This document shows, piece after piece, positions 1 through 64,000 of a stretch of DNA of 64,000 nt. The notes beneath the pieces were generated by a model. The model saw nothing but the letters and a program-made list of their open reading frames with translations, was not told the DNA's origin and searched no databases. This stretch comes from Patiria pectinifera (Eukaryota; Echinodermata; Asteroidea; Valvatida; Asterinidae), in contig CM057144.1 in the NCBI GenBank assembly GCA_029964075.1, positions 9,757,281-9,821,280 on the forward strand, given 5' to 3'. The translations under genes and the position numbers were made by a program. Each line of letters opens with the position of its first letter. Position 1 is the stretch's first letter.

Positions 1-123
1 ATGGCGTCACATACAGTTCAGGGGGTTGGAAAGATGCGAAATTGCCTGGGCAAAATAGATCACGTGCAGTTAAACTTCAGTTGTACATGTGCTTGTAAAC
101 ATAATGTGTGTGGGCATACATGG

Positions 124-300
124 TCAGTGGTTGATGTATGTTTAGTGGTTGATGTATGTTTAGTGGTTGATGTATGTTTAGTGGTTGATGTATGTTCAGT
201 GGTTGATGTATGTTCAGTGGTTGATGTATGTTTAGTGGTTGATGTATGTTCAATGGTTGATGTTTGTTCAGTGGTTGATGTATGTTCAATGGTTGATGTA
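124..300. repeat. 18-bp minisatellite in a cyclin B3 intron
   Basis: About ten tandem copies of an 18-bp unit, roughly GTATGTTTAGTGGTTGAT, with T/C and G/A variants between copies. The unit is a multiple of three, so both strands stay open and give artificial repeat peptides (VVDVCL/S on +, NIHQPL on -). It lies upstream of the first recognisable cyclin B3 exon and has no splice context, so I read it as intronic satellite and not as coding. No other feature is visible in positions 1-512. Confidence 0.9.
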
Positions 301-512
301 TTTCACCTGTGTATGGAGCCATTGAGGAGGTACTTTGAAAGGCAAGTCAGTTGGGCATGCAAAAGAAGGTAGAAATTGCTCGTTTTGTTGGAATAACAAA
401 GTGTACAGTGTTTGCTTTTGGTTGGGTTCAGGGTGAAAGTCCTCTCTAGCATGCTAAGAGGTTGAGAGTTGTCACCATTTCAACCCTTTGCACATTGTGA
501 TTCGTTGCTCAG

Positions 513-3500
513 ATTCACCACGATGAGCCGAAGGGACCAGCTCTGCGTCAGAGCAAGCGACGGTCCAGTGGATCACCAAAGGGACAGCAACCAACAAAGA
601 GGGCAGCCTTTGGTGACATCACCAATGTGAGTACATCCCATTAAAACCCAACAAATGTCAAATTGTGTTGTAATGTAGCAAGGGACGCAGAGAGAAATAA
701 AAGCACATGAACCCCGAATTGACTTCAACAACTATATTCTCGTGCTTATGCCTTACATACAAATTGTTTACAAAAACTTCACCAATCAACGTGTCAAATT
801 TTTTGTCTAGATACAAAAGAAAAAACATCTGAGCATAGGCACTGTGTCACTGAAGTGTCCACCAATATTTAATGCTGATGTTTTGAGTTATGAATTGTGT
901 TATGATGTATACATATTGACTGGCAATGAGGTTAATACTACTGCATGTCTATATACCCTGAGGGACTGTGAGTGACCACAAGAGGGTCTGTGAGTGACCA
1001 CAAGAGGGTCCAGTCCTATTTCTCTCGGCCTTCGGCCTCTGGAAGTAGGACCGGACAGTCTTGTCTTCACTCACAGGGTATATAGAACAGGATGAATGTT
1101 GAGAAGTCGGTGTTGAATTTGAATTCATCTACTCAAACCGTCATCCTTTTCTTTTAAACTACAAATAAATTATTATTTCTTTTTCCAATGTAGGCAAAAC
1201 TCATCAGAAAAGAAGGCACGAAGAAAGTGAATATTGTGTCTTCAAAGAAATCCACCACGGCACAGCAGGTACCCAAAATGAAGGAGCCGCTGCTGTTGGT
1301 CAAACCCAAGACAGACACGGTGACACACCCGGTGACAGACACCCAGCCTGAAGCCCAGGATGAGAGCCTTGAGATCATCTTGTCACAGGGATCCTCACAG
1401 GATTCCTCACAGGATTCACTGCCAAGTTCACAGGAATCCAGCTCATCTTCACATCAAATGCAGTCATCCTCAAGGTAGACTATGTTTACCTGTAATGTCA
1501 TACCAACTGGCAACTGGCAGGCAGCCCAAACATGCAAGCATCTTTTGCATGTTATTTTGCTCACTTTAACCCTCCCTCTCAGTGGCAAAATGGAGAGGTA
1601 CCCTATCTGTTTTGTTTAACCAAGGAATGAAATCAGTGAGTCAAGCAATTTTTCATATGTTTATTTTCACAGCTCATCTCCAGAGAGTGTGGATTTGGTG
1701 GAGTTAATGAATCAACGTAATGATGAGAAGACGACGGAGGCAGATATCAAAGACGCGGTGAGTAGATTTCAGACAAACAAAGCGCTGTCTGGTTTTTAAA
1801 GTGGACCATGATCAATGTCTCTCAGTTTTACAATAAAGCCATGTGGGATCACTGGCAATTACGTGTGCCCAGAAAAGTATTTCATGACACAAACCATGTT
1901 CAAATTGAAGATAGGAGTGGTATCAAGGTGAAGGTGGTTAAAAAAAAGTGCCTGAAATTGTGAAAATGTATCTTCATTTTTCTCTATGCAAAGCTTCCTT
2001 TGAAAACCCTCTCTCCCAAAATGTTCATTAATTAATACTTTTTGAATTTCACCCTCTTGTGGTATGATCCCAGTTTGTCACTCGGGAAAATAATTCTCAT
2101 TCATGTAACTGATTGCAAACTAAATTTAAATTTGGTCAGTTGGAGCAGTATTTAAAAACAGCCAGTTGTTTCAGCTAATGGTTTGTTCCTAACCATCTTG
2201 AATGCAGAATACAGAATGCTTGATCCTATCATTAAGTAACAATTAAGAAGGATATTTCATAATGTTTTGGCAGTTTTGATTTTGAATGTTTGCAAATGTT
2301 TTCCATACCTTTAACCACTTATTAGATGTTTTTCCCTGTGAATGCTTTGACGGTGTTACTATGTATTTGTGTTGGTTTGGAGCAGGTTGCAGCAATCACT
2401 TTACAAGAATCACCCGACTACAATGACATTGACGAAGAGAACAAAGGTGATCCCAACCAGTCACCGATCTATGCGCAGGATATCTTCAACTACCTCAAAG
2501 AACGAGAGGTGAGGGCATGGTGTAACTGTTAGCTGGTACCAATACTACTCAGTACTAAGCCTTCGGTTATCAGGAAATTCACTACTACATGACAAATGCA
2601 TATAGTTCAAGAAATCTACCAGGCCGTTTAAAATCATTCGTATGCAGCAATTAAAGCAAAAAATAAGAAAAACTGTATGACTGTTTTCCTTGAAAAAGGG
2701 CCCTAAGGTACAGAACTGCAAGCAAACAACAGTTGTGTTTTTTTTCCTGATTAATTAATGGAAACTGAATTGCTATTGGTAAGTGTACACACTGCAACAC
2801 CTATGACTGTAGATGCTCTGCTTCGGTGCTTTGTTGATATTAACATGCCAACTTTCATTAGACAAGACAAATCACTTAACGATAGGACTTGTTAAACACT
2901 TTTCCCTAGACCAGTATCTAAAGCACTGACATGATCCAGTGCATATACTTCAAACCCCGTTTATACAACATACGTCCATTTGCTGCACTATCCCAATCCT
3001 CTACTCTTCTTTTTCCTCAGTATATTCAAATTTTCATTTTGTATCTTACAGCTAAGAACCCCCATAGAGTCCTACTTTGACCAGCAGCCAGAGGTGAACC
3101 GTCACATGAGGGCGGTGTTGGTGGATTGGCTGGTGGAGGTCCAGGAGAACTTTGAGCTGAACCATGAGACATTGTACCTGGCTGTCAAGCTGGTAGATCG
3201 CTACCTGATGAAGAAGAAAGTGACAAGAGATATCCTTCAGTTGCTGGGGGCAACGTCACTCTTTATTGCCTGTAAATACGACGTGAGTTGCCATTTGCAA
3301 GCTATTCCCCCCCACCCCCCCCAATAATTGTCGGTCATATTGCTTCTGTATAAATCCTCCGGATGTGATAATGATCTTTTGCTTTAAAACTACAATATAT
3401 TGGACATACGCTGTCTAACAGACTGTTACATTGTCAGATCATGCCAAATTTTCTAGGAAATTTTCAAATTGATACTGACTATCAGACACTGGAAATTTTT

Positions 3501-6024
3501 ACTTGGAAATTTTCAGTGCAGATTTGCCATTTTTCTGAGATTGTGAAATATTAAATGAAACAATAAGATTTTGGGGAATAATTTATACCTCTAGAGTTAA
3601 AATATTTCTTCATTACGTAGTTAAAGTAATCAAATACATAGTAGTGAAACTGAGAAAAAAATATACCAAGTGGGTATGGTACTGGGCTGTTGACCCCCCC
3701 CCCCCCACCCAACTTGGGTTCTATTTGTGGTGAATTAACCAGATGTTGATATTTTGTGGATCTGATTTCAGGAGCGTTGCCCACCTGCCCTGGATGACTT
3801 CAAGTACATCTGTGATGATGCCTATGAGAGGCAGCAGTTTATTGATACAGAGATGGTCATCCTGTCTTTGCTGGACTTTGATCTAGGCATTCCGCTATCC
3901 TACCGATTCCTCAGAAGATATGCAAAGGTAAACCTGCAAGTTCTTATGTTCTTGAAAACAGGGCTTGTAGGGCCAAATATTTGAAAGCCAGTGCCAAAAT
4001 TAGAAAAGCAAAAATTTGCAGTTACAATTCGAAAAGCTGGTTTTTTTTTAAAGCTTGAGTTAAGTAATGTTTATCATTTTACATGTTTGTGGTTAAAAAT
4101 AATTGGTAGAAATAGTTTCCATTAACCCAAATGGGCATGAGTATCCTATGTGTGCAGCCATTCTTGGCATACTTTCATGGCTCTGCTTACCAGAATTGAA
4201 ATATTTCTGCTTACTGTAGCAGAAAATTCACGCTTGCGGTTTGTATATTCGTAGGTAAGTATGGATTCTGAGCTGCCAAGGTATTCACAGATTGTCTGCG
4301 TTATAGCTCTGTAAGCACAGAATAGCGATTGGAAGTGCAGTCTTTTGATGTTAGCTAAGCCCTGAATATTGGGACTGGCTTACTGGTGTTTATAACTTAC
4401 GAAGTCTTTGCACCATTGACTTGATAAAAATGTTGGCTGTTAAATTTGAAAATCAATTATTAAAATCCGATTTGACTTTTTCTAATGGGACGTCAACTAG
4501 AAGTCCTGATTACCAGTTCGCCTGTCGCACCACAAAGTGACGTATGGTGTGCACAAAACCCATAGACGATTCGTCACTTCGTGGTACATCCAACGAATTC
4601 TTACCCAACATTTGGTCTTGATCAATGTTCTCGTTGGGTTTGTTTGTTCATGACAGTGTGCTCATGCCTCCATGGAGACCCTGACTCTAGCTCGCTTCAT
4701 CTTGGAGCAATCGTTGATGGACGCTCAGTTCCTTGAGACGAGGGACTCAATGATAGCAGCGGCTGCACTCTTACTGGCATTCAAGATGACCAAGACAGGA
4801 GAATGGGTATGTCAAACATCCATAGGTGTTGCCTTGTAGAGATTACCACATCTGAGTCTGATTACTTCTGTCTGATTTCCAGTCTATTCAAAAGTGGACT
4901 TGATTCAGACTTGATTACTAGTCTAAACTTAGTCCCACAATACCTGCAGTAAATATGAAAAATGTCCCCAAAAGAGGTGTCACAATGAAATACCAGCCCT
5001 TTTGGCTAGAAACCACCCTCAATCCATGTTTAAATTGGATTCAGCCTCAATCCTCCAAAATCATCCGTTATTTCTTGAATTTGTTCGGTCAAGGGGAGAC
5101 CACTGCCTCAATCCTTCAAAATCCTCCAACATTCATTGTAAATATATTAAGGGCGGTGTCAATGATATCCAGAAACAGTGGAGATGGTATCCAATATATA
5201 ACATGGGCCTCTATGCTGGGTACAGCCTACGACCTCGACACAATGTACCATCCAAAATCACCTTTTTTTGGTCCTTCAGCCTCAATCATTAAAAATCATC
5301 CAAAACCACTTGGAGGATTAAGGAGGGCTACTGAAAGTCACACATGAATTTTGAACAGCCTTTACTGGTATGTCTAAGACATAATGTATGCATCCATTTA
5401 CATACCTGTATACATCTAGCATGTGTATACACACAGTCTAAATTGTTGGTTCCTAGTATTTCATGCTGTGTATGGATTACATTTGATGCTTTCATTTGCT
5501 ATTATCCATCAGGATGCCACCCTTCAGCACTACTCAGGCTACAAGGAATCTGAACTGATGGACCTGACTCGTCAGCTGAACTCCATGCTGGCCGCTACAC
5601 CCAACAAGCAGCTCATGACCATCAGAAACAAATACTCACACAAGTAAGTGTCTCATTAGGTAGATAAATCATTGCTTTAAATCACCCTGTACAATACAAC
5701 TAGGACTTCCAAGATTGTTTTTGTGAATTGTTTAACACTTTGTTTAAGTTTATTTGGGTATACAATAATTCTTCAAGGCAATCAGGGTTTGGGAGAAAAC
5801 AATTTCCATTTCCACGTTTTCTGTTTAATTGGGACTGGTTTCACAGCTTGTGCTCAGTTATCAGTATTTTGTTAGCATTATTACTGCATAGCAGCTCGGC
5901 TCGGGACTAAAAATGATTTGATGAAATGAATTTCACTGTTTCTATGCCATTTGTACTATATTTGTTCTGCAGAGTTTTCTATGAAGTTGCCAAGCTCCCA
6001 GCCCTAGATGTGCTCCAGTTATAA
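513..6024 (+). CDS. CCNB3: Cyclin B3, 3' part of gene (9 exons)
   Basis: G2/mitotic cyclin B3, the activating subunit of a CDK, acting in the nucleus at M phase and destroyed by APC/C. Exons: 513-626, 1194-1474, 1673-1757, 2386-2508, 3052-3282, 3772-3927, 4657-4806, 5513-5643, 5973-6024. All introns are GT-AG, phases agree, and the join gives 440 residues plus stop. The first exon here ends in a destruction box (RAAFGDITN). Exon 2 is a Ser/Gln-rich linker. Exon 4 leads to the cyclin fold. Exon 5 holds the N-terminal cyclin box (MRAVLVDWLVEVQ, FIACKYD). Exon 6 carries ERCPPALDDFKYICDDAY, which is diagnostic of B3 as against B1/B2. Exons 7-9 are the C-terminal cyclin fold, ending KLPALDVLQL. 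The initiator exon is not seen and should lie left of position 1. The long vertebrate-type expanded exon is absent, as usual in invertebrates. Confidence 0.95.
948..1086. mobile_element. Small foldback element (MITE-like)
   Basis: About 139 bp in a cyclin B3 intron, bounded by the inverted 13-mer TCTATATACCCTG / CAGGGTATATAGA. A subterminal TGTGAGTGA is also inverted. On the left a 22-bp stretch containing GTGAGTGACCACAAGAGGGT occurs twice in tandem. The centre is a GGCCTTCGGCC hairpin, and the palindrome at 9527-9663 has a similar centre. No coding capacity and no target duplication that I could fix. Confidence 0.65.
2110..2310. repeat. Diverged dispersed repeat, related to 18058-18296
   Basis: This intronic stretch shares an ordered set of words with 18058-18296: GGTCAGTTGG, CAGTATTTAAAAACAGCCAG, ATTTCATAATG, GGCAGTTTTGATTTTGAATG and TGCAAATGTT. 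The second copy carries a perfect 34-bp palindrome that is missing here. Identity is low and the boundaries are approximate. Confidence 0.4.
4985..5340. mobile_element. Element with AATCCTCCAAAA word arrays
   Basis: Intronic block in cyclin B3 with repeated variants of CCTCAATCCTCCAAAATC on the left (5044, 5107) and CTCAATCATTAAAAATCATCC plus the inverse TTGGAGGATTAAGGAGGG on the right. The same word appears at 54618-54915 in UBXN7 and a variant at 15934-16038 in IWS1. Overlapping open frames here (130 and 96 residues) are by-products of the repeat. Confidence 0.5.
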
Positions 6025-8024
6025 TGAAGACTTCAAGACTGCAATCCCTTGAATTCACCTTGTTTACGTTTGATGATTACATGCGAGGAAACACAAGTCG
6101 GACAGGCGGAGCGTAAAGGAACAAACGCAGAGCTGTGGTGCTTTTTACAAGCTTTGCAAAGGGGTTTTGTCAGTGATTTTGTAAAGGAGGAAGCGTCTTC
6201 AATTGTGCTATCCTTTCAGTGATGAATTGGACATTTGAAAGAGGTGATCATTGACAATTGTGTTTGTATTTACGTCTTTAAAATGCAGTTTGAAATTGAA
6301 TCTCACAACAGAAAACAATTTTTTTTTAGCAAGCACGTTGAAAACTTTGGTTAAAATCATGCCATATGTTCACTGAGGATGAGCTAAGGGAACAATGCTT
6401 CAAAGAAATGGATGGGCAACCTCTAATACCACAGCAACAGTCAGTTGTCATTGATGTACAGCTCAGTGCAAATGAACCTCTGTAACCCAACACACTTGAT
6501 ATTAACTTTAAAAAAAATGAATGTCACAGACCAATGTGTTGAAGAATATTTGAAACAGTTTTTAAAAATGCAGATACATGTACGTGAACATGTTTTTTCT
6601 AAAACATGTCTGTTTTTGCCATGTCATTTTTTACCAATTCTTTTAAATTCACTTTTATCATGACTGCAGTTATCCGCGCTCTCGTGCAATTATTTCTTAA
6701 TCAGTTTTACACAAAGAGCCTGTCGACTTTTTAAACCTTTTTTGACTTGGTAAAATTAATGATAACACTTTTTTTATATGATGCCAATTATGTTCATCCA
6801 CTAAAAACATACACTGTCTCCTTTTTTTGTATTTTAAAATCTTATCATTGGCAAGAGCAACTCTTTATTGATGAACTGGAATGTTTTACCATCGGGCTGA
6901 CGATTGGTCGTTTTAAGTTCCCTCTAAATCATGATTTTGAACTGCATATATTCTCTGTGTGTGGTTTTTGTTGTACAGTTTGTAAATATGTATTTTCAGT
7001 AGTAACGGAAAATTGGCTTTGATGACCTTTGCCAAGTCAGGGAGCAAAAAAGACCAATGCAGTTGTAAAAAAATGTTCCTTCTAAAAAAAACCATGTCAA
7101 GTATTTTGGTGGTGTGAAATTTTTATTTCTTAGTTTTCTCTTTTTACATTTTCGTGTACATAAACCAGGCACATTTTTATACAGGAAAAGTGCATTTGTT
7201 GGGTGTTTCATCTCTTGTGAAACACCAATCTCATTTGTCAACACAGACATATTGTCAGTACAACATAAAATTATTTGGAATGGTAGGATCCCCAAACTGT
7301 CTCGTAATGCAGACCTGCATTGCTACCTTATGGCTTTCAGATTTTCGCATTCTAATGATCAAAATGTGTCCATTATTTTAAGGGTGCTAAGGTAATATCC
7401 TCGTCATTATAAATGAGACTAGTTTGGACTCAAGAGACTAGTTTCTGCAGAAAGAATGTGTCATTTGAATCATGTAAACTTTCATTCAGCATCACATCAG
7501 TGTCTTCCAAATATCTTTGGTTTTTTTTCTTTCTCAAATGAAGTGTTTGCAAATTCATTCTCATTAATCGCAGTCCAACATTACAAAATTAACATTTAGA
7601 AACTGTTGGATTTAATCAAAATACATGTATATAAACGTTCAAGACAGTCCCTACCTAAAAAAAATACCAATTTGTGAAGAAAAAGGTGAATCAATCAACA
7701 ATGTCGGTAACAATTCTCACAAACTTTCCAGTTTCTTGAACCCAGGGATTAAAAAAACCCAGAAAATTAAATCACTTTGGTATTGGAGAACTTGCTGGAT
7801 TTTTTTTTGTCTCAATGTTTCACATGGATTTCTGTTGATATTTATGATTCAGTTATTTCCAAATTTTAGGCCTTACGGTATTACCATTAAATAACGGGTT
7901 TCAAACTTTTGTAAATAGAATTTTAGAGTTTCAAATGATTTGAGCACCACTCACTGTCAGTGTGTGGACAAGTCATTTGAAGCATTAAATGGTGCATTGT
8001 CTTATAAAACTGAAGAGAAATAAA
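6025..8024 (+). other. Probable cyclin B3 3' UTR
   Basis: AT-rich sequence after the cyclin B3 stop with no further coding signal and no splice-bounded exon. An AATAAA hexamer lies at 8019-8024 and is the candidate polyadenylation signal. The exact 3' end cannot be set without transcripts. Several short open frames (for example 6747-7022 and 7114-7395) lack protein-like composition and are not supported. Confidence 0.4.
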
Positions 8025-8567
8025 ATATGAATGGTATAATGTAAATCTTTAACTTCGTTATTTTCAAAGACGTAATTCTGTTGAGTAAAGCTTGATATTG
8101 TGAAGGACCAAACACAATCTGCGTCCCCAGCAGTGTGTTGTGCTCATCTTGACATTAGTACCGAGCGTTCTGTTCAAAAACAAGTATTCTGACACCTAAA
8201 AAATGAGAGATAACGCATTTGCGTTGGCTTCTGGCTGCCTCAAATGGCATCCTCTTATTTTGGAATTTTGAGACTCGGCTCAGCTGGAAAATTGAAATAG
8301 TTTTGTGATGGATAAAAATACACAAGTCTTAAATATGAAGGCCTCGATAGGAAGGATGCTGTTTAGTTCAATTTGAACGGTGAATACAAGAGTTTATCCA
8401 ATCGAGAAAGTGCTATCCCCTAATTTCTGCTATACCTAAAAAAGACACTTGCAATTTACAACATGAAGCAATTTACAACATAGAGCAGCATCTGTTCTAT
8501 TTGCACAAACAAAAGAGGGTGCTGTGTGGCCGAAAGAGAAAGACACTTCACATTGCGTTAGTCCATA

Positions 8568-8612
8568 GGGGAGTAATTGCAGAATACCTCAGAAATACAC
8601 CCCTAAAATGAA
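8568..8612. repeat. Terminal fragment of the GGAGTAATTGCAG element family
   Basis: GGAGTAATTGCAGAATACC followed by a diverged CAGAAATACACCCCTAAAAT. This matches the left end of the element at 31708-32865 and the fragment at 45340-45395. Only one end is present. Confidence 0.5.
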
Positions 8613-8863
8613 CACACGGCAGGTAAGGTTTGCCTTAACAAGGGAGGAATGAGTTGGTTCTCACTGCACCCTTCTAAAGGAAGATGTGGCAATCAGCCAC
8701 TGCACGCAAATTTTGTTTCCATTGGAAGGTGAAACAATGAATAATTCAGTACTTTTTATAGGAAAATTATGTTTACTCATGAAAAGAGAATGACTTGAAC
8801 AACATTGTTATCATTTAGTCAGGTTACATTACAGCATTGGAAAAAAAAATGGCTGTGGTCAAG

Positions 8864-8936
8864 TTGCCACAATAGCCTAGTGGATATTGAGATGAGCTAT
8901 GGATCGAAAGATCTCTGGTTCGTATCCACCGATGCC
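8864..8936 (+). repeat. tRNA-like sequence, probably a SINE head
   Basis: Has an A-box match (TAGCCTAGTGG) and a B-box match (GGTTCGTATCC) at tRNA-like spacing. The T stem (TCTGG/CCACC) is imperfect and the acceptor stem does not pair well. I read it as a tRNA-derived SINE or tRNA pseudogene, not a working tRNA. No anticodon is assigned. Confidence 0.45.
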
Positions 8937-9526
8937 CCTATTTAATTGACTGTTTTTCTTCTCCAAAATTTAACAGCTATTTTTTTTCTGCATGATTTCC
9001 CATTTTTAGCATTTTTACCAAAGCGGGGATACTTGTGGATGGACTCCATGGCTTGTGTGCTACCTTGTAAATTGGTCCCAAATACAGAGTACATTGTATG
9101 CCAAGTCTCTGATATTTCACCGCCTTATGAAGCAGTTTTTTATTGTTAGGCAAATTAGGACCGGGTTATGGGGACTTTCTGCTGTCCTCACAGCGTCTTC
9201 AGTCCCCATAATACCGTGGGACAACTTGTGTACATGTACAGGGTTCCTTAAGGGGTAGAAAACACAATAGAACAGTAAACCCCATAAGGAAGTCTTTAGA
9301 AATCTATCTACCCCATAAGGGGAATGCTATGGAGTTTGAGATTTCAGTAGGAACAAAGGAGAACAAAAGAAGGGAAACAAAGGTCTTCCCCAAAAAGTAT
9401 ATGCGTGTCATGCACACATGGCAGTGTCGACTGCCCACTCACTGGTAAGGGAAAATCTGTTCATTGACAGCTCATGAAATTAGAGGTCACTGTAGCATCC
9501 TTGGATAGGGCGGTGGATAATATTAG

Positions 9527-9663
9527 TTATCTTGCGAGCGCGAGTGAAACACGGAATAATGTAGTGCGTCTGTGTCCCACATACCACGAGGCCGAAGGCC
9601 GAGTGGTATGTGGGACACAGACGCACTACATTTTCCGTGTTTCCACGAGCGCGAGCGCGATAA
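9527..9663. repeat. 137-bp near-perfect hairpin
   Basis: Long inverted repeat whose arms read TTATC-GCGAGCGCGAG, then GTAGTGCGTCTGTGTCCCAC, then ATACCAC. The centre is GAGGCCGAAGGCCGAG. The arms differ at only a few positions, so it would fold into a long stem. It looks like a recent foldback MITE; no target duplication was fixed. Confidence 0.75.
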
Positions 9664-9667
9664 CGAA

Positions 9668-9906
9668 TTTATCTTCAAGCAAACTTGACGCACAGTAAAG
9701 TTGGAACACGCATGCTGTGTAACCTACGCGCAACTGTTGAATTCACAGTGAATTGTGCAGCACTAATCGCGTCACGTAGGCTTAGAATAGCGCAATACGC
9801 GGAGTGCGGTATAGACCGTAGCCGTGCGGTATGGTTATATGTAGCACGGCTTGTTGCCATGGATCGACCAATCAGGATCGAGGATTCAAGTTTGCTTGAA
9901 GATAAA
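9668..9906. mobile_element. MITE with 21-bp perfect terminal inverted repeats
   Basis: About 239 bp bounded by TTTATCTTCAAGCAAACTTG(A) on the left and its exact inverse on the right. The interior is CG-rich and has no coding sequence. It directly abuts the hairpin at 9527-9663, so one may have inserted next to the other. Confidence 0.75.
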
Positions 9907-10007
9907 AGAGAATATCACATCTCCCTGAACACATAACCATTTGTGCCAACTCAAAAAAGATTATACTGCACTCGATGCCAGCTTTACAAAGTCCAATTCT
10001 TTTAACC

Positions 10008-12068
10008 TTTATTTACAAAAAGTGTGACATTCCGAACAAAATTTAGTCTTTATCATTTTGATACAGATCAATATCCTGTCCAACACCCAATGCAACAGAT
10101 AGTCATCTTGATCTTACTTATACATACATGTCACTCAAATACCTGAGTGCCGTTCCATTTAGCCACTCTTCCACACAAATTCACTTGGCCAATAGCTATG
10201 CATCCCCACATTAAAAAACAAAATTGAAGAAATTTTCCAAAACTTCCTTAAATGTTGTTAAAGAAACTGAGCTGTTTCCAGCATACAGGTTCTCCACAGC
10301 CCATAGGATCATTTGTGATTTTTGCTCAGACACTTTCCAACAAATATTTAAAACCCAACTTCAAGTCATAATGAGACTGATAGGATACACCCTATGGAAT
10401 TAATCTTACCCAAATTTAGGAGGAAAGAAATCAGTGTAGGTTATTTTACTAAATGATAAATTGTCAAACTCGGGTCCTTTGTACAAATGCGAACCTGAAG
10501 TGTTATTCTGGGCCCTATTTCATAGGTCTCATTCTGCTAACCACAAACGTTGGCTGACAGCGGCAAACATTTGCTTACCAGAAACAGCTTACCAGACACG
10601 AAGTCATGCAATGTATATATCACAAATGTAGTTAAGTCATAGAGCTATATTACATTACTAGAGTGCTTACTCCTCATTCTTACGCGCGAAGATACTTTGA
10701 AGCCGTCCTGCGCGCAAACATTTTGAATTCACGTGCGTGTTTGTAGAACATAATGAAAAGATGGATTTTGAAAGTGTTCTCTAAATGTACTGCGCAAGAA
10801 CAACTTACGCAAACAACTTAAGCTCGTCATGACAGTTATAAAACATCATGGCAAAAATCATCTGCAGTGGATACGCGCACGCGTTTGCGTTGTTTGTGCA
10901 AGGCAAAATGCAACGTTCATTTACTCATTGTGCGTTTCAGTTTTGGGCATACATGCATAGGTTCCAATAACGCACCTGTATAGAATACAAATGCAGATAT
11001 GCAAATAGCTGTACACAAGTTTTGAGTTTTCCCATAGGTTTGTGCACAAACATGGATGCGCCCAGCAGGCATCACTTTGTACAACCAGTCAGCACTCTAG
11101 TAATTTAATATACATGTAGCTCTATGAGTAAAGTCTATCACAAGTCTAGTCCAAGAAAAACACAATCCTAAAAGTGTCGGTGTTTGGCAAGCAGATGTAG
11201 AAAACGGAAAATTTTAGCCCCGACAGAAGCATTGCATTCATTGTGTGTCGGCCATTTTGGAAAACACAGTAAACAACTCAGGAAGACTGTTGGCCTTTGT
11301 TGCCAACGTGCGCCAACAGTCGTTCCCACGGACCCCTGAAGGCAAACGGATATCCAACGATTTGTTATTATTAAAGAAGTACTGTTTCCATCCACTTGCA
11401 ACCTTTTCGTTTTTTCAATACACTGTATCCAAATGTACATGATTCCTCTGAAATAAGAGGGATTGATAAGACCACATGATTCTGCGAAAAGATTGTGACA
11501 TTTATATTACCCAATCTTCCATCCAACATTTCAGGTATTTCTGCCTTTTAAAAAAAAAACAAATCGTTCAATTCACTCTCATTACCCAAGGTTAAAAATG
11601 TTGCTTTAAACCTAGATTAGGGTCATGTCAGCAAAGAGATAATAAACAAAACAAAACAAAACTTGTAATTTCTAAAAACCAATACTTTAGATAAAAGCTT
11701 TTCAGCAATTTCCCCCATTCTCCCCCCCCCCCTAAAAAAATCTCTTGGGAGTTAAATTCCTGGATCTTTCCCTGATCTTGAGAAAAGGGGTGGGAGTTAG
11801 GTTGGAGATGGGGAAAGAACAGTATAAATCGATCCGCACAGACTCATGGCAGTCCCAAATAATGTCAAGAAGCACTGTGACAACGTGTGTGCAAATCAAC
11901 TGTTCAACGACGTTTACTGAAACCAATAGCTGACAAAATACTTCCACTATTACTGGGGGCCTCCATGAGAGCACAGTGATACTGTTTGTAGTTTATACCA
12001 TTTCCTTCCCCCAACTCCACCCATCCCAACCCCCTTTTTTCCAATAGCACCCTTGTGGTTTCACCCTT
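10008..12068 (-). other. Probable IWS1 3' UTR with embedded MITE
   Basis: Sequence downstream (to the left) of the IWS1 stop. A minus-strand AATAAA at 10008-10013 is one candidate polyadenylation signal, about 2 kb from the stop. The stretch includes a MITE at 10637-11127, which would then be transcribed. No coding exon is visible. The real 3' end could be closer to the stop. Confidence 0.3.
10637..11127. mobile_element. MITE with TCATAGAGCTA termini
   Basis: About 490 bp with imperfect terminal inverted repeats: TCATAGAGCTATATTACATT on the left against AATTTAATATACATGTAGCTCTATGA on the right, and a shared inner ACTAGAGTGCT / GCACTCTAGT. A truncated relative of the right half, sharing GCACAAACATGGATGCG and CTCTAGTAATTT, lies at 59095-59215. 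Confidence 0.7.
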
Positions 12069-15000
12069 TTAGAGGGCCACTTTACGCCCCTCAATACTGA
12101 TGGAGATAGCACGTGGGTTCTTGTTCTTGCTCCGCGATTTGGCGTCTTTGAAGCGTTTCAGATGCTTGTCTAGTTTGGTGGGTTCTTTCTTGCCACTCTG
12201 TAAAGAAAAAAAATGCAGACAAGTTTTTATCCTCCGAAAAGACTTGTCAAGTATATGGAAGAAAATCTACAAGCATATTTGTTTCAGGTTCTGGATGCAG
12301 ACTGGCAGCTTGGTCTCCAAACTTGATACATGGGAATGGTTGATTATATGTATACATGCTAACTCAAGAATTTGATTGGGTATTTAATGTTTGATGTGGG
12401 ATTTAATGACCACTGAAAAATATTTCAAGGTTGTAATGGTGAAAATATGAGTAGGAACTCTCTGATTAGTCAAATGGGCAGGCTATTCATGAACCAAAGA
12501 GACTGCTAGTGAGTGAATGTAGTCACAATCAGAGACCATGGAGCAAATTTGGAGATGTTTTAGATGTTTTCTTTAGCTTGTGTAACAAAAAATGAAAGGC
12601 TAAAAAAAAAATTACGGTTAGTTTCGAATATCCGGTTTCTAAAATCAAAATCGAATAGTTGAATTCCAACCAAATTTCAAAAATTCTGGATTTTAATCCC
12701 ACCTCTACTACATTCCAAATGATTTGTTCATGAATGTTTGAAGAAAATCACAGTTGCTGTGAATTTGGACTTTTTCTATGCATATGGTAGTTAGAGGCCT
12801 AATGGGGTGTGGATTGGACTCTTCAAGGAAGACACACAAGGAAGCCCTTTGGTCAGTAATAATGAGCAGGGTCTCACTCAAATTGGCCCAAGTAGTGGAG
12901 TTGGGTCCTTCTTGTTCTTAGTGTATGTATCCCTTTTTTCCAGTTGGGTGAATGCCATCAAAATGGTGCATCCCGTGTTTGTACAATAATGCGTAGAACA
13001 AGTTTTCAGACAGATAACCATGTTAATAGAGTAAACATACATATCACATCACCCCACGTATCATTTCTAAGGCAAGAATCTTGGCACTACATTTTAGCAC
13101 AGTTTGTAGCAAGTCATGTGTTATATTGTGGTATCGTATTGCCACTATACGGAACAATTTAGTCCTCTCTTACCTTGGAGAATTCTTTCTCTACGTTCCA
13201 CTTTGGTCGTACCACATAGTCCTTGGTAGATGGTAGGGGTACCCTGGCTCTACCAACCCAACCCTTGTCTCCAGGTCTCAAGGCCCTGCAACACAAAGGA
13301 AAACACTGTTAACCCTAAGCGCTGAGATATATTTACCTAAATCTTCCTAAATCTTTACCAAAATCATCCACTTTTCAGAGAGCTGACAGCACATTCTTTA
13401 CACTCAAACTTTAACGATGTACTGTCCATGCTACTTTCTGAATTTCTTCCTAAAAAAAAACAGATCTTTTTTTTTTACATTGCTTTTTTGCTAGCTCTAC
13501 CGTAATTATTCATTTTGTCAGCAGGTTGCAGATGCCAAAAGTAGCACAAGAGTAGCTTTTTGTGAAAATTTAACATACAACACAAAAATTTGTTAGAAGA
13601 AAAAAATGGAATTTGTTGAAGACCACAGACAGTGTATCTTTAACACAGGCCTCACACAATATAAGTATTATCATCAGGGATGTAGCCAAGTCTATCACAA
13701 AGTCCCTGCAAGTCCATCACAAGTCCTCCAGTCCCAATTCAACTCACAAGCTATTCAAAGGAGCTTTGACAAAGGCATTCCTTTGTTACTGTTCATCCAC
13801 TGTTACTTGTGACTGGACTTGTGATTGACTTGTGACAGACTTGACTACATCCCTGAATATTATACATCCAGTGAACTTGTGTGGAGCCAAAATGTGTTCA
13901 AAACCAGTCACAAGGAATATATCGTTATGTCTTAAAGCTATGGTCCATTGTTTGCAGCCATCCAAAAAAGTGTATCCAAAACAGGTGTATTATTGTTGAA
14001 AAACATACTTGGTTGAAAGATAGTAAGTGGACCAAACTGCCTGTGAAATTAATCTTTCTGGCAAGCTATCATTTTGAAGTAATCAACGAAAGAAGGCCTT
14101 TCCAACGGTGCGTCTTAAGACGCACCGTAGGAAAATTTAAATTAGTAGTTCGTTTTGTTATTCGGCGCAGCGCGCACAAAGCATTGGCACGACGCACAGG
14201 CGCGCACGGTTGCTATAATTCATCAATCAGTGCGCGACATCGCGTATAGCTGCAACTCAAAACAATTCAAAACATGATTCAGCAACTTTTGATTTGAAAT
14301 TGAGATCCTAGAATGCTGTTTTTCTCGGAATATACAGCTGAAGCTGAGCTGAAACTTCATCAGGTTAGTTGTTCAGTATCCTTCATTAGATTTTGAACAC
14401 TTCTGTTGCTTCAAATGAACAAAATGCACAAATTACAAATGATGGACTACATCTTTAACAGGCGTCCAGAGCTATGACTGTGTTTATTGTCAACATATGC
14501 CCACACAGTGTTAGCTGTCATTGACTCTGACATTAGCTCTTGACAAGATATGCATTTGCCCTTCTGCCAAGCACACGGACGATTTATTCTGGAGAATTGA
14601 AAACTGAATGTGTATTGTAATGTAAAACTATGGACACTGGACGTTATTTAAATAGAACTTTGCACATGACAAGTACCTACCTTTCTTCCCCTGTGAGTGC
14701 TGTCTCCATGCTATTGGGCTTGTGTGTAACGCCATCTGTCGAACTGTATGTGAGAAAAGGACAAACAGGGGAAATAGGACATTCACTTTTCAATTTTGTT
14801 TGTTCTTGTAGACCACAATAGACCGTTTGCACTGCAGCCATGTTTGAGGCGTGTACTTTTGTTCAACAGGGATACGCATGAGTAGACCTCTTGTGCATTC
14901 ATTGTTAATGAATTGACATATCAAAACACACCTCCAAGATGGCTGCTGAATGCAATCACTCTATTTGAAGCAATGGCTGCGGTGGCAACATATGTGCATG

Positions 15001-18000
15001 CATGTGAAATAGGTCCTTCAAATTGAGGTGCCTTGCAGTTTTAGAAAACTGTGTGCAGGGCCAAAAATGGACCCTGTTTGTCGGAGAGTGCTCCAAGCAT
15101 TGCAAGGACACTCTGAAACTGAGCAGACCAAACAAGATTGTCTGTGTCAACATGTGCAACATTGATCTACCTACCTTAACCGTCTCTTTTTGACTGCTGA
15201 TAGCTGGGCTAGATCTCTCTCCTGGCGCTCCTCCTTGCTCATGGAATGAAAATTGGCCTCAACTCCAAAGATTGGTCGCGACCAATCATCTGTGTTGACA
15301 AAATAATTAACAGGTGGTAACTTTCAGGTGGTAAAATAATCCTGTGTGCATTTTGGTACCGGATATGTGCAAGATCTCTGTGGGTACGGAGCAGCAGTCA
15401 ATCACCGATTGCAGTACCTGCTGCTAGAATTATTAGATTCAAGTTGGCCAGGCAACCAAAGTAAGTTCCATGGTTGAGTGGTGTAGACATCATCCGAGTC
15501 CCACTCAACAAAACTGATTAATTATTTTCTCCTTGTTTATTCTCTGCATTCTATATACTCAGTGTTGCGCTGTCTCACATCACTGAGTAAACAGTGCTAA
15601 TCAAGTTGCGTCGGTGTGGTTCAAACACATATGTAAGTTTAGTAGCTAATCAGAATGACCCTTTTCAACTTAACAGCCAATCATAGATCAGGGTGAATAC
15701 ACTCTGCTTACTGATTAGTCGTCCTGCTAAATCCCTACAGTGTCGCAGTTCCTTGGGATGTCTGTACAGGCACATGACTGCCTTGCCGATGCCGCTGGTT
15801 TTCAACATGTGCTGGTCAATTGGTGGAAACTGTGAAATTAAAAACAAGGTGTGATTTAACAGCGCTGCTGACCAAACAAATTGCAAAAAAAAATGTGCTG
15901 AGAATAAGTGACAAATCTGAAAAATGCTGCGAAGTCCTCCCAAATCTCCTGGAGGATTTGGGAGGATTTGGAACAGTTTAGGAGGATTTGGGAGGATTTG
16001 GAAGGGTTTAGGAGGATTTGGGAGGATTTGGAAGGGTTAAGGTTTATGACAGGAGTCATTTTTTGTGTTTTGAGGCATGAACCCAATTAGGAGAGGGGGA
16101 TATGACTTACCTCCTTGAGTACTCTTAGAAGGCTCTCCCTGACATGAAGGTTGGGTAGACTGTGATCTGGAAGTGGCATGAGCCATTCCTTCATGACTCT
16201 CAAGATGCCACAGTCTAGGAACGCTATCTGCAAGTCTTGCCTGTTTTCAACATCATAGAAACAGAAAATGAGTTCACTATTTTTACCCCAAAGCCATCGT
16301 TACCTCATTAGCCTTCCTGTATCCTTGTAACTCACCCACTAAACACAATTTTAATTGCACATTGTTTGTTAATAAACTTTTGAGTGACATCAAGCCCCAT
16401 GTAACACATTTGTGTCTGGGCTTTTCATTCCTCCCCAAACCTCCTGCAGCCGATTTCAAGAAACTATAGGTAATGGCGTAAATCCACCTGCGCCACAATT
16501 TATTGGGTTAGTTGCAATACATTTCACACTACGCAACATTTCAGTTATGACACGTTTCACAAACGTTTGATCATGCGTAAGTCCGTGACTTGTCCAACAA
16601 CATATGGCATAACTTGCCAAATCATTTTAGGTGGCGTAAGTTGTGGCGCAGCGACTATAAATGAACTATTTTACTAGCAAAATGTGATCATCGTGGAACC
16701 AGTCATTGCACAACTTATCAAGGTCGATACAAGAGATTACAACCCGCGAAGCCACGGCGTGGGTTCGGGGCCCGCTCAAGGGCCCCGAAAATTTTTGGTA
16801 GTATTGTTGGAAAAAATTATTTCACCATTTCTATATTTGTAGTAAAGCAAGGAATCGTTTATATTTCATGTATTTTGTGCCTGGATTATTCTCATTTGCG
16901 CCACAAAAATTATCAAAACTAGCCATCAAAAGTGATTAACACTTGCCTCACCTACTTAAAAATATATTTGAGGTGGGTCATGCCACAATTATGCTTAACG
17001 TACATCATGGCCGTTAGCGCCGGAAACATTCAGTCTGGCCGGCCGTACATAGCGCCGTACACCCGGCCGGCCCGGCGCGGTATCAGTGTGGATTGCTGCA
17101 CTGTGAACGGCCCATCCCGTGTGGCCAAAAATTCTGCCGGACTGCAGAAACACGCTACAATGTTTCTCCACAGGTTCGAGTTTTGCAATCTCGTCATTTC
17201 AATGGAAAATACATACACAGAAAATGAAGATCACGTTCTGTGAATTAATTTTTAGAAATCCTCTTTTTCCATCGATGGTTGTTTTACTACTTTTACGATC
17301 CAACTTCGGCCGATTACGCACGGAAAACGAACCTGTGAGTACTTGCAGTAGTCACTGGTTCCGATCCTTCATCATAGCATTGATTCTGTTAGCACGCGAA
17401 GGGTACCAGTGTACCATGCTGCACTCGTCTGCACACCTGACCAGCGCAACACGTGCATCTCAAGTACCGACACAGGAACTAGACCTACATAACCACAACC
17501 TCGGCCCCGAGCGAAAAATCACATAATCGCACTAATGGCAATCGCATGGTCTTCAACTTCGTTCTCACATTGGGTGTTCAATATGTGCGTGCGGCATACA
17601 TATCGATCAACGAAGTTTATGTCCGTAAGTAAATTTCGGATATTTCGGCTAGCAAAACTCATTATGAATAAATAATTAGCACATTCTACCCCCCTTTTTT
17701 CTCAACGGATTCACACGATTCACGTTGGTGAACTTTTAAGGCCCAAAAAACCGGATTTCCGGATAAAACCGGAGAAATCACATCCCTGTCATTTGCTTTT
17801 GCTGTAATTTTCAGAAATGGATGGAATTGGGGGGTTGGAAATATATAGCAAATATAGTTACACTGACCTTTTGAGGTTTTGGGTTCGAAAATGCTATAAA
17901 AACCAAGAAAAACAATCATTTTCCTGTAGTCTGGTTCCCTGACTCCATATAAGAAGAAACAGAGCAGTTTACATACATTGGGGAATTGTAAGGTCAGGGA

Positions 18001-21000
18001 ACCAGTCTAGCTGGCTCGTACCCGTTCATAGGTTTGTAATCGATTGCAAACAAGTGCGATGGTCAATTGGGGCCAGTATTTGAAAAAAGCCAGTATTTTC
18101 CAACGCTGATCGGCCGATCAGCGTTGGAAATTGATACAAATATACCACTTTTCTTGAAAATGACAGTATACCAGGTGCCATGATTTTACAGGATGCTTTA
18201 CACTGTCATTCACTAACAGTCCAGCAAGGTATTTCAAAATGATTTGGTAGTTTTATTTTTTGATTTCTGCAAATGTTGTATTGTCCCTTTAAGTACCTGA
18301 GAGTTCCTTGTCAAAAATTATTTCATGTCAAAAATATAAGCAACTTGTTGCAAAAGCTAGCCAAGTCTTGTTGGAACTCACTTTCTAAGTTGAGACATCA
18401 CAGAAGGCAACATCATTAACTTCTTGGTGGCTGCTTTCCTCATCTGATTTAATGAACGGTCTTCCTGCCATTGTAGAAGAGAAACTAAATTTACCCAGTG
18501 GTTAAATTACCAATGCCATTATATGCAGGCAAGCAGTTAGCATTTTAAGAGTGTATGTTTTCATGTTATACACCATGAAACATAACCAAGAGCTTAGATT
18601 TGTTTCAACAGTTGTGCATGGTGATGATGGACAAACAACTGAAATATTCCTGGACTTTGAAAAGTTAAATGCGAGGGTGGGGCTGGAGTGGGGGGATGTT
18701 GGACATCACTTGACAACAGCTGGCACTGTTCTTGACACAAACATGGTTACGCATATGTATACATATTATGAAAATGAACATATCTACTCTTTATGTTCAT
18801 TTCCTGTTACATTGAACTCTCTTAGCTGCAATTTGCTTCTTTACTTCCACTTTGCAACACTACTGTTACTTTTTTGCACAGTCATATCAAAAGAAAGACA
18901 CTGTTATCAGTGCAAAAGTCTTGGGGTATGATCCTGTGGCCCATCCCCTCCGTCAACAAATTGGGGGGGGGGATTTCCCCATTCCTGATGAGATTTACCT
19001 ACATGAAGGCACCAAAAATCTCTGGGTTCAAACATGAGCGTCACCATCATCAGTATTAAGTAGGGATGTTAGGGCGTTATAGGGGCTGTTTGGTTCAGAT
19101 TCTTCCAAAAGCACCAAATTCAGGTTCAGATTGCTCGACCCCGAAAATACCTGAAAAGTGGTATTATTTATGATTCTAGCTCATTTAGTTCAATTGACCT
19201 CTGACCCGGTTGGTGGCAATATTGGATTTTGCTAATATGGCGGCCCCGTGGGGCGCCCGACTTGGCGCCCATCAAAAATCGAAATAGTATGGCATGGTCG
19301 ACATCTGTGCCAAATTTGGTGCTTTTGGAAGAATCTGAAACAAAATATCGCTAAGACCCCGACTATATAAAATTGTCAGTAAGCCTCATTTCATTGGATT
19401 CCCTCACAGATTTTAATTTTATTATGTTTGAGCCCCTCCACCATTGACTTACTTTAGAAGCCTCCTCCATCTGTTTAATCATAGCGACGATGATGTCATC
19501 GTTGTCGTTGATGATGTCACCGCCCCGCCGACGTTTCCGATGCATTTTGTTCTCAGCTTTTTTCTTCTCCATCATCAGGTCAAAATCAGACACGAAATCC
19601 CTGTAGATTCAACATTCAGATATTTCTTCATGAGGAAACAAGAAGTTGAGTTTGTTTGTCGAAGTCGATTTTGTTGTCATCCTGTATGCTACGAATTGAA
19701 ACATCTCACGTTGAAATATCTTCTTGACAAATGTTGATCCTAACTCACTTGTGTCTTTTAGTAAGTACTAGATCCACCAAAATCCATCACTGAACCTGCT
19801 TCACATAATGCATTAGGACCAAATCCGCTGAAATCCACCACAAGACCACCACTACTATAGGTGGATTTTGATGGACTTGGTACTCATGGCTTGCCTACAA
19901 AAATCCCTGAACTGGGGAAAAAGATTTGATGGATTTGGGGTGGTTTAGGTTTAAGGAAGTGTACCTGCCTGTAGTGGTGCTTGAATATTTCTGCAATTTC
20001 TGACAAAATCTCAATGAGTATTTCAGCTAAAACCTCCTGAATTCCCCCCAAAATCCACCAGGAACAAAATGGCATATCAAGGCAAATTCTTTTAGGGGTG
20101 TGCATCCAAACCGGGTACCCGAGTACCCAAAAACTGATGTCAGGAACCGGTTCCAGATTATGGGATCGGGTGCCCATAACCAACGTAACAAATTAATTAG
20201 TAACTTCTTAGAAGATGAAAATGAAAGGTTTTGAATGCCATTTGTGGGATTTTTCAAAATGAAAACCAGGCTACAAGGAAAACCAAAACAGATGTCACAT
20301 TTATGTGCATTTTAACGCACGACAGATGACGCTCACGACAGTTGCAATTTACACCGTAAAGCTTTAAAGCTCTTCAGACAACTTCCAGGATTTGCATTTT
20401 AGGGTCAGGTTTCTTAATACGGGTACCTGTGTTTTACTTCAATAGGGAACCTGGTTCCTGTAGTACCCGTAAATGCACACCACTAAATACATTGTGCTTA
20501 AACTTTCAAGGGGCATGAAGCGGTAACTATTAAGATCTGGGAATGTTAGTGTGTGTGCATTCATGAGGAATCAGTGTCTCACTAAGGTAGGTTGCCCAAT
20601 GGAGCACAGGATTCATGATCGAGCCATCATGGCCATGCGTGTTGTACCCATTATTCAATGCTGGGAAGGTATTTTTTTTTTTTTTTTTAGGTTGCCCAAC
20701 CATGGACCTGAGATGTTTTACTTGCAAGCGGCAATTTTTACCTGGTTCTGTGCCCCGTGTTTTTAGGTCATCAGTCCCAAAAGATTGATCATTGCATGTC
20801 TTTTAAAGGAGGTCACTGAGTTTCATTTGCATGAAACTTATTTCGTGTGCATTTATACTTGAACGTCACTAAATCCATTAGTCCATGTACTGCCCAAAAC
20901 CCCTGCCTATTACTCCTTATATTTCCCCAAACAGCCCAAGCACTAGGTTTTTTTAAATCAAATTGGAATAAATACAATGGCAAATGCATTGTAGTTTATG

Positions 21001-24000
21001 TGCTAATTATTGTAAAATTGCAAGTAGAAATTTAAAAGTTATGACTGATTTTTTATTGAGGAAACCACTCACGCTTTGGACTTTTCACCATCTTCAACAC
21101 CTTCGTCCGAATCCGAGTCCTCTGCTGCCAGTGCTTGTTGGCCCTGCTCTGGCTCGGCCTGTTCTCCCTCTGGGAGTTCCTCCCCCTCCATCTCCTCAGG
21201 CACCCCCTCCTGCTCAATGGTATCTTCCATTCCGACATTGGCATCATCATCATCGTCATCTTCGTCACTGGAGACAATAGCTGTGGACCAAAAAACAAGG
21301 GCATTCCCAAATTCTGAGCCCAATTTCATGGTGATGCTGATCAAGGAAAATCTGTACGTATAATCACAATTCTATGTTTGCAGCACCAGCTGAGAAATTT
21401 GCGATAAACGTAAGGGATACGTGCCCAAATGACAGTAAGAAAAGGAAGGTTGGGGGAGACACCTGACATGAAGATGTTATGGCACATTCAGAAATAAGTG
21501 GGGCTTAAATTATTAGCGTGTGAAGCAGTAAGCACGTGCCGTGCGTCCAGTTTACTCGGCTCTCAGAAGTGGTACAAAAGCGCCCTCTCTGTTCATGCAC
21601 GGAACCCACGAGCACAGAATCTTTAAATTATTCTCTCCATGCACTTCAACGAATTCAATTTTTTTTCCAAACAAGTTTAGATGTATGTGTATTTAAGAAA
21701 TAAATATTTCTCTCAATTTTGTCTGCAACCCTCTACACAAAGGCTTTTATTTTGGGTTGCTAATGTACAAAGGAGCCACCTGAAATATAATCGGGCTGCA
21801 AGTAATTCAAACTATGCAAGGTAATTATTCCAGAACTAAATGTGTTGTCCAATTGTTCATTCAAAACGCCTTGAATAACTTTTGAACTGCTAGAAAAACT
21901 GGGGGTCGAACTTGCATTGGGGGCGGCGATTTTAGTTATGGGCCGTATGCCTGCTCACAAGCCACAATTGCTCACTATCCCGTGACATATACCATTAAGC
22001 ACGTAATTGTCTGCAATTCATCACTTCAAACAATAATTAGAGCTTATAAACGGGGCCCTATTTTAAAGTGTACTTGTAATGTCATTTTTGGAAGCAGCCA
22101 ATGCAAAATACTGTTGTTTTAATGGAATTCTGAATATGAGCCATTGTTTGCTATTTCTCTTGGGTGTTGCTGAGGCTTTGTGATTTTGATGCCTTAACCC
22201 TAACGATCCCCAACCAGCCAAACTCCAACATCAGGGTTTGTTGGAATCTGTTAGGATGAGTACTGCACTAGTAAACTGACTGTGGTTTACGTGGGTTTAG
22301 GCATACCACAAGGATTAGGAAGGTTCCTAGTAAATCACCCTAGGGGTTAGGGTTAAAAGAACAGCCAGGTGACAAGACAGATATTACAAATGGGAAAAAA
22401 TCAATTCAGTTAATTCACAGAATGATATATCAAACTAAAACAAAACAGTTGTCCCAGGAATATATAGATAAAATAAACAAAATATTTTTATTGACTTTGA
22501 CCTTACCGTTTTGAGGGTAAATCAAAATGGGGTTTGGTACTGGGATCAGGAGACATATACAACATAAAATCTCCACACAAAAAAAGTTGAAAAAGGATCA
22601 TTCGTTTACCTGCTCGCTTCTTTTTCACTGGCTGTTCCAGTTCTGCTTCTCCAAAACCCTGTACAAAGAAAGGAAAAACTACATTTAGTAACGGGCAGAA
22701 TCCTTCAAGATGGAAGGGTGGATTCACTGAAACAATCTTACCAACCAACTAGTCTACAGAGAAGAATGGTTAACTAGAGGGCGAACTTAGAAAAAAAGAA
22801 TTAGCATGATCAAATGAGGCCAAAAAAAAAATTAAGTCGGTCTCTGGTCAGCGGGAGCGTCGATTTTAATCATGCGCGTCAATCTTTGTTTTTTCCAAAA
22901 TGTTCCGTGGTAGCTCCAACAGCGCCCTCTATTGCCGCACCTCCTCATTTTTTTTTACCAAATAGCACCAAGGAATGGGAAATTGCACCAAGGCAAATGA
23001 TCGAAAGCACCAAGGATAATTATGGAGGACACCAATGTACATGAGGACACCAAAAAAAGCAAAATAGTGCCCCACCTTGTCTGTACAATCCAAGCTTGAA
23101 GAAGAAAAAAAAAGCAAAAAAAAAAGCCGCGTCGCCGCTTCAATTCCGGAACTTTGGTCTGACCAAATATATATATATTTTTTTTGGCCTAAGACCTGTT
23201 ACATGCAAAGTGTTACACTCCTTCACAAAACTTGAAATGTACTAACAGTACAAAATTTGATTTCGCATATCTCGTTTTGTTTGTTTTACAAATATAAACA
23301 AGTCGGTTCTCGAACCGCGCATCTCCCCTGCTTTCGTGATTATCTGTAAAGAGTGACTTTTGACCTTGGTGTGTGACCTTTGACATCATTATCATATGAA
23401 GGTTGCAATGTTGCATCTAATGACCCAAGTTTGGCTCCAATTGGACTTCAACTTTGCAAACGAGACAAATTTTACATTTTCAGCCTATTTTACAACTTGA
23501 CCTCAGATGACCTTTGACATTGGTATGTGACCTTCGACATCATAATCATTACCATATGAAGGTACCTATGTTGCATCTATGATTCAAGTTTAGTTCCAAT
23601 TGGACTTAAACTTTTGAAATGAGACCAATTCCCCGAAACTGTAACCAAACTACCACGGACATACATACTACATACACTGTACGTACAGACATAGTGATTG
23701 CATAGTCTCTTTCCTGAACAACGTCCAGGTTAGACAAAAATGGTTACAAAAATTAATGTCTAACCATAATTTCTTCCACTCTAATCTATATTGGACCAGA
23801 CCCGCAAGGATGAACATCAAACAAATAAGACAAGCAATATACAATCTGGTAAGTCTTTCTTTTTATACCTCAAATTCTTCATCATCTTCTTCGTCACTTG
23901 AGCCAAAAATATCTGCAATGAGTTCTCCCACTCCAGCTCTGCAAAAGAACACAAAACAGGAATAAATCAATACAAATGATTAGCCTTCCTTCTTCAAATT

Positions 24001-27000
24001 TACCTTGTAACTGCACAGGCTTACCAGAAGACAGTCTGGCCATGCAGTTTGTATAGACATGGTAATGCCCTGCACAGAAAGTCAGTTGACCTTCCGAAGC
24101 CATGAGCATGGTACTGTTCATTGGGGGGAAAGCGAAATTAAAAAGGCGTAAATTTGAGGTTTAATAGGGTTTAAGAGGAAACCTTGGGGTTCACCCCTGC
24201 TACAACTTATATAGCCAGTCTGCCTTATACTATGTTGCACACACATACCTATTCATTCGACTTGTAAGGGACGCTCAAAACTTATTAAGTGACACATTTT
24301 TGAAGAAGATATCATTGCATATGACAAGCAACCAGATGTCAAAAATGTTTCACCAACAAAATTATGGTAAAATGTACAAATGCCCCCGTTTTTGTGCTTA
24401 TGAAGTACTGGTGTGCTATACTCACTCCTCTTCATTGCTCTCATCCCCACTGTCCAGGGTTTCGGCATGGGGTTCGGCCGGACTCTGGGGCTGCTGGGCC
24501 TCTCCAGCCCCATCCTCCTCCTCCTCATCAACCCTTTCTGCAAACTCTTCGCCCTCTTCTGCCAACTCTTCACCCATTTCTGCCAACTCTTCGCCCTCTT
24601 CTGCCAACTCTTCGGCCCCTTCTGTCAACTGTTCACCCCCTTCTGCAAACTCTTCGCCCCCTTCTACCAATTCTTCGCCCCTTTCTGACAAGTCTTCGCC
24701 CCTTTCTGCCAAGTCTTCGTCTCTTTCTGCCAAGTCTTCATCCCCTTCTTCCAACTCTTCTCCCCTTTCTGCCGGCTCTTCCACCTCGTTATAGCCCGCT
24801 TCTGTCCCTTCCTGTAGTCCTTCGTCAACACTGCGGTCATACGGTTCTGCATCTATGTCATAAGGCTCTGAAAACAAAGAAAGTTTGCCTTGACACGTTA
24901 TAGTTTTGCTCATCGTTCCTTAAACCCTTTAGTCACTGCAGCGTTCCAAACCGCACTGCCTATTACTCACTTTAGTGCCCAAAACCACCCAAGCACTTCT
25001 ATGTCTGATTGATTCTTCAGTGAATAAACACAATGCAATACAATGTAGTACAGGTGCTAATGGGTTAAAATATCAATTTCTTCCCAGTGCCTTATGGTTT
25101 GTTTATTTGCAGCTATTAGCTTGTACATTTAGATAAGATATAGTTTCACTCATGCTAAATACATGCTGATTTCAAAATGTGTTTTGAGTGTTCTAGTAAA
25201 TGGACACAAATTATAACTGTTGATAACACTGCCAACATGATTGGAACTTACCACCCAATTTTACTGGGTTTTGCACCCCACTGGATGCATGTGTGTTATG
25301 TTTTATTGCTGGACTTTGTGAATACAATTTTTCAACACTCCCTAACAGTTTTTATAATCAGCAAGTGTTGTATCACATGCATGACATGGGTACACATATT
25401 TACGAAAAGATAACTGGATAAATATGGTGAAATTTTCTGTAAGCAAAGCTTAGTGCAGTAAGAGTCAAGAGTCTGATGTAAAGCTTACCATCTTCATCAG
25501 AGGCTGCTTGACGCTCTGGATCAGGGCTTTCTGGTCCCATCATATCTGGGTCTGGTTCATAGGCTTCATGCCTGACAGGACGCTGGTCTTGAGCTGTTTC
25601 ATCCTCTGCGTACCTCATTCCATCTTCTGCAACCTCAGTGTCTGATTGCACCTCCCTGTACTGTTCCTCTTCATGGAAGGCCTCTGTCTCTGAGTCCACA
25701 CCATCCTCTTGGTGCGCCGTGTCCTGGTATTCCTCCTCCTGTGTCTGGTATTGCTCAGTCTGCTGCTCTTCCCTTCCCCTGTCATCGCCGAACTCCTCTG
25801 GTTCAGCATCGCTATCTACATAGTGTCTGGCTGCCTGTCCTGATTCAACATCTTCATTGTAATCCTCATCAGAATCCGCTCGCTGTCTCTCTTCATCCCC
25901 TTCTAGTCCTTCCTCTGAGCCATAGGCCGGTTCTTCTTGGTAGTCCTCAGCAGGTTCATACTCTCCTTCCTCAACCTCCTCTCCTTCTTCCAGCTCCTGG
26001 GGCTCTGCATCGCTCTGTTCGCCATGCTCCCTGTCGCTCTCATCGTTTCTCTCGCCTCCATCTCTGTCTTCGTTTTCATCGTCTGAGCCATGCCTGTAAG
26101 CCAGATTGTCATCGTCACTATGTCTCGCCTCGGTTGGCTCCTCCTCAAACTCATCCTCTGACACTTGCTGGTAATCATTGTCGACTTCGCCTTCCTCAAC
26201 CGCTTCCCCATCCTGCTCTTCCTCTGATCTCCCATCTTGATCATCATTGTCATCGATTCTGTCCTCCATGCCACTTTCTCTGTCCTCATCCTCCTCCTCG
26301 GCCTCATGGTAACCCCCTTCCTCCTCCTCTGGCTCCGCCTCTTGCTCACTGTCTCTTTGTTGTTCTTCCTCATTTTCGTCACTTTGTTGCTCCGCATCTT
26401 CCACTTCTGGTTCACTTTCCACCTCCCCTGCAGAGCTAGCATTTTCCTCATCATCATGACCCCCTTCTCCATCTGATATGTATTCACCTTCCTTCATAAA
26501 AATGAAACAAACTGTCAAGAATAAGGACTTTTATGGCATTATTCGGTGTAGTATAAAAAGGTAGGTGCAAGTGAGTACTAAAATCATCACACGATGAACA
26601 AAAGCGTGATTGAAGTCTTGGACCCACAATGACATCATGCAGCAATGTGTCCCATAACTATGATGGTGCTAGATGGGCAAGGTGCTCATTGGACAATGTG
26701 TTTCTAGGTTTGGATTCAGTTCAAAGTGAAGAAACTATAGAAAAGAAAAGGCTTTGGTGTTCAGCTTACTGGGGGTGCAATAATATTGTCATAATGATAA
26801 TTACAATGCACGAATACCTCAACACGATAACAAAATCATGACACATGGGTATGAAAAGACTATTTCAAGCATCAGAAGTCTGACTTTGTGGACAATTTTT
26901 TTTGGGGGGGGGTTAAATACAAAAAATACCCAAAAGGGAACCTGAGCACACTTCAGCAGCTGTACTGCAATTTCACAGATTTTCAAATATTGAGAAATAA

Positions 27001-30000
27001 ACCCAGTTGGAGATACGCAGCGTGTGGGCAACTTTGTTATGAATGGGTACAACCAAGGCATAAACGTCAAACAGTCCAAAACTGCCTCTGCTGAAGTCCA
27101 AGATACCGGTACGTGCCACGTATGTTTCAGCCGCTCATTTAGTTTGCGCGCTTGCGCACTCAAAATATGAAATATTGATAATCAGCAAACATGGACACCT
27201 GCAGTCGCAGTTTGACCCAATGAAGTATCGGTCAACATCACGCTCGAAGTACTTTGATAAATTTTTCTTTCCACATGGACAGGAATTTAAGGCAATCAAA
27301 GTAACTTTTGCAAACCTTAGCGCCAAAAAACAGAGAGTATTTGATGCATTTTTTTTGTTTTTCCTTGTCGTGTAGTACGAAAGTATTGGGTCACAAATTC
27401 AAAACAGGCGACAGTTTAGAAGATAATTTTCAATTTTGCCGAGTAATTGTAAACTTGTCTTCACTGAAAAATGGTAAAGGATGCCACGGAAAGTGCAATG
27501 TATAAATATCATTTAAGTCGGAAATCGTTTCAATGAGAAAAGTAAGGTCTCACGTTATACTTTTTTTCGTTAAATGTAACGTTATTGTGCACGTTATTGT
27601 ACACAGACCCTGGAATCTGGCCTGTAAACATGGCTAGCCACGCGCCACCCCCTCCGTTTGTAATCTTTCGACGCGTTAGAAATGTATACATTTAACTGAA
27701 ACGATTTACAACTGACTGGTTCCCGGCCCTGAAATGCAGTTAAGTACGATCATAGAGGGCACTGGGACCAGTTAATTGTGCACGAAGCTTTCAAAATGGG
27801 TTTACTCGAAAAATGACGATTTTTATAAGCTACAGGTTTCCTTCTTACATCAAATCACCTGTAAAATGAAAATAATCTATCATCCTTTCCGATGGTACTA
27901 CGGCTGATCTAAGGTAAACCCAGCAAATTGTCCAAATGTACCAAACTCAAAAGCGAACGATGTTTTTCCTTTTCATTTTGTATGTTTTTGTCCATAATTA
28001 TTGGGTTTTTAAAAATATATTTGGAAAGGTTTTTAGCACCGTTACCACACTGTAGAGACAATTTATATCTTTGTTCACTTGGTCTACTGATAATTTTTGG
28101 TTCGAATCATCTTTTAAGTACGTTTGAGAAGGATACATTTTAAGACATGAAAACCAGACAATCGTTCAGTGCATCGTCTGCTGGTACCGCTGTTTGCAAG
28201 CCGACAACGCGGAGGAAACCACTGCGCATGCGTGAGAAGACGAACTAAATGCACGCACGGTCTATGGGGCTGAAACATACGTGGTGCAGAGTGCATGTAT
28301 TGTGATGCATGTCACATCATCACTAGTCACTGTTATCTGGATATTATGGTGAAAATGTGGTATCATAACACCACATGCAGAATTTAGGGTCAGATGGCTT
28401 AGGGGAAAGGTTTTGTGTTGGGGGGGGGGGAGGACTCGGGGAGGAAGGGGTTTACCTCTAGATCCTCTGCTGGGGTTTCCCCAATGCTTGCTGCTCCTTC
28501 ACTGTTTTCTGCATCGCTAGCTGGCTGCAAGTCACCTTGTTCCTCATCACTGTGTTCATCTTGGACCGGCGTGCTACCTCCATCACTCCCTGCACATTGA
28601 GCAAGTATTACATTACTATTTTCACTGTGGCCCAATTGAAAACATTACCATTGTAAATTATGTCCAGATTATACATTCCTGATCCTGCTGGGCATGACTG
28701 TGCAAGTTATATCAAAAACACATAAAGTGATCACCTATTTGACAGAAATTCGCCAAAAAAGAATGCTGAGAAAATGGCGATTACTTTAATACGGACCCCT
28801 CTTTAGTTTTGTTCAAGTAAAAGTCTGATGTTTTTATCCTTCCAATATGACCTTTTCAACCTGAAGCAGACTTCTCTTAATTCTGATGACATCATTTTTG
28901 GTTAATTTTGAACAGGTTCTTGCTGCAGAAAATGCAATATTCTGCAATTTTGCATGTTAATGGTGCATTGCGGTGATCGGCATTTTTATTTTCGTGTTGC
29001 GTTTTGTCGTCTTCATCATCGTTTATCTAAACATTTCCCTCAAAGATTCAAAACCTTGCCCTCTATCTACGACATACAAGTTGGTTTTTAATGACACTTA
29101 TTACATGTAGTTTGGTAAAATTGGTAACTTCAATAATCGAAAAGTGGATTTTTGTTCTCTTATACTAGGAACAGGGCCTGTAACTACACAATCACTAGAA
29201 AAACAATTGTTGAATTTGATATTGATAATATCTCAAACGTTTTGCACAAATATTTCATTGATTTTCATACTGATTTCATGCTAAAAACGTGACGCGAAGC
29301 CTGAGGCACTCCATTTGTGGTGCATACATGTATACCTCTGTGTGCGAATCCACGGACAATTGGGTCATCGCACTTCGGCCTGATTTCGTGGACTTTTCTC
29401 GACTCAGACAAAGTACCACTACTTTTAGATCTGCCATTGATCCATCAAGTTATGAGTAATAACAGTCAAGATCTCACTCTCTCAGTTACACTAACTTGTT
29501 GATTTATCTGGTCAAATTCTCCCCCTATCCCATCTGTTTACCAGTATAAAGTGGGGGTGTATTCGGAGGCAGAGTCTGACAGATCGTTACTAAGCAAAAA
29601 ACCTTCAGTCTGACTAGGGTTGATGCTATGCTGCAAACATAGTAAGAACATGATCATGTGATTATGGTTCAGATCTCACTCTCTCATTTACACTACGTAG
29701 GCAGTGCCACTTCTCCATCAGACTGGGACCTGGAGTGCTCTGAAACGTGTCAAACAAAATCAGGCCCACTTTACTCACTCTTTAGCCAGCAAATTTCTCC
29801 AAAAAATCCATTGGGCAAAGAAAAGATCCTCAGTATTTCACCAACCAAGTTTGCAGACTCAACTCAATTTTTAAAGGAGGTATTTCTTCAATATTTTGCA
29901 CATGAGAGGAGAGTCAAGCGATTTCAAACTGAGGCTAAAGACTAAACTGGTACATGTCCAACCATGGTCCAACTATTTGAAAAGACTGACCTCTTCATTC

Positions 30001-33000
30001 AGTGTCAATAGTCTGGTGGCTTGACTATGGAGAAATGTGTAGTAACTTGAGACTAGTTCCCGGTTCATGCCACATGTTTCTTAAATTCTTTTGGCATGGT
30101 TGATTGATGCAGTACTGAAGCAGTGATAGACTGGTTGTTTTAGGTGCCAGTCTATTTTCTTGAATTGCTTGTTTTCAATGCCTTAAGTTTTGGGACCCAC
30201 ATACATAGTATTGAGAGATCCAATTTTTGGGACTAGTTCTCCATATCCGATCAAATACTCCCCCTTTTTACCATATCCAATAATGGGATGTCGGTAAAAA
30301 GCAAAATCAGACATTTCAGCTTCATTTCTGAAAGTTTCTTGACATTCTGATGTCTGTCAGCCCACCACGTATCTTCATTCCTTCCACTTAGTTTGTGCGC
30401 ATGCACCAAAATCTCGGCTAATGTCAGTGACTGTTGAAATGGCAGCATTGCGGAGAGGAAAGACACACCAATTTTCATCTATAAACATCCTATTCATTTT
30501 GCTAGATGAAGTGAAATACATGCGTCTGGATGAAATTAAATTTGTTTAATATTATCTTATTCACCATATTTTTTGTCAAATTTTCAAGAAAATGTGGTTT
30601 TAGATCGTTGTTTGCTTTCCATTTCCATACAATCATCAGCAAAAGGGCCAACTTAAGTTGGGATTTTTGTAATGTTCTCCAGTTTTCCCAAACATGCCAC
30701 TTATCGCAGCATTTGAATGAGATATTAAAAAATATTATCACAGGATTTTCGAGTTATTGCGAACAGGTTTTCATTGCTTAGGTGGGTACGTTTCCGACTG
30801 TACATTTACATGTATGAACCATTCACTGTCAAAAACGATGTCACAGTGCACGGACGGCCATGTTGAGCGATCCACTGGAGCACGGGCCCGGCTTGCGTAA
30901 TGCGGAAAATCACGCTGCGCTATATGGGTCAGCGGAAAAAAAACGAATACACGTCGGCAGATACTTTGATTGGTCAGGTGACCAATCAAAGTGCCCTGTG
31001 ATTGGTCTGTCTGATGCTTGCCAGGAAACAGTCTAGCCAGAGCCATGCACAAGTCTACTTTTCCTGAATTCAAAATGGCAGCCTCAAACAAGGCGTTTGT
31101 GACAATGTTTCCCGAATTGAATGTGAAATTCCTCTTTTATTCCCAAAGGTATGTAAACCTTACCACCACCATTTGTCAGAGCTTGAATTGCACGACGGCC
31201 ACGACGGCCAGTGCCGCCGTTGCCTTCTTACTTGCCGAGGTGCCCCACAAAAAATCTCCGTCTTCACGGCCAATTGTGCCTTGCCCCATATTTACCTTGG
31301 CCGTCTTGCCCTTTTTGCAAAAACATCCATCAGCCTATAATAAAACCACTACAATCCTTGATTTCAGTTGTTTTTCCAATATTATTGACAATGTATTTTC
31401 GATGTCAAAATGGTAAAAAGACATTATTAGTAACGCAATACGGCTATGTCCGAGTAACTTATCGCCTTTTTACGGGGACTATCGAATGAACGCTGGGCAT
31501 GAAGACACAACGCAATTCAAACACGAGTCGGAAATTTAACATGTTCACGATCGCGAGAAAATGTGTTGCTCGCCATATAACCATTAGCTTGGACCCCACT
31601 ATTGCCAGACCATGTCCGAATGTTAAGAAGGCGATAAGTTGGGTCCTTGTTGATGCTGCAAAGAGTATCACGTGTAAAAGTGCTGATGCTTTGTTGGGTT
31701 AGCAGACGGAGTAATTGCAGAATACCCCGCCACGCGGAAATTACCCCCCAAAATAAATGGCTACGCAGTCGGAAAATGTTGCAGAAATGTCCAAAGTACA
31801 TGTAGATGTCGGGAATTGATACGCGAATACAATATTGAATGGGGGGCAGGGGTTAAATAAATCTAACTAGTCCAAAGTAGGTGCCAGGAAGTGGATACGC
31901 GGATATGGGGATATGGGGTGGACTTTATTTTTAGCGGAGGAAAATATTTTTGAGAACGAGGCATCCATATCCATGTTGGAAAATATCGAAGGCAGAGACA
32001 ACGTGAGTTGAATGGGGAGCAGGGAAAAGTGTCTAAGACTAAGTCCAAAGTAGGTGCTGCAGAGATGCCACCAATACATCAATAAAAAGCCTGAAGCACT
32101 ACTAAAAAACCTGAAACTACCCTTACCCCCTTCCAAAAATGTCTTTTCTGGATGCAGCTTTTATGGCGGATACCAGTTCAAGCTGGGATCACGTTTGTAA
32201 ACACATGTGCATTTCGAACGATAATAGGGAGTCGGGAACTAGCGCAACTTTTATGGCGGATACCAGTTCAAGCTGGTTCCCGATTCCCTTTTACAGTTCG
32301 AAATGCACTTGTGTTTACAAATGTGACTCATTATCATAATCGATGCATCGCCCGCATTCGGTAACGGAATCGCACTCGGGACACGGGGACCATCGAATGT
32401 ACGCTGGGCATGAAGAAGAAATTGCGTCGTTTAAACATTAACACGAGTCGGAAATTTAACGTGTTCAAGATCGCGAGGGGAGCTCTCAGAATTGAACGGG
32501 AAATTTCACTTTTCTTCCGGATCGTAAGTAAACTTCAGTACAACCATCTTAATCATCGATGTCTACTTGTTCCCTTAGGTGGCATATCTAGTAATTTGGA
32601 GGCCGTTTTGAGGGTGAAATCTGATGTTTTTTTGTTGGAAAATGTTGGTTTTTGGGACAGTGACAGGATATGTTGTCCAGCTTGCACCATTAGCTTGGAC
32701 CTTACTATCGCCAGACCATGTCTGAATGTTAAAAAGGTGATAAGTTTGGTCCAAGTTACTCGGACTAGATACGCGGATACGAGGTGGACCAAGCGTGACT
32801 CCGTATCCGCGTATCCAGATACGAGGTGGGATAGGTGAGTGGCGGGGTATTCTGCAATTGTGCCCAGCAGACTTTATAATTTATTATTCTGTTCATTGCT
32901 TTTCTGTCATGTCTGACTCTGAGACTCTTGTCCGGCATAGCTCTACTGAGTGGAGCGTTGAATTACGGGTACTCCTCCATACAAACGCTCCACCGATTTG

Positions 33001-36000
33001 CCATACTTTGGTGACACCGTCACAGTAGCATAGTCACAAACCCATGCGAGGACAAAAAGACCCCCAAAAAACGGTAAAGAGAATACAAATGAGAGAGACA
33101 GTTATCCTGGATTGATCTATACATTCTTGACATTCTATGAGACCCCTTATATTGTTCCCAAACAGCGAAAAATTTGAAAAAAAAACAGTAAAATAGTCTG
33201 AAAACTTACAGCTCAATGTGTTTGCAGGGAGGCTCAGTTCTTGAATCGACTTGTCGAATGAGGGCGTCTGACGTGACGTCACCGTCGTTGCTCGATCGCG
33301 AAGAAAAACAAGTCACACTTTATCAACGAATGTTTCGTGTAATAATACGTGCTCCGATCTGTGCCGCACCGTACCACAGTATGGGCTTTGAACACACCCA
33401 AGGAGCACGTATCATTACACGAAACAGTCGTAGATAAAGCGCGACTTGTTTTTCTTCAATCGAGCAACAACGGTGACGTCACGTCAGACGCCCTCATTCG
33501 ACAAGTCGATTCAAGAACTGAGCCTCCCTGCAAACACATTGAGCTGTAAGTTTTCAGACTATTTTGCTGTTTTTTTTCAAATTTTTCGCTGTTTGGGAAC
33601 AATATAAGGGGTCTCATGGAATGTCAAGAATGTATAGATCAATCCAGGATAACTGTCTCTCTCATTTGTATTCTCTTTACTGTTTTTTGGGGGGGTCTTT
33701 TTGTCCTCGCGTGGGTTTGTGACTATGCTACTGTGACGGTGTCACCAAAGTATGGCAAATCGGTGGAGCGTTTGTATGGAGGGGTACCCGTAATTCAACG
33801 CTCCACTCAGTAGATCTAGTCCGGCATATCATGCATTAGCCCCACTAGTGTGGCCGCGGTATGCTGCGCTGAACCTAATGCCACACACCGTGGTCCGCGC
33901 ACTACTGAGGACGTTTTCATAAAAAACTGCGGTCCGTTTCTTACATATGGTTGTATTCTATGATGTCTCATCTATCACTTCTTGGATGCTTAATAGAGAT
34001 CAGTGCACGTGGCCCCCAGACGATAAATGCATGGTACAGGAAACAGCCGCGCATTTGCAACTCGCGCCCTCGCTCGACAAGCAATTTGCATAAACGCGAC
34101 GTCACAGCTTGAAGTCATCTCTTGTCACATTCAAAATGGCTGCCATCACCAGACGTTTCACGAGTGCATATGGGCTCCAGAAAGATTCAAGAATATCTCG
34201 GAAAATGGAACATCATTACACCTAAGCATCCCAGAAGTGATAGATGAGACATCATAGAATACAACCATATGTAAGAAACGGACCGCAGTTTTTATGAAAA
34301 CGTCCTCAGTAGTGCGCGGACCACGGTGTGTGGCCTTAGGTTCAGCGCAGCATACCGACGGCCACACTAGTGGGGCTAGCCCGACTGCGTCTGGCCGTAC
34401 AGTACTATCGCAAGCTCTGTAGTACGGCCAGACGCCCGATGCTTCCACAGAGACTGAATTTTGTTGGCCGCCGATGTAGCGATTTTGCTACATCTTTCGA
34501 TCGCGATTATCTTTTCATCCAGGACACAAATTTCCAAAGTTAAGGTTCGTAGTCATAGAGCAACTCATACCTTTTCGAAAAAACGTTGTTTGGTCTCAAT
34601 ATTTTCATCCATCTGGCCACAAGACGAATTTCAGTCATCAGATTCCACAAATATCGTCCCCCATGCGATCCCCCATGCGATTTCAAAATGGCGGCCACGC
34701 TGTAGTGTATGCAATATGCAGGCGCGCCCGCGCAAACTTATGAATATGCATAAACAGTCTGTGACGTATGACCTCATGTTTTTGGACGTGCGTGCGGCGG
34801 GGCCGTACGTCCAAAAACACGAGGTCATACGTCACAGACTGTTTATGCATATTCATGAGTTTGCGCGGGCACGCCTGCATATTGCATACACCATGTACAC
34901 TACAGCGCGGCCGCCATTTTGAAATCGCATGCGGGATCGCATGGGGGACGATATTTGTCGAATCTGATGACTGAAATTCGTCTTGTGGCCAGATGGATGA
35001 AAATATTGAGACCAAACAACGTTTTTTCGAAAAGGTATGAGTTGCTCTACGACTACAAACCTTAACTTTGGAAATTTGTGTCCTGGATGAAAAGATAATC
35101 GCGATCGAAAGATGTAGCAAAATCGCTACATCGACGGCCAACAAAATTCAGTCTCTGTGGAAGCATCGGGCGTCTGGCCGTACTACAGAGCTAGCTCTAC
35201 TGAGTGGAGCGCTGAATTACGGGTACCCCTCCATACTAGCGCTCCACCGATTCACCATACTTTGGTAGCACCATCACAGTAGCATAGTCACAAACCCACG
35301 CGAGGACAAAAAGACCCCAAAAAAACGGTAAAGAGATTACAAATGAGAGAGACAGTTATCCTGGATTGATCTATACATTCTTGACATCCCATGAGACCCC
35401 TTATATTGTTCCCAAACAGCGAACATTTTGGAAAAAAACAGGAAAATAGTCTGAAAACTTACAGTTCAATGTGTTTGCATGGAGGTTCAGTTCTTGAATT
35501 AGCTTGTCGCTGAGGGCGTCTGACGTGACATCACCGTCTTTGCTCGATCGCGAAGAAAAACAAGTCGCGCTTTATCAACGACTGTTTCGTGTAATTATAC
35601 GTGCTCCGATCTGCGCCGCGCCGTACGACAGTATGGGCTTTGAACACACCCAAGGAGCACGTATTATTACACAAAACAGTCGCAGATAAAGCGCGACTTG
35701 TTTTTCTTCGCGATCGAGCAACGACGGTGACGTCACGTAAGCTGAGGGCGTCTTACGTGACGTCACCGTCGTTGCTCGATCGCGAAGAAAAACAAGTCGC
35801 GCTTTATCTGCGACTGTTTTGTGTAATAATACGTGCTCCTTGGGTGTGTTCAAAGCCCATACTGTCGTACGGCGCGGCGCAGATCGGAGCACGTATAATT
35901 ACACGAAACAGTCGTTGATAAAGCGCGACTTGTTTTTCTTCGCGATCGAGCAAAGACGGTGATGTCACGTCAGACGCCCTCAGCGACAAGCTAATTCAAG

Positions 36001-39000
36001 AACTGAACCTCCATGCAAACACATTGAACTGTAAGTTTTCAGACTATTTTCCTGTTTTTTTCCAAAATGTTCGCTGTTTGGGAACAATATAAGGGGTCTC
36101 ATGGGATGTCAAGAATGTATAGATCAATCCAGGATAACTGTCTCTCTCATTTGTAATCTCTTTACCGGTTTTTGGGGTCTTTTTGTCCTCGCGTGGGTTT
36201 TTGACTATGCTACTGTGATGGTGCTACCAAAGTATGGTGAATCGGTGGAGCGCTAGTATGGAGGGGTACCCGTAATTCAGCGCTCCACTCAGTAGAGCTA
36301 CTACAGAGCTTGCGATAGTACTGTACGGCCAGACGCAGTCGGGCTATAGTGGGGCTAGCCCCACTAGTGTGGCCGTCGGTATGCTGCGCTGAACCTCTAG
36401 AGGTTCAGCGCAGCATACCGACGGCCACACTAGTCAGCTAGTGGGGCTATAGTGGGGGTAATCCTTACTTTTAGGACACCTCTACTTTTTAGGAGTTCTG
36501 TTCAAAACTGACTTTTGCAGATGTGGAAAAAGTTCCATACTCGGATGTCAATTTATCTGCTGCCAAACATATTAATTGTCACCTCACCTTGTCATTTGAA
36601 CCAAGAGAAATCCAGGAAGCTGTGTAAAGGTGAAAATTTTTTACTCAAAATGTGTTTTTAGAGCACATTTTGGATGCATACGTCGTGCAGAACTAACTTC
36701 AAGCAGCCGGTCAAAACTGATTGTAGTGGTTGAAAAGACAGCGGTACGTTATACACGTGACATCAACAACCATGACGTCGCATGAGCCTGCCAATGATAG
36801 TGCAATACGTCATTATGAATATTTATTTTCTCATGAATATTTAGTTTATTTCAATGGATACTTCAAATACGTCCAAAGATTGATTATTGCAACAGCGATC
36901 GTGCGCGGCCTAGCGGTTAAGAGTCTCATGTATCAACCAAGCGTCAGAGGTTCGAATCCCGATGAAGTAACTGACTGATTAATAAATAGAAATTAAGGAA
37001 AGGAGAGGGTGAGAGTAGAGGAGGGAAAGTGGAGGAATAACCATAAAAGATGTAACTTTTTGCGCTAAAAATTTAATTGAAAAAAGTGACGTCCGAGTAC
37101 GGAAATTTTTCCGCAGATGTCTGTCCAGTACCAAAGTGACTTTTGCAGGCTAAAGCAGTCTTTAGAAGTCAAGAAGGTGGCATTGCCAATTGTTCAGATG
37201 TGCCAAGAAGTATCAGAATGCCAATTTTGAGTGTCATTTAGTCAACTGTTTTGGTGAGTCTTTCCCTTCCTATATAGGAACGGGGTCCTAAAAGTAAGGA
37301 TTACCATAGTGGGGCTAATCTAGTCCGAGTAACTTGGACCCAACTTATCGCCTTTTTTAATATTTGGACATGGTCTGGCGATAGTAAGGTCCAAGCTAAT
37401 ACCGCGACCTGGACAACATCATCCTGTCACTGTCCCAAAAACCAACATTTTCCAACAAAAAACATCAGATTTCACCTTCAAAACGGCCTCCAAATGACTA
37501 GATATGCCACCTGAGGTACAAGTAGACATCGATAATTAAGATGGTTGTACTGAAGTTTACTTACGATCCGGAAAAAAGTGAAATTTTCCGTTCATTTCGG
37601 AGAGCTCCCCTCGCGATCTTGAACACGTTAAATTTCCGATCGTGTTTAATGTTTGAACGACGCGATTTCTTCTACATGCCCAGCGTACATTCGATGGTCC
37701 CCGTATCCAGAGTGCGATTTATGATAATGAGTCACGTTTGTAAACACATACATGTGTATTTCGAACTGTAAAAGGGAATCGGGAACCAGCTTGAACTGGT
37801 ACCCGCCATAAAAGCTGCGCTAGTTCCCGACTCCCTATTATCGTTTGAAATGCACATGTGTTTACAAACGTGATCCAGTCTACTCATTATCATAATCGAT
37901 GCATCGCGCGCGCTCGGTAACGGAATCGCAGTCTGGATACGGGGACCATCGAATGTACGCTGGGCATGTAGAAGAAATCGCGTCGTTCAAACAAATTTTA
38001 CGTGTTCTAGATCGCGAGGGGAGCTCTCCGAAATGAACGGAAAATTTCACTTTTTTCCGGATCGTAAGTAAACTTCAGTACAACCATCTTAATTATCGAT
38101 GTCTACTTGTACCTCAGGTGGCATACAGTCAATTGACCGGTTCCGCAATTTGACCGGTTCCGCAATTTCGGAAAACTAGCTCTCGTTTTCAGGAAGACAA
38201 AAACGCCAAGGACTTAAACTTTGGTACCGATGGAAAGGTTATTCAATCTACTTTTCAAAAATGGTTTTAGTTTTAGGATACTCACTTGCATTTAAAAATA
38301 AATCCCCTACGACTGTCACTTGCCGTTAACGAACTGCCGAAATGGAACGCGCACGGAAGCGTGATTTCATGTTTGTCGGCCTGCTACACGATTGTTCAGG
38401 GGAATTAAATCATGGCCATAGATGCAAATTGTTCGGAAATTATTCATTATTCCACCATAAAAATATAAGATTTGAAGTCTTTGAATTTTTTTTTCTATAC
38501 CCACCAGAGTAACTGCTGGTCGTTTGGCCGGTTCCGCAAACGCATTCATACTGCCTATACAATACACTGGCCATGGTGTGACTGTATTAACCAGTGCTGC
38601 TATTGATGACAAGTATTGTTGATGGCGGCCCCCTAGCGCGGCACACATTATTTATTTTGGCATGAATCCTTTTTTTTTTTTTTACAACTTACAAGTTACA
38701 AAGAAATTGAGAATTTCTATTAATCCTTGTTTAAAAATGTCGAATTTGATGATCATTTCTGGGTGTTCAGTGCAAAATTGAAAACGAAATTGAAACAAGA
38801 TGATTTTGTTTCTGTCCAGCTTCCCGGACAGCATGGACAGCACTGCAGGTTTTGGATAAAAAAATGTGGACTTCAAAATTTAAAATACAAAAATCTTTCT
38901 ATAGTGAGCAAAATTCCCACTAAACGTTTTTCCTTTGCTCTAAAAAAATTCACCCCATACTTGGTGTTGAAGCGGTTGTGCCTCAGGGGTTTGGATTCAT

Positions 39001-41503
39001 TTTAGAGTTACAACTCTCCACATCCAGGGTGCATGAGTCAGCCCAGGCTAGGAGGTGAGGTTTGTGGTGTTTGTGGTGTTTCTAACCCAAAGGACATTCC
39101 CAGTAATTTAGTAAATTCAAAATTATCCTTTTTCGGTGGGTCCTAACCTTACTCTTTACCCTTTAAAACAAAAAGAAATATTTCATAATGAAGACCAGTC
39201 TCTCGTCAGTACAGAGACACAAATTTTGATTGTTTTCTTGGAGCACAAAATTTGTCAAATACTCTAAACCATTTCTCATTTTTGTCTCAACTTGGTCATA
39301 AACTAAATGATTTATATAAAATTTCTGTTTCATACAGACAATGCCAAAGACAAAGAAGAAGATTACGCCAGCCTCCTGATAGGCCATAAGAGGCCATCAG
39401 CACATCTTTTTCAGTTTAACCTGTGAAAGGTCAAGAAGAAGTTGAATATTAGTGAAAGTACTTGTAGCCGTGTGTCTTCATCACCATTCCTTTGAATTAA
39501 TTTATTTATGTGACAAGTTCTTTTTTTGTATAGTGCTGGCTTCTGGACTCTGGAGTGCTTAAATTATTTGTGTATAACTATTAAACAGACATGCAGGTGC
39601 CATAAAGGCAATAAATTTAAAGGCGTTACGTACATTTTTATTAACCAGTACATGTAAAAGAGAAGTGAGGTGTTTTAAAAACTATGTTACTTTGCATGAA
39701 AAACCTACAGAACATGTCTATTTCTGTGATTCATCACCATTTATTTATATGACAGGTATAATTTTGGATTTAAAAGGGGGAGCTTCTTGAGTGCTTTAGT
39801 TTTGTATTACATTTACATTTTACACATGCTGGTATCACATGTTAATATATTGAAAGGGTTATCGGGATGTACATGATGAATGTGTTGACATTTTCTTTTA
39901 AAAGCATCACCGAACGGTAGATGAGGTTTGCTAATACAGTTGCCCAAGCATGATACACGTACAAAGTTAATATGTGCAACAACGTATGAGGAGTAACTGA
40001 ACCCACTCTTTAACTTTCCAACGACATTATAATTAGAAATTGCCATTGCTATGAAACAGCCATAGGATTTATGACATTTTTAACAATTTGTTTTAATTTG
40101 TTTGTGAAATTTAATTTGAATGTGAAACAATATGTATGTGGCCTGTATGTATCTGGCCTGCTGAGGCCTGTTCCCCCTCCCCTCCCGGCCCCCAGGTTCC
40201 CCCTACTGGATGTTGGTGCACACAAAATTAAGCATATTGTGTTTTTACCCTGAACAAATTGAAACACTCCCCCACCCCCCACAAAAAAGTAAAATGAAAA
40301 AAGGGGAGGAATAATCAAAAGTAAATAAATAATAATAATTAAATAAACAAATAATATTAATAAACAGTGCTCCCCTGCAGACAATGATTCAGTTCCAATT
40401 CATCCAGCCATGCAGACACTTCCTTAAGTGTCATAGGAATTAAAATGATCCTGGAGAAAATATTAATTCAAATTCATAAATAGCTGGTCTGTGCTTATGT
40501 GAGAAAAAAAACAACCAACTGGAGCAATTCGGTACAAGGTTTGTGTCTGGTTCTATCCAAAGTCAGAGTGTGTCTAAATAAGAATAAGACAACAACAAAA
40601 AAGAAAAATATTAGTGATTGCAAGATGATTGACAGAATGCACAAAAAGCTAGAAAGTCATTTAATTGGATTATTATTATTATTATTCTATCATTTCTGGT
40701 AATGAAACCAAGGATTCCTCAAAAGCGCCCTAGGCACTGTAGCTCGCAAGCCTGAAGAAACCTGTGGAGAGAAGACGATGAGAAAAAATTACAGATTGAA
40801 GCAAGTAAAATAATTATATTAACATAAACTAAGATCCAACGAACCATAACTTCATGGAGTTACATTTTGTAAATTTGGACGTATTATAATGTGCAGACCT
40901 TGGCTCATTCACAGGGAAATATAATCCAAATCTTTTCTTGGCTGGTTTGGGGGCAAAAACGATCTAGATTTGGCCAGTAAACAAGGAATATTTTCACTCC
41001 AGTCTCACAGAGGGCGCCGTTTGCGAAACCGGAAAACATTTGCGGAACCGGTCAAAGCACCGACCTCTACAAAATGTCCTGGCAAATTTCTCTTTCAAAC
41101 GATCGCAGAAAACTATTCATATCATGAAGTAGGTGAGTAATTTGCGCATATTTATAGATAGGTAGCTTCCTGTGAAAGCGCGTTTTTTCGCCACAAGACG
41201 CTTCAGACGATTTGCGATTGCGGAACCGGTCAAACGACTGTATCTAGTCATTTGGAGGCCGTTTTGATGGTGAAATCTGATGTTTTTTGTTGAAAAATTT
41301 TGGTTTTTGGGACAGTGACAGGATGATGTTGTCCAGGTCGCGGTATTAGCTTGGACCTTACTATCGCCAGACCATGTCCAAATGTTAAAAAAGGCGATAA
41401 GTTGGGTCCAAGTTACTCGGACTAGGGCTAATCATGCATGTCCGGAAACCGGGCAAGGCCTGTGAATAAATGTAAACTCACCACTCTCGTAATTTTCTTC
41501 CAT
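12069..41503 (-). CDS. IWS1: IWS1, Spt6-interacting elongation factor (15 exons, complete)
   Basis: IWS1 binds Spt6 on elongating RNA polymerase II and links transcription to mRNA processing, export and histone methylation. Exons, 5' to 3' on the minus strand: 41503-41482, 28589-28456, 26491-25489, 24867-24426, 23938-23869, 22658-22610, 21280-21073, 19600-19453, 18464-18382, 16240-16111, 15829-15712, 15289-15175, 14743-14681, 13285-13174, 12197-12069. The join is in frame through 2826 nt (941 residues; human IWS1 has 819). Exon 1 encodes MEENYESG and exon 2 continues [12 protein letters not shown], matching the conserved N terminus. Exons 3-4 are a long acidic, disordered region. Then come [15 protein letters not shown] (exon 5), a KKKR basic patch, [12 protein letters not shown] and the TFIIS N-terminal-like domain ([12 protein letters not shown] to [16 protein letters not shown] to NDWSRPIFG). 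The C-terminal tail is [18 protein letters not shown] and SIEGRKVAL, then stop. The exon 3 acceptor has a weak pyrimidine tract. Intron 1 is 12.9 kb and full of transposons. Confidence 0.95.
13676..13855. mobile_element. 180-bp foldback with CAAGTCYATCAC word arrays
   Basis: In an IWS1 intron. The left end is CAGGGATGTAGCCAAGTC and continues with several copies of CAAGTCCATCACAAGTCC. The right end carries the inverse words (GGACTTGTGATTGACTTGTG) and finishes CTACATCCCTG. CAGGG...CCCTG ends recall hAT-type termini, but I could not find a clean 8-bp target duplication. Relatives share the word arrays at 58170-58640 and 61503-61945. Confidence 0.6.
14105..14128. repeat. 24-bp perfect palindrome
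   Basis: ACGGTGCGTCTT and its exact inverse meet with no spacer, flanked by TTTCC on the left and GGAAA on the right. The palindrome at 18097-18130 has the same outer TTTCC/GGAAA setting, so both may be remnant centres of foldback elements. Confidence 0.7.
15934..16038. repeat. GGAGGATTTG tandem array
   Basis: In the IWS1 intron between the exons at 15712-15829 and 16111-16240. Inverse words (TCCTCCCAAATCTCC) at the left edge are followed by three ~30-bp tandem units built from GGAGGATTTGGGAGGATTTGG. It belongs with the word-array elements at 4985 and 54618. It yields spurious open frames on both strands. Confidence 0.7.
18058..18296. repeat. Dispersed repeat containing a 34-bp perfect palindrome
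   Basis: Copy of the repeat at 2110-2310. At 18097-18130 it holds TTTCCAACGCTGATCGG joined directly to its exact inverse. The flanking words (CAGTATTTGAAAAAAGCCAG, GATTTCTGCAAATGTTG) match the other copy. It lies in an IWS1 intron and has no coding signal. Confidence 0.6.
19096..19337. mobile_element. MITE with 25-bp perfect terminal inverted repeats
   Basis: About 242 bp in an IWS1 intron, bounded by CAGATTCTTCCAAAAGCACC(AAATT) and its exact inverse. The interior contains GCGGCCCCGTGGGGCGCC and has no open frame of note. The GCACCAAA word recurs in the elements at 22826, 44075, 62699 and 63500; whether this means kinship is unclear. Confidence 0.7.
19764..19884. mobile_element. Foldback with ATCCACCAAAATCC words
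   Basis: AGTACTAGATCCACCAAAATCC at the left faces GGTGGATTTTGATGGACTTGGTACT at the right, with further AAATCCACCA words inside. Loose copies of the word continue to about 20065. This has the same design as the other word-array elements, with a different word. It is in an IWS1 intron. Confidence 0.55.
22194..22356. mobile_element. Foldback with telomere-like ends
   Basis: Inverted ends TTAACCCTAACGATCCCC and CCTAGGGGTTAGGGTTAA enclose about 125 bp in an IWS1 intron. The ends resemble two units of CCCTAA telomere repeat but do not continue as an array, so this is a short inverted-repeat element and not an interstitial telomere. Confidence 0.5.
22826..23090. repeat. Dispersed repeat, copy 1 (pair with 63500-63690)
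   Basis: Shares with 63500-63690 the ordered segments TCGGTCTCTGGTCAGC, CGTCGATTT(T/C)AATCATGCGCGTC, TTTTTTCCAAAATGTT and GAATGGGAAATTGCACCAAG, then GCAAATGATCGAAAGCACCAAGG. Found in an IWS1 intron and again beyond the last visible UBXN7 exon. No protein coding. Confidence 0.75.
23361..23640. repeat. Two-copy tandem repeat with TGACCTTTGACAT words
   Basis: Two diverged ~150-bp units, each with TGACCTTTGACAT, TATGAAGGT, GTTGCATCTA, CCAATTGGACTT and GAGACAA/C. TGACCT half-sites recur five or six times. It resembles a repeat that is common in marine invertebrate genomes. It is intronic in IWS1. Confidence 0.6.
24541..24770 (-). repeat. IWS1: Coding 21-bp minisatellite in IWS1 exon 4
   Basis: On the minus strand this part of exon 4 is a tandem array of a 21-bp unit encoding seven residues of the form GEELAEE, with about eleven diverged units. 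It gives an extended Glu-rich, possibly helical region in the IWS1 acidic domain. The unit is a multiple of three, so copy-number change would not shift the frame. The plus-strand open frames here are antisense shadows. Confidence 0.85.
28456..28589 (-). CDS. IWS1: IWS1 exon 2
   Basis: 134 nt; acceptor TGTGCAG and donor GTAAAC on the minus strand. It encodes [20 protein letters not shown] and continues acidic to EDLE. The GG-TPVQDE stretch matches the conserved IWS1 N terminus. Its 2-nt start phase fits exactly the single G left by exon 1 at 41482. It then joins in phase 0 to the 1-kb acidic exon 3. Confidence 0.9.
30963..30992. promoter_or_regulatory. 30-bp palindrome with paired CCAAT boxes
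   Basis: ACTTTGATTGGTCA, a GG spacer, then the exact inverse; a further GATTGGTC follows at about 31002. Paired inverted CCAAT boxes occur in promoters, and GC-rich sequence and an ATG in good context (31075) lie nearby. However, the sequence around 31110-31170 also resembles the element family at 32209. It may be a cryptic promoter or just repeat structure. Confidence 0.3.
31452..31651. mobile_element. Family A foldback, internally deleted copy
   Basis: It starts with GTCCGAGTAACTTATCGCC and ends with GGCGATAAGTTGGGTCC, the two termini of family A, but only about 200 bp apart. The inside keeps ATCGAATGAACGCTGGGCAT and TTAGCTTGGACC words seen in longer copies. The full copy is at 37321-41424; half copies are at 32140-32768 and 50333-50885. 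Confidence 0.7.
31708..32865. mobile_element. Family F element with AGCAGAC flanks, carrying a family A half copy
   Basis: Left end GGAGTAATTGCAGAATACC and right end GGGTATTCTGCAATTGTGCCC are inverted, with further shared CCCGCCAC. Both sides are flanked by AGCAGAC (31701-31707 and 32866-32872), a likely 7-bp target duplication. The interior repeats TCCAAAGTAGGTGC and GGATACGCGGATA. The segment 32140-32768 is a family A right half ending CTCGGACTA. Confidence 0.65.
32938..33818. mobile_element. Family B foldback, copy 1 (881 bp)
   Basis: Almost the whole element is a palindrome. Left end TAGCTCTACTGAGTGGAGCG and right end CGCTCCACTCAGTAGATCTA. The flanks are GTCCGGCA at 32930-32937 and 33819-33826, an 8-bp target duplication. 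Each arm carries TGACGTCAC next to GCTCGATCG and the word ACAAGTCGCGCTTTATC. No transposase is encoded, so it would be non-autonomous. Confidence 0.85.
34377..36346. mobile_element. Family C foldback, split by a family B element
   Basis: Ends TAGCCCGACTGCG / CGCAGTCGGGCTA with 9-bp flanks TAGTGGGGC at 34368-34376 and 36347-36355. The arms are near-identical over about 400 bp and meet around 34797. Beyond the tip, GTCTGGCCGTAC and GTACGGCCAGAC form a subterminal hairpin. Mirror-image 153-residue open frames inside are arm sequence. Family B copy 2 sits in its right arm. Confidence 0.85.
35192..36300. mobile_element. Family B foldback, copy 2 (1.1 kb, double palindrome)
   Basis: Ends TAGCTCTACTGAG / CTCAGTAGAGCTA, flanked by CTACAGAGC at 35183-35191 and 36301-36309. 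The uninterrupted site is visible in the left arm of family C (34416-34424 region), which confirms the insertion. The element is palindromic about 35745, and each half contains a further internal palindrome like the whole of copy 1. It therefore looks like a head-to-head dimer. Confidence 0.88.
36457..37305. mobile_element. Family E element carrying a tRNA-like core
   Basis: Ends GGTAATCCTTACTTTTAGGA / TCCTAAAAGTAAGGATTACC, flanked by ATAGTGGG at 36449-36456 and 37306-37313 (8 bp). An inner inverted pair (AAAAGTTCCATACTCGG and CCGAGTACGGAAATTTTT) marks a core. A second, reversed copy of the core lies at 48100-48700. Confidence 0.8.
36901..36972 (+). repeat. tRNA-like sequence inside family E
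   Basis: GGCCTAGCGGTTAAGAGTC resembles a tRNA D arm and A box, and GAGGTTCGAATCCC is a good B box and T loop. The acceptor stem does not pair. The same sequence is present, reversed, at about 48253-48330 inside the second copy of family E, so it is part of the element and not a free tRNA gene. Confidence 0.6.
37321..41424. mobile_element. Family A foldback, full copy with a 3.1-kb insert
   Basis: Ends TAGTCCGAGTAACTTGG / AAGTTACTCGGACTA with 9-bp flanks GGGCTAATC at 37312-37320 and 41425-41433. The arms are near-identical and meet around 37813. The right arm is broken at 38126-41240 by another element. Without the insert this copy would be about 1 kb. Arm words include ATCGCGAGGGGAGCTCTC and CCGGATCGTAAGTAAAC. 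Confidence 0.88.
38126..41240. mobile_element. CAGTC-ended element with TA duplication (Tc1/mariner or pogo type)
   Basis: Inserted in the right arm of family A. Left end CAGTCAATTGACCGGTTCCG, right end (inverse) CAGTCGTTTGACCGGTTCCG, flanked by TA on both sides (38124-38125, 41241-41242). Copies without it read GGCATATCTAG, proving the empty site. TTGACCGGTTCCGCAA-like motifs also occur near both ends (38144-38166, 38520-38538, 41039-41056). TA duplication plus CAGT ends fit the Tc1/mariner/pogo group. No long transposase frame is visible, so it is probably non-autonomous. Confidence 0.82.
41482..41503 (-). CDS. IWS1: IWS1 exon 1 (initiator, 22 nt)
   Basis: On the minus strand the ATG at 41503-41501 begins MEENYES plus one G, followed by a strong GTGAGT donor. 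The G completes a Gly codon with exon 2, giving [13 protein letters not shown]; the human protein has an equivalent short acidic/Tyr start before SDDGG. This agreement in sequence, phase and strand places the start here, 12.9 kb upstream of exon 2. Confidence 0.85.
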
Positions 41504-42284
41504 TTTTTCAAGTAGAAGGTGTGTGAACGCGTTTCGATGACCACTTTAACTCTGCCTTGGATTCATCAGACACAAAACAATATGCCGGCAACAACAAAAC
41601 GGATCGCAAAACGGGAATGTCAGGAAAACACGATCTGACGATGAGCTCTAGTTCTCTTTATGCGTACCATATTCACAATCAAGAGAGGGCGCTAAACCGA
41701 AGAATCGTGGGGGGGGGGGCCGGGGGCATATATAGCTAGAGATCGACCTGCGCTGCACTGACTAAAAACTTATTTTTTATTTACGTGAAAATTATACATC
41801 TAAATAAAGCAGATATCATTAGGAAGCTCGATAGGAAAGCCTGTTATTTATTTATTTATATTTTTATTTAGACAGGGTAGCCTAATCAGTTTTAAAAACT
41901 GCTATTACTGAGGGCCCTGTATGTATAAAATGACAATGATCATGAAAAAGAAATAAAAAGAGAAACATAACGTAAATCACTAAAAACATTAAGTAAAAAT
42001 TTAGAATGAAAAAAAAAGCAGATATGTAAAACATAGGAATGTGAATATGTAAAATAAGAACAAATATTAACATACAGATATGAACAATAATGAAAAACTG
42101 GACAGAAATTAAATTAAAAAAAAAAAAAAACCCAAAACAAAATATACATTGCAGGTGTCTCAGAGGGTATTCTTTGTTATTTTGAACTAGTAACAAATGT
42201 TACATACAGCAAACTGGAAGTTCATTGTTCAATCAGTTTTTCAGGATAAAGCTTGAATGGTCCCTTGCAGATTCTGTCATGTGG

Positions 42285-42443
42285 CTCATAGACCTTATGC
42301 GCTATGGCGGAGTACCCGGGGCAATGGCTTTGTATTAATATTGCATGGATAGGCATGTAAACCTTTTGTGCATTTGTTACAGATTAAAAGAACAAAGAAT
42401 ACCCTCTGGCACACCCGCCATGTTAATGCATAAGGTATGAGAG
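42285..42443. mobile_element. Small foldback with CATAGACCTTATGC ends
   Basis: CTCATAGACCTTATGCGCTA followed by TGGCGG on the left faces CCGCCATGTTAATGCATAAGGTATGAG on the right. The arms are imperfect and enclose about 100 bp. No coding sequence. Confidence 0.5.
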
Positions 42444-44074
42444 GCAGTCGAACCCCATCCCGCGGCGCATGTACTGGCGAAAGTTGAGACTAGACTAGAA
42501 TGAGATAATCCCAGCCGTATGGTTGCTAACCGCAAAGCGTCGCCGTTGTTAAGAAAAGCTAATCCGATTACGTGCATATAGACGCTATAACGGAGCAGTG
42601 AAATTCATGCACCCCCCCCCCCCAAATGACATTTTGAACGTTGTGTTTCTCAGAAAATATGGTCGGTATGATTGAAATGTTACATTCTAACTGAAGAAGA
42701 AATTCTAAACTTCATGTCAGTGAAAAAAATCGCCATCTTCGATGCCGAAGCCTCAATACTGGTTACTGTCAAAGCTGACCTTCAAGTCTGGAAGAAATCG
42801 TTCGAAAATTTCCCCAAATGTATGTATTTATCCCAATTTTTAGGAATTTATCCCAGTTGTTATTTCACGAGTAGTTGAACACTTATATCATCTAAGTATA
42901 TTCCGAATTTCAGCTTAACCTGTTGTTGCGGACGCTAGTGTTACAACGTAAACCATCTCCATGGAAAATTTCGAAGAGGATCAAAACAATTATTTGCCGA
43001 CCCAACCCCATGTGCATTGCTCAGCAAAGCACCGTACGGTAGGCGCTACTACGGCCCGGCTGACCGATTTCGGCCCAGCACACAATGATGACGGGCATAT
43101 TATTAGCACGGTCACTCGGCGTGACTTGGCTAATTGGGTCTCGTATCGACCAATGGAAGCTGGCAAAAAGGTGATATACGTTAATTAACAAGTCGTGAAG
43201 GAGGGTTTTATGCAATGGTTTACCGCACACCGTAATTGATAGGAACCCCATTAATATTCGTGAGGCTTGCAAAGATTGATAGCTATTGCGCACGCCAGTG
43301 TTACAATTTTCAAAATTGCAAGTAGCAATTAAGGCCTATTTTTCCAATTTCAACGGAAAGTAAAGAACATATCACAACGACTTTTAGCACATACTTGGAT
43401 CATTATAGGGGAAATAATCCTGAAAGTTGCATTAACATACGGTCTTTCAAACTAGAAATATTAATTTTCAAAGATTTCACCCCCAAACGTGACCATGTCT
43501 GTCTGTGTACATGTAGTTTCATTCAAAATAAAGTGTTACGTAACCTTTAGAAATTGCCCTTCGCAACCATATGGCTGATCAAGGCAAATTGTGGAGAAGA
43601 ACAAAAGATCTGGAAAGTAGGGTTGTATATCATCTCCAAAAAACAGGAATTCTCTGGCCTTATCGCTAATTGCCGACTCCAACTGATTTGCGATCGCAGC
43701 AAATTCTAAACCGGGCAGGATGGATGGACGCCAAGTATATTAACAAAGCTGTGAAACCTTTTTTTTTGTTGGTATTCTTCGGGGGGGGGGGGGGGTTGCA
43801 TTGTGCCATGCTCCCTCCAGGAATTTGCTCCACTGTGTGGACAACATTGTAATTTTAACTTAAACATTCGCAACAAACTTTATTTCTGGCGACTTTCTCT
43901 ATACAGAGCGGCTGGCTAATGTGCTGGGCACATGGATGCCCGTCAGCGCAGCTTGCCCGGCCGGCCCCGCGCAAAACTAAACTTATATAGCCTATATATA
44001 TATTTAGAAGAGAGAAAAACCACAAAACCCTATGCCTATAAATATCCCTGTTAGTCTGGTGGCATATGGTCGGA

Positions 44075-45013
44075 ATCATGACCGACTGGTCCAAAGCACC
44101 AAACTTGACAGAGTAGATTCTTATAGCCCTAGAGAAGATATTTAAAAGGGGTGACACCTGAAATTCTTTTGGGAAGGGTGCCTAATTTGCATAAATCGTT
44201 AATCCCTGCCGTGTAATATATTTATTCCCATATTATATTTGGGTATATTTTTATTTTTTTGAAAAGTTAATTTTGGTGATTCTACTTACATATCCTTACT
44301 TCAATAACATTTTCTAAAGCTAAAGTGACTGAATAATTATGAGGACATAGCAAAGTACCAAAATGGCTACTATTTTACCCAAAAGTTGCGCGCATTTACC
44401 TTTTCCTCAGATATCATCAACAAGTCTCGCCAAATGTGGGTATTGATGAGCTTCAACACAAAGTCACTTACTGGCACAGTTACCCTAACAAAAATAAGTG
44501 GAAATCATGTGAAAATTTATGACATCTTGATGTTTAGCCCAAAGGACAAAAAAGGGGAGAACATGAGGTGTCCATATTATATTGGGCTACTATAGGCGAA
44601 GGGTAACGTGGGGCTTGAACAAGTTCAACGAATTCCCCCCAAATGAGAGATTATTGTTGTTTACAATAATTTTGTCTACGCCAAAACGTTTTCTCACCAA
44701 TAATTTTGGGAATTTCCTTGAACTTGTTCCAGTCTCCCATGTAAGGCACGCAACCCTTCACCTACTTGTTAGGCCAATTTAAAGACACCTAGTTTTTCCC
44801 CGTTTTTGTTTTCTGGGCTAAGTATTACAATGTTATCATCAGTTTTCACATGATTTTGCATAAGGTTTTAATAGGGTATCTGTACCAATAAGCAACTTGG
44901 TGAATTTGAAGTTCGACAATACTGATGTTTGGCAAGACTAATTGATGATATCTGGAGACAAGGTATAATAATCTATCTGCCAAGTTTGGTGCTTTGGACC
45001 AGTCGGTCACGAT
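44075..45013. mobile_element. Foldback element, copy 1 (pair with 62699-63475)
   Basis: ATCATGACCGACTGGTCC-AAAGCACCAAACTTG on the left faces its inverse ending TCGGTCACGAT on the right. The interior, including GGGGTGACACCTGAAATTC, GGGTGCCTAATTTGCATAAA and AAGTTGCGCGCATT, recurs almost unchanged at 62699-63475. It lies just upstream of UBXN7. Confidence 0.75.
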
Positions 45014-45223
45014 CTTGTCAAAAATTAGATCTAAGCTACCTGACTATGTTAATATAGATAACAATAGCCATACAAGTTAAATCGCGGTTTTGGGGGTTTT
45101 GCGACGTTAAATTAAAGATCGCACAGCCTATCGCAGCATGCTGCTAGCTCAGCTCAGCGTTCAGGGTGCACAGCGCCCTCTTCGGGTGATAGAGGAAAAT
45201 CCGAAGCGACGAGTTTGATGAAG

Positions 45224-48200
45224 ATGGCGGCCAGCGGGAAGTCGAAAAGTCCTGCGATGGACGGACTTGTCAAGCAGTTTGCTGCTATCACGGGTACGAT
45301 TTCCACATATTGTGAACGAATAGGTGTTGATTGACACTGCATGGAGTTATTGCAGAATACCCTACAACTGGAAAATAACCCCCCAAAAATTAGACTTCGG
45401 GTAGGCCTACCGGTACAGCGAAGGGTGTCGATCCAACTCGGACCCAAACCAAGTCGGACCCATGCCAACTCGGACCCATGCCAACTCGGACCCACTACCA
45501 ACTCGGACCCACGCCAACTCGGACCCACTACCAACTCGGACCCACTACCAACTCGGACCCACTACCAACTCGGACCCACAACCAACTCGGACCCACTACC
45601 AACTCGGACCCATGCATGACCAACTCGGACCCATCGTTAACAATCATTCGACAGCGTTTTCAATCATTCGACAATTTCATAAAGTCTGTCCACTTATCTG
45701 TGTTAAGCATAAATTTTCATTGTAGTTGTCAGGTAAAATATCTGTATTGCAGCAGTTTGTCATTGTAAAGTGCATTGATATGCTCTTATTATTTGTTTTC
45801 ATTGAAACATATTGCGCTTTAACCAAAAGTAATTAAAATTAAAGTTTAACCAGTTATTCATTTTCATATTTGACATCGTTCACGCCATCTTGCTCAATTT
45901 AACAGCAATTTAATTCATTTTTAATTCATTTTTTCATAAATTCAGAACAGATCTTCCGTAGAAAAATAAAACTGGAAAGTATGACATTGAAACATAAATA
46001 CTTTCAAACATGACATTATTAATTCAATAAATATAAGTGAACATTATAAGTCATTAAATAAAATAAATAAGGTCTAAAAACGAAGTCTATTCTCTCTACA
46101 TGTACATGTATTTAAAAAAAAACAACACATAAACACCATTGCATACACTGCTAGAAAAACGAAGGTTCCATATGAAACCAAAAAGGTTAATTAAAAAAGT
46201 ATAAAAAGTTAAACAGATTCGTAAAAAAAAACAATTAAAAGAAGCTAACAATTACATGAAATGAAAGGCCTATTTCAATTTAATAACTTCCTCACTGACC
46301 AAAATGACATTTCCAAGTACCCCAAAATAATTAAAATTAAACAGCGTTCTATTAAAAAAAAAAAATCGTATACACTTCAAGGAAAACGAAGGTTCCATAA
46401 TAAATGAAGTATTAAAGGTCAAATTCGCATTTTTTTCGGGTAATCGATAGAGCTTGGAAATACATGTCGGGTTCCATAATATATTTATAAAAAAACAGTT
46501 ACCAAAAAGTATGAAAAAATAAACAATGTCGTTAAAAAAATGTCGTTTAATTTGGTTTATATTATTTGGCACACACACAAAAAGCAGATGAAAAAGGAAA
46601 ACATTGCACATAGATATCCATTTCTTCATGTGAATCAGTAATAAGAGAGCAAAACCAACGAAGTATGATCAAACAACAAAACAAAAAGCCCCATTCTGAC
46701 CAATATAATTACAGAATATCTTCACTATATTAGCACTGTTACATTAAGATGACCTATAAATATAATCTCTGAAACTAATGATACAGTCATTGTTGGGTCC
46801 GAGTTGGTCGTGCTTGGGTCCGAGTTGGTAGTGGGTCCGAGTTGGTCTTGGGTCCGAGTTGGTAGTGGGTCCGAGTTGGTCTTGGGTCCGAGTTGGTAGT
46901 GGGTCCGAGTTGGTAGTGGGTCCGACTTGGCGTGGGTCCGAGTTGGCGTGGGTCCGAGTTGGCATGGGTCCGACTTGGTTTGGGTCCGAGTTGACCTGAT
47001 ACCCAGCGAAGCAGGTCGTCATGGTCGTTTCGTACCCAAGTCTAGTCGTTTCGTACCTGTTGTGCCCATTCTTGAAAATCACGCATTCTCGAAAATGAGC
47101 GCTCATTCTTAAGAATGAGCGCCCATTCTTGAAAATGAGCGCTCATTCTTGAAAATGGTGTACCTTGAAAATGAGCGCTCATTCTTAAGATTGGGTGGGA
47201 ATACCACGTGCACAATTTATGAATTTTGCCCAATCTTAACAAACATTGCACGACATAATTATGTTAAATGAATTGTATAGCGGTTAAAAGGGAAACAATT
47301 CATATAAAGAGGAAAGAAAATGTTCCATGCTTCTGTACTCGTATAACTACGATAATTTGAATCAAATTAAACCTGTTATTATTGCTTTTTCCTGCCTACT
47401 TATGGGAAGTTTTGTAATAACGGAGGACTGGGAACTAGTCTGGGAAGTGCTTTGTTTAGGCTAGACAAGTACAAGTCCCTGTATGTATCATATGCGTGCC
47501 ACGAAAAAAAAAAACGATGTCCAGAAGCTGCCAAAATTGCTCTTTTGACTAGATACAATCCAGCTCTGCGACGTTATGGTGGGGTGTGAACAATAAATTG
47601 GTGGCAATTTAAATGGGAAATAGCATTAGCACTATGGGATGTCGCAGCATTCATTCTCATTCTTCACATTCTTCATTCTTACGCCCCCCCCCCTCTTTTA
47701 TTATCCCAAAAATCTGAATTCTTTCTTCTTATTTTTTCCCCTGGTCCCCTCCCCCAATACGCGTACACTTTTCATATCCACTCTACGTAGTTTTCAGCGC
47801 CTTGCGTTGCAACAGTGTAATTATTAAGAATCAGTGAACGAGGATTCAGCTAGACTTGCCAAGCGCAGCCGGTGCTCGGCATCGACAAGACCGTTATCTT
47901 GTCGCACATTCTCGAGAATGTGCGCTCAATCTGGAAGAGTTATTTTTTGCCAAGATTGAGCAAGGATACAGTTGCACATTCTCGAAAATGTGCTTCCCCA
48001 TTTTCGAGAATGCGTGATTTTCAAGAATGGGCACAACATCCCCAAGTCGTTTCGTACCCAAGCCGTTTCGTACCCAGTCAATTATGATGCTCAAAGGAGA
48101 TTAAGGAAAAAGTTCCGTACTCGTTCGCCACTTTTTTCAATTAATTTTCTAGCGCCAAAAGTTACATCTTTTATGGTTATTCCTCCCACTTTCCCTCCTC

Positions 48201-51200
48201 TACTCTCACCCTCTCCTTTCCTTAATTTCTATTTATTAATCAGCATGATCAGTCAGTTACTTCATCGAGATTCGAACCTCTGACGCTTGCTTGATACACA
48301 AGACTCTTAACCACTAGGCCGCGCACGATCGCTGTTGCAATAATCAATCTTTGGACGTATTTGAAGTATCCATTGAAATAAACTAAATATTCATGAGAAA
48401 ATAAATATTCATAATGACGTATTGCACTATCATTGGCCGGCTCATGCGACGTCATGGTTGTCGATGTCATGCGTATAACGTACCGCTGTCTTTCAGCCAC
48501 TACAATCAGTTTTGACCGGCTGCTTCAAGTTAGTTCTGCACGACGTGTGCATCCAAAATGTGCTCTAAAAACACATTTTGCCTAATTTTTTTTCGCATTT
48601 ACACAGCTTCCTGGATTCCTCTTGGTTGAAATCACAAGGTGAGGTGAAAATTGATATGTTTGGCGGCAGTTAAAGTGGCGATCGAGTATGGACATTTTCC
48701 CGAGATGAAGCCAGTCATGCAAACCCGCTCTTGTGACGTCACCGACGCACGGCATCATTCATAGAGATGTATCAAGAATGTGGGCCCTCTAGCGGCGAAA
48801 AATCTTTTGGAAAACACATTTGGAAATTGGAAATCATCTTCCGATTCGCCCTTAAAGATTGTTTTCCCTTTTTGAATTTTTAAAACTCATATTGAAAGAA
48901 TATAACACTGGAATAACACAATACTGTCAATAGGCCTAAACAAATAAACCAATTTAAAATCTATCGTATGGGGATCTACATAGTTTTTTTTTCATTTCAA
49001 AGGAAAAGCCTTATCCCCTTGAAAACCCGGGTAACTGGAGCATATATATGCATCAGTGCATTGACGTATGAACCTCCTGGACTTGTGTTTTTTAAAAGTT
49101 TTTTTTTTAAGGTTTCAAATTTGCTTGTCATTTTGATTCCGTTACAGTTATGGCGTTCCAATTTTCAGATATGACACAAACTACAAAACTAGTGAATTGC
49201 ATTTTATTACTCACAACAGTTTTTTGAATTGAAATGAAAACTTGATAATTAAAGAAGAGTGAAAACATTAACACCAGGGTAGATTCAAACATTGAACATT
49301 TTAAAAACAATTGAATTGCATTTTATGACTTACAATAGTTTTTTAATTAAAGTCAAAACTTGATAATTATAGAAGACGGAAGACGTTTACGTAAATTCAC
49401 CATGAAATTTAATAACAAAAAGTACAATTTCGAAAAAAAAAGCAACCAAAGAAAATCACGCTACAATATAGAAGAACAACATCAACGATCATAACCCAAG
49501 CTCAAAAAACCCACAAACCGCAGGGTAGATAAAATCCAAGCTCCAAGAAGAAGAAAAAACCATGCAGTGGCAGGTTAAAAAAAATCAGACAAAACAAACC
49601 GCAACGCTGTCAACACAAGTCCCGTGAACCACCAAGAGTGATTGACAGTAGCATTGTTGTTCAATAGAAAAGGATTTGGAACCCTTTGTCACGTGTGCAA
49701 TGAATCCTGGGTGCGAACGACCAGGGTACGAAACGACCAGGGTACGAAACGAGTTGGGTGCGAAACGACCGACATTCCCAGTACAGGGCCACTCCATTCT
49801 AGTCGTGTTCTACTTAGCTTGAGTAACTCCAGCTGACATGCTCATATCCATTCACATGTAACGCTGGAGACATAACCTGTTCGTTAGAATGTGGTAGCAA
49901 GAGACCCTAAAAAAATGGCCTCTCAAAAATTGTCCATTTTCACCTCTAATATCCCACCCCAGATTTCATTTACATACCTCATACATTCAGCCATTCACGA
50001 AGCCTAATGATCGACTTGAAACAGACCCCCAAAAAAACAAATGCGAAAATTTTTGATGATTTCGGTGGCTTGTCCGTAAAAAAAAGCCAGTTCCAATGGT
50101 TGTCGTCCATTTTGTTTTGTTAATTATGTAAATGTATGCGTCACGTGATGACATCGAAAAAAACTGCGCGTGCGATGTATGTGGGTAACACACCGCTTTC
50201 AGGCGCCGCAAGTGAGTTCAATTTTCGTCTGGTGCGTTGTTGTCTGAAAGCATTCTCGTTGTCTTGCTTTCCGTGACAACGCACCAGACCAAAGCTGAAC
50301 TCACTTGCGGCGCCTGAAAGCGGTGTGGTACCCGAACGATAATAGGGGGTCCGGAACTAGGGCAGCTTTTATGGACGGATACCAGTTCAAGCTGGTTCCT
50401 GATTCCCTTTTACCGTTCGAAATGCACTTGTGTTTACTAACGCTATCCAGTCTACTCATTGTCATAACCGATGCATCGCGCGCGCTCGGTAACGGAATCG
50501 CACTCGGGATACGGGAACCATCGAATGTACACTGGGAATGAAGACCACATCGCGTCGTTCAAACATTAACACGAATCGGAAATTTAACGTGTTCATGATC
50601 GCGAGGGGAGCTCTCGGAATTGAACGGGAAATTTCACTTTCCATCTGGATCGTAAGTAAACTTCAGTTCAACCATCTTTATGTCTACTTGTACCTCAGTT
50701 GGCGTATCTAGTAATTTGGAGGCCGTTTTGAAGGTGAAATCTGATGTTTTTTGTTGGAAAATGTTGGTTTTTGGAACAGTGACAGAATTGTGTTGTCCAG
50801 CTCGCACTATTAGCTTGGACCCCACTATCGCCAGACCATGTCCGAATGTTAAAAAGGCGATAAGTTGGGTCCAAGTTACTCGGACTAGTGATAAACGCAG
50901 ATAATAATTTGGAATCGTACTTATGATCCGGACATCAGAAGTGCCCGGAGCGTCAGTGCGATACCAAATTATCTGCAGCGCTTATCAAGTGGTAAATCAC
51001 ATGCATCAGGAGGAGGTTGCAGGACGTCGAGATCTTGCCAGATTTTACCTCGAATATCGTTTAAATGCCAGATTTGGCGTAAAAGCAGATTTCAACATGT
51101 TCAAGAAAGCTTGATATGTGAATACTTATCACATGGTATAAAGGCAATGTTCCGTCTTTGTCATGGAAGGACGCTTGGTTCGAACATGTACAAGAGCGTG

Positions 51201-54200
51201 GCGTAGTTTACAAGCCACGTTCACGGGTCTAGTCGTGTTCCTGTTGTGCGCTTTTTTGTGATTTGCGCAATCATAAGAATGCGTATGCACATTCTTATGA
51301 TTGCGCAACTGGATCCTTGCGCAATCTTCGCAAAAAAAACTCTTCCAGATTGAGCGCACATTCTTAAGAATGCGCGACAAGATAATGGTCTTGTCGCTGC
51401 CGAGCACCGGCTGCGCTTGGCAAGTCTAGCTGCATCCTCATTCACTGATTCTTAACAATTATACTGTTTGCAACGCAAGGTCACTTACATGTACCTAGGA
51501 AAGATTTAACGATGAAAAGGATACACGCATTCGGGGGACCGGGAAAAAATAAGAAACATAATAATAGTGTAGTGGAAAGAATTCTGATTTTTGGGTAAAC
51601 AATTAAAAGGGGGGGGCGTAAGAATGAAGAATGTGAAGAATGAGTCAAAAGAGCAATTTTGGCAGCTTCTGGACATCGATTTTTGTGTGACATGCATATG
51701 ATACGTACAGGGACTTGTAACTTGTCTAGCCTAAACGAAACACTTCCCAGACTAGTTCCCAGTCCTCCGTTATTACAAAACTTCCCATAGTGGGCAGGAA
51801 AAACCCAATAATAACAGGTTTAATTTGATTCAAATTATCATAGTTATACGAGTACAGAAGCATAGATCATTTTCTTTCCTCATTATATGAATTATTTCCC
51901 CTTTAATCGCTATACATTTCATTTAACATAATTATGCCGTGCAGTGTTTGTTAAGATTGCGCAAAATTTTTAAGTTGCGCACGTGATATTCCCATGCAAT
52001 CTTAAGAATAAGCGCTCATTCTTCAGATTGCGTGCTCATTCTTAAGAATGTGTGCTCATTCTTAAGAATGTGCGCTCATTCTTAAGATTGCGTGATTTGC
52101 AAGAAAGCGCACAACATTCTATTGATGACTTCATGCTCATCCACTCCGCATCCGCGCATCCAAGACATCCCAAGCCGTCTCACTCGGTATATATAGTACG
52201 TACTTGTCAATAATTCACTCTCTATAGGGCCCTCTATAGGTGATATCCCTATACATACATGCACATTTCAGGGACAAAAGAAATCCCTGCATTAAATCCA
52301 CTAGTACACTGCAGGAACAAAAAACTCTGCATTAATCCACTAGTACAATGCATAGGGATATCACATTTTGCAACATGTATGCCAAATTTTAGATGAGCTA
52401 GAAACCAAACCAAAAATATTATACCTCCAATTTTTGGATATTTTGTAGAAAACATGTTGAGGTATAATCTTCATCAAAGTTCGTCTCAGGGTCATGTGAT
52501 CCACAAGGTCAAATTCAAGTTCAAAGTAAAGGTCAAAAGGTCATCATACTTCAAAGTACTCTGACATGAAAAATAATGGATTCCTTATGATGTTACCTTT
52601 CCAAAGAAACCAAGATTAACAAATTTGGCCCACAGGTTATGGAAATATGTTCATTTGAAAATTGGTGGCCATGCCCATTTTGACCAAAATTGACAAACAA
52701 TGGTGAGCAGTAGCTCGAAAAGCGTTCATCGGATGGCGCTAAAACTTAAAATTTCAGCTTTTTCAGCCTAAATTACCCCATATACCAAATATTAACCAAT
52801 TTGAAAGGGGTGGGGTTTAAACTTTCATTTTTTGGGGGGCTATTTGACACGGAATGACCCAGTTCTGAAACGTGGCGGTATTTAAAAAAAGAAAAAAAAA
52901 AGAGAACTGCTCTTGCGATTATCTCAAAGCTTGCTTGGTGAAAACTGTGAAAAAATTATTCAAGTAAGGAAAATGTAAATAAAAGTAGTGCTCACCAGTA
53001 GTTTTTGGCCGAATGATTCAACCTACCAGTAGGCAACTTCAAAATTGTCAGTAATCATGACCTATGATGTGGTTTTCATTTGTCAAGGGGCTACTGAAGA
53101 TGTTGGCCGTCGCTTGCTGGAGGTGTGCAACGGAAACCTGGAGATGGCCATTGGCATGCAGCTTGAGGGCGCTGTTGAGACGGCTGAAGCAGGGGCGTCA
53201 GCCGGACCATCAGGAGCTTCAGCGGGCCCGTCCGGGGGCGGCGCTGTGCCAGAAATACCACCTGAGTAAGGGCAGCTTTTGGAAATGTACTCATCCCACA
53301 TATTTAATCATGTTAAGACTACTCTGTCATAGGGTGAAAGATGACGCAAGACTGCTCTGACAAAAAATGTACTTGCACAATGTTGAACTGTAACTTAACT
53401 TACATCAAATGTGACTTAGCACAGTTGTTATTCGGTAAATTTCTGATGTACAGTTAATCACTTTGCTTTACTTTTTACTTCTGTTGAATCAGTGATAGCG
53501 TCCGAGCACCTATACCTCAGAAGAGAGAAATTATGGTTCCAGAAGTCCCAACTTTTGGTAAGTGCCAAGATAGTAGTTAGAATATGAGTAATTGAGAGTC
53601 AAAATTTGAGTTGGAATGAAAAACTCCAAATCAGAGTTATTTTTGCGCACACATTTACATGACATATTGTAAAAAAAGGGTTCTGAAATCAAGCCTTGCC
53701 AAAGATGAGTTTATGAGTGTCATCGATATTATTGAAGACAATATACAAATATTAATAATGATAATGTACAACATGTTGGCAAAAAGTGCATTTGTATACA
53801 TGTCTCTGTGCTTTTCCTACCTTATGAATTAAGTATTTGGGGCATTTCTATGAATTTAGGGTTTTAAGTTGTGACATTTTTTTGTTCCTGTTACCTTGGT
53901 ACTTTGTGAGTTACCGGTACCATTCAAGTATCATTAAGAAGGACTTCAAACAATTTTTCATTTGTTGGGTACTTAGTTTTCTATTCATAATCATTCTTGG
54001 AGGACGACCGCAGTGACGAGTACATCAGAATTATATCATCACAGATGTCAGATGTAACAGGGACAGAAAAAACGTAGACCCCGAATTTGTAGACTGACCC
54101 ATTTATGTGCCTGTATGCATTCATCATAAGCCAATCTATGTTGTCATTTTATCAAATGGCTAATTTAAGCAAAAAAGTATAGGACATATAATCATGTCAT

Positions 54201-57200
54201 ATAGGACATGAAGTTTTGTACCAAAAAATGGCCCAAGAACATTTGGTGTTCTGTAGGGCGTGGGTTCCAATCCCCAATTTCTTTTGGCACTGTTTGTCAT
54301 TCATCTCTGTTTCCTTCATCTTTGCTTTTGTCCCTAACTGTCAGGTCCTCGACCGAGGCGGAGAGGCGGGCAGATGTCTATATTTGATAAGTTCCGGGAC
54401 TTCCAGGCAGAAACGCGTAAGAATCACAAAATCTCTCCAAAAAATGTTTTATTTTAAACCTTCCTTACCCCCAATCACACAGAAAACAATGAAGGCACTT
54501 TACCTGGCAAGAAATGGTCATTGGAATGTTGGGTTCTCTACCAACAGATTTGTCCGACCACATAACAGGAATAAGCTTGTTTGCTGGAACTATTTAATGA
54601 AAATAATCTTGGTCTATTAACCCCAACCTTCCTCAATCCTCCAAAGTCCTCTGGGCAGTTTTGGAGGATTGTGGAGGATTGAGGGCACATGGACATTCTT
54701 GTATCGGTTGATTTTGGAGGATTGAGGCTGAATGGCGTTTGAAGAAGAGGAGGATTTGAGAGGATTGAGGATGAATGCATTTTGAGAGGCAGGGCTGTGT
54801 GAAGATTTTGAAGGATTGAGGCAGTGGGAATCCTTCATTTGAACATAAGTGCAACATTTTGAAAGGTTTTGGAGGATTGAGGATGGTTCCTATCAAAAAG
54901 AGCCTAGGGGGTTCGGGTTAAATTCAAAAATGGGAAAGGGGCCCCTCTTAGCTTTAGCCATTATAGAGTCAAGAACTGGTCAGGCACCTTGGCTCTATAC
55001 CAGATTACCCAGTTTGATTAAAACTACAGTTAATGGTGCTGCTCGACAGTTTGTGTTACTGGAAAATGTGTGCCAACTATAGCAGACACTTTTGCTAATT
55101 TTAAGTGTATTGCAAAGTGTAGATATACTGACACTTGCACATGCATGAATATAGCTGCTGTTGAGTGATTCATGTGATCTCCTCTAAATGGCATGGCTGT
55201 GCCCAGTTTGACAATCTTACCACTGATGGTCTCTGTCAAAAGGACACAGGCTCTGTTTGGGAGAAATCTTGTTCTTATCAGCAACATATTCTGAAGCTCA
55301 TATTGTAATTTCAGAGCAGCAAAGATTGTTGGGACTTATCCTCCTTGGCAACAACTCCTCTCTACAGTGCATTTTAGATTTTTGTGTATTGTTTTTTTTG
55401 CAGGGCATCAGGAAGCCTTGATTCGTAACCAAGGCAACGAGATACCCCAATCAGCCAAAATACGCACCCTGGAGGACCTGTTTCGACCCCCTGTTGATCT
55501 GATGCACAAAGGCACCTTCAATACGGTTGGTACAAAGGCATTTTATTCATTTCCAAAAATCAAGTGCATGTTTAACCCTAACACCCCCCCCCCATATCCT
55601 TCAAAAATCCATCTCGAGTTTTGCACACATATACACACAGTCATTTTACGTCCGAGGACAAGGCAGTGTGTTTCCCTTCTCTCCCATAGACTAAGCATAG
55701 AGAGTTGCGTTTTAGGATCATTCTCAACAAAAGATGTACGTCCGAGGAAAACAAAGAATCTGTTGAGCTCTCTTTGTCTTGCTGTCCTCGAGATGTATGT
55801 AATACACGTACATACACACACCAGCACATATTTTGTTTATGGTGTAAATTGAGGATTTCCTATTGTTCCTCTTCCCTTTTCCTTTGTTTATACTTTAACT
55901 TTTTTGCAACAGCTCTCATTGGTTTTGTTCACGAATTTCACAAAGCGGTCAATCGTGGACGTATTGTTTGTGCCCTAACCCTTTTGTCCTAGGTCCACAA
56001 TGGCCGGCATTTTTGTGCCTAATATCACCCTCTGCACTCAGCGCATTGACGAAAAGCTCCAAAATTTGAGCACCTGGGAATGTCTTCCACAAAATATAAT
56101 AATATGGTGAAGTTGGGCCCCTCTTAATTCAAAATCAGTTTGACTTTTGTTGTTTCTATTTTCTAGGCTCGAGAGGCCGGTCAGAGCCAGGGGCGATGGT
56201 TGATTGTCAATGTTCAAGATGTACAGGAATTCAATTGTCAGAAGCTCAACAGGGATGTATGGAGTGACCCAACGGTCCGCAGTATCATCAGAGAGTCTTT
56301 CATATTTTGGCAGGTACTTTTACATCCCTCCCCAATATGTTTTTCAATATATAATGTAATATAATAATTGTGCTTATATAGTGCTTTCCATCGTATCAAG
56401 GATCTCAAAGCGCTTTACAATTATTACCCCGTTTATCAGGCCGTGGGACCACGCGGCAGCAGATATCAGCGCTCAATCAGTCCTCGACCCTCACAGGCAC
56501 CCATTTATACTCCTGGGTGGAGAGAGGCAATTGTTGTTAAGTGTCTTACCCAAGGGCACAAACACCATGTTCATGGCAGGGTTCCAACCCGCGCACCTTC
56601 GTGCATGAGTCAAACACTGTAACCATGTTGTTTATTTGAGTTCTACGGTTGACTTAAGTATTGGCTCCGTGCACGAGCAGTAGATGGCACCTTTTGTCCA
56701 CTGTCTAGAGCCCCAATGGGAGAGACACACTGCGTGCGTACTGACTGCGCTTATCACAGGAAGTATGCATGACTGATTTTATTCTAAATCTGCATAAACT
56801 CCTAGCGTCTTTGTGTGAGATTCAGGTACATTCAAATGTCTCTCCCAGTGGTCTCCCCCAACTCTCCCTTTGTAACCATTGCGGGGGTACTTGCACATGC
56901 AGTCCACAAGGTGATAGAGTGGGAATCAAGGCTGAGCACCAAGGCTGTGTTGAGTGAGCAGGAAATTAGGAATGAGTGTTGGGACATGGTTGTGCAAGCA
57001 TTTAAATTAAAGGCACATAGGAATGTTGGTAATAAACCAGAAAATGTGCTTACCGAATTAATGAAATGCCTTGCTCAAAGTTGGGCTGGTTTCAAATAGA
57101 CTACCCTGTGAAATTATCCTGCCAGAAATGGTATTTGATCGAAAGTAAACTGCCATTAGCAATGGAATCAAGTTACGAGACCCAAACAAATTTGCTGAGG

Positions 57201-60200
57201 TTTTCTCTGTTTTCTCAAAATGTATAGTAGCCACTGAGCTAAACCTTCAACGGATTTGTTGTTATGCACCTACTTAAGATTTTGAGCAATTTTGTTGCCT
57301 CAAACGAAATGTTTTTTTTACAAAGAGCAAATGAACCTGTGTTCCTTTAACCACTTCGCGCTGGGATTATTTTGACATTAACCAGACCCAGGCTCGAGAT
57401 TGTTTTTCACAAACCTCAATGCCAGACGGGTTCAGGCCATCATCTGCGGGTAGCACACCCTGATATTTCTGGCCTCGCCCGCTACGAGCGGGCTGCAGAC
57501 AGATATTTCCGGCTCTGCTCGTTGTGTGTTTATCCGTCATCCGTTCCGAATACGGCAAAACCTTTGCGTGTATACACATCATCTGATGTGAACTGGTTAA
57601 CAAATCCTACAAACATTTATCATTGTCTTCAGAACTGACTTCAGCATTAAACTTGGTATAAAGAGTTTCATTTTCTACTGTTTTGTTTCCATTCCACACA
57701 CATACTGTAGAGTTTGCTTCAAAAGCCTAGTTTAATATCAGTTGGGTTAATCTGTGGCATTTTGTCTATTTTCAATCTACCGGACTATTGCACCTGCATT
57801 TGAGAAAATAGAGGACATGCAGTAACGTGACTGCCCATTGATTTTGGAAAGGCATCGTTTAAGTGATCCACTGACATCATCTGCCATCATCTGCCGTCTT
57901 CTATAACCAGTTTTGTGTTTTTGTATTCAGGTGTATCATGATAGTGATGAAGGCCGTAGATATATGCAGTTTTACAGGGTCAACGAGTTCCCCTATGTTT
58001 CCATACTGGACCCAAGAACAGGTAAACAATTAACAATGTTATTGGAACAACACAGATTCAGTGTTATTTCAAGAACTGCACTTGTTTACAGTTCTCTTTC
58101 ATGATAGAATTTATAAATGTGTCTGAATTGTGGATTTGTATTGAGTATTTATCAGTATTATAGTCACTGGCCTTACGATGCATCACAAGTACGTTACAAA
58201 TCCCATCACAAGTAAGTCCAAAGTATATTGATTTATATCACCCCGACGCAAATTCAATCTTATGAATAGTTTAATTGCGGTACCCGCTGCTACATGTACA
58301 TGTCAGATTCGAACCAGCCAACCGATCCCGCAAGCTCGGTGGTCGAGTGGTAAGACATCTACACTAGAAAACAGGAGGTTGTGGGTTCGAGTCCCACTCG
58401 GGTGATTTTTCCCAAATTACACTTGGGAGGTAACACACTGAGTATACAGTGTTTAAACATCGGTGAAAGGCAAAACCTAATATTGATGTCCATCACCCCG
58501 ACACAATTTCCATCATATGAAAAGTCCAAAGTAATTCATGAGTCCAGTCACAAGTACCAGGGGATGAACAATAACAAAGGAGTGGTTTTGTCATAGTTCA
58601 TGTATAGCGTGTGACTGGACTTGGGACTGGAGCACTTGTTATTGACTCAACACTATCTTGACTGCAACACTGGTTTTTATGCAAGCAGACACAGACACAA
58701 TGAACTAACATATGCATTGGCTTTAAGTTTATTTATTTTGTTTATATTTTGTTGTTTATGTTGTAACCCTCTTTATTCTGACTTTGTTTGTCCCCATCTA
58801 GGCGAGCTTCTTGTGTCTTGGATGAAGCTAGACAGTGTATCATTTTGTGACCTCGGTAAGATCCTTCCCCAAAAGATTTCTTTTGTGGGTTATTTAAATC
58901 CTGTAATGGAAATCCAACATTTGAGTCTTTCCATTTGATTTGAACATTAAAAGGTCTACAAATAATTTCAGGGCCAGAGGCTAAGCAAAAGCTGGACATG
59001 AATTCAGTGTTTCCGAAATAGCCCTACTCTTTTTTCCTACAGAGCGAATTGAAATGCTCATTTACTGACTGCTTGTTTCAGTTTTGGAGATATCTGCTTC
59101 ATTTACGCAAATAGATACCGGGTACATAAATAGATGAATGCACAAACATGGATGCGTGCGGCAGGCTACATTGTGTGCAGCAAGTTAGCTCTCTAGTAAT
59201 TTCACGCATCTCTAAGCCTGGGACACATTGTTAAGAGTCCTCACATTGTCCTCTGATCCTGATTTCCTTTCCGTTTACAGTCATGGAGTTCCTATCTGAC
59301 CATCCATGTTTTGACAAGGACACGCTGTCATCACCGCCTGCCAAAAGAGCCAGAACTGTAAGTTATACACAGGGTCATAGACTGCATGCATGAACAATAG
59401 ATTGCGCTTTTGGCCTCTTTGGAGAGCCGTTTAAGGCGAAGTATGCACAACTAAAGAAGAATTCCTGAATGTGTACAAACCCATAGCGTATTCCCATTGT
59501 GAATGTGCACGGAGCCCATATATGGACTCCTACAGGATCTATAGCTTAGTGTACCTCTACAAGCACTAGAAAATAAATGTGTGTAGTTAACCCTAACCCT
59601 GCTGAATCCAACGGGATCCAACTATGTCATATACCCGATGGAGCCTGTTGGATTGAGCAGTAAACCCCTTGTGAACATTCCTCATGCAAAATGTTGAATT
59701 CCGTAGGCAACTGAACTGCATTATAACGCCATGTTGGACTCCGTTGGATTTAGCAGACAACTGAAAATAAGGCACAGTGGATTGAGCAGGACACTCCGGT
59801 TGGACTCTGTTGGCTTTAGCAGGGTAGTCCTGGGGAAGTACTGGGGGGTTTGTTGACCTCCTAATTTGAGGAAAGCCGATGGCCTTACAGTTTCTGTGAT
59901 TTTGTTGGTTAATCAGTTTAAGACAAAATGCTTCTTTATCTAGGGCCCTTGGCCCTAAACAGATTTATACTTATGAATTGATGGCCTGCTGAACTGCTCA
60001 GGCACAAATATCGGTGACAAAATGAGACAACTCACAAGACCGTTTCTGTTACTTTCAACCAATCCACCAAGCTGGTCACTTGAACTTGACAACTTGAATA
60101 CCATTGTGCCGTGCTGTACCAATTTCCCCTTATATTCATAACAAAGCCCCGGCATGTGTATGGCCTAGGTCTCCCTGGTCTCAGAACCTTTGCAGTTGAC

Positions 60201-62192
60201 CATCCTGTACCAGAAGTCTTGGTTTACACCCATGGGTACAAGCAAATACGTTACATTACGGCTGCATAACATCTCAACAATGCAGACATTACTGGTATCT
60301 GTCAACCCTTGCTCTGCTACACTCTACAAAACACTTCATTATTTGCTGAAAGAGAATCCCCAATGTTTACTGCAGGCTCAAGTGGTGTAAGATGCGCCGA
60401 TGAGCAAATGAGAACCCTTCAATGCACTCCATGGGGCAGATAATTGGCATTTCCGGCTGAATGATAAAAAACGGCACACAAAGAGTAAAGGCTGTTGATG
60501 TGCATGCGCCTGAGTTTAAAATACTGCAAATTTGCAGTGTGGAAACTTACCGTGATGTCACAAATTCACATTCGCGTTGCATTAGTTTTTGCGCCGAGGA
60601 TGAACCAGTCTGAAGTGTTGAATCAAACAATCTTTGACAACAAATGACACTGGCATTCTAAGCTATTAACCTGATTCCAGCTGAAATGCTGAATGCATCT
60701 TCCATTTGAAACTGAAGTACATTTTGATGTGTTTTGTGAGACAGGTAACCTCTTTTCTCACACGGTTTTTGTTTTGTGTTGGTTTTGTTTTCAAGTCTTT
60801 TTTGTAATTTTGTTTTTCCTGTCATAAGACCAAGAGCATATTAGACGCCAGTGAAGATTCCCAACTGGAAGCAGCCATTGCCGCCTCTCTTGCCGAATCC
60901 TCCAGCTCCGCCTCCCAAAGTGCCCAGCCCACCAAAGACTCATCAGCCGCTGCTTTGTCCTATAAGAAAACACCTGAGACAATCAGTCTCTCTGGCGACG
61001 AGGACGATGAGGATGAAATTGAGGACGATGATGATGATCTCATTGTGAACGTTGAGAGCAACTCCAGCCACGACTCCAGCGACTCGGATTGCGTGGTTGA
61101 GTCAGTGGGCGACCACAGCTCCAAGAAGGTTCCACCAACAAACCCTTCCTCCTTGTCGCAGAACTCACTTCGAGCTGCTCCATCTCACGTTGAGAAAACA
61201 GAACACTTGCCGTCATCGTTAAATGGAAATGCCATCGCAGAGAAGGAAGGGAGAACTAAAACAGTTGACCAAAACAGCAACGGGGATAATCATGGGGGTG
61301 GGTCAGATAAAGACGTGAAAAGGAAGGTGTCAAATGCTTTAGATGAAATCACTGAGAATAGGACAGAAATGGCGGAAACAAGTCTTAATAACGGCAAGAC
61401 TGAAGTTGATGCAGGTCAGTTTAACAACATTAAAGTTTTCCGTTGTTACACACCGATAGCTTAGCCATGCATGACTGAATGATGAACAGAGTACAGCCTA
61501 CTTACAAGTCCATCGCAAGTCCTTCAGTTTCAAGCCATGTTCCAAGCTATATAAATTAGGGCTGTGAATTTTTGAATAATTTAGTATTTGATTATTCCAA
61601 CTTGGATTCGATCAAATATTTGATTTTGAAATGCACTAATCAAGTTAAACATGCGCCAGTCTCAATTGGCCGCTAGTCGGGATTTGCATGCACCTGCACT
61701 TGTTGAAAATTGACAGAGATTATTAAAATAAGGTAACGAACAGGTAGCGGAATGGCTGATATTTGACCGATTTTTAAAAAAGAAATTTGAGCTATGTTCC
61801 TCGTGGAAGCTGTCCTGTCATGTGCGACTTTCAATAAAAGTGTGGCACTTGACAAACATTAAAACCGACTTGTGCCTGACTCGTGATGGACTTGTAATTT
61901 GACTTTTGACTGACTTGTGATTTGATATGTGATGGAGTTGACTACAACTGCACAGTGGAATTCCCCTGAGTGCCTTGGCTGCCATTTAAACCGCCTTAGG
62001 TGTACAAAGTGCCATGGACCAAGGTCACAGCAGAGAACATTATTGCATATTGGTACATGTATTGAGATGCCAGTATAACTCTCTTTCATGTTTTGGGGTT
62101 CTGCAGAGGAACAGTCACAAGCCAAGCTGATGCTACGATTCCCAGACGGAAAGAGGAAACAGCTCTCACTGTCGGAAGACACTCCTCTATTG
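45224..62192 (+). CDS. UBXN7: UBXN7, p97/VCP-ubiquitin adaptor (11 exons, 3' end missing)
   Basis: UBXN7 recruits p97/VCP to ubiquitylated clients and to neddylated cullin ligases. Exons: 45224-45293, 53088-53265, 53493-53557, 54345-54416, 55404-55525, 56167-56313, 57931-58021, 58802-58855, 59281-59357, 60829-61414, 62107-62192. The join is in frame for exactly 516 codons. Exon 1 encodes MAASGKSKSPAMDG-LVKQFAAITG and exon 2 completes a UBA domain (LLEVCNGNLEMAIGMQLEG). Exon 3 has VRAPIPQKREI, exon 4 SIFDKFRDFQAET. Exons 5-9 form the UAS thioredoxin-like domain (LFRPPVDLMHKG, QSQGRWLIVNVQ, NRDVWSDPTVRSIIRE, YVSILDPRTG, SWMKLDSVSF). Exon 10 opens with a UIM (DSQLEAAIAASL) and a long acidic/Ser linker. 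Exon 11 starts the UBX domain (AKLMLRFPDGKRKQ). The remaining ~55 residues should lie beyond the window. An ATG six bases upstream, in frame, could also be the start. Confidence 0.94.
45340..45395. repeat. Terminal fragment of family F
   Basis: GGAGTTATTGCAGAATACCC and the following GGAAAATAACCCCCCAAAA match the left end of the element at 31708-32865. It begins 46 bp after the UBXN7 exon 1 donor. Confidence 0.6.
45433..46993. mobile_element. 1.56-kb element ended by inverted 17-bp word arrays
   Basis: About twelve copies of CCAACTCGGACCCACTA and variants occupy 45433-45640. The inverse word (TAGTGGGTCCGAGTTGG) occupies 46796-46993 in mirrored order: the CATGCC and AAACCAAGTCGG variants lie outermost on both sides. 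The 1.15-kb interior is very AT-rich and has no coding frame. It is in UBXN7 intron 1. The open frames of 92-120 residues over the arrays are artefacts of the repeat. Confidence 0.85.
47060..48036. mobile_element. Family H element, copy 1 (38-bp perfect terminal inverted repeats)
   Basis: Left end TTGTGCCCATTCTTGAAAAT and 18 more bases are exactly inverted at the right end. The inner ends are tandem 20-bp units (GCTCATTCTTAAGAATGAGC) that are themselves palindromic. Shared interior words with copy 2 include GGTGCTCGGCATCGACAAGA and CCAGTCCTCCGTTATTAC. The last word reads in opposite orientation here, because the two copies are reversed relative to each other. Confidence 0.8.
48100..48700. mobile_element. 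Family E, reversed second copy of the core
   Basis: The reverse complement matches 36528-37113 along its length, including the A-box/B-box tRNA-like segment, CATGAATATTTAGTTTATTT, GACGTCATGGTTGT and GCAGAACTAACTTC. It starts at the inner inverted end (AAAAAGTTCCGTACTCG), so the inner ends may be the true mobile unit. It is located in UBXN7 intron 1. Confidence 0.75.
50183..50332. mobile_element. 150-bp foldback with 32-bp perfect arms
   Basis: CACACCGCTTTCAGGCGCCG and 12 more bases at 50189-50220 are exactly inverted at 50296-50327. The similarity extends outward to GGGTA/TACCC and inward to GTCTGGTGCGTTGT. It abuts the truncated left edge of the family A copy that follows. Confidence 0.75.
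50333..50885. mobile_element. Family A right half, in UBXN7 intron 1
   Basis: It runs from the centre of family A (GAACGATAATAGGGGGTCC) to the terminal TTACTCGGACTAG, co-linear with 32209-32768 and with the right arm of the full copy at 37321-41424. The left arm is absent. Confidence 0.8.
50888..50986. repeat. Short foldback next to family A
   Basis: TGATAAACGCAGATAATAATTTGG faces CCAAATTATCTGCAGCGCTTATCA over about 99 bp, with a few unpaired bases. It may be a separate MITE or a rearranged end. Confidence 0.45.
51244..52114. mobile_element. Family H element, copy 2
   Basis: Ends TTGTGCGCTTTTTTG / AAGAAAGCGCACAA with tandem palindromic units such as GCTCATTCTTAAGAATGTGC at 52015-52090 and related units at 51265-51380. 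The interior matches copy 1 in reverse orientation. Both copies are preceded by TCTAGTCGT and CCTG, so the left boundary may extend further. Confidence 0.75.
52240..52364. repeat. Foldback with GTGATATCCCTAT ends
   Basis: GTGATATCCCTATACAT faces ATGCATAGGGATATCAC. Inside, CTGCATTAA-TCCACTAGTACA-TGCA occurs twice in tandem. It is in UBXN7 intron 1. Confidence 0.6.
54618..54915. mobile_element. Element with TTTTGGAGGATTGAGG word arrays
   Basis: CCTCAATCCTCCAAAGTCC at the left and at least six copies of GGAGGATTGAGG to the right, in the UBXN7 intron after exon 4. Same word family as 4985-5340. Open frames over it are repeat artefacts. Confidence 0.6.
56365..56622. mobile_element. SINE-like repeat with TATATAGTGCTTTCC start
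   Basis: A ~258-bp block in a UBXN7 intron that begins GTGCTTATATAGTGCTTTCC, contains CTCAAAGCGCTTTACAATTA, and ends with CTTACCCAAGGGCACAA and GGGTTCCAACCCGCGCACC. This word order resembles a short dispersed repeat common in marine invertebrate genomes. Family assignment needs a database. Confidence 0.5.
58336..58410 (+). repeat. tRNA-like sequence, probably a SINE head
   Basis: A box TGGTCGAGTGG, B box GGTTCGAGTCC and a good T stem (GTGGG/CCCAC). The acceptor stem is poor (several wobbles and a mismatch). It is flanked on both sides by a ~45-bp direct repeat containing ATCACCCCGACRCAA (58240-58275 and 58490-58520). It lies in a UBXN7 intron and is unlikely to be a functional tRNA. Confidence 0.5.
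59095..59215. repeat. Truncated copy of the 10637-11127 MITE
   Basis: GCACAAACATGGATGCG, GCAGGC-TACA and CTCTCTAGTAATTT align in order with the right half of the 10637-11127 element. The left half is missing. Confidence 0.55.
59594..59826. mobile_element. Foldback with AATCCAACGG words
   Basis: CCCTGCTGAATCCAACGGG and GATCCAACTATG on the left face several GTTGGACTCYGTTGG-TTTAGCAGGG words on the right. The spacing of the words is irregular. It is in a UBXN7 intron and has no coding sequence. Confidence 0.55.
61503..61945. mobile_element. Element with ACAAGTCCATCGCAAGTCC words
   Basis: Left words ACAAGTCCATCGCAAGTCC and TTCAGTTTCAAG face right words GACTTGTG-CTGACTCGTGATGG, GACTGACTTGTGATTTG and GGAGTTGACTACAACT. 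It is related to the 180-bp element at 13676-13855, with a longer, AT-rich interior. Confidence 0.55.
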
Positions 62193-62698
62193 GTGAGAGA
62201 ACACTAGGATTCATTTGATGTCTGTGAATGTGAAGTGAAGAACTCATTTTAAGAGTTGTTCAAATTGATAGTGCATTAACTTCAACCATAACTCCAATGA
62301 TCCATCAAATCTAGGAGTTTTTTGTAGGATTTTGTAGGATTTAAGATGGTACAGCCCAGCCACTGCTACTTTACTTTGAGATCAGTGCCCCTGGAAAGTT
62401 AAGCACGAAGCATGCGAGAGGTGGAAAAGTTGCCTCCCCACATAGCAGGCTAGGCTAAGTCTTGTAGCAGATAAAGCAACTTTGCAGTGCATACTCTCTC
62501 CCCCCCCCCCCCATTTTTTGTTTTAATTCTTAAAACATTGTGCTTTCCTCCAATGCAGAATATTGGCTTTTGAAAACAGTATGCAAGTTTTTGGGACTTT
62601 TGTTTATTTCCAGCACCAAATTTTGTCTGTAGAGTCCCAGGAATATGCATTGTTCTCTTGGCCTTTAGTCAGGTGGCTTAGACCCAATTTCGGACAAG

Positions 62699-63475
62699 AT
62701 CGTGACCGACTGGTCCAAAGCACCAAACTTGGCAGATATATTGTTATAGCCTTAGAGAAGATATTTAGAAGGGGTGACACCTGAAATTCTTTTGGGAAGG
62801 GTGCCTAATTTGCATAAATCGTTAATCCCTACCGTGTAATATATTTTATTCCCATATTTGAGTATATTTTTAAATTTTTTTTTTGAAAAGTTTATTTTGG
62901 TGATTCCGCTTACACATCCTTTCTTCAATAACATTTTCTAAAGCATTTAAGACTGACTGGATAATTATGAGGACACAGTAACGATCCAAAACTGCTACTA
63001 TTATACTCTAAAGTTGCGCGCATTAACCTTGTCTCCAGATATCATCAAGTAGTCTTGTCAAACCTTAGTATTGATGGGCTTCAAAATCACCAAGTTGCTA
63101 ACTGGCACAGTTACTCGATTAAGTCTTCATGTAAAATCATGTGAACAATGTTAAAATTGTGATATTAAGGCCAGAAAACAAAAACGGGGAACTTGATCAA
63201 GTCCCTTCACGTTAGGCAGGCTTCGCCTAGTTTTTAGCCCAATTTACGGACACCTCATTTCCCCCCTTTTTGTTTTTGTGGGCTAAATATCAAGATGATT
63301 TAATTTTTCACATGATTTCCCATTTATTTTTGTTAGGGTAACTGTGTCAGTAAGTAATTTTTGGGAATTTGAAGCTCATCAATACTGAGGTTTGGCGAGA
63401 CTACTTGATGATATCTGAGGGAAAAGGAATGCGTGCAACTTTAGGGTGTAATGGTAGCCATTTTGGATCTTTATT
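62699..63475. mobile_element. Truncated copy of the 44075-45013 element
   Basis: Starts ATCGTGACCGACTGGTCC and follows copy 1 through GGGGTGACACCTGAAATTC and AAGTTGCGCGCATT. It then runs into an inverted return (TTGATGATATCTGAGGG, GCGTGCAACTTTAGGGT) rather than the original right end, so its 3' part is rearranged. Confidence 0.65.
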
Positions 63476-63499
63476 ATGTCCTTATAATGCCCAAAAAAA

Positions 63500-63690
63500 A
63501 TAATAAGTTGGTCTCTGGTCAGCTCGCGCGTCGATTTCAATCATGCGCGTCGATCTTTTTTTTTTCCAAAATGTTAGCTGTAAGCAGCGCCTATTTTTTA
63601 TTTCTCTTTTTTTTTTTTTTTACCAAAGAGCAGGAATGGGAAATTGCACCAAGGCAAATGATCGAAAGCACCAAGGCAAATTATGTAATC
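63500..63690. repeat. Dispersed repeat, copy 2 (pair with 22826-23090)
   Basis: Co-linear with 22826-23030 through TTGGTCTCTGGTCAGC, ATCATGCGCGTC and GGGAAATTGCACCAAGGC to GATCGAAAGCACCAAGGC. Confidence 0.75.
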
Positions 63691-64000
63691 TTCAAGTCTC
63701 CGATATGCTTTAGAAAATGTTATTTAAGTAAGGATATGTAAGTAAAATCCCCAAAATATGCTTTTCAAAAAATAGCAAAAATAAACATCTACCCAAATAA
63801 AATCTCCTCTCCTCAAATTGAGAGAGAGCAAATCGCTCTCCTAAATCTAAGAATAAACAGTGGTAAAAACTGACGGGTTACCATTGTTTTTTTTTTATTT
63901 TTGATAAGGATTTATTCAAGAGGCTGAGTTATTATTATTTTGCATAATAACATATGCTCAAGTTGCATTAGTTTTTTGTTTTGTAACTGTGAAAATAGAG

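What the first reader, a model, noticed from the sequence alone, without database searches (positions are those of the whole stretch)
32930..41439. Nest of foldback DNA element families with TAG ends and 8-9 bp target duplications
Five insertions can be excised on paper from matching flanks: B1 (GTCCGGCA), D (ATCATGCAT), C (TAGTGGGGC), B2 (CTACAGAGC) and A (GGGCTAATC). A sixth, E, has GGTAATCC ends and ATAGTGGG flanks. The terminal repeats of A, B, C and D differ in sequence, yet all begin TAG, have long palindromic arms, lack coding sequence and duplicate 8-9 bp. This suggests one transposase lineage mobilising many foldback families. The 8-9 bp duplications and long arms recall Mutator-like or hAT groups, but the ends fit neither clearly.
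Basis: partly seen in the sequence, partly recalled or inferred. Interest (0 to 1): 0.85.

Follow-up and report, generated by a model that had tools for sequence, protein, structure and literature searches.

The report
Many foldback transposons sharing one mechanism
This stretch of an animal-like genome is a pile-up of palindromic jumping-DNA families in which no genes were found; they insert with the same 9-base signature, often exactly beside one another, which suggests that one enzyme (not yet found) moves them all.

Summary
All six named insertions excise with the stated 8-9 bp duplications, and the nest is deeper: D2 (94 bp) and F (3.1 kb), and probably M (588 bp). C, D2, E and A sit within about 10 bp of D1's right end. 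In the 613.5 Mb genome the A, B, C and D termini occur 1331, 828, 670 and 1025 times, with 0 hits for each reversed pattern. Three further TA-starting families (J, K, L) appeared; 22 of 24 TA-starting rows of a de novo scan of 41 loci have exactly 9 bp. In all seven families TA is followed by a 16-17-nt imperfect dyad, strong in some and weak in others. Different families often abut with exactly 9 bp between them: 39 of 73 for B, 24 of 66 for D, 18 (plus 16 at 10 bp) of 63 for A. Three neighbour pairs readable in full each share one 9-mer in three copies. This supports one integration machinery, most likely Mutator-like (MULE). E differs (8 bp, GGT ends). No coding TAG-ended copy was found; the MULE elements whose ends were read have other ends. 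A new variant of foldback/MULE non-autonomous elements.

The parts
32938..33818 (.). B1, 881-bp foldback element, TAG...CTA; flanking repeat GTCCGGCA at 32930-32937 and 33819-33826 (8 bp, the only TAG copy of this nest without 9)
33837..41430 (.). D1, foldback element (542 bp without inserts) holding C, D2, E and A2 at its right end; repeat ATCATGCAT at 33828-33836 and 41431-41439
34377..36346 (.). C, foldback (852 bp without B2); repeat TAGTGGGGC at 34368-34376 and 36347-36355
35192..36300 (.). B2, foldback inside C's right arm; repeat CTACAGAGC at 35183-35191 and 36301-36309; arms 98.7% identical
36356..36449 (.). D2, 94-bp near-palindrome of family D; left repeat TAGTGGGGC 36347-36355, right copy interrupted by E (36450-36456; whole again at 37307-37315)
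36457..37305 (.). E, GGTAATCC...GGATTACC, a different family; repeat ATAGTGGG at 36449-36456 and 37306-37313
   Evidence: second copy in L075 with ACAAATTT
36525..37112 (.). M, probable element inside E, GGAAAAA ends, repeat GCAGATGT at 36517-36524 and 37113-37120; related sequence in reverse orientation at 48248-48701
37321..41424 (.). A2, foldback (987 bp without F); repeat GGGCTAATC at 37312-37320 and 41425-41433
38126..41240 (.). F, 3115-bp insertion in A2 with CAGTC ends and TA duplication (38124-38125, 41241-41242); no coding domain in the frames tested

Best explanation
The TAG-ended elements A, B, C and D here, and J, K and L elsewhere in the genome, are non-autonomous foldback transposons cut and pasted in trans by one lineage of DDE transposase, most likely Mutator-like (MULE). 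Shown: they start TA followed by a 16-17-nt imperfect dyad; those measured here (B1, B2, C, A2) are wholly self-inverted and D1 partly; they duplicate 9 bp (the spacing tests suggest also 10); their 9-mers favour G first and C last; and different families stand side by side with exactly 9 bp between them, sharing one 9-mer. Inferred: the transposase binds the dyad as a dimer next to the cleavage point and makes a 9-bp staggered cut. Also inferred: because an inserted element leaves CTA|G and C|TAG junctions that fit the weak target consensus C-W-W-G(N7)C-W-W-G, its flank becomes a better target than naive DNA, and nests grow. The transposase gene itself has not been found.
For: Genome-wide termini with zero reversed-pattern hits. 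9-bp duplications in 22 of 24 TA-starting rows of the de novo scan; for B pairings, 8 of 23 exact, 4 with one mismatch, 2 with two. The dyad is best at offset 2 of eight offsets in 7 of 7 families; A, B, C, D give p 0.0016, 0.0012, 0.034 and 0.0034, and J, K, L, found after the idea was noted, give 0.094, 0.085 and 0.014. Spacing between neighbours: B gap 9 in 39 of 73 read places (28 of 58 distinct gap sequences, p 1e-13), 33 of those 39 followed by a family hexamer against 12 of 34 at other gaps; the reversed pattern gave 8 places against 75. D gap 9 in 24 of 66 (p 9e-9). A: gap 9 in 18 of 63 (p 3e-5) and gap 10 in 16 (p 2.5e-9 for both, a grouping made after seeing the counts), outside one amplified region. 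Three copies of one 9-mer around two families: L015 (J, B), L026 with L027 (B, J), and window C and D2. MULEs with long open frames are present. Muta1 precedent (PMC5225508, passages).
Against: No TAG-ended copy with a transposase gene: the three long B pairs read (1.9-3.3 kb) show no similarity to 10 MULE proteins of this genome, and none of the 30 MULE loci (1.5 kb flanks only) or eight 8-10 kb stretches is bounded by TAG ends. The MULE elements whose ends were read have GG- or GC-starting ends with 16-bp tandem arrays and, in one clear case, 8 bp, not TA and 9. The dyad is weak in C, J and K and could be shared ancestry rather than function. J and K termini mostly resemble the others no better than shuffles. 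Gap 7 is also raised for D (12 of 66) and unexplained. A and D spacings could not be collapsed for duplicated places. A mini-A in L042 shows no matching flanks. A looser pairing of ends gave 43 pairings, 22 with exact 9 bp; the others include nested and spurious pairings. The target consensus is weak.
Confidence: 0.68

Rival explanations
1. The TAG families are moved by the PHD-type MULE group found in this genome (L042/L045, L051 and the related L055 and L071 frames), which would make both 8-bp insertions at tandem-array ends and 9-bp insertions at TA-dyad ends.
For: Same genome; two near-identical copies of one lineage (99% DNA over 2.1 kb). The window itself holds their derivatives: H (49178-49770) is 94.8% identical to the flank of L055, and G has a related array unit. 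The half-site ACTCGGAC of G's unit also occurs in A's terminus (by inspection).
Against: Their ends start GG or GC, not TA. The clear duplication is 8 bp (L072 TGCTGAAA; G CAGCGAAG, read by eye). Dyads at five of their ends are at most marginal (p 0.04-0.48).
Confidence: 0.2
2. The TAG families are unrelated MITE-like families that each follow their own transposase and only resemble one another by convergence; adjacency reflects shared hot spots such as open chromatin.
For: J and K termini align poorly with B and C, and K with D. Hot-spot insertion is common among DNA transposons (general knowledge).
Against: A chromatin hot spot does not give neighbours exactly 9 bp apart with the same 9-mer three times. 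All seven families share the offset of the dyad.
Confidence: 0.08
3. Neighbouring pairs arose by composite transposition or segmental duplication of a preformed two-element unit rather than by a second insertion at the same 9-mer.
For: Some pairs recur with the same 9-mer at more than one place, e.g. GTCGGGGAC twice and GGCTACATG three times, so some copies are duplicates of one event; A on C1 below 3.2 Mb looks like one amplified set.
Against: 28 distinct 9-mers among the 39 gap-9 B neighbours. In the three pairs read in full the inner 9-mer equals both outer copies, which composite movement would not give.
Confidence: 0.12
4. hAT-type transposons with unusual 9-bp duplications.
Against: 9 bp, not 8, in 22 of 24 rows, with a 9-10 bp peak in the spacing tests; hAT is fixed at 8 bp (recalled). 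No hAT gene search was made.
Confidence: 0.05

Closest known systems
Muta1 and other Aedes aegypti MULEs (type-2 foldback; PMC5225508, passages read)
   Same: 8 or 9 bp duplications; long inverted repeats; imperfect palindromic terminal motif; many non-autonomous derivatives
   Different: Muta1's motif is 10 bp and followed by 12-bp tandem repeats; TAG families have a 16-17-nt dyad after TA, no short tandem array filling the arms in the window copies, nearly whole-length palindromes, and no known coding copy
Tm1 Mutator/foldback family of root-knot nematodes (PMC3169594, passages read)
   Same: mostly 9-bp duplications (8-10), foldback structure, a Phantom/Mutator-like transposase in the coding copy, no clear target consensus
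   Different: Tm1 ends are asymmetric 7-bp motifs plus about 14-bp tandem repeats, like G and the PHD-type MULEs here rather than the TAG families
Rehavkus (PMC6446971 and PMC10218199, passages read)
   Same: 9 bp duplication in the described group; PHD finger plus MULE-related transposase and minisatellite or satellite repeats near the ends resemble L045 and L051 of this genome
   Different: the PHD-type MULEs here show 8 bp in the clear case; TAG families have no minisatellite and no linked PHD-MULE gene
Sea-urchin TU, Drosophila FB/NOF and Galileo foldback elements (recalled; Galileo and Tetris papers seen only in the listing)
   Same: long inverted arms, foldback behaviour
   Different: duplication lengths and transposases differ (recalled); no sequence comparison was made

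Membership tests
Mutator-like elements (MULE) | target duplication of 8-11 bp, usually 9 | tested here: met
   22 of 24 TA-starting rows 9 bp; spacing peaks at 9, for A 9-10; range from PMC6446971 passages
Mutator-like elements (MULE) | long terminal inverted repeats | tested here: met
   B1, B2, C and A2 100% self-inverted without inserts, D1 58%
Mutator-like elements (MULE) | MULE DDE transposase encoded by an element with the same ends | tested here: inconclusive
Foldback (type-2) elements | element consists largely of inverted arms able to fold back | tested here: met
Foldback (type-2) elements | short tandem repeats inside the arms | tested here: not met
   Tandem Repeats Finder lists no short-unit array filling the arms of the window's TAG elements (only a 232-bp double unit in B2 and a 12-bp doublet in C); such arrays occur in G and the PHD-type MULEs
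hAT | 8-bp target duplication (recalled) | tested here: not met
   among the TAG copies of the nest B1 alone is 8 bp
Merlin | 8-9 bp duplication and IS1595-type transposase (recalled) | not tested
   the family search did not complete
P element / Galileo | 7-8 bp target duplication (recalled) | tested here: not met
Rehavkus (for the PHD-type MULEs only) | PHD finger plus MULE catalytic domain | tested here: met
   L045: MULE 1e-14, PHD 2.3e-4; L051: MULE 4.9e-11, PHD 6.9e-5; the PHD scores are 2.4 and 0.8 bits below Pfam's cut-off; L055 and L071 gave no PHD row
Rehavkus (for the PHD-type MULEs only) | 9-bp duplication | tested here: not met
   L072 8 bp TGCTGAAA; L073 no clean repeat (read by eye; two copies only)

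The most novel reading that the evidence does not exclude
A guild of at least seven foldback families shares one unrecognised transposase whose ends are TA plus a 16-17-nt dyad and whose preferred target, CWWG-N7-CWWG, is mimicked by its own inserted ends. Each insertion thus creates the next target, and nests build up of different families that share a single 9-mer.
Probability: 0.25. Interest if true: 0.72.

Novelty: new variant of a known kind. Interest (0 to 1): 0.56.

Why it matters
If right, thousands of non-autonomous elements in one genome that look like unrelated families are parasites of one enzyme, and the exact reuse of a 9-mer beside an existing copy gives a simple, testable rule for how transposon nests grow. 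It also shows that neighbour spacing can reveal which families share a transposase when no coding copy is known.

Tried and rejected
Looking for a coding TAG-ended copy: three long B pairs (L039-L041), 30 MULE loci and eight 8-10 kb stretches gave none. L042 has a mini-A beside, not around, its MULE. L076/L077 MULEs have a GGGGCC left end and 16-bp arrays, so they do not look like the partner. A unifying idea that PHD-type MULE ends carry the same dyad was tested on five ends and is at most marginal (p 0.04-0.48). A Merlin family search did not complete; no hAT or P search was made. Three literature searches aimed at insertions sharing a target found: none, none, 46 papers of which 12 were listed; of those I opened passages of PMC12368964 only, which did not concern target duplications. 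That is not evidence that the phenomenon is unprinted. Other searches: 31 papers, 15 listed; 8; 5; 6; 5. No tRNA gene was found by ARAGORN; Rfam gave one tRNA match at 58333-58405, outside the nest.

Full report
What is there. The window lies at C16:9757281-9821280 of an unnamed 613.5 Mb, 1020-contig genome. I re-derived every boundary by computation. A blind scan for an exact flank repeat with matching inverted termini finds the same coordinates for B1, C, B2, E and A2, along with many rows inside the palindromic arms; it misses D1 and D2, whose ends are interrupted. Ten Markov-shuffled windows gave no hit at 8 or 9 bp. Four insertions within about 10 bp of one element end is the oddity that led to the genome-wide tests.

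Genome-wide families. Termini allowing one mismatch occur 647+684 times for A, 414+414 for B, 336+334 for C and 513+512 for D, with no match of any reversed control pattern. B exists as about 880-bp foldbacks and as 74-94-bp minis; C also as 98 bp. In the first 38 loci fetched for B, 8 of 23 pairings have an exact 9-bp flank repeat, 4 have one mismatch and 2 have two; the other 9 include compound or mispaired ends, copies without a match, and B1 itself. Three longer B copies (1.9, 2.2 and 3.3 kb) also have exact 9 bp. A de novo scan of the 41 loci then in hand, which looked for any terminus with an exact 8-10 bp flank repeat, gave 34 rows; 24 begin TA, and 22 of those have 9 bp. One of the two others is B1, the other a low-complexity match. 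These rows add families J (TAGACCCGTGAACGTGG), K (TAGCTGGAGTTACCCAGC) and L (TACTCCTAGAACTATG), the last including a 54-bp near-perfect palindrome at L019:1585-1638. A looser pairing run gave 43 pairings, 22 with exact 9 bp; the rest include nested and spurious pairings. One mini-A in L042 has no matching flanks.

A shared terminal design. A to D start TA followed by a 16-17-nt imperfect dyad. With offset and length fixed, shuffles give p 0.0016 (A), 0.0012 (B), 0.034 (C) and 0.0034 (D). J, K and L were found after the idea was noted and test it: 0.094, 0.085 and 0.014. Offset 2 is the best of eight offsets in 7 of 7 families. Terminal sequences of A, B, C and D are alike beyond shuffles in 5 of 6 pairs at p below 0.04, uncorrected (A-B is not); A-L and D-J are too, while most other pairs with J, K or L are not. 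Some of the dyad signal may therefore be shared ancestry.

Target reuse. If one machinery moves them all and reuses targets, neighbours should stand exactly 9 bp apart. For the B right end followed within 5-14 bp by TAGNNC, 75 places were found (8 for the reversed pattern) and 73 could be read: 39 have gap 9, and 28 of 58 distinct gap sequences (p 1e-13). Of the 39, 33 continue with a hexamer of a known family, against 12 of 34 at all other gaps, 8 of these at gap 10. D: 66 places (0 for the reversed pattern), 24 at gap 9 (p 9e-9), with an unexplained second group of 12 at gap 7. A: 100 of 114 places were listed (0 for the reversed pattern); 37 lie on C1 below 3.2 Mb and look like one amplified set (32 at gap 9, 5 at gap 7), and were set aside; of the remaining 63, 18 have gap 9 (p 3e-5) and 16 gap 10 (p 2.5e-9 for both together, a grouping made after seeing the counts). 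For A and D the letters were not shown (one A place excepted), so duplicated places could not be collapsed. In the three pairs readable in full (L015 J and B; L026/L027 B and J; window C and D2) the same 9-mer stands three times. Pooled targets (52 distinct, symmetrised) favour G first and C last, 56 of 104 half-sites. For the flanks I took 31 sites, dropped 9 that abut another element and added D1's own site; at these 23 (two of which, L005 and L006, still lie within about 15 bp of a B end) the consensus is weak: G at 1 in 21 of 46 half-sites, C at -3 in 18 of 46, A or T at -2 in 35 of 46. An inserted element leaves CTA|G or C|TAG, which fits this; that this is why flanks are reused is inference.

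Which enzyme. The genome holds at least 30 MULE-domain places. Long open frames combine an N-terminal PHD-like finger with a MULE domain in L045 and L051 (L042 is 99% identical to L045). The related L055 frame (about 50% identical) gave no PHD row, and L071 gave a FLYWCH row below cut-off. Elements around L045, L051 and L055 carry 16-bp tandem arrays; those of L045 have asymmetric outer motifs and, in the clear case, an 8-bp duplication. The window's own G (45433-46993) and H (right end near 49770) resemble that group; H is 94.8% identical over 595 bp to the flank of L055. None of these is bounded by TAG ends as far as read, and the long B copies contain no similarity to 10 MULE proteins. The partner of the TAG families is therefore not identified. 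A MULE remains most likely because of the 9-10 bp signature, the long inverted arms and the precedent of Muta1, an active mosquito MULE with 8-9 bp duplications, an imperfect palindromic terminal motif and foldback structure (PMC5225508, passages). Tm1 (PMC3169594, passages) is a nematode foldback family with mostly 9-bp duplications and a Mutator-type transposase. Rehavkus (PMC6446971, PMC10218199, passages) resembles the PHD-type MULEs here but is described with 9 bp.

Verdict. The exact sharing of one 9-mer by different families is the most interesting result.

Noticed in passing
45433-46993: G: foldback with 17-bp tandem arms (CCAACTCGGACCCACTA unit), ends GGTGTCGATC / GGTATCAGGTC, 8-bp flank repeat CAGCGAAG (by eye); resembles ends of this genome's PHD-type MULE transposons.
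   Followed up: partly
about 47022-49770: H: shares 595 bp (49178-49770, 94.8%) with the flank of the MULE at L055; seems interrupted by an element with TGTTGTGC ends.
   Followed up: partly
47059-52110: Nested inverted repeats with TGTTGTGC ends and 20-bp tandem units (47067-47186 and 52000-52094).
   Followed up: no
about 32154-32767 and 50360-50887: Two further partial copies of family A, each ending GTTACTCGGACTA (right ends; left limits approximate).
   Followed up: no
G000:C1 0.14-3.08 Mb: 37 of 100 listed A junctions cluster here with only two gap lengths (9 and 7); three neighbouring spacings are near 25 kb, suggesting an amplified unit containing A.
   Followed up: partly
35192-36300: B2 looks like a doubled B: its arms (98.7% identical) each contain a further inverted repeat, as if one half of a B1-like element had been copied back on itself.
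   Followed up: no
34377-36346 and L041:61-2086: B sits in family C at nearly the same 9-mer of C's arm (CTACAGAGC in the window; GCTCTGTAC in L041), perhaps independently.
   Followed up: partly
L072, L073 (C19, C4): Two dispersed PHD-type MULE copies 98-100% identical over the shared pieces, with long open frames, so this lineage probably moved recently.
   Followed up: partly
58333-58405: Rfam tRNA match, 37.1 bits, not reported by ARAGORN.
   Followed up: no
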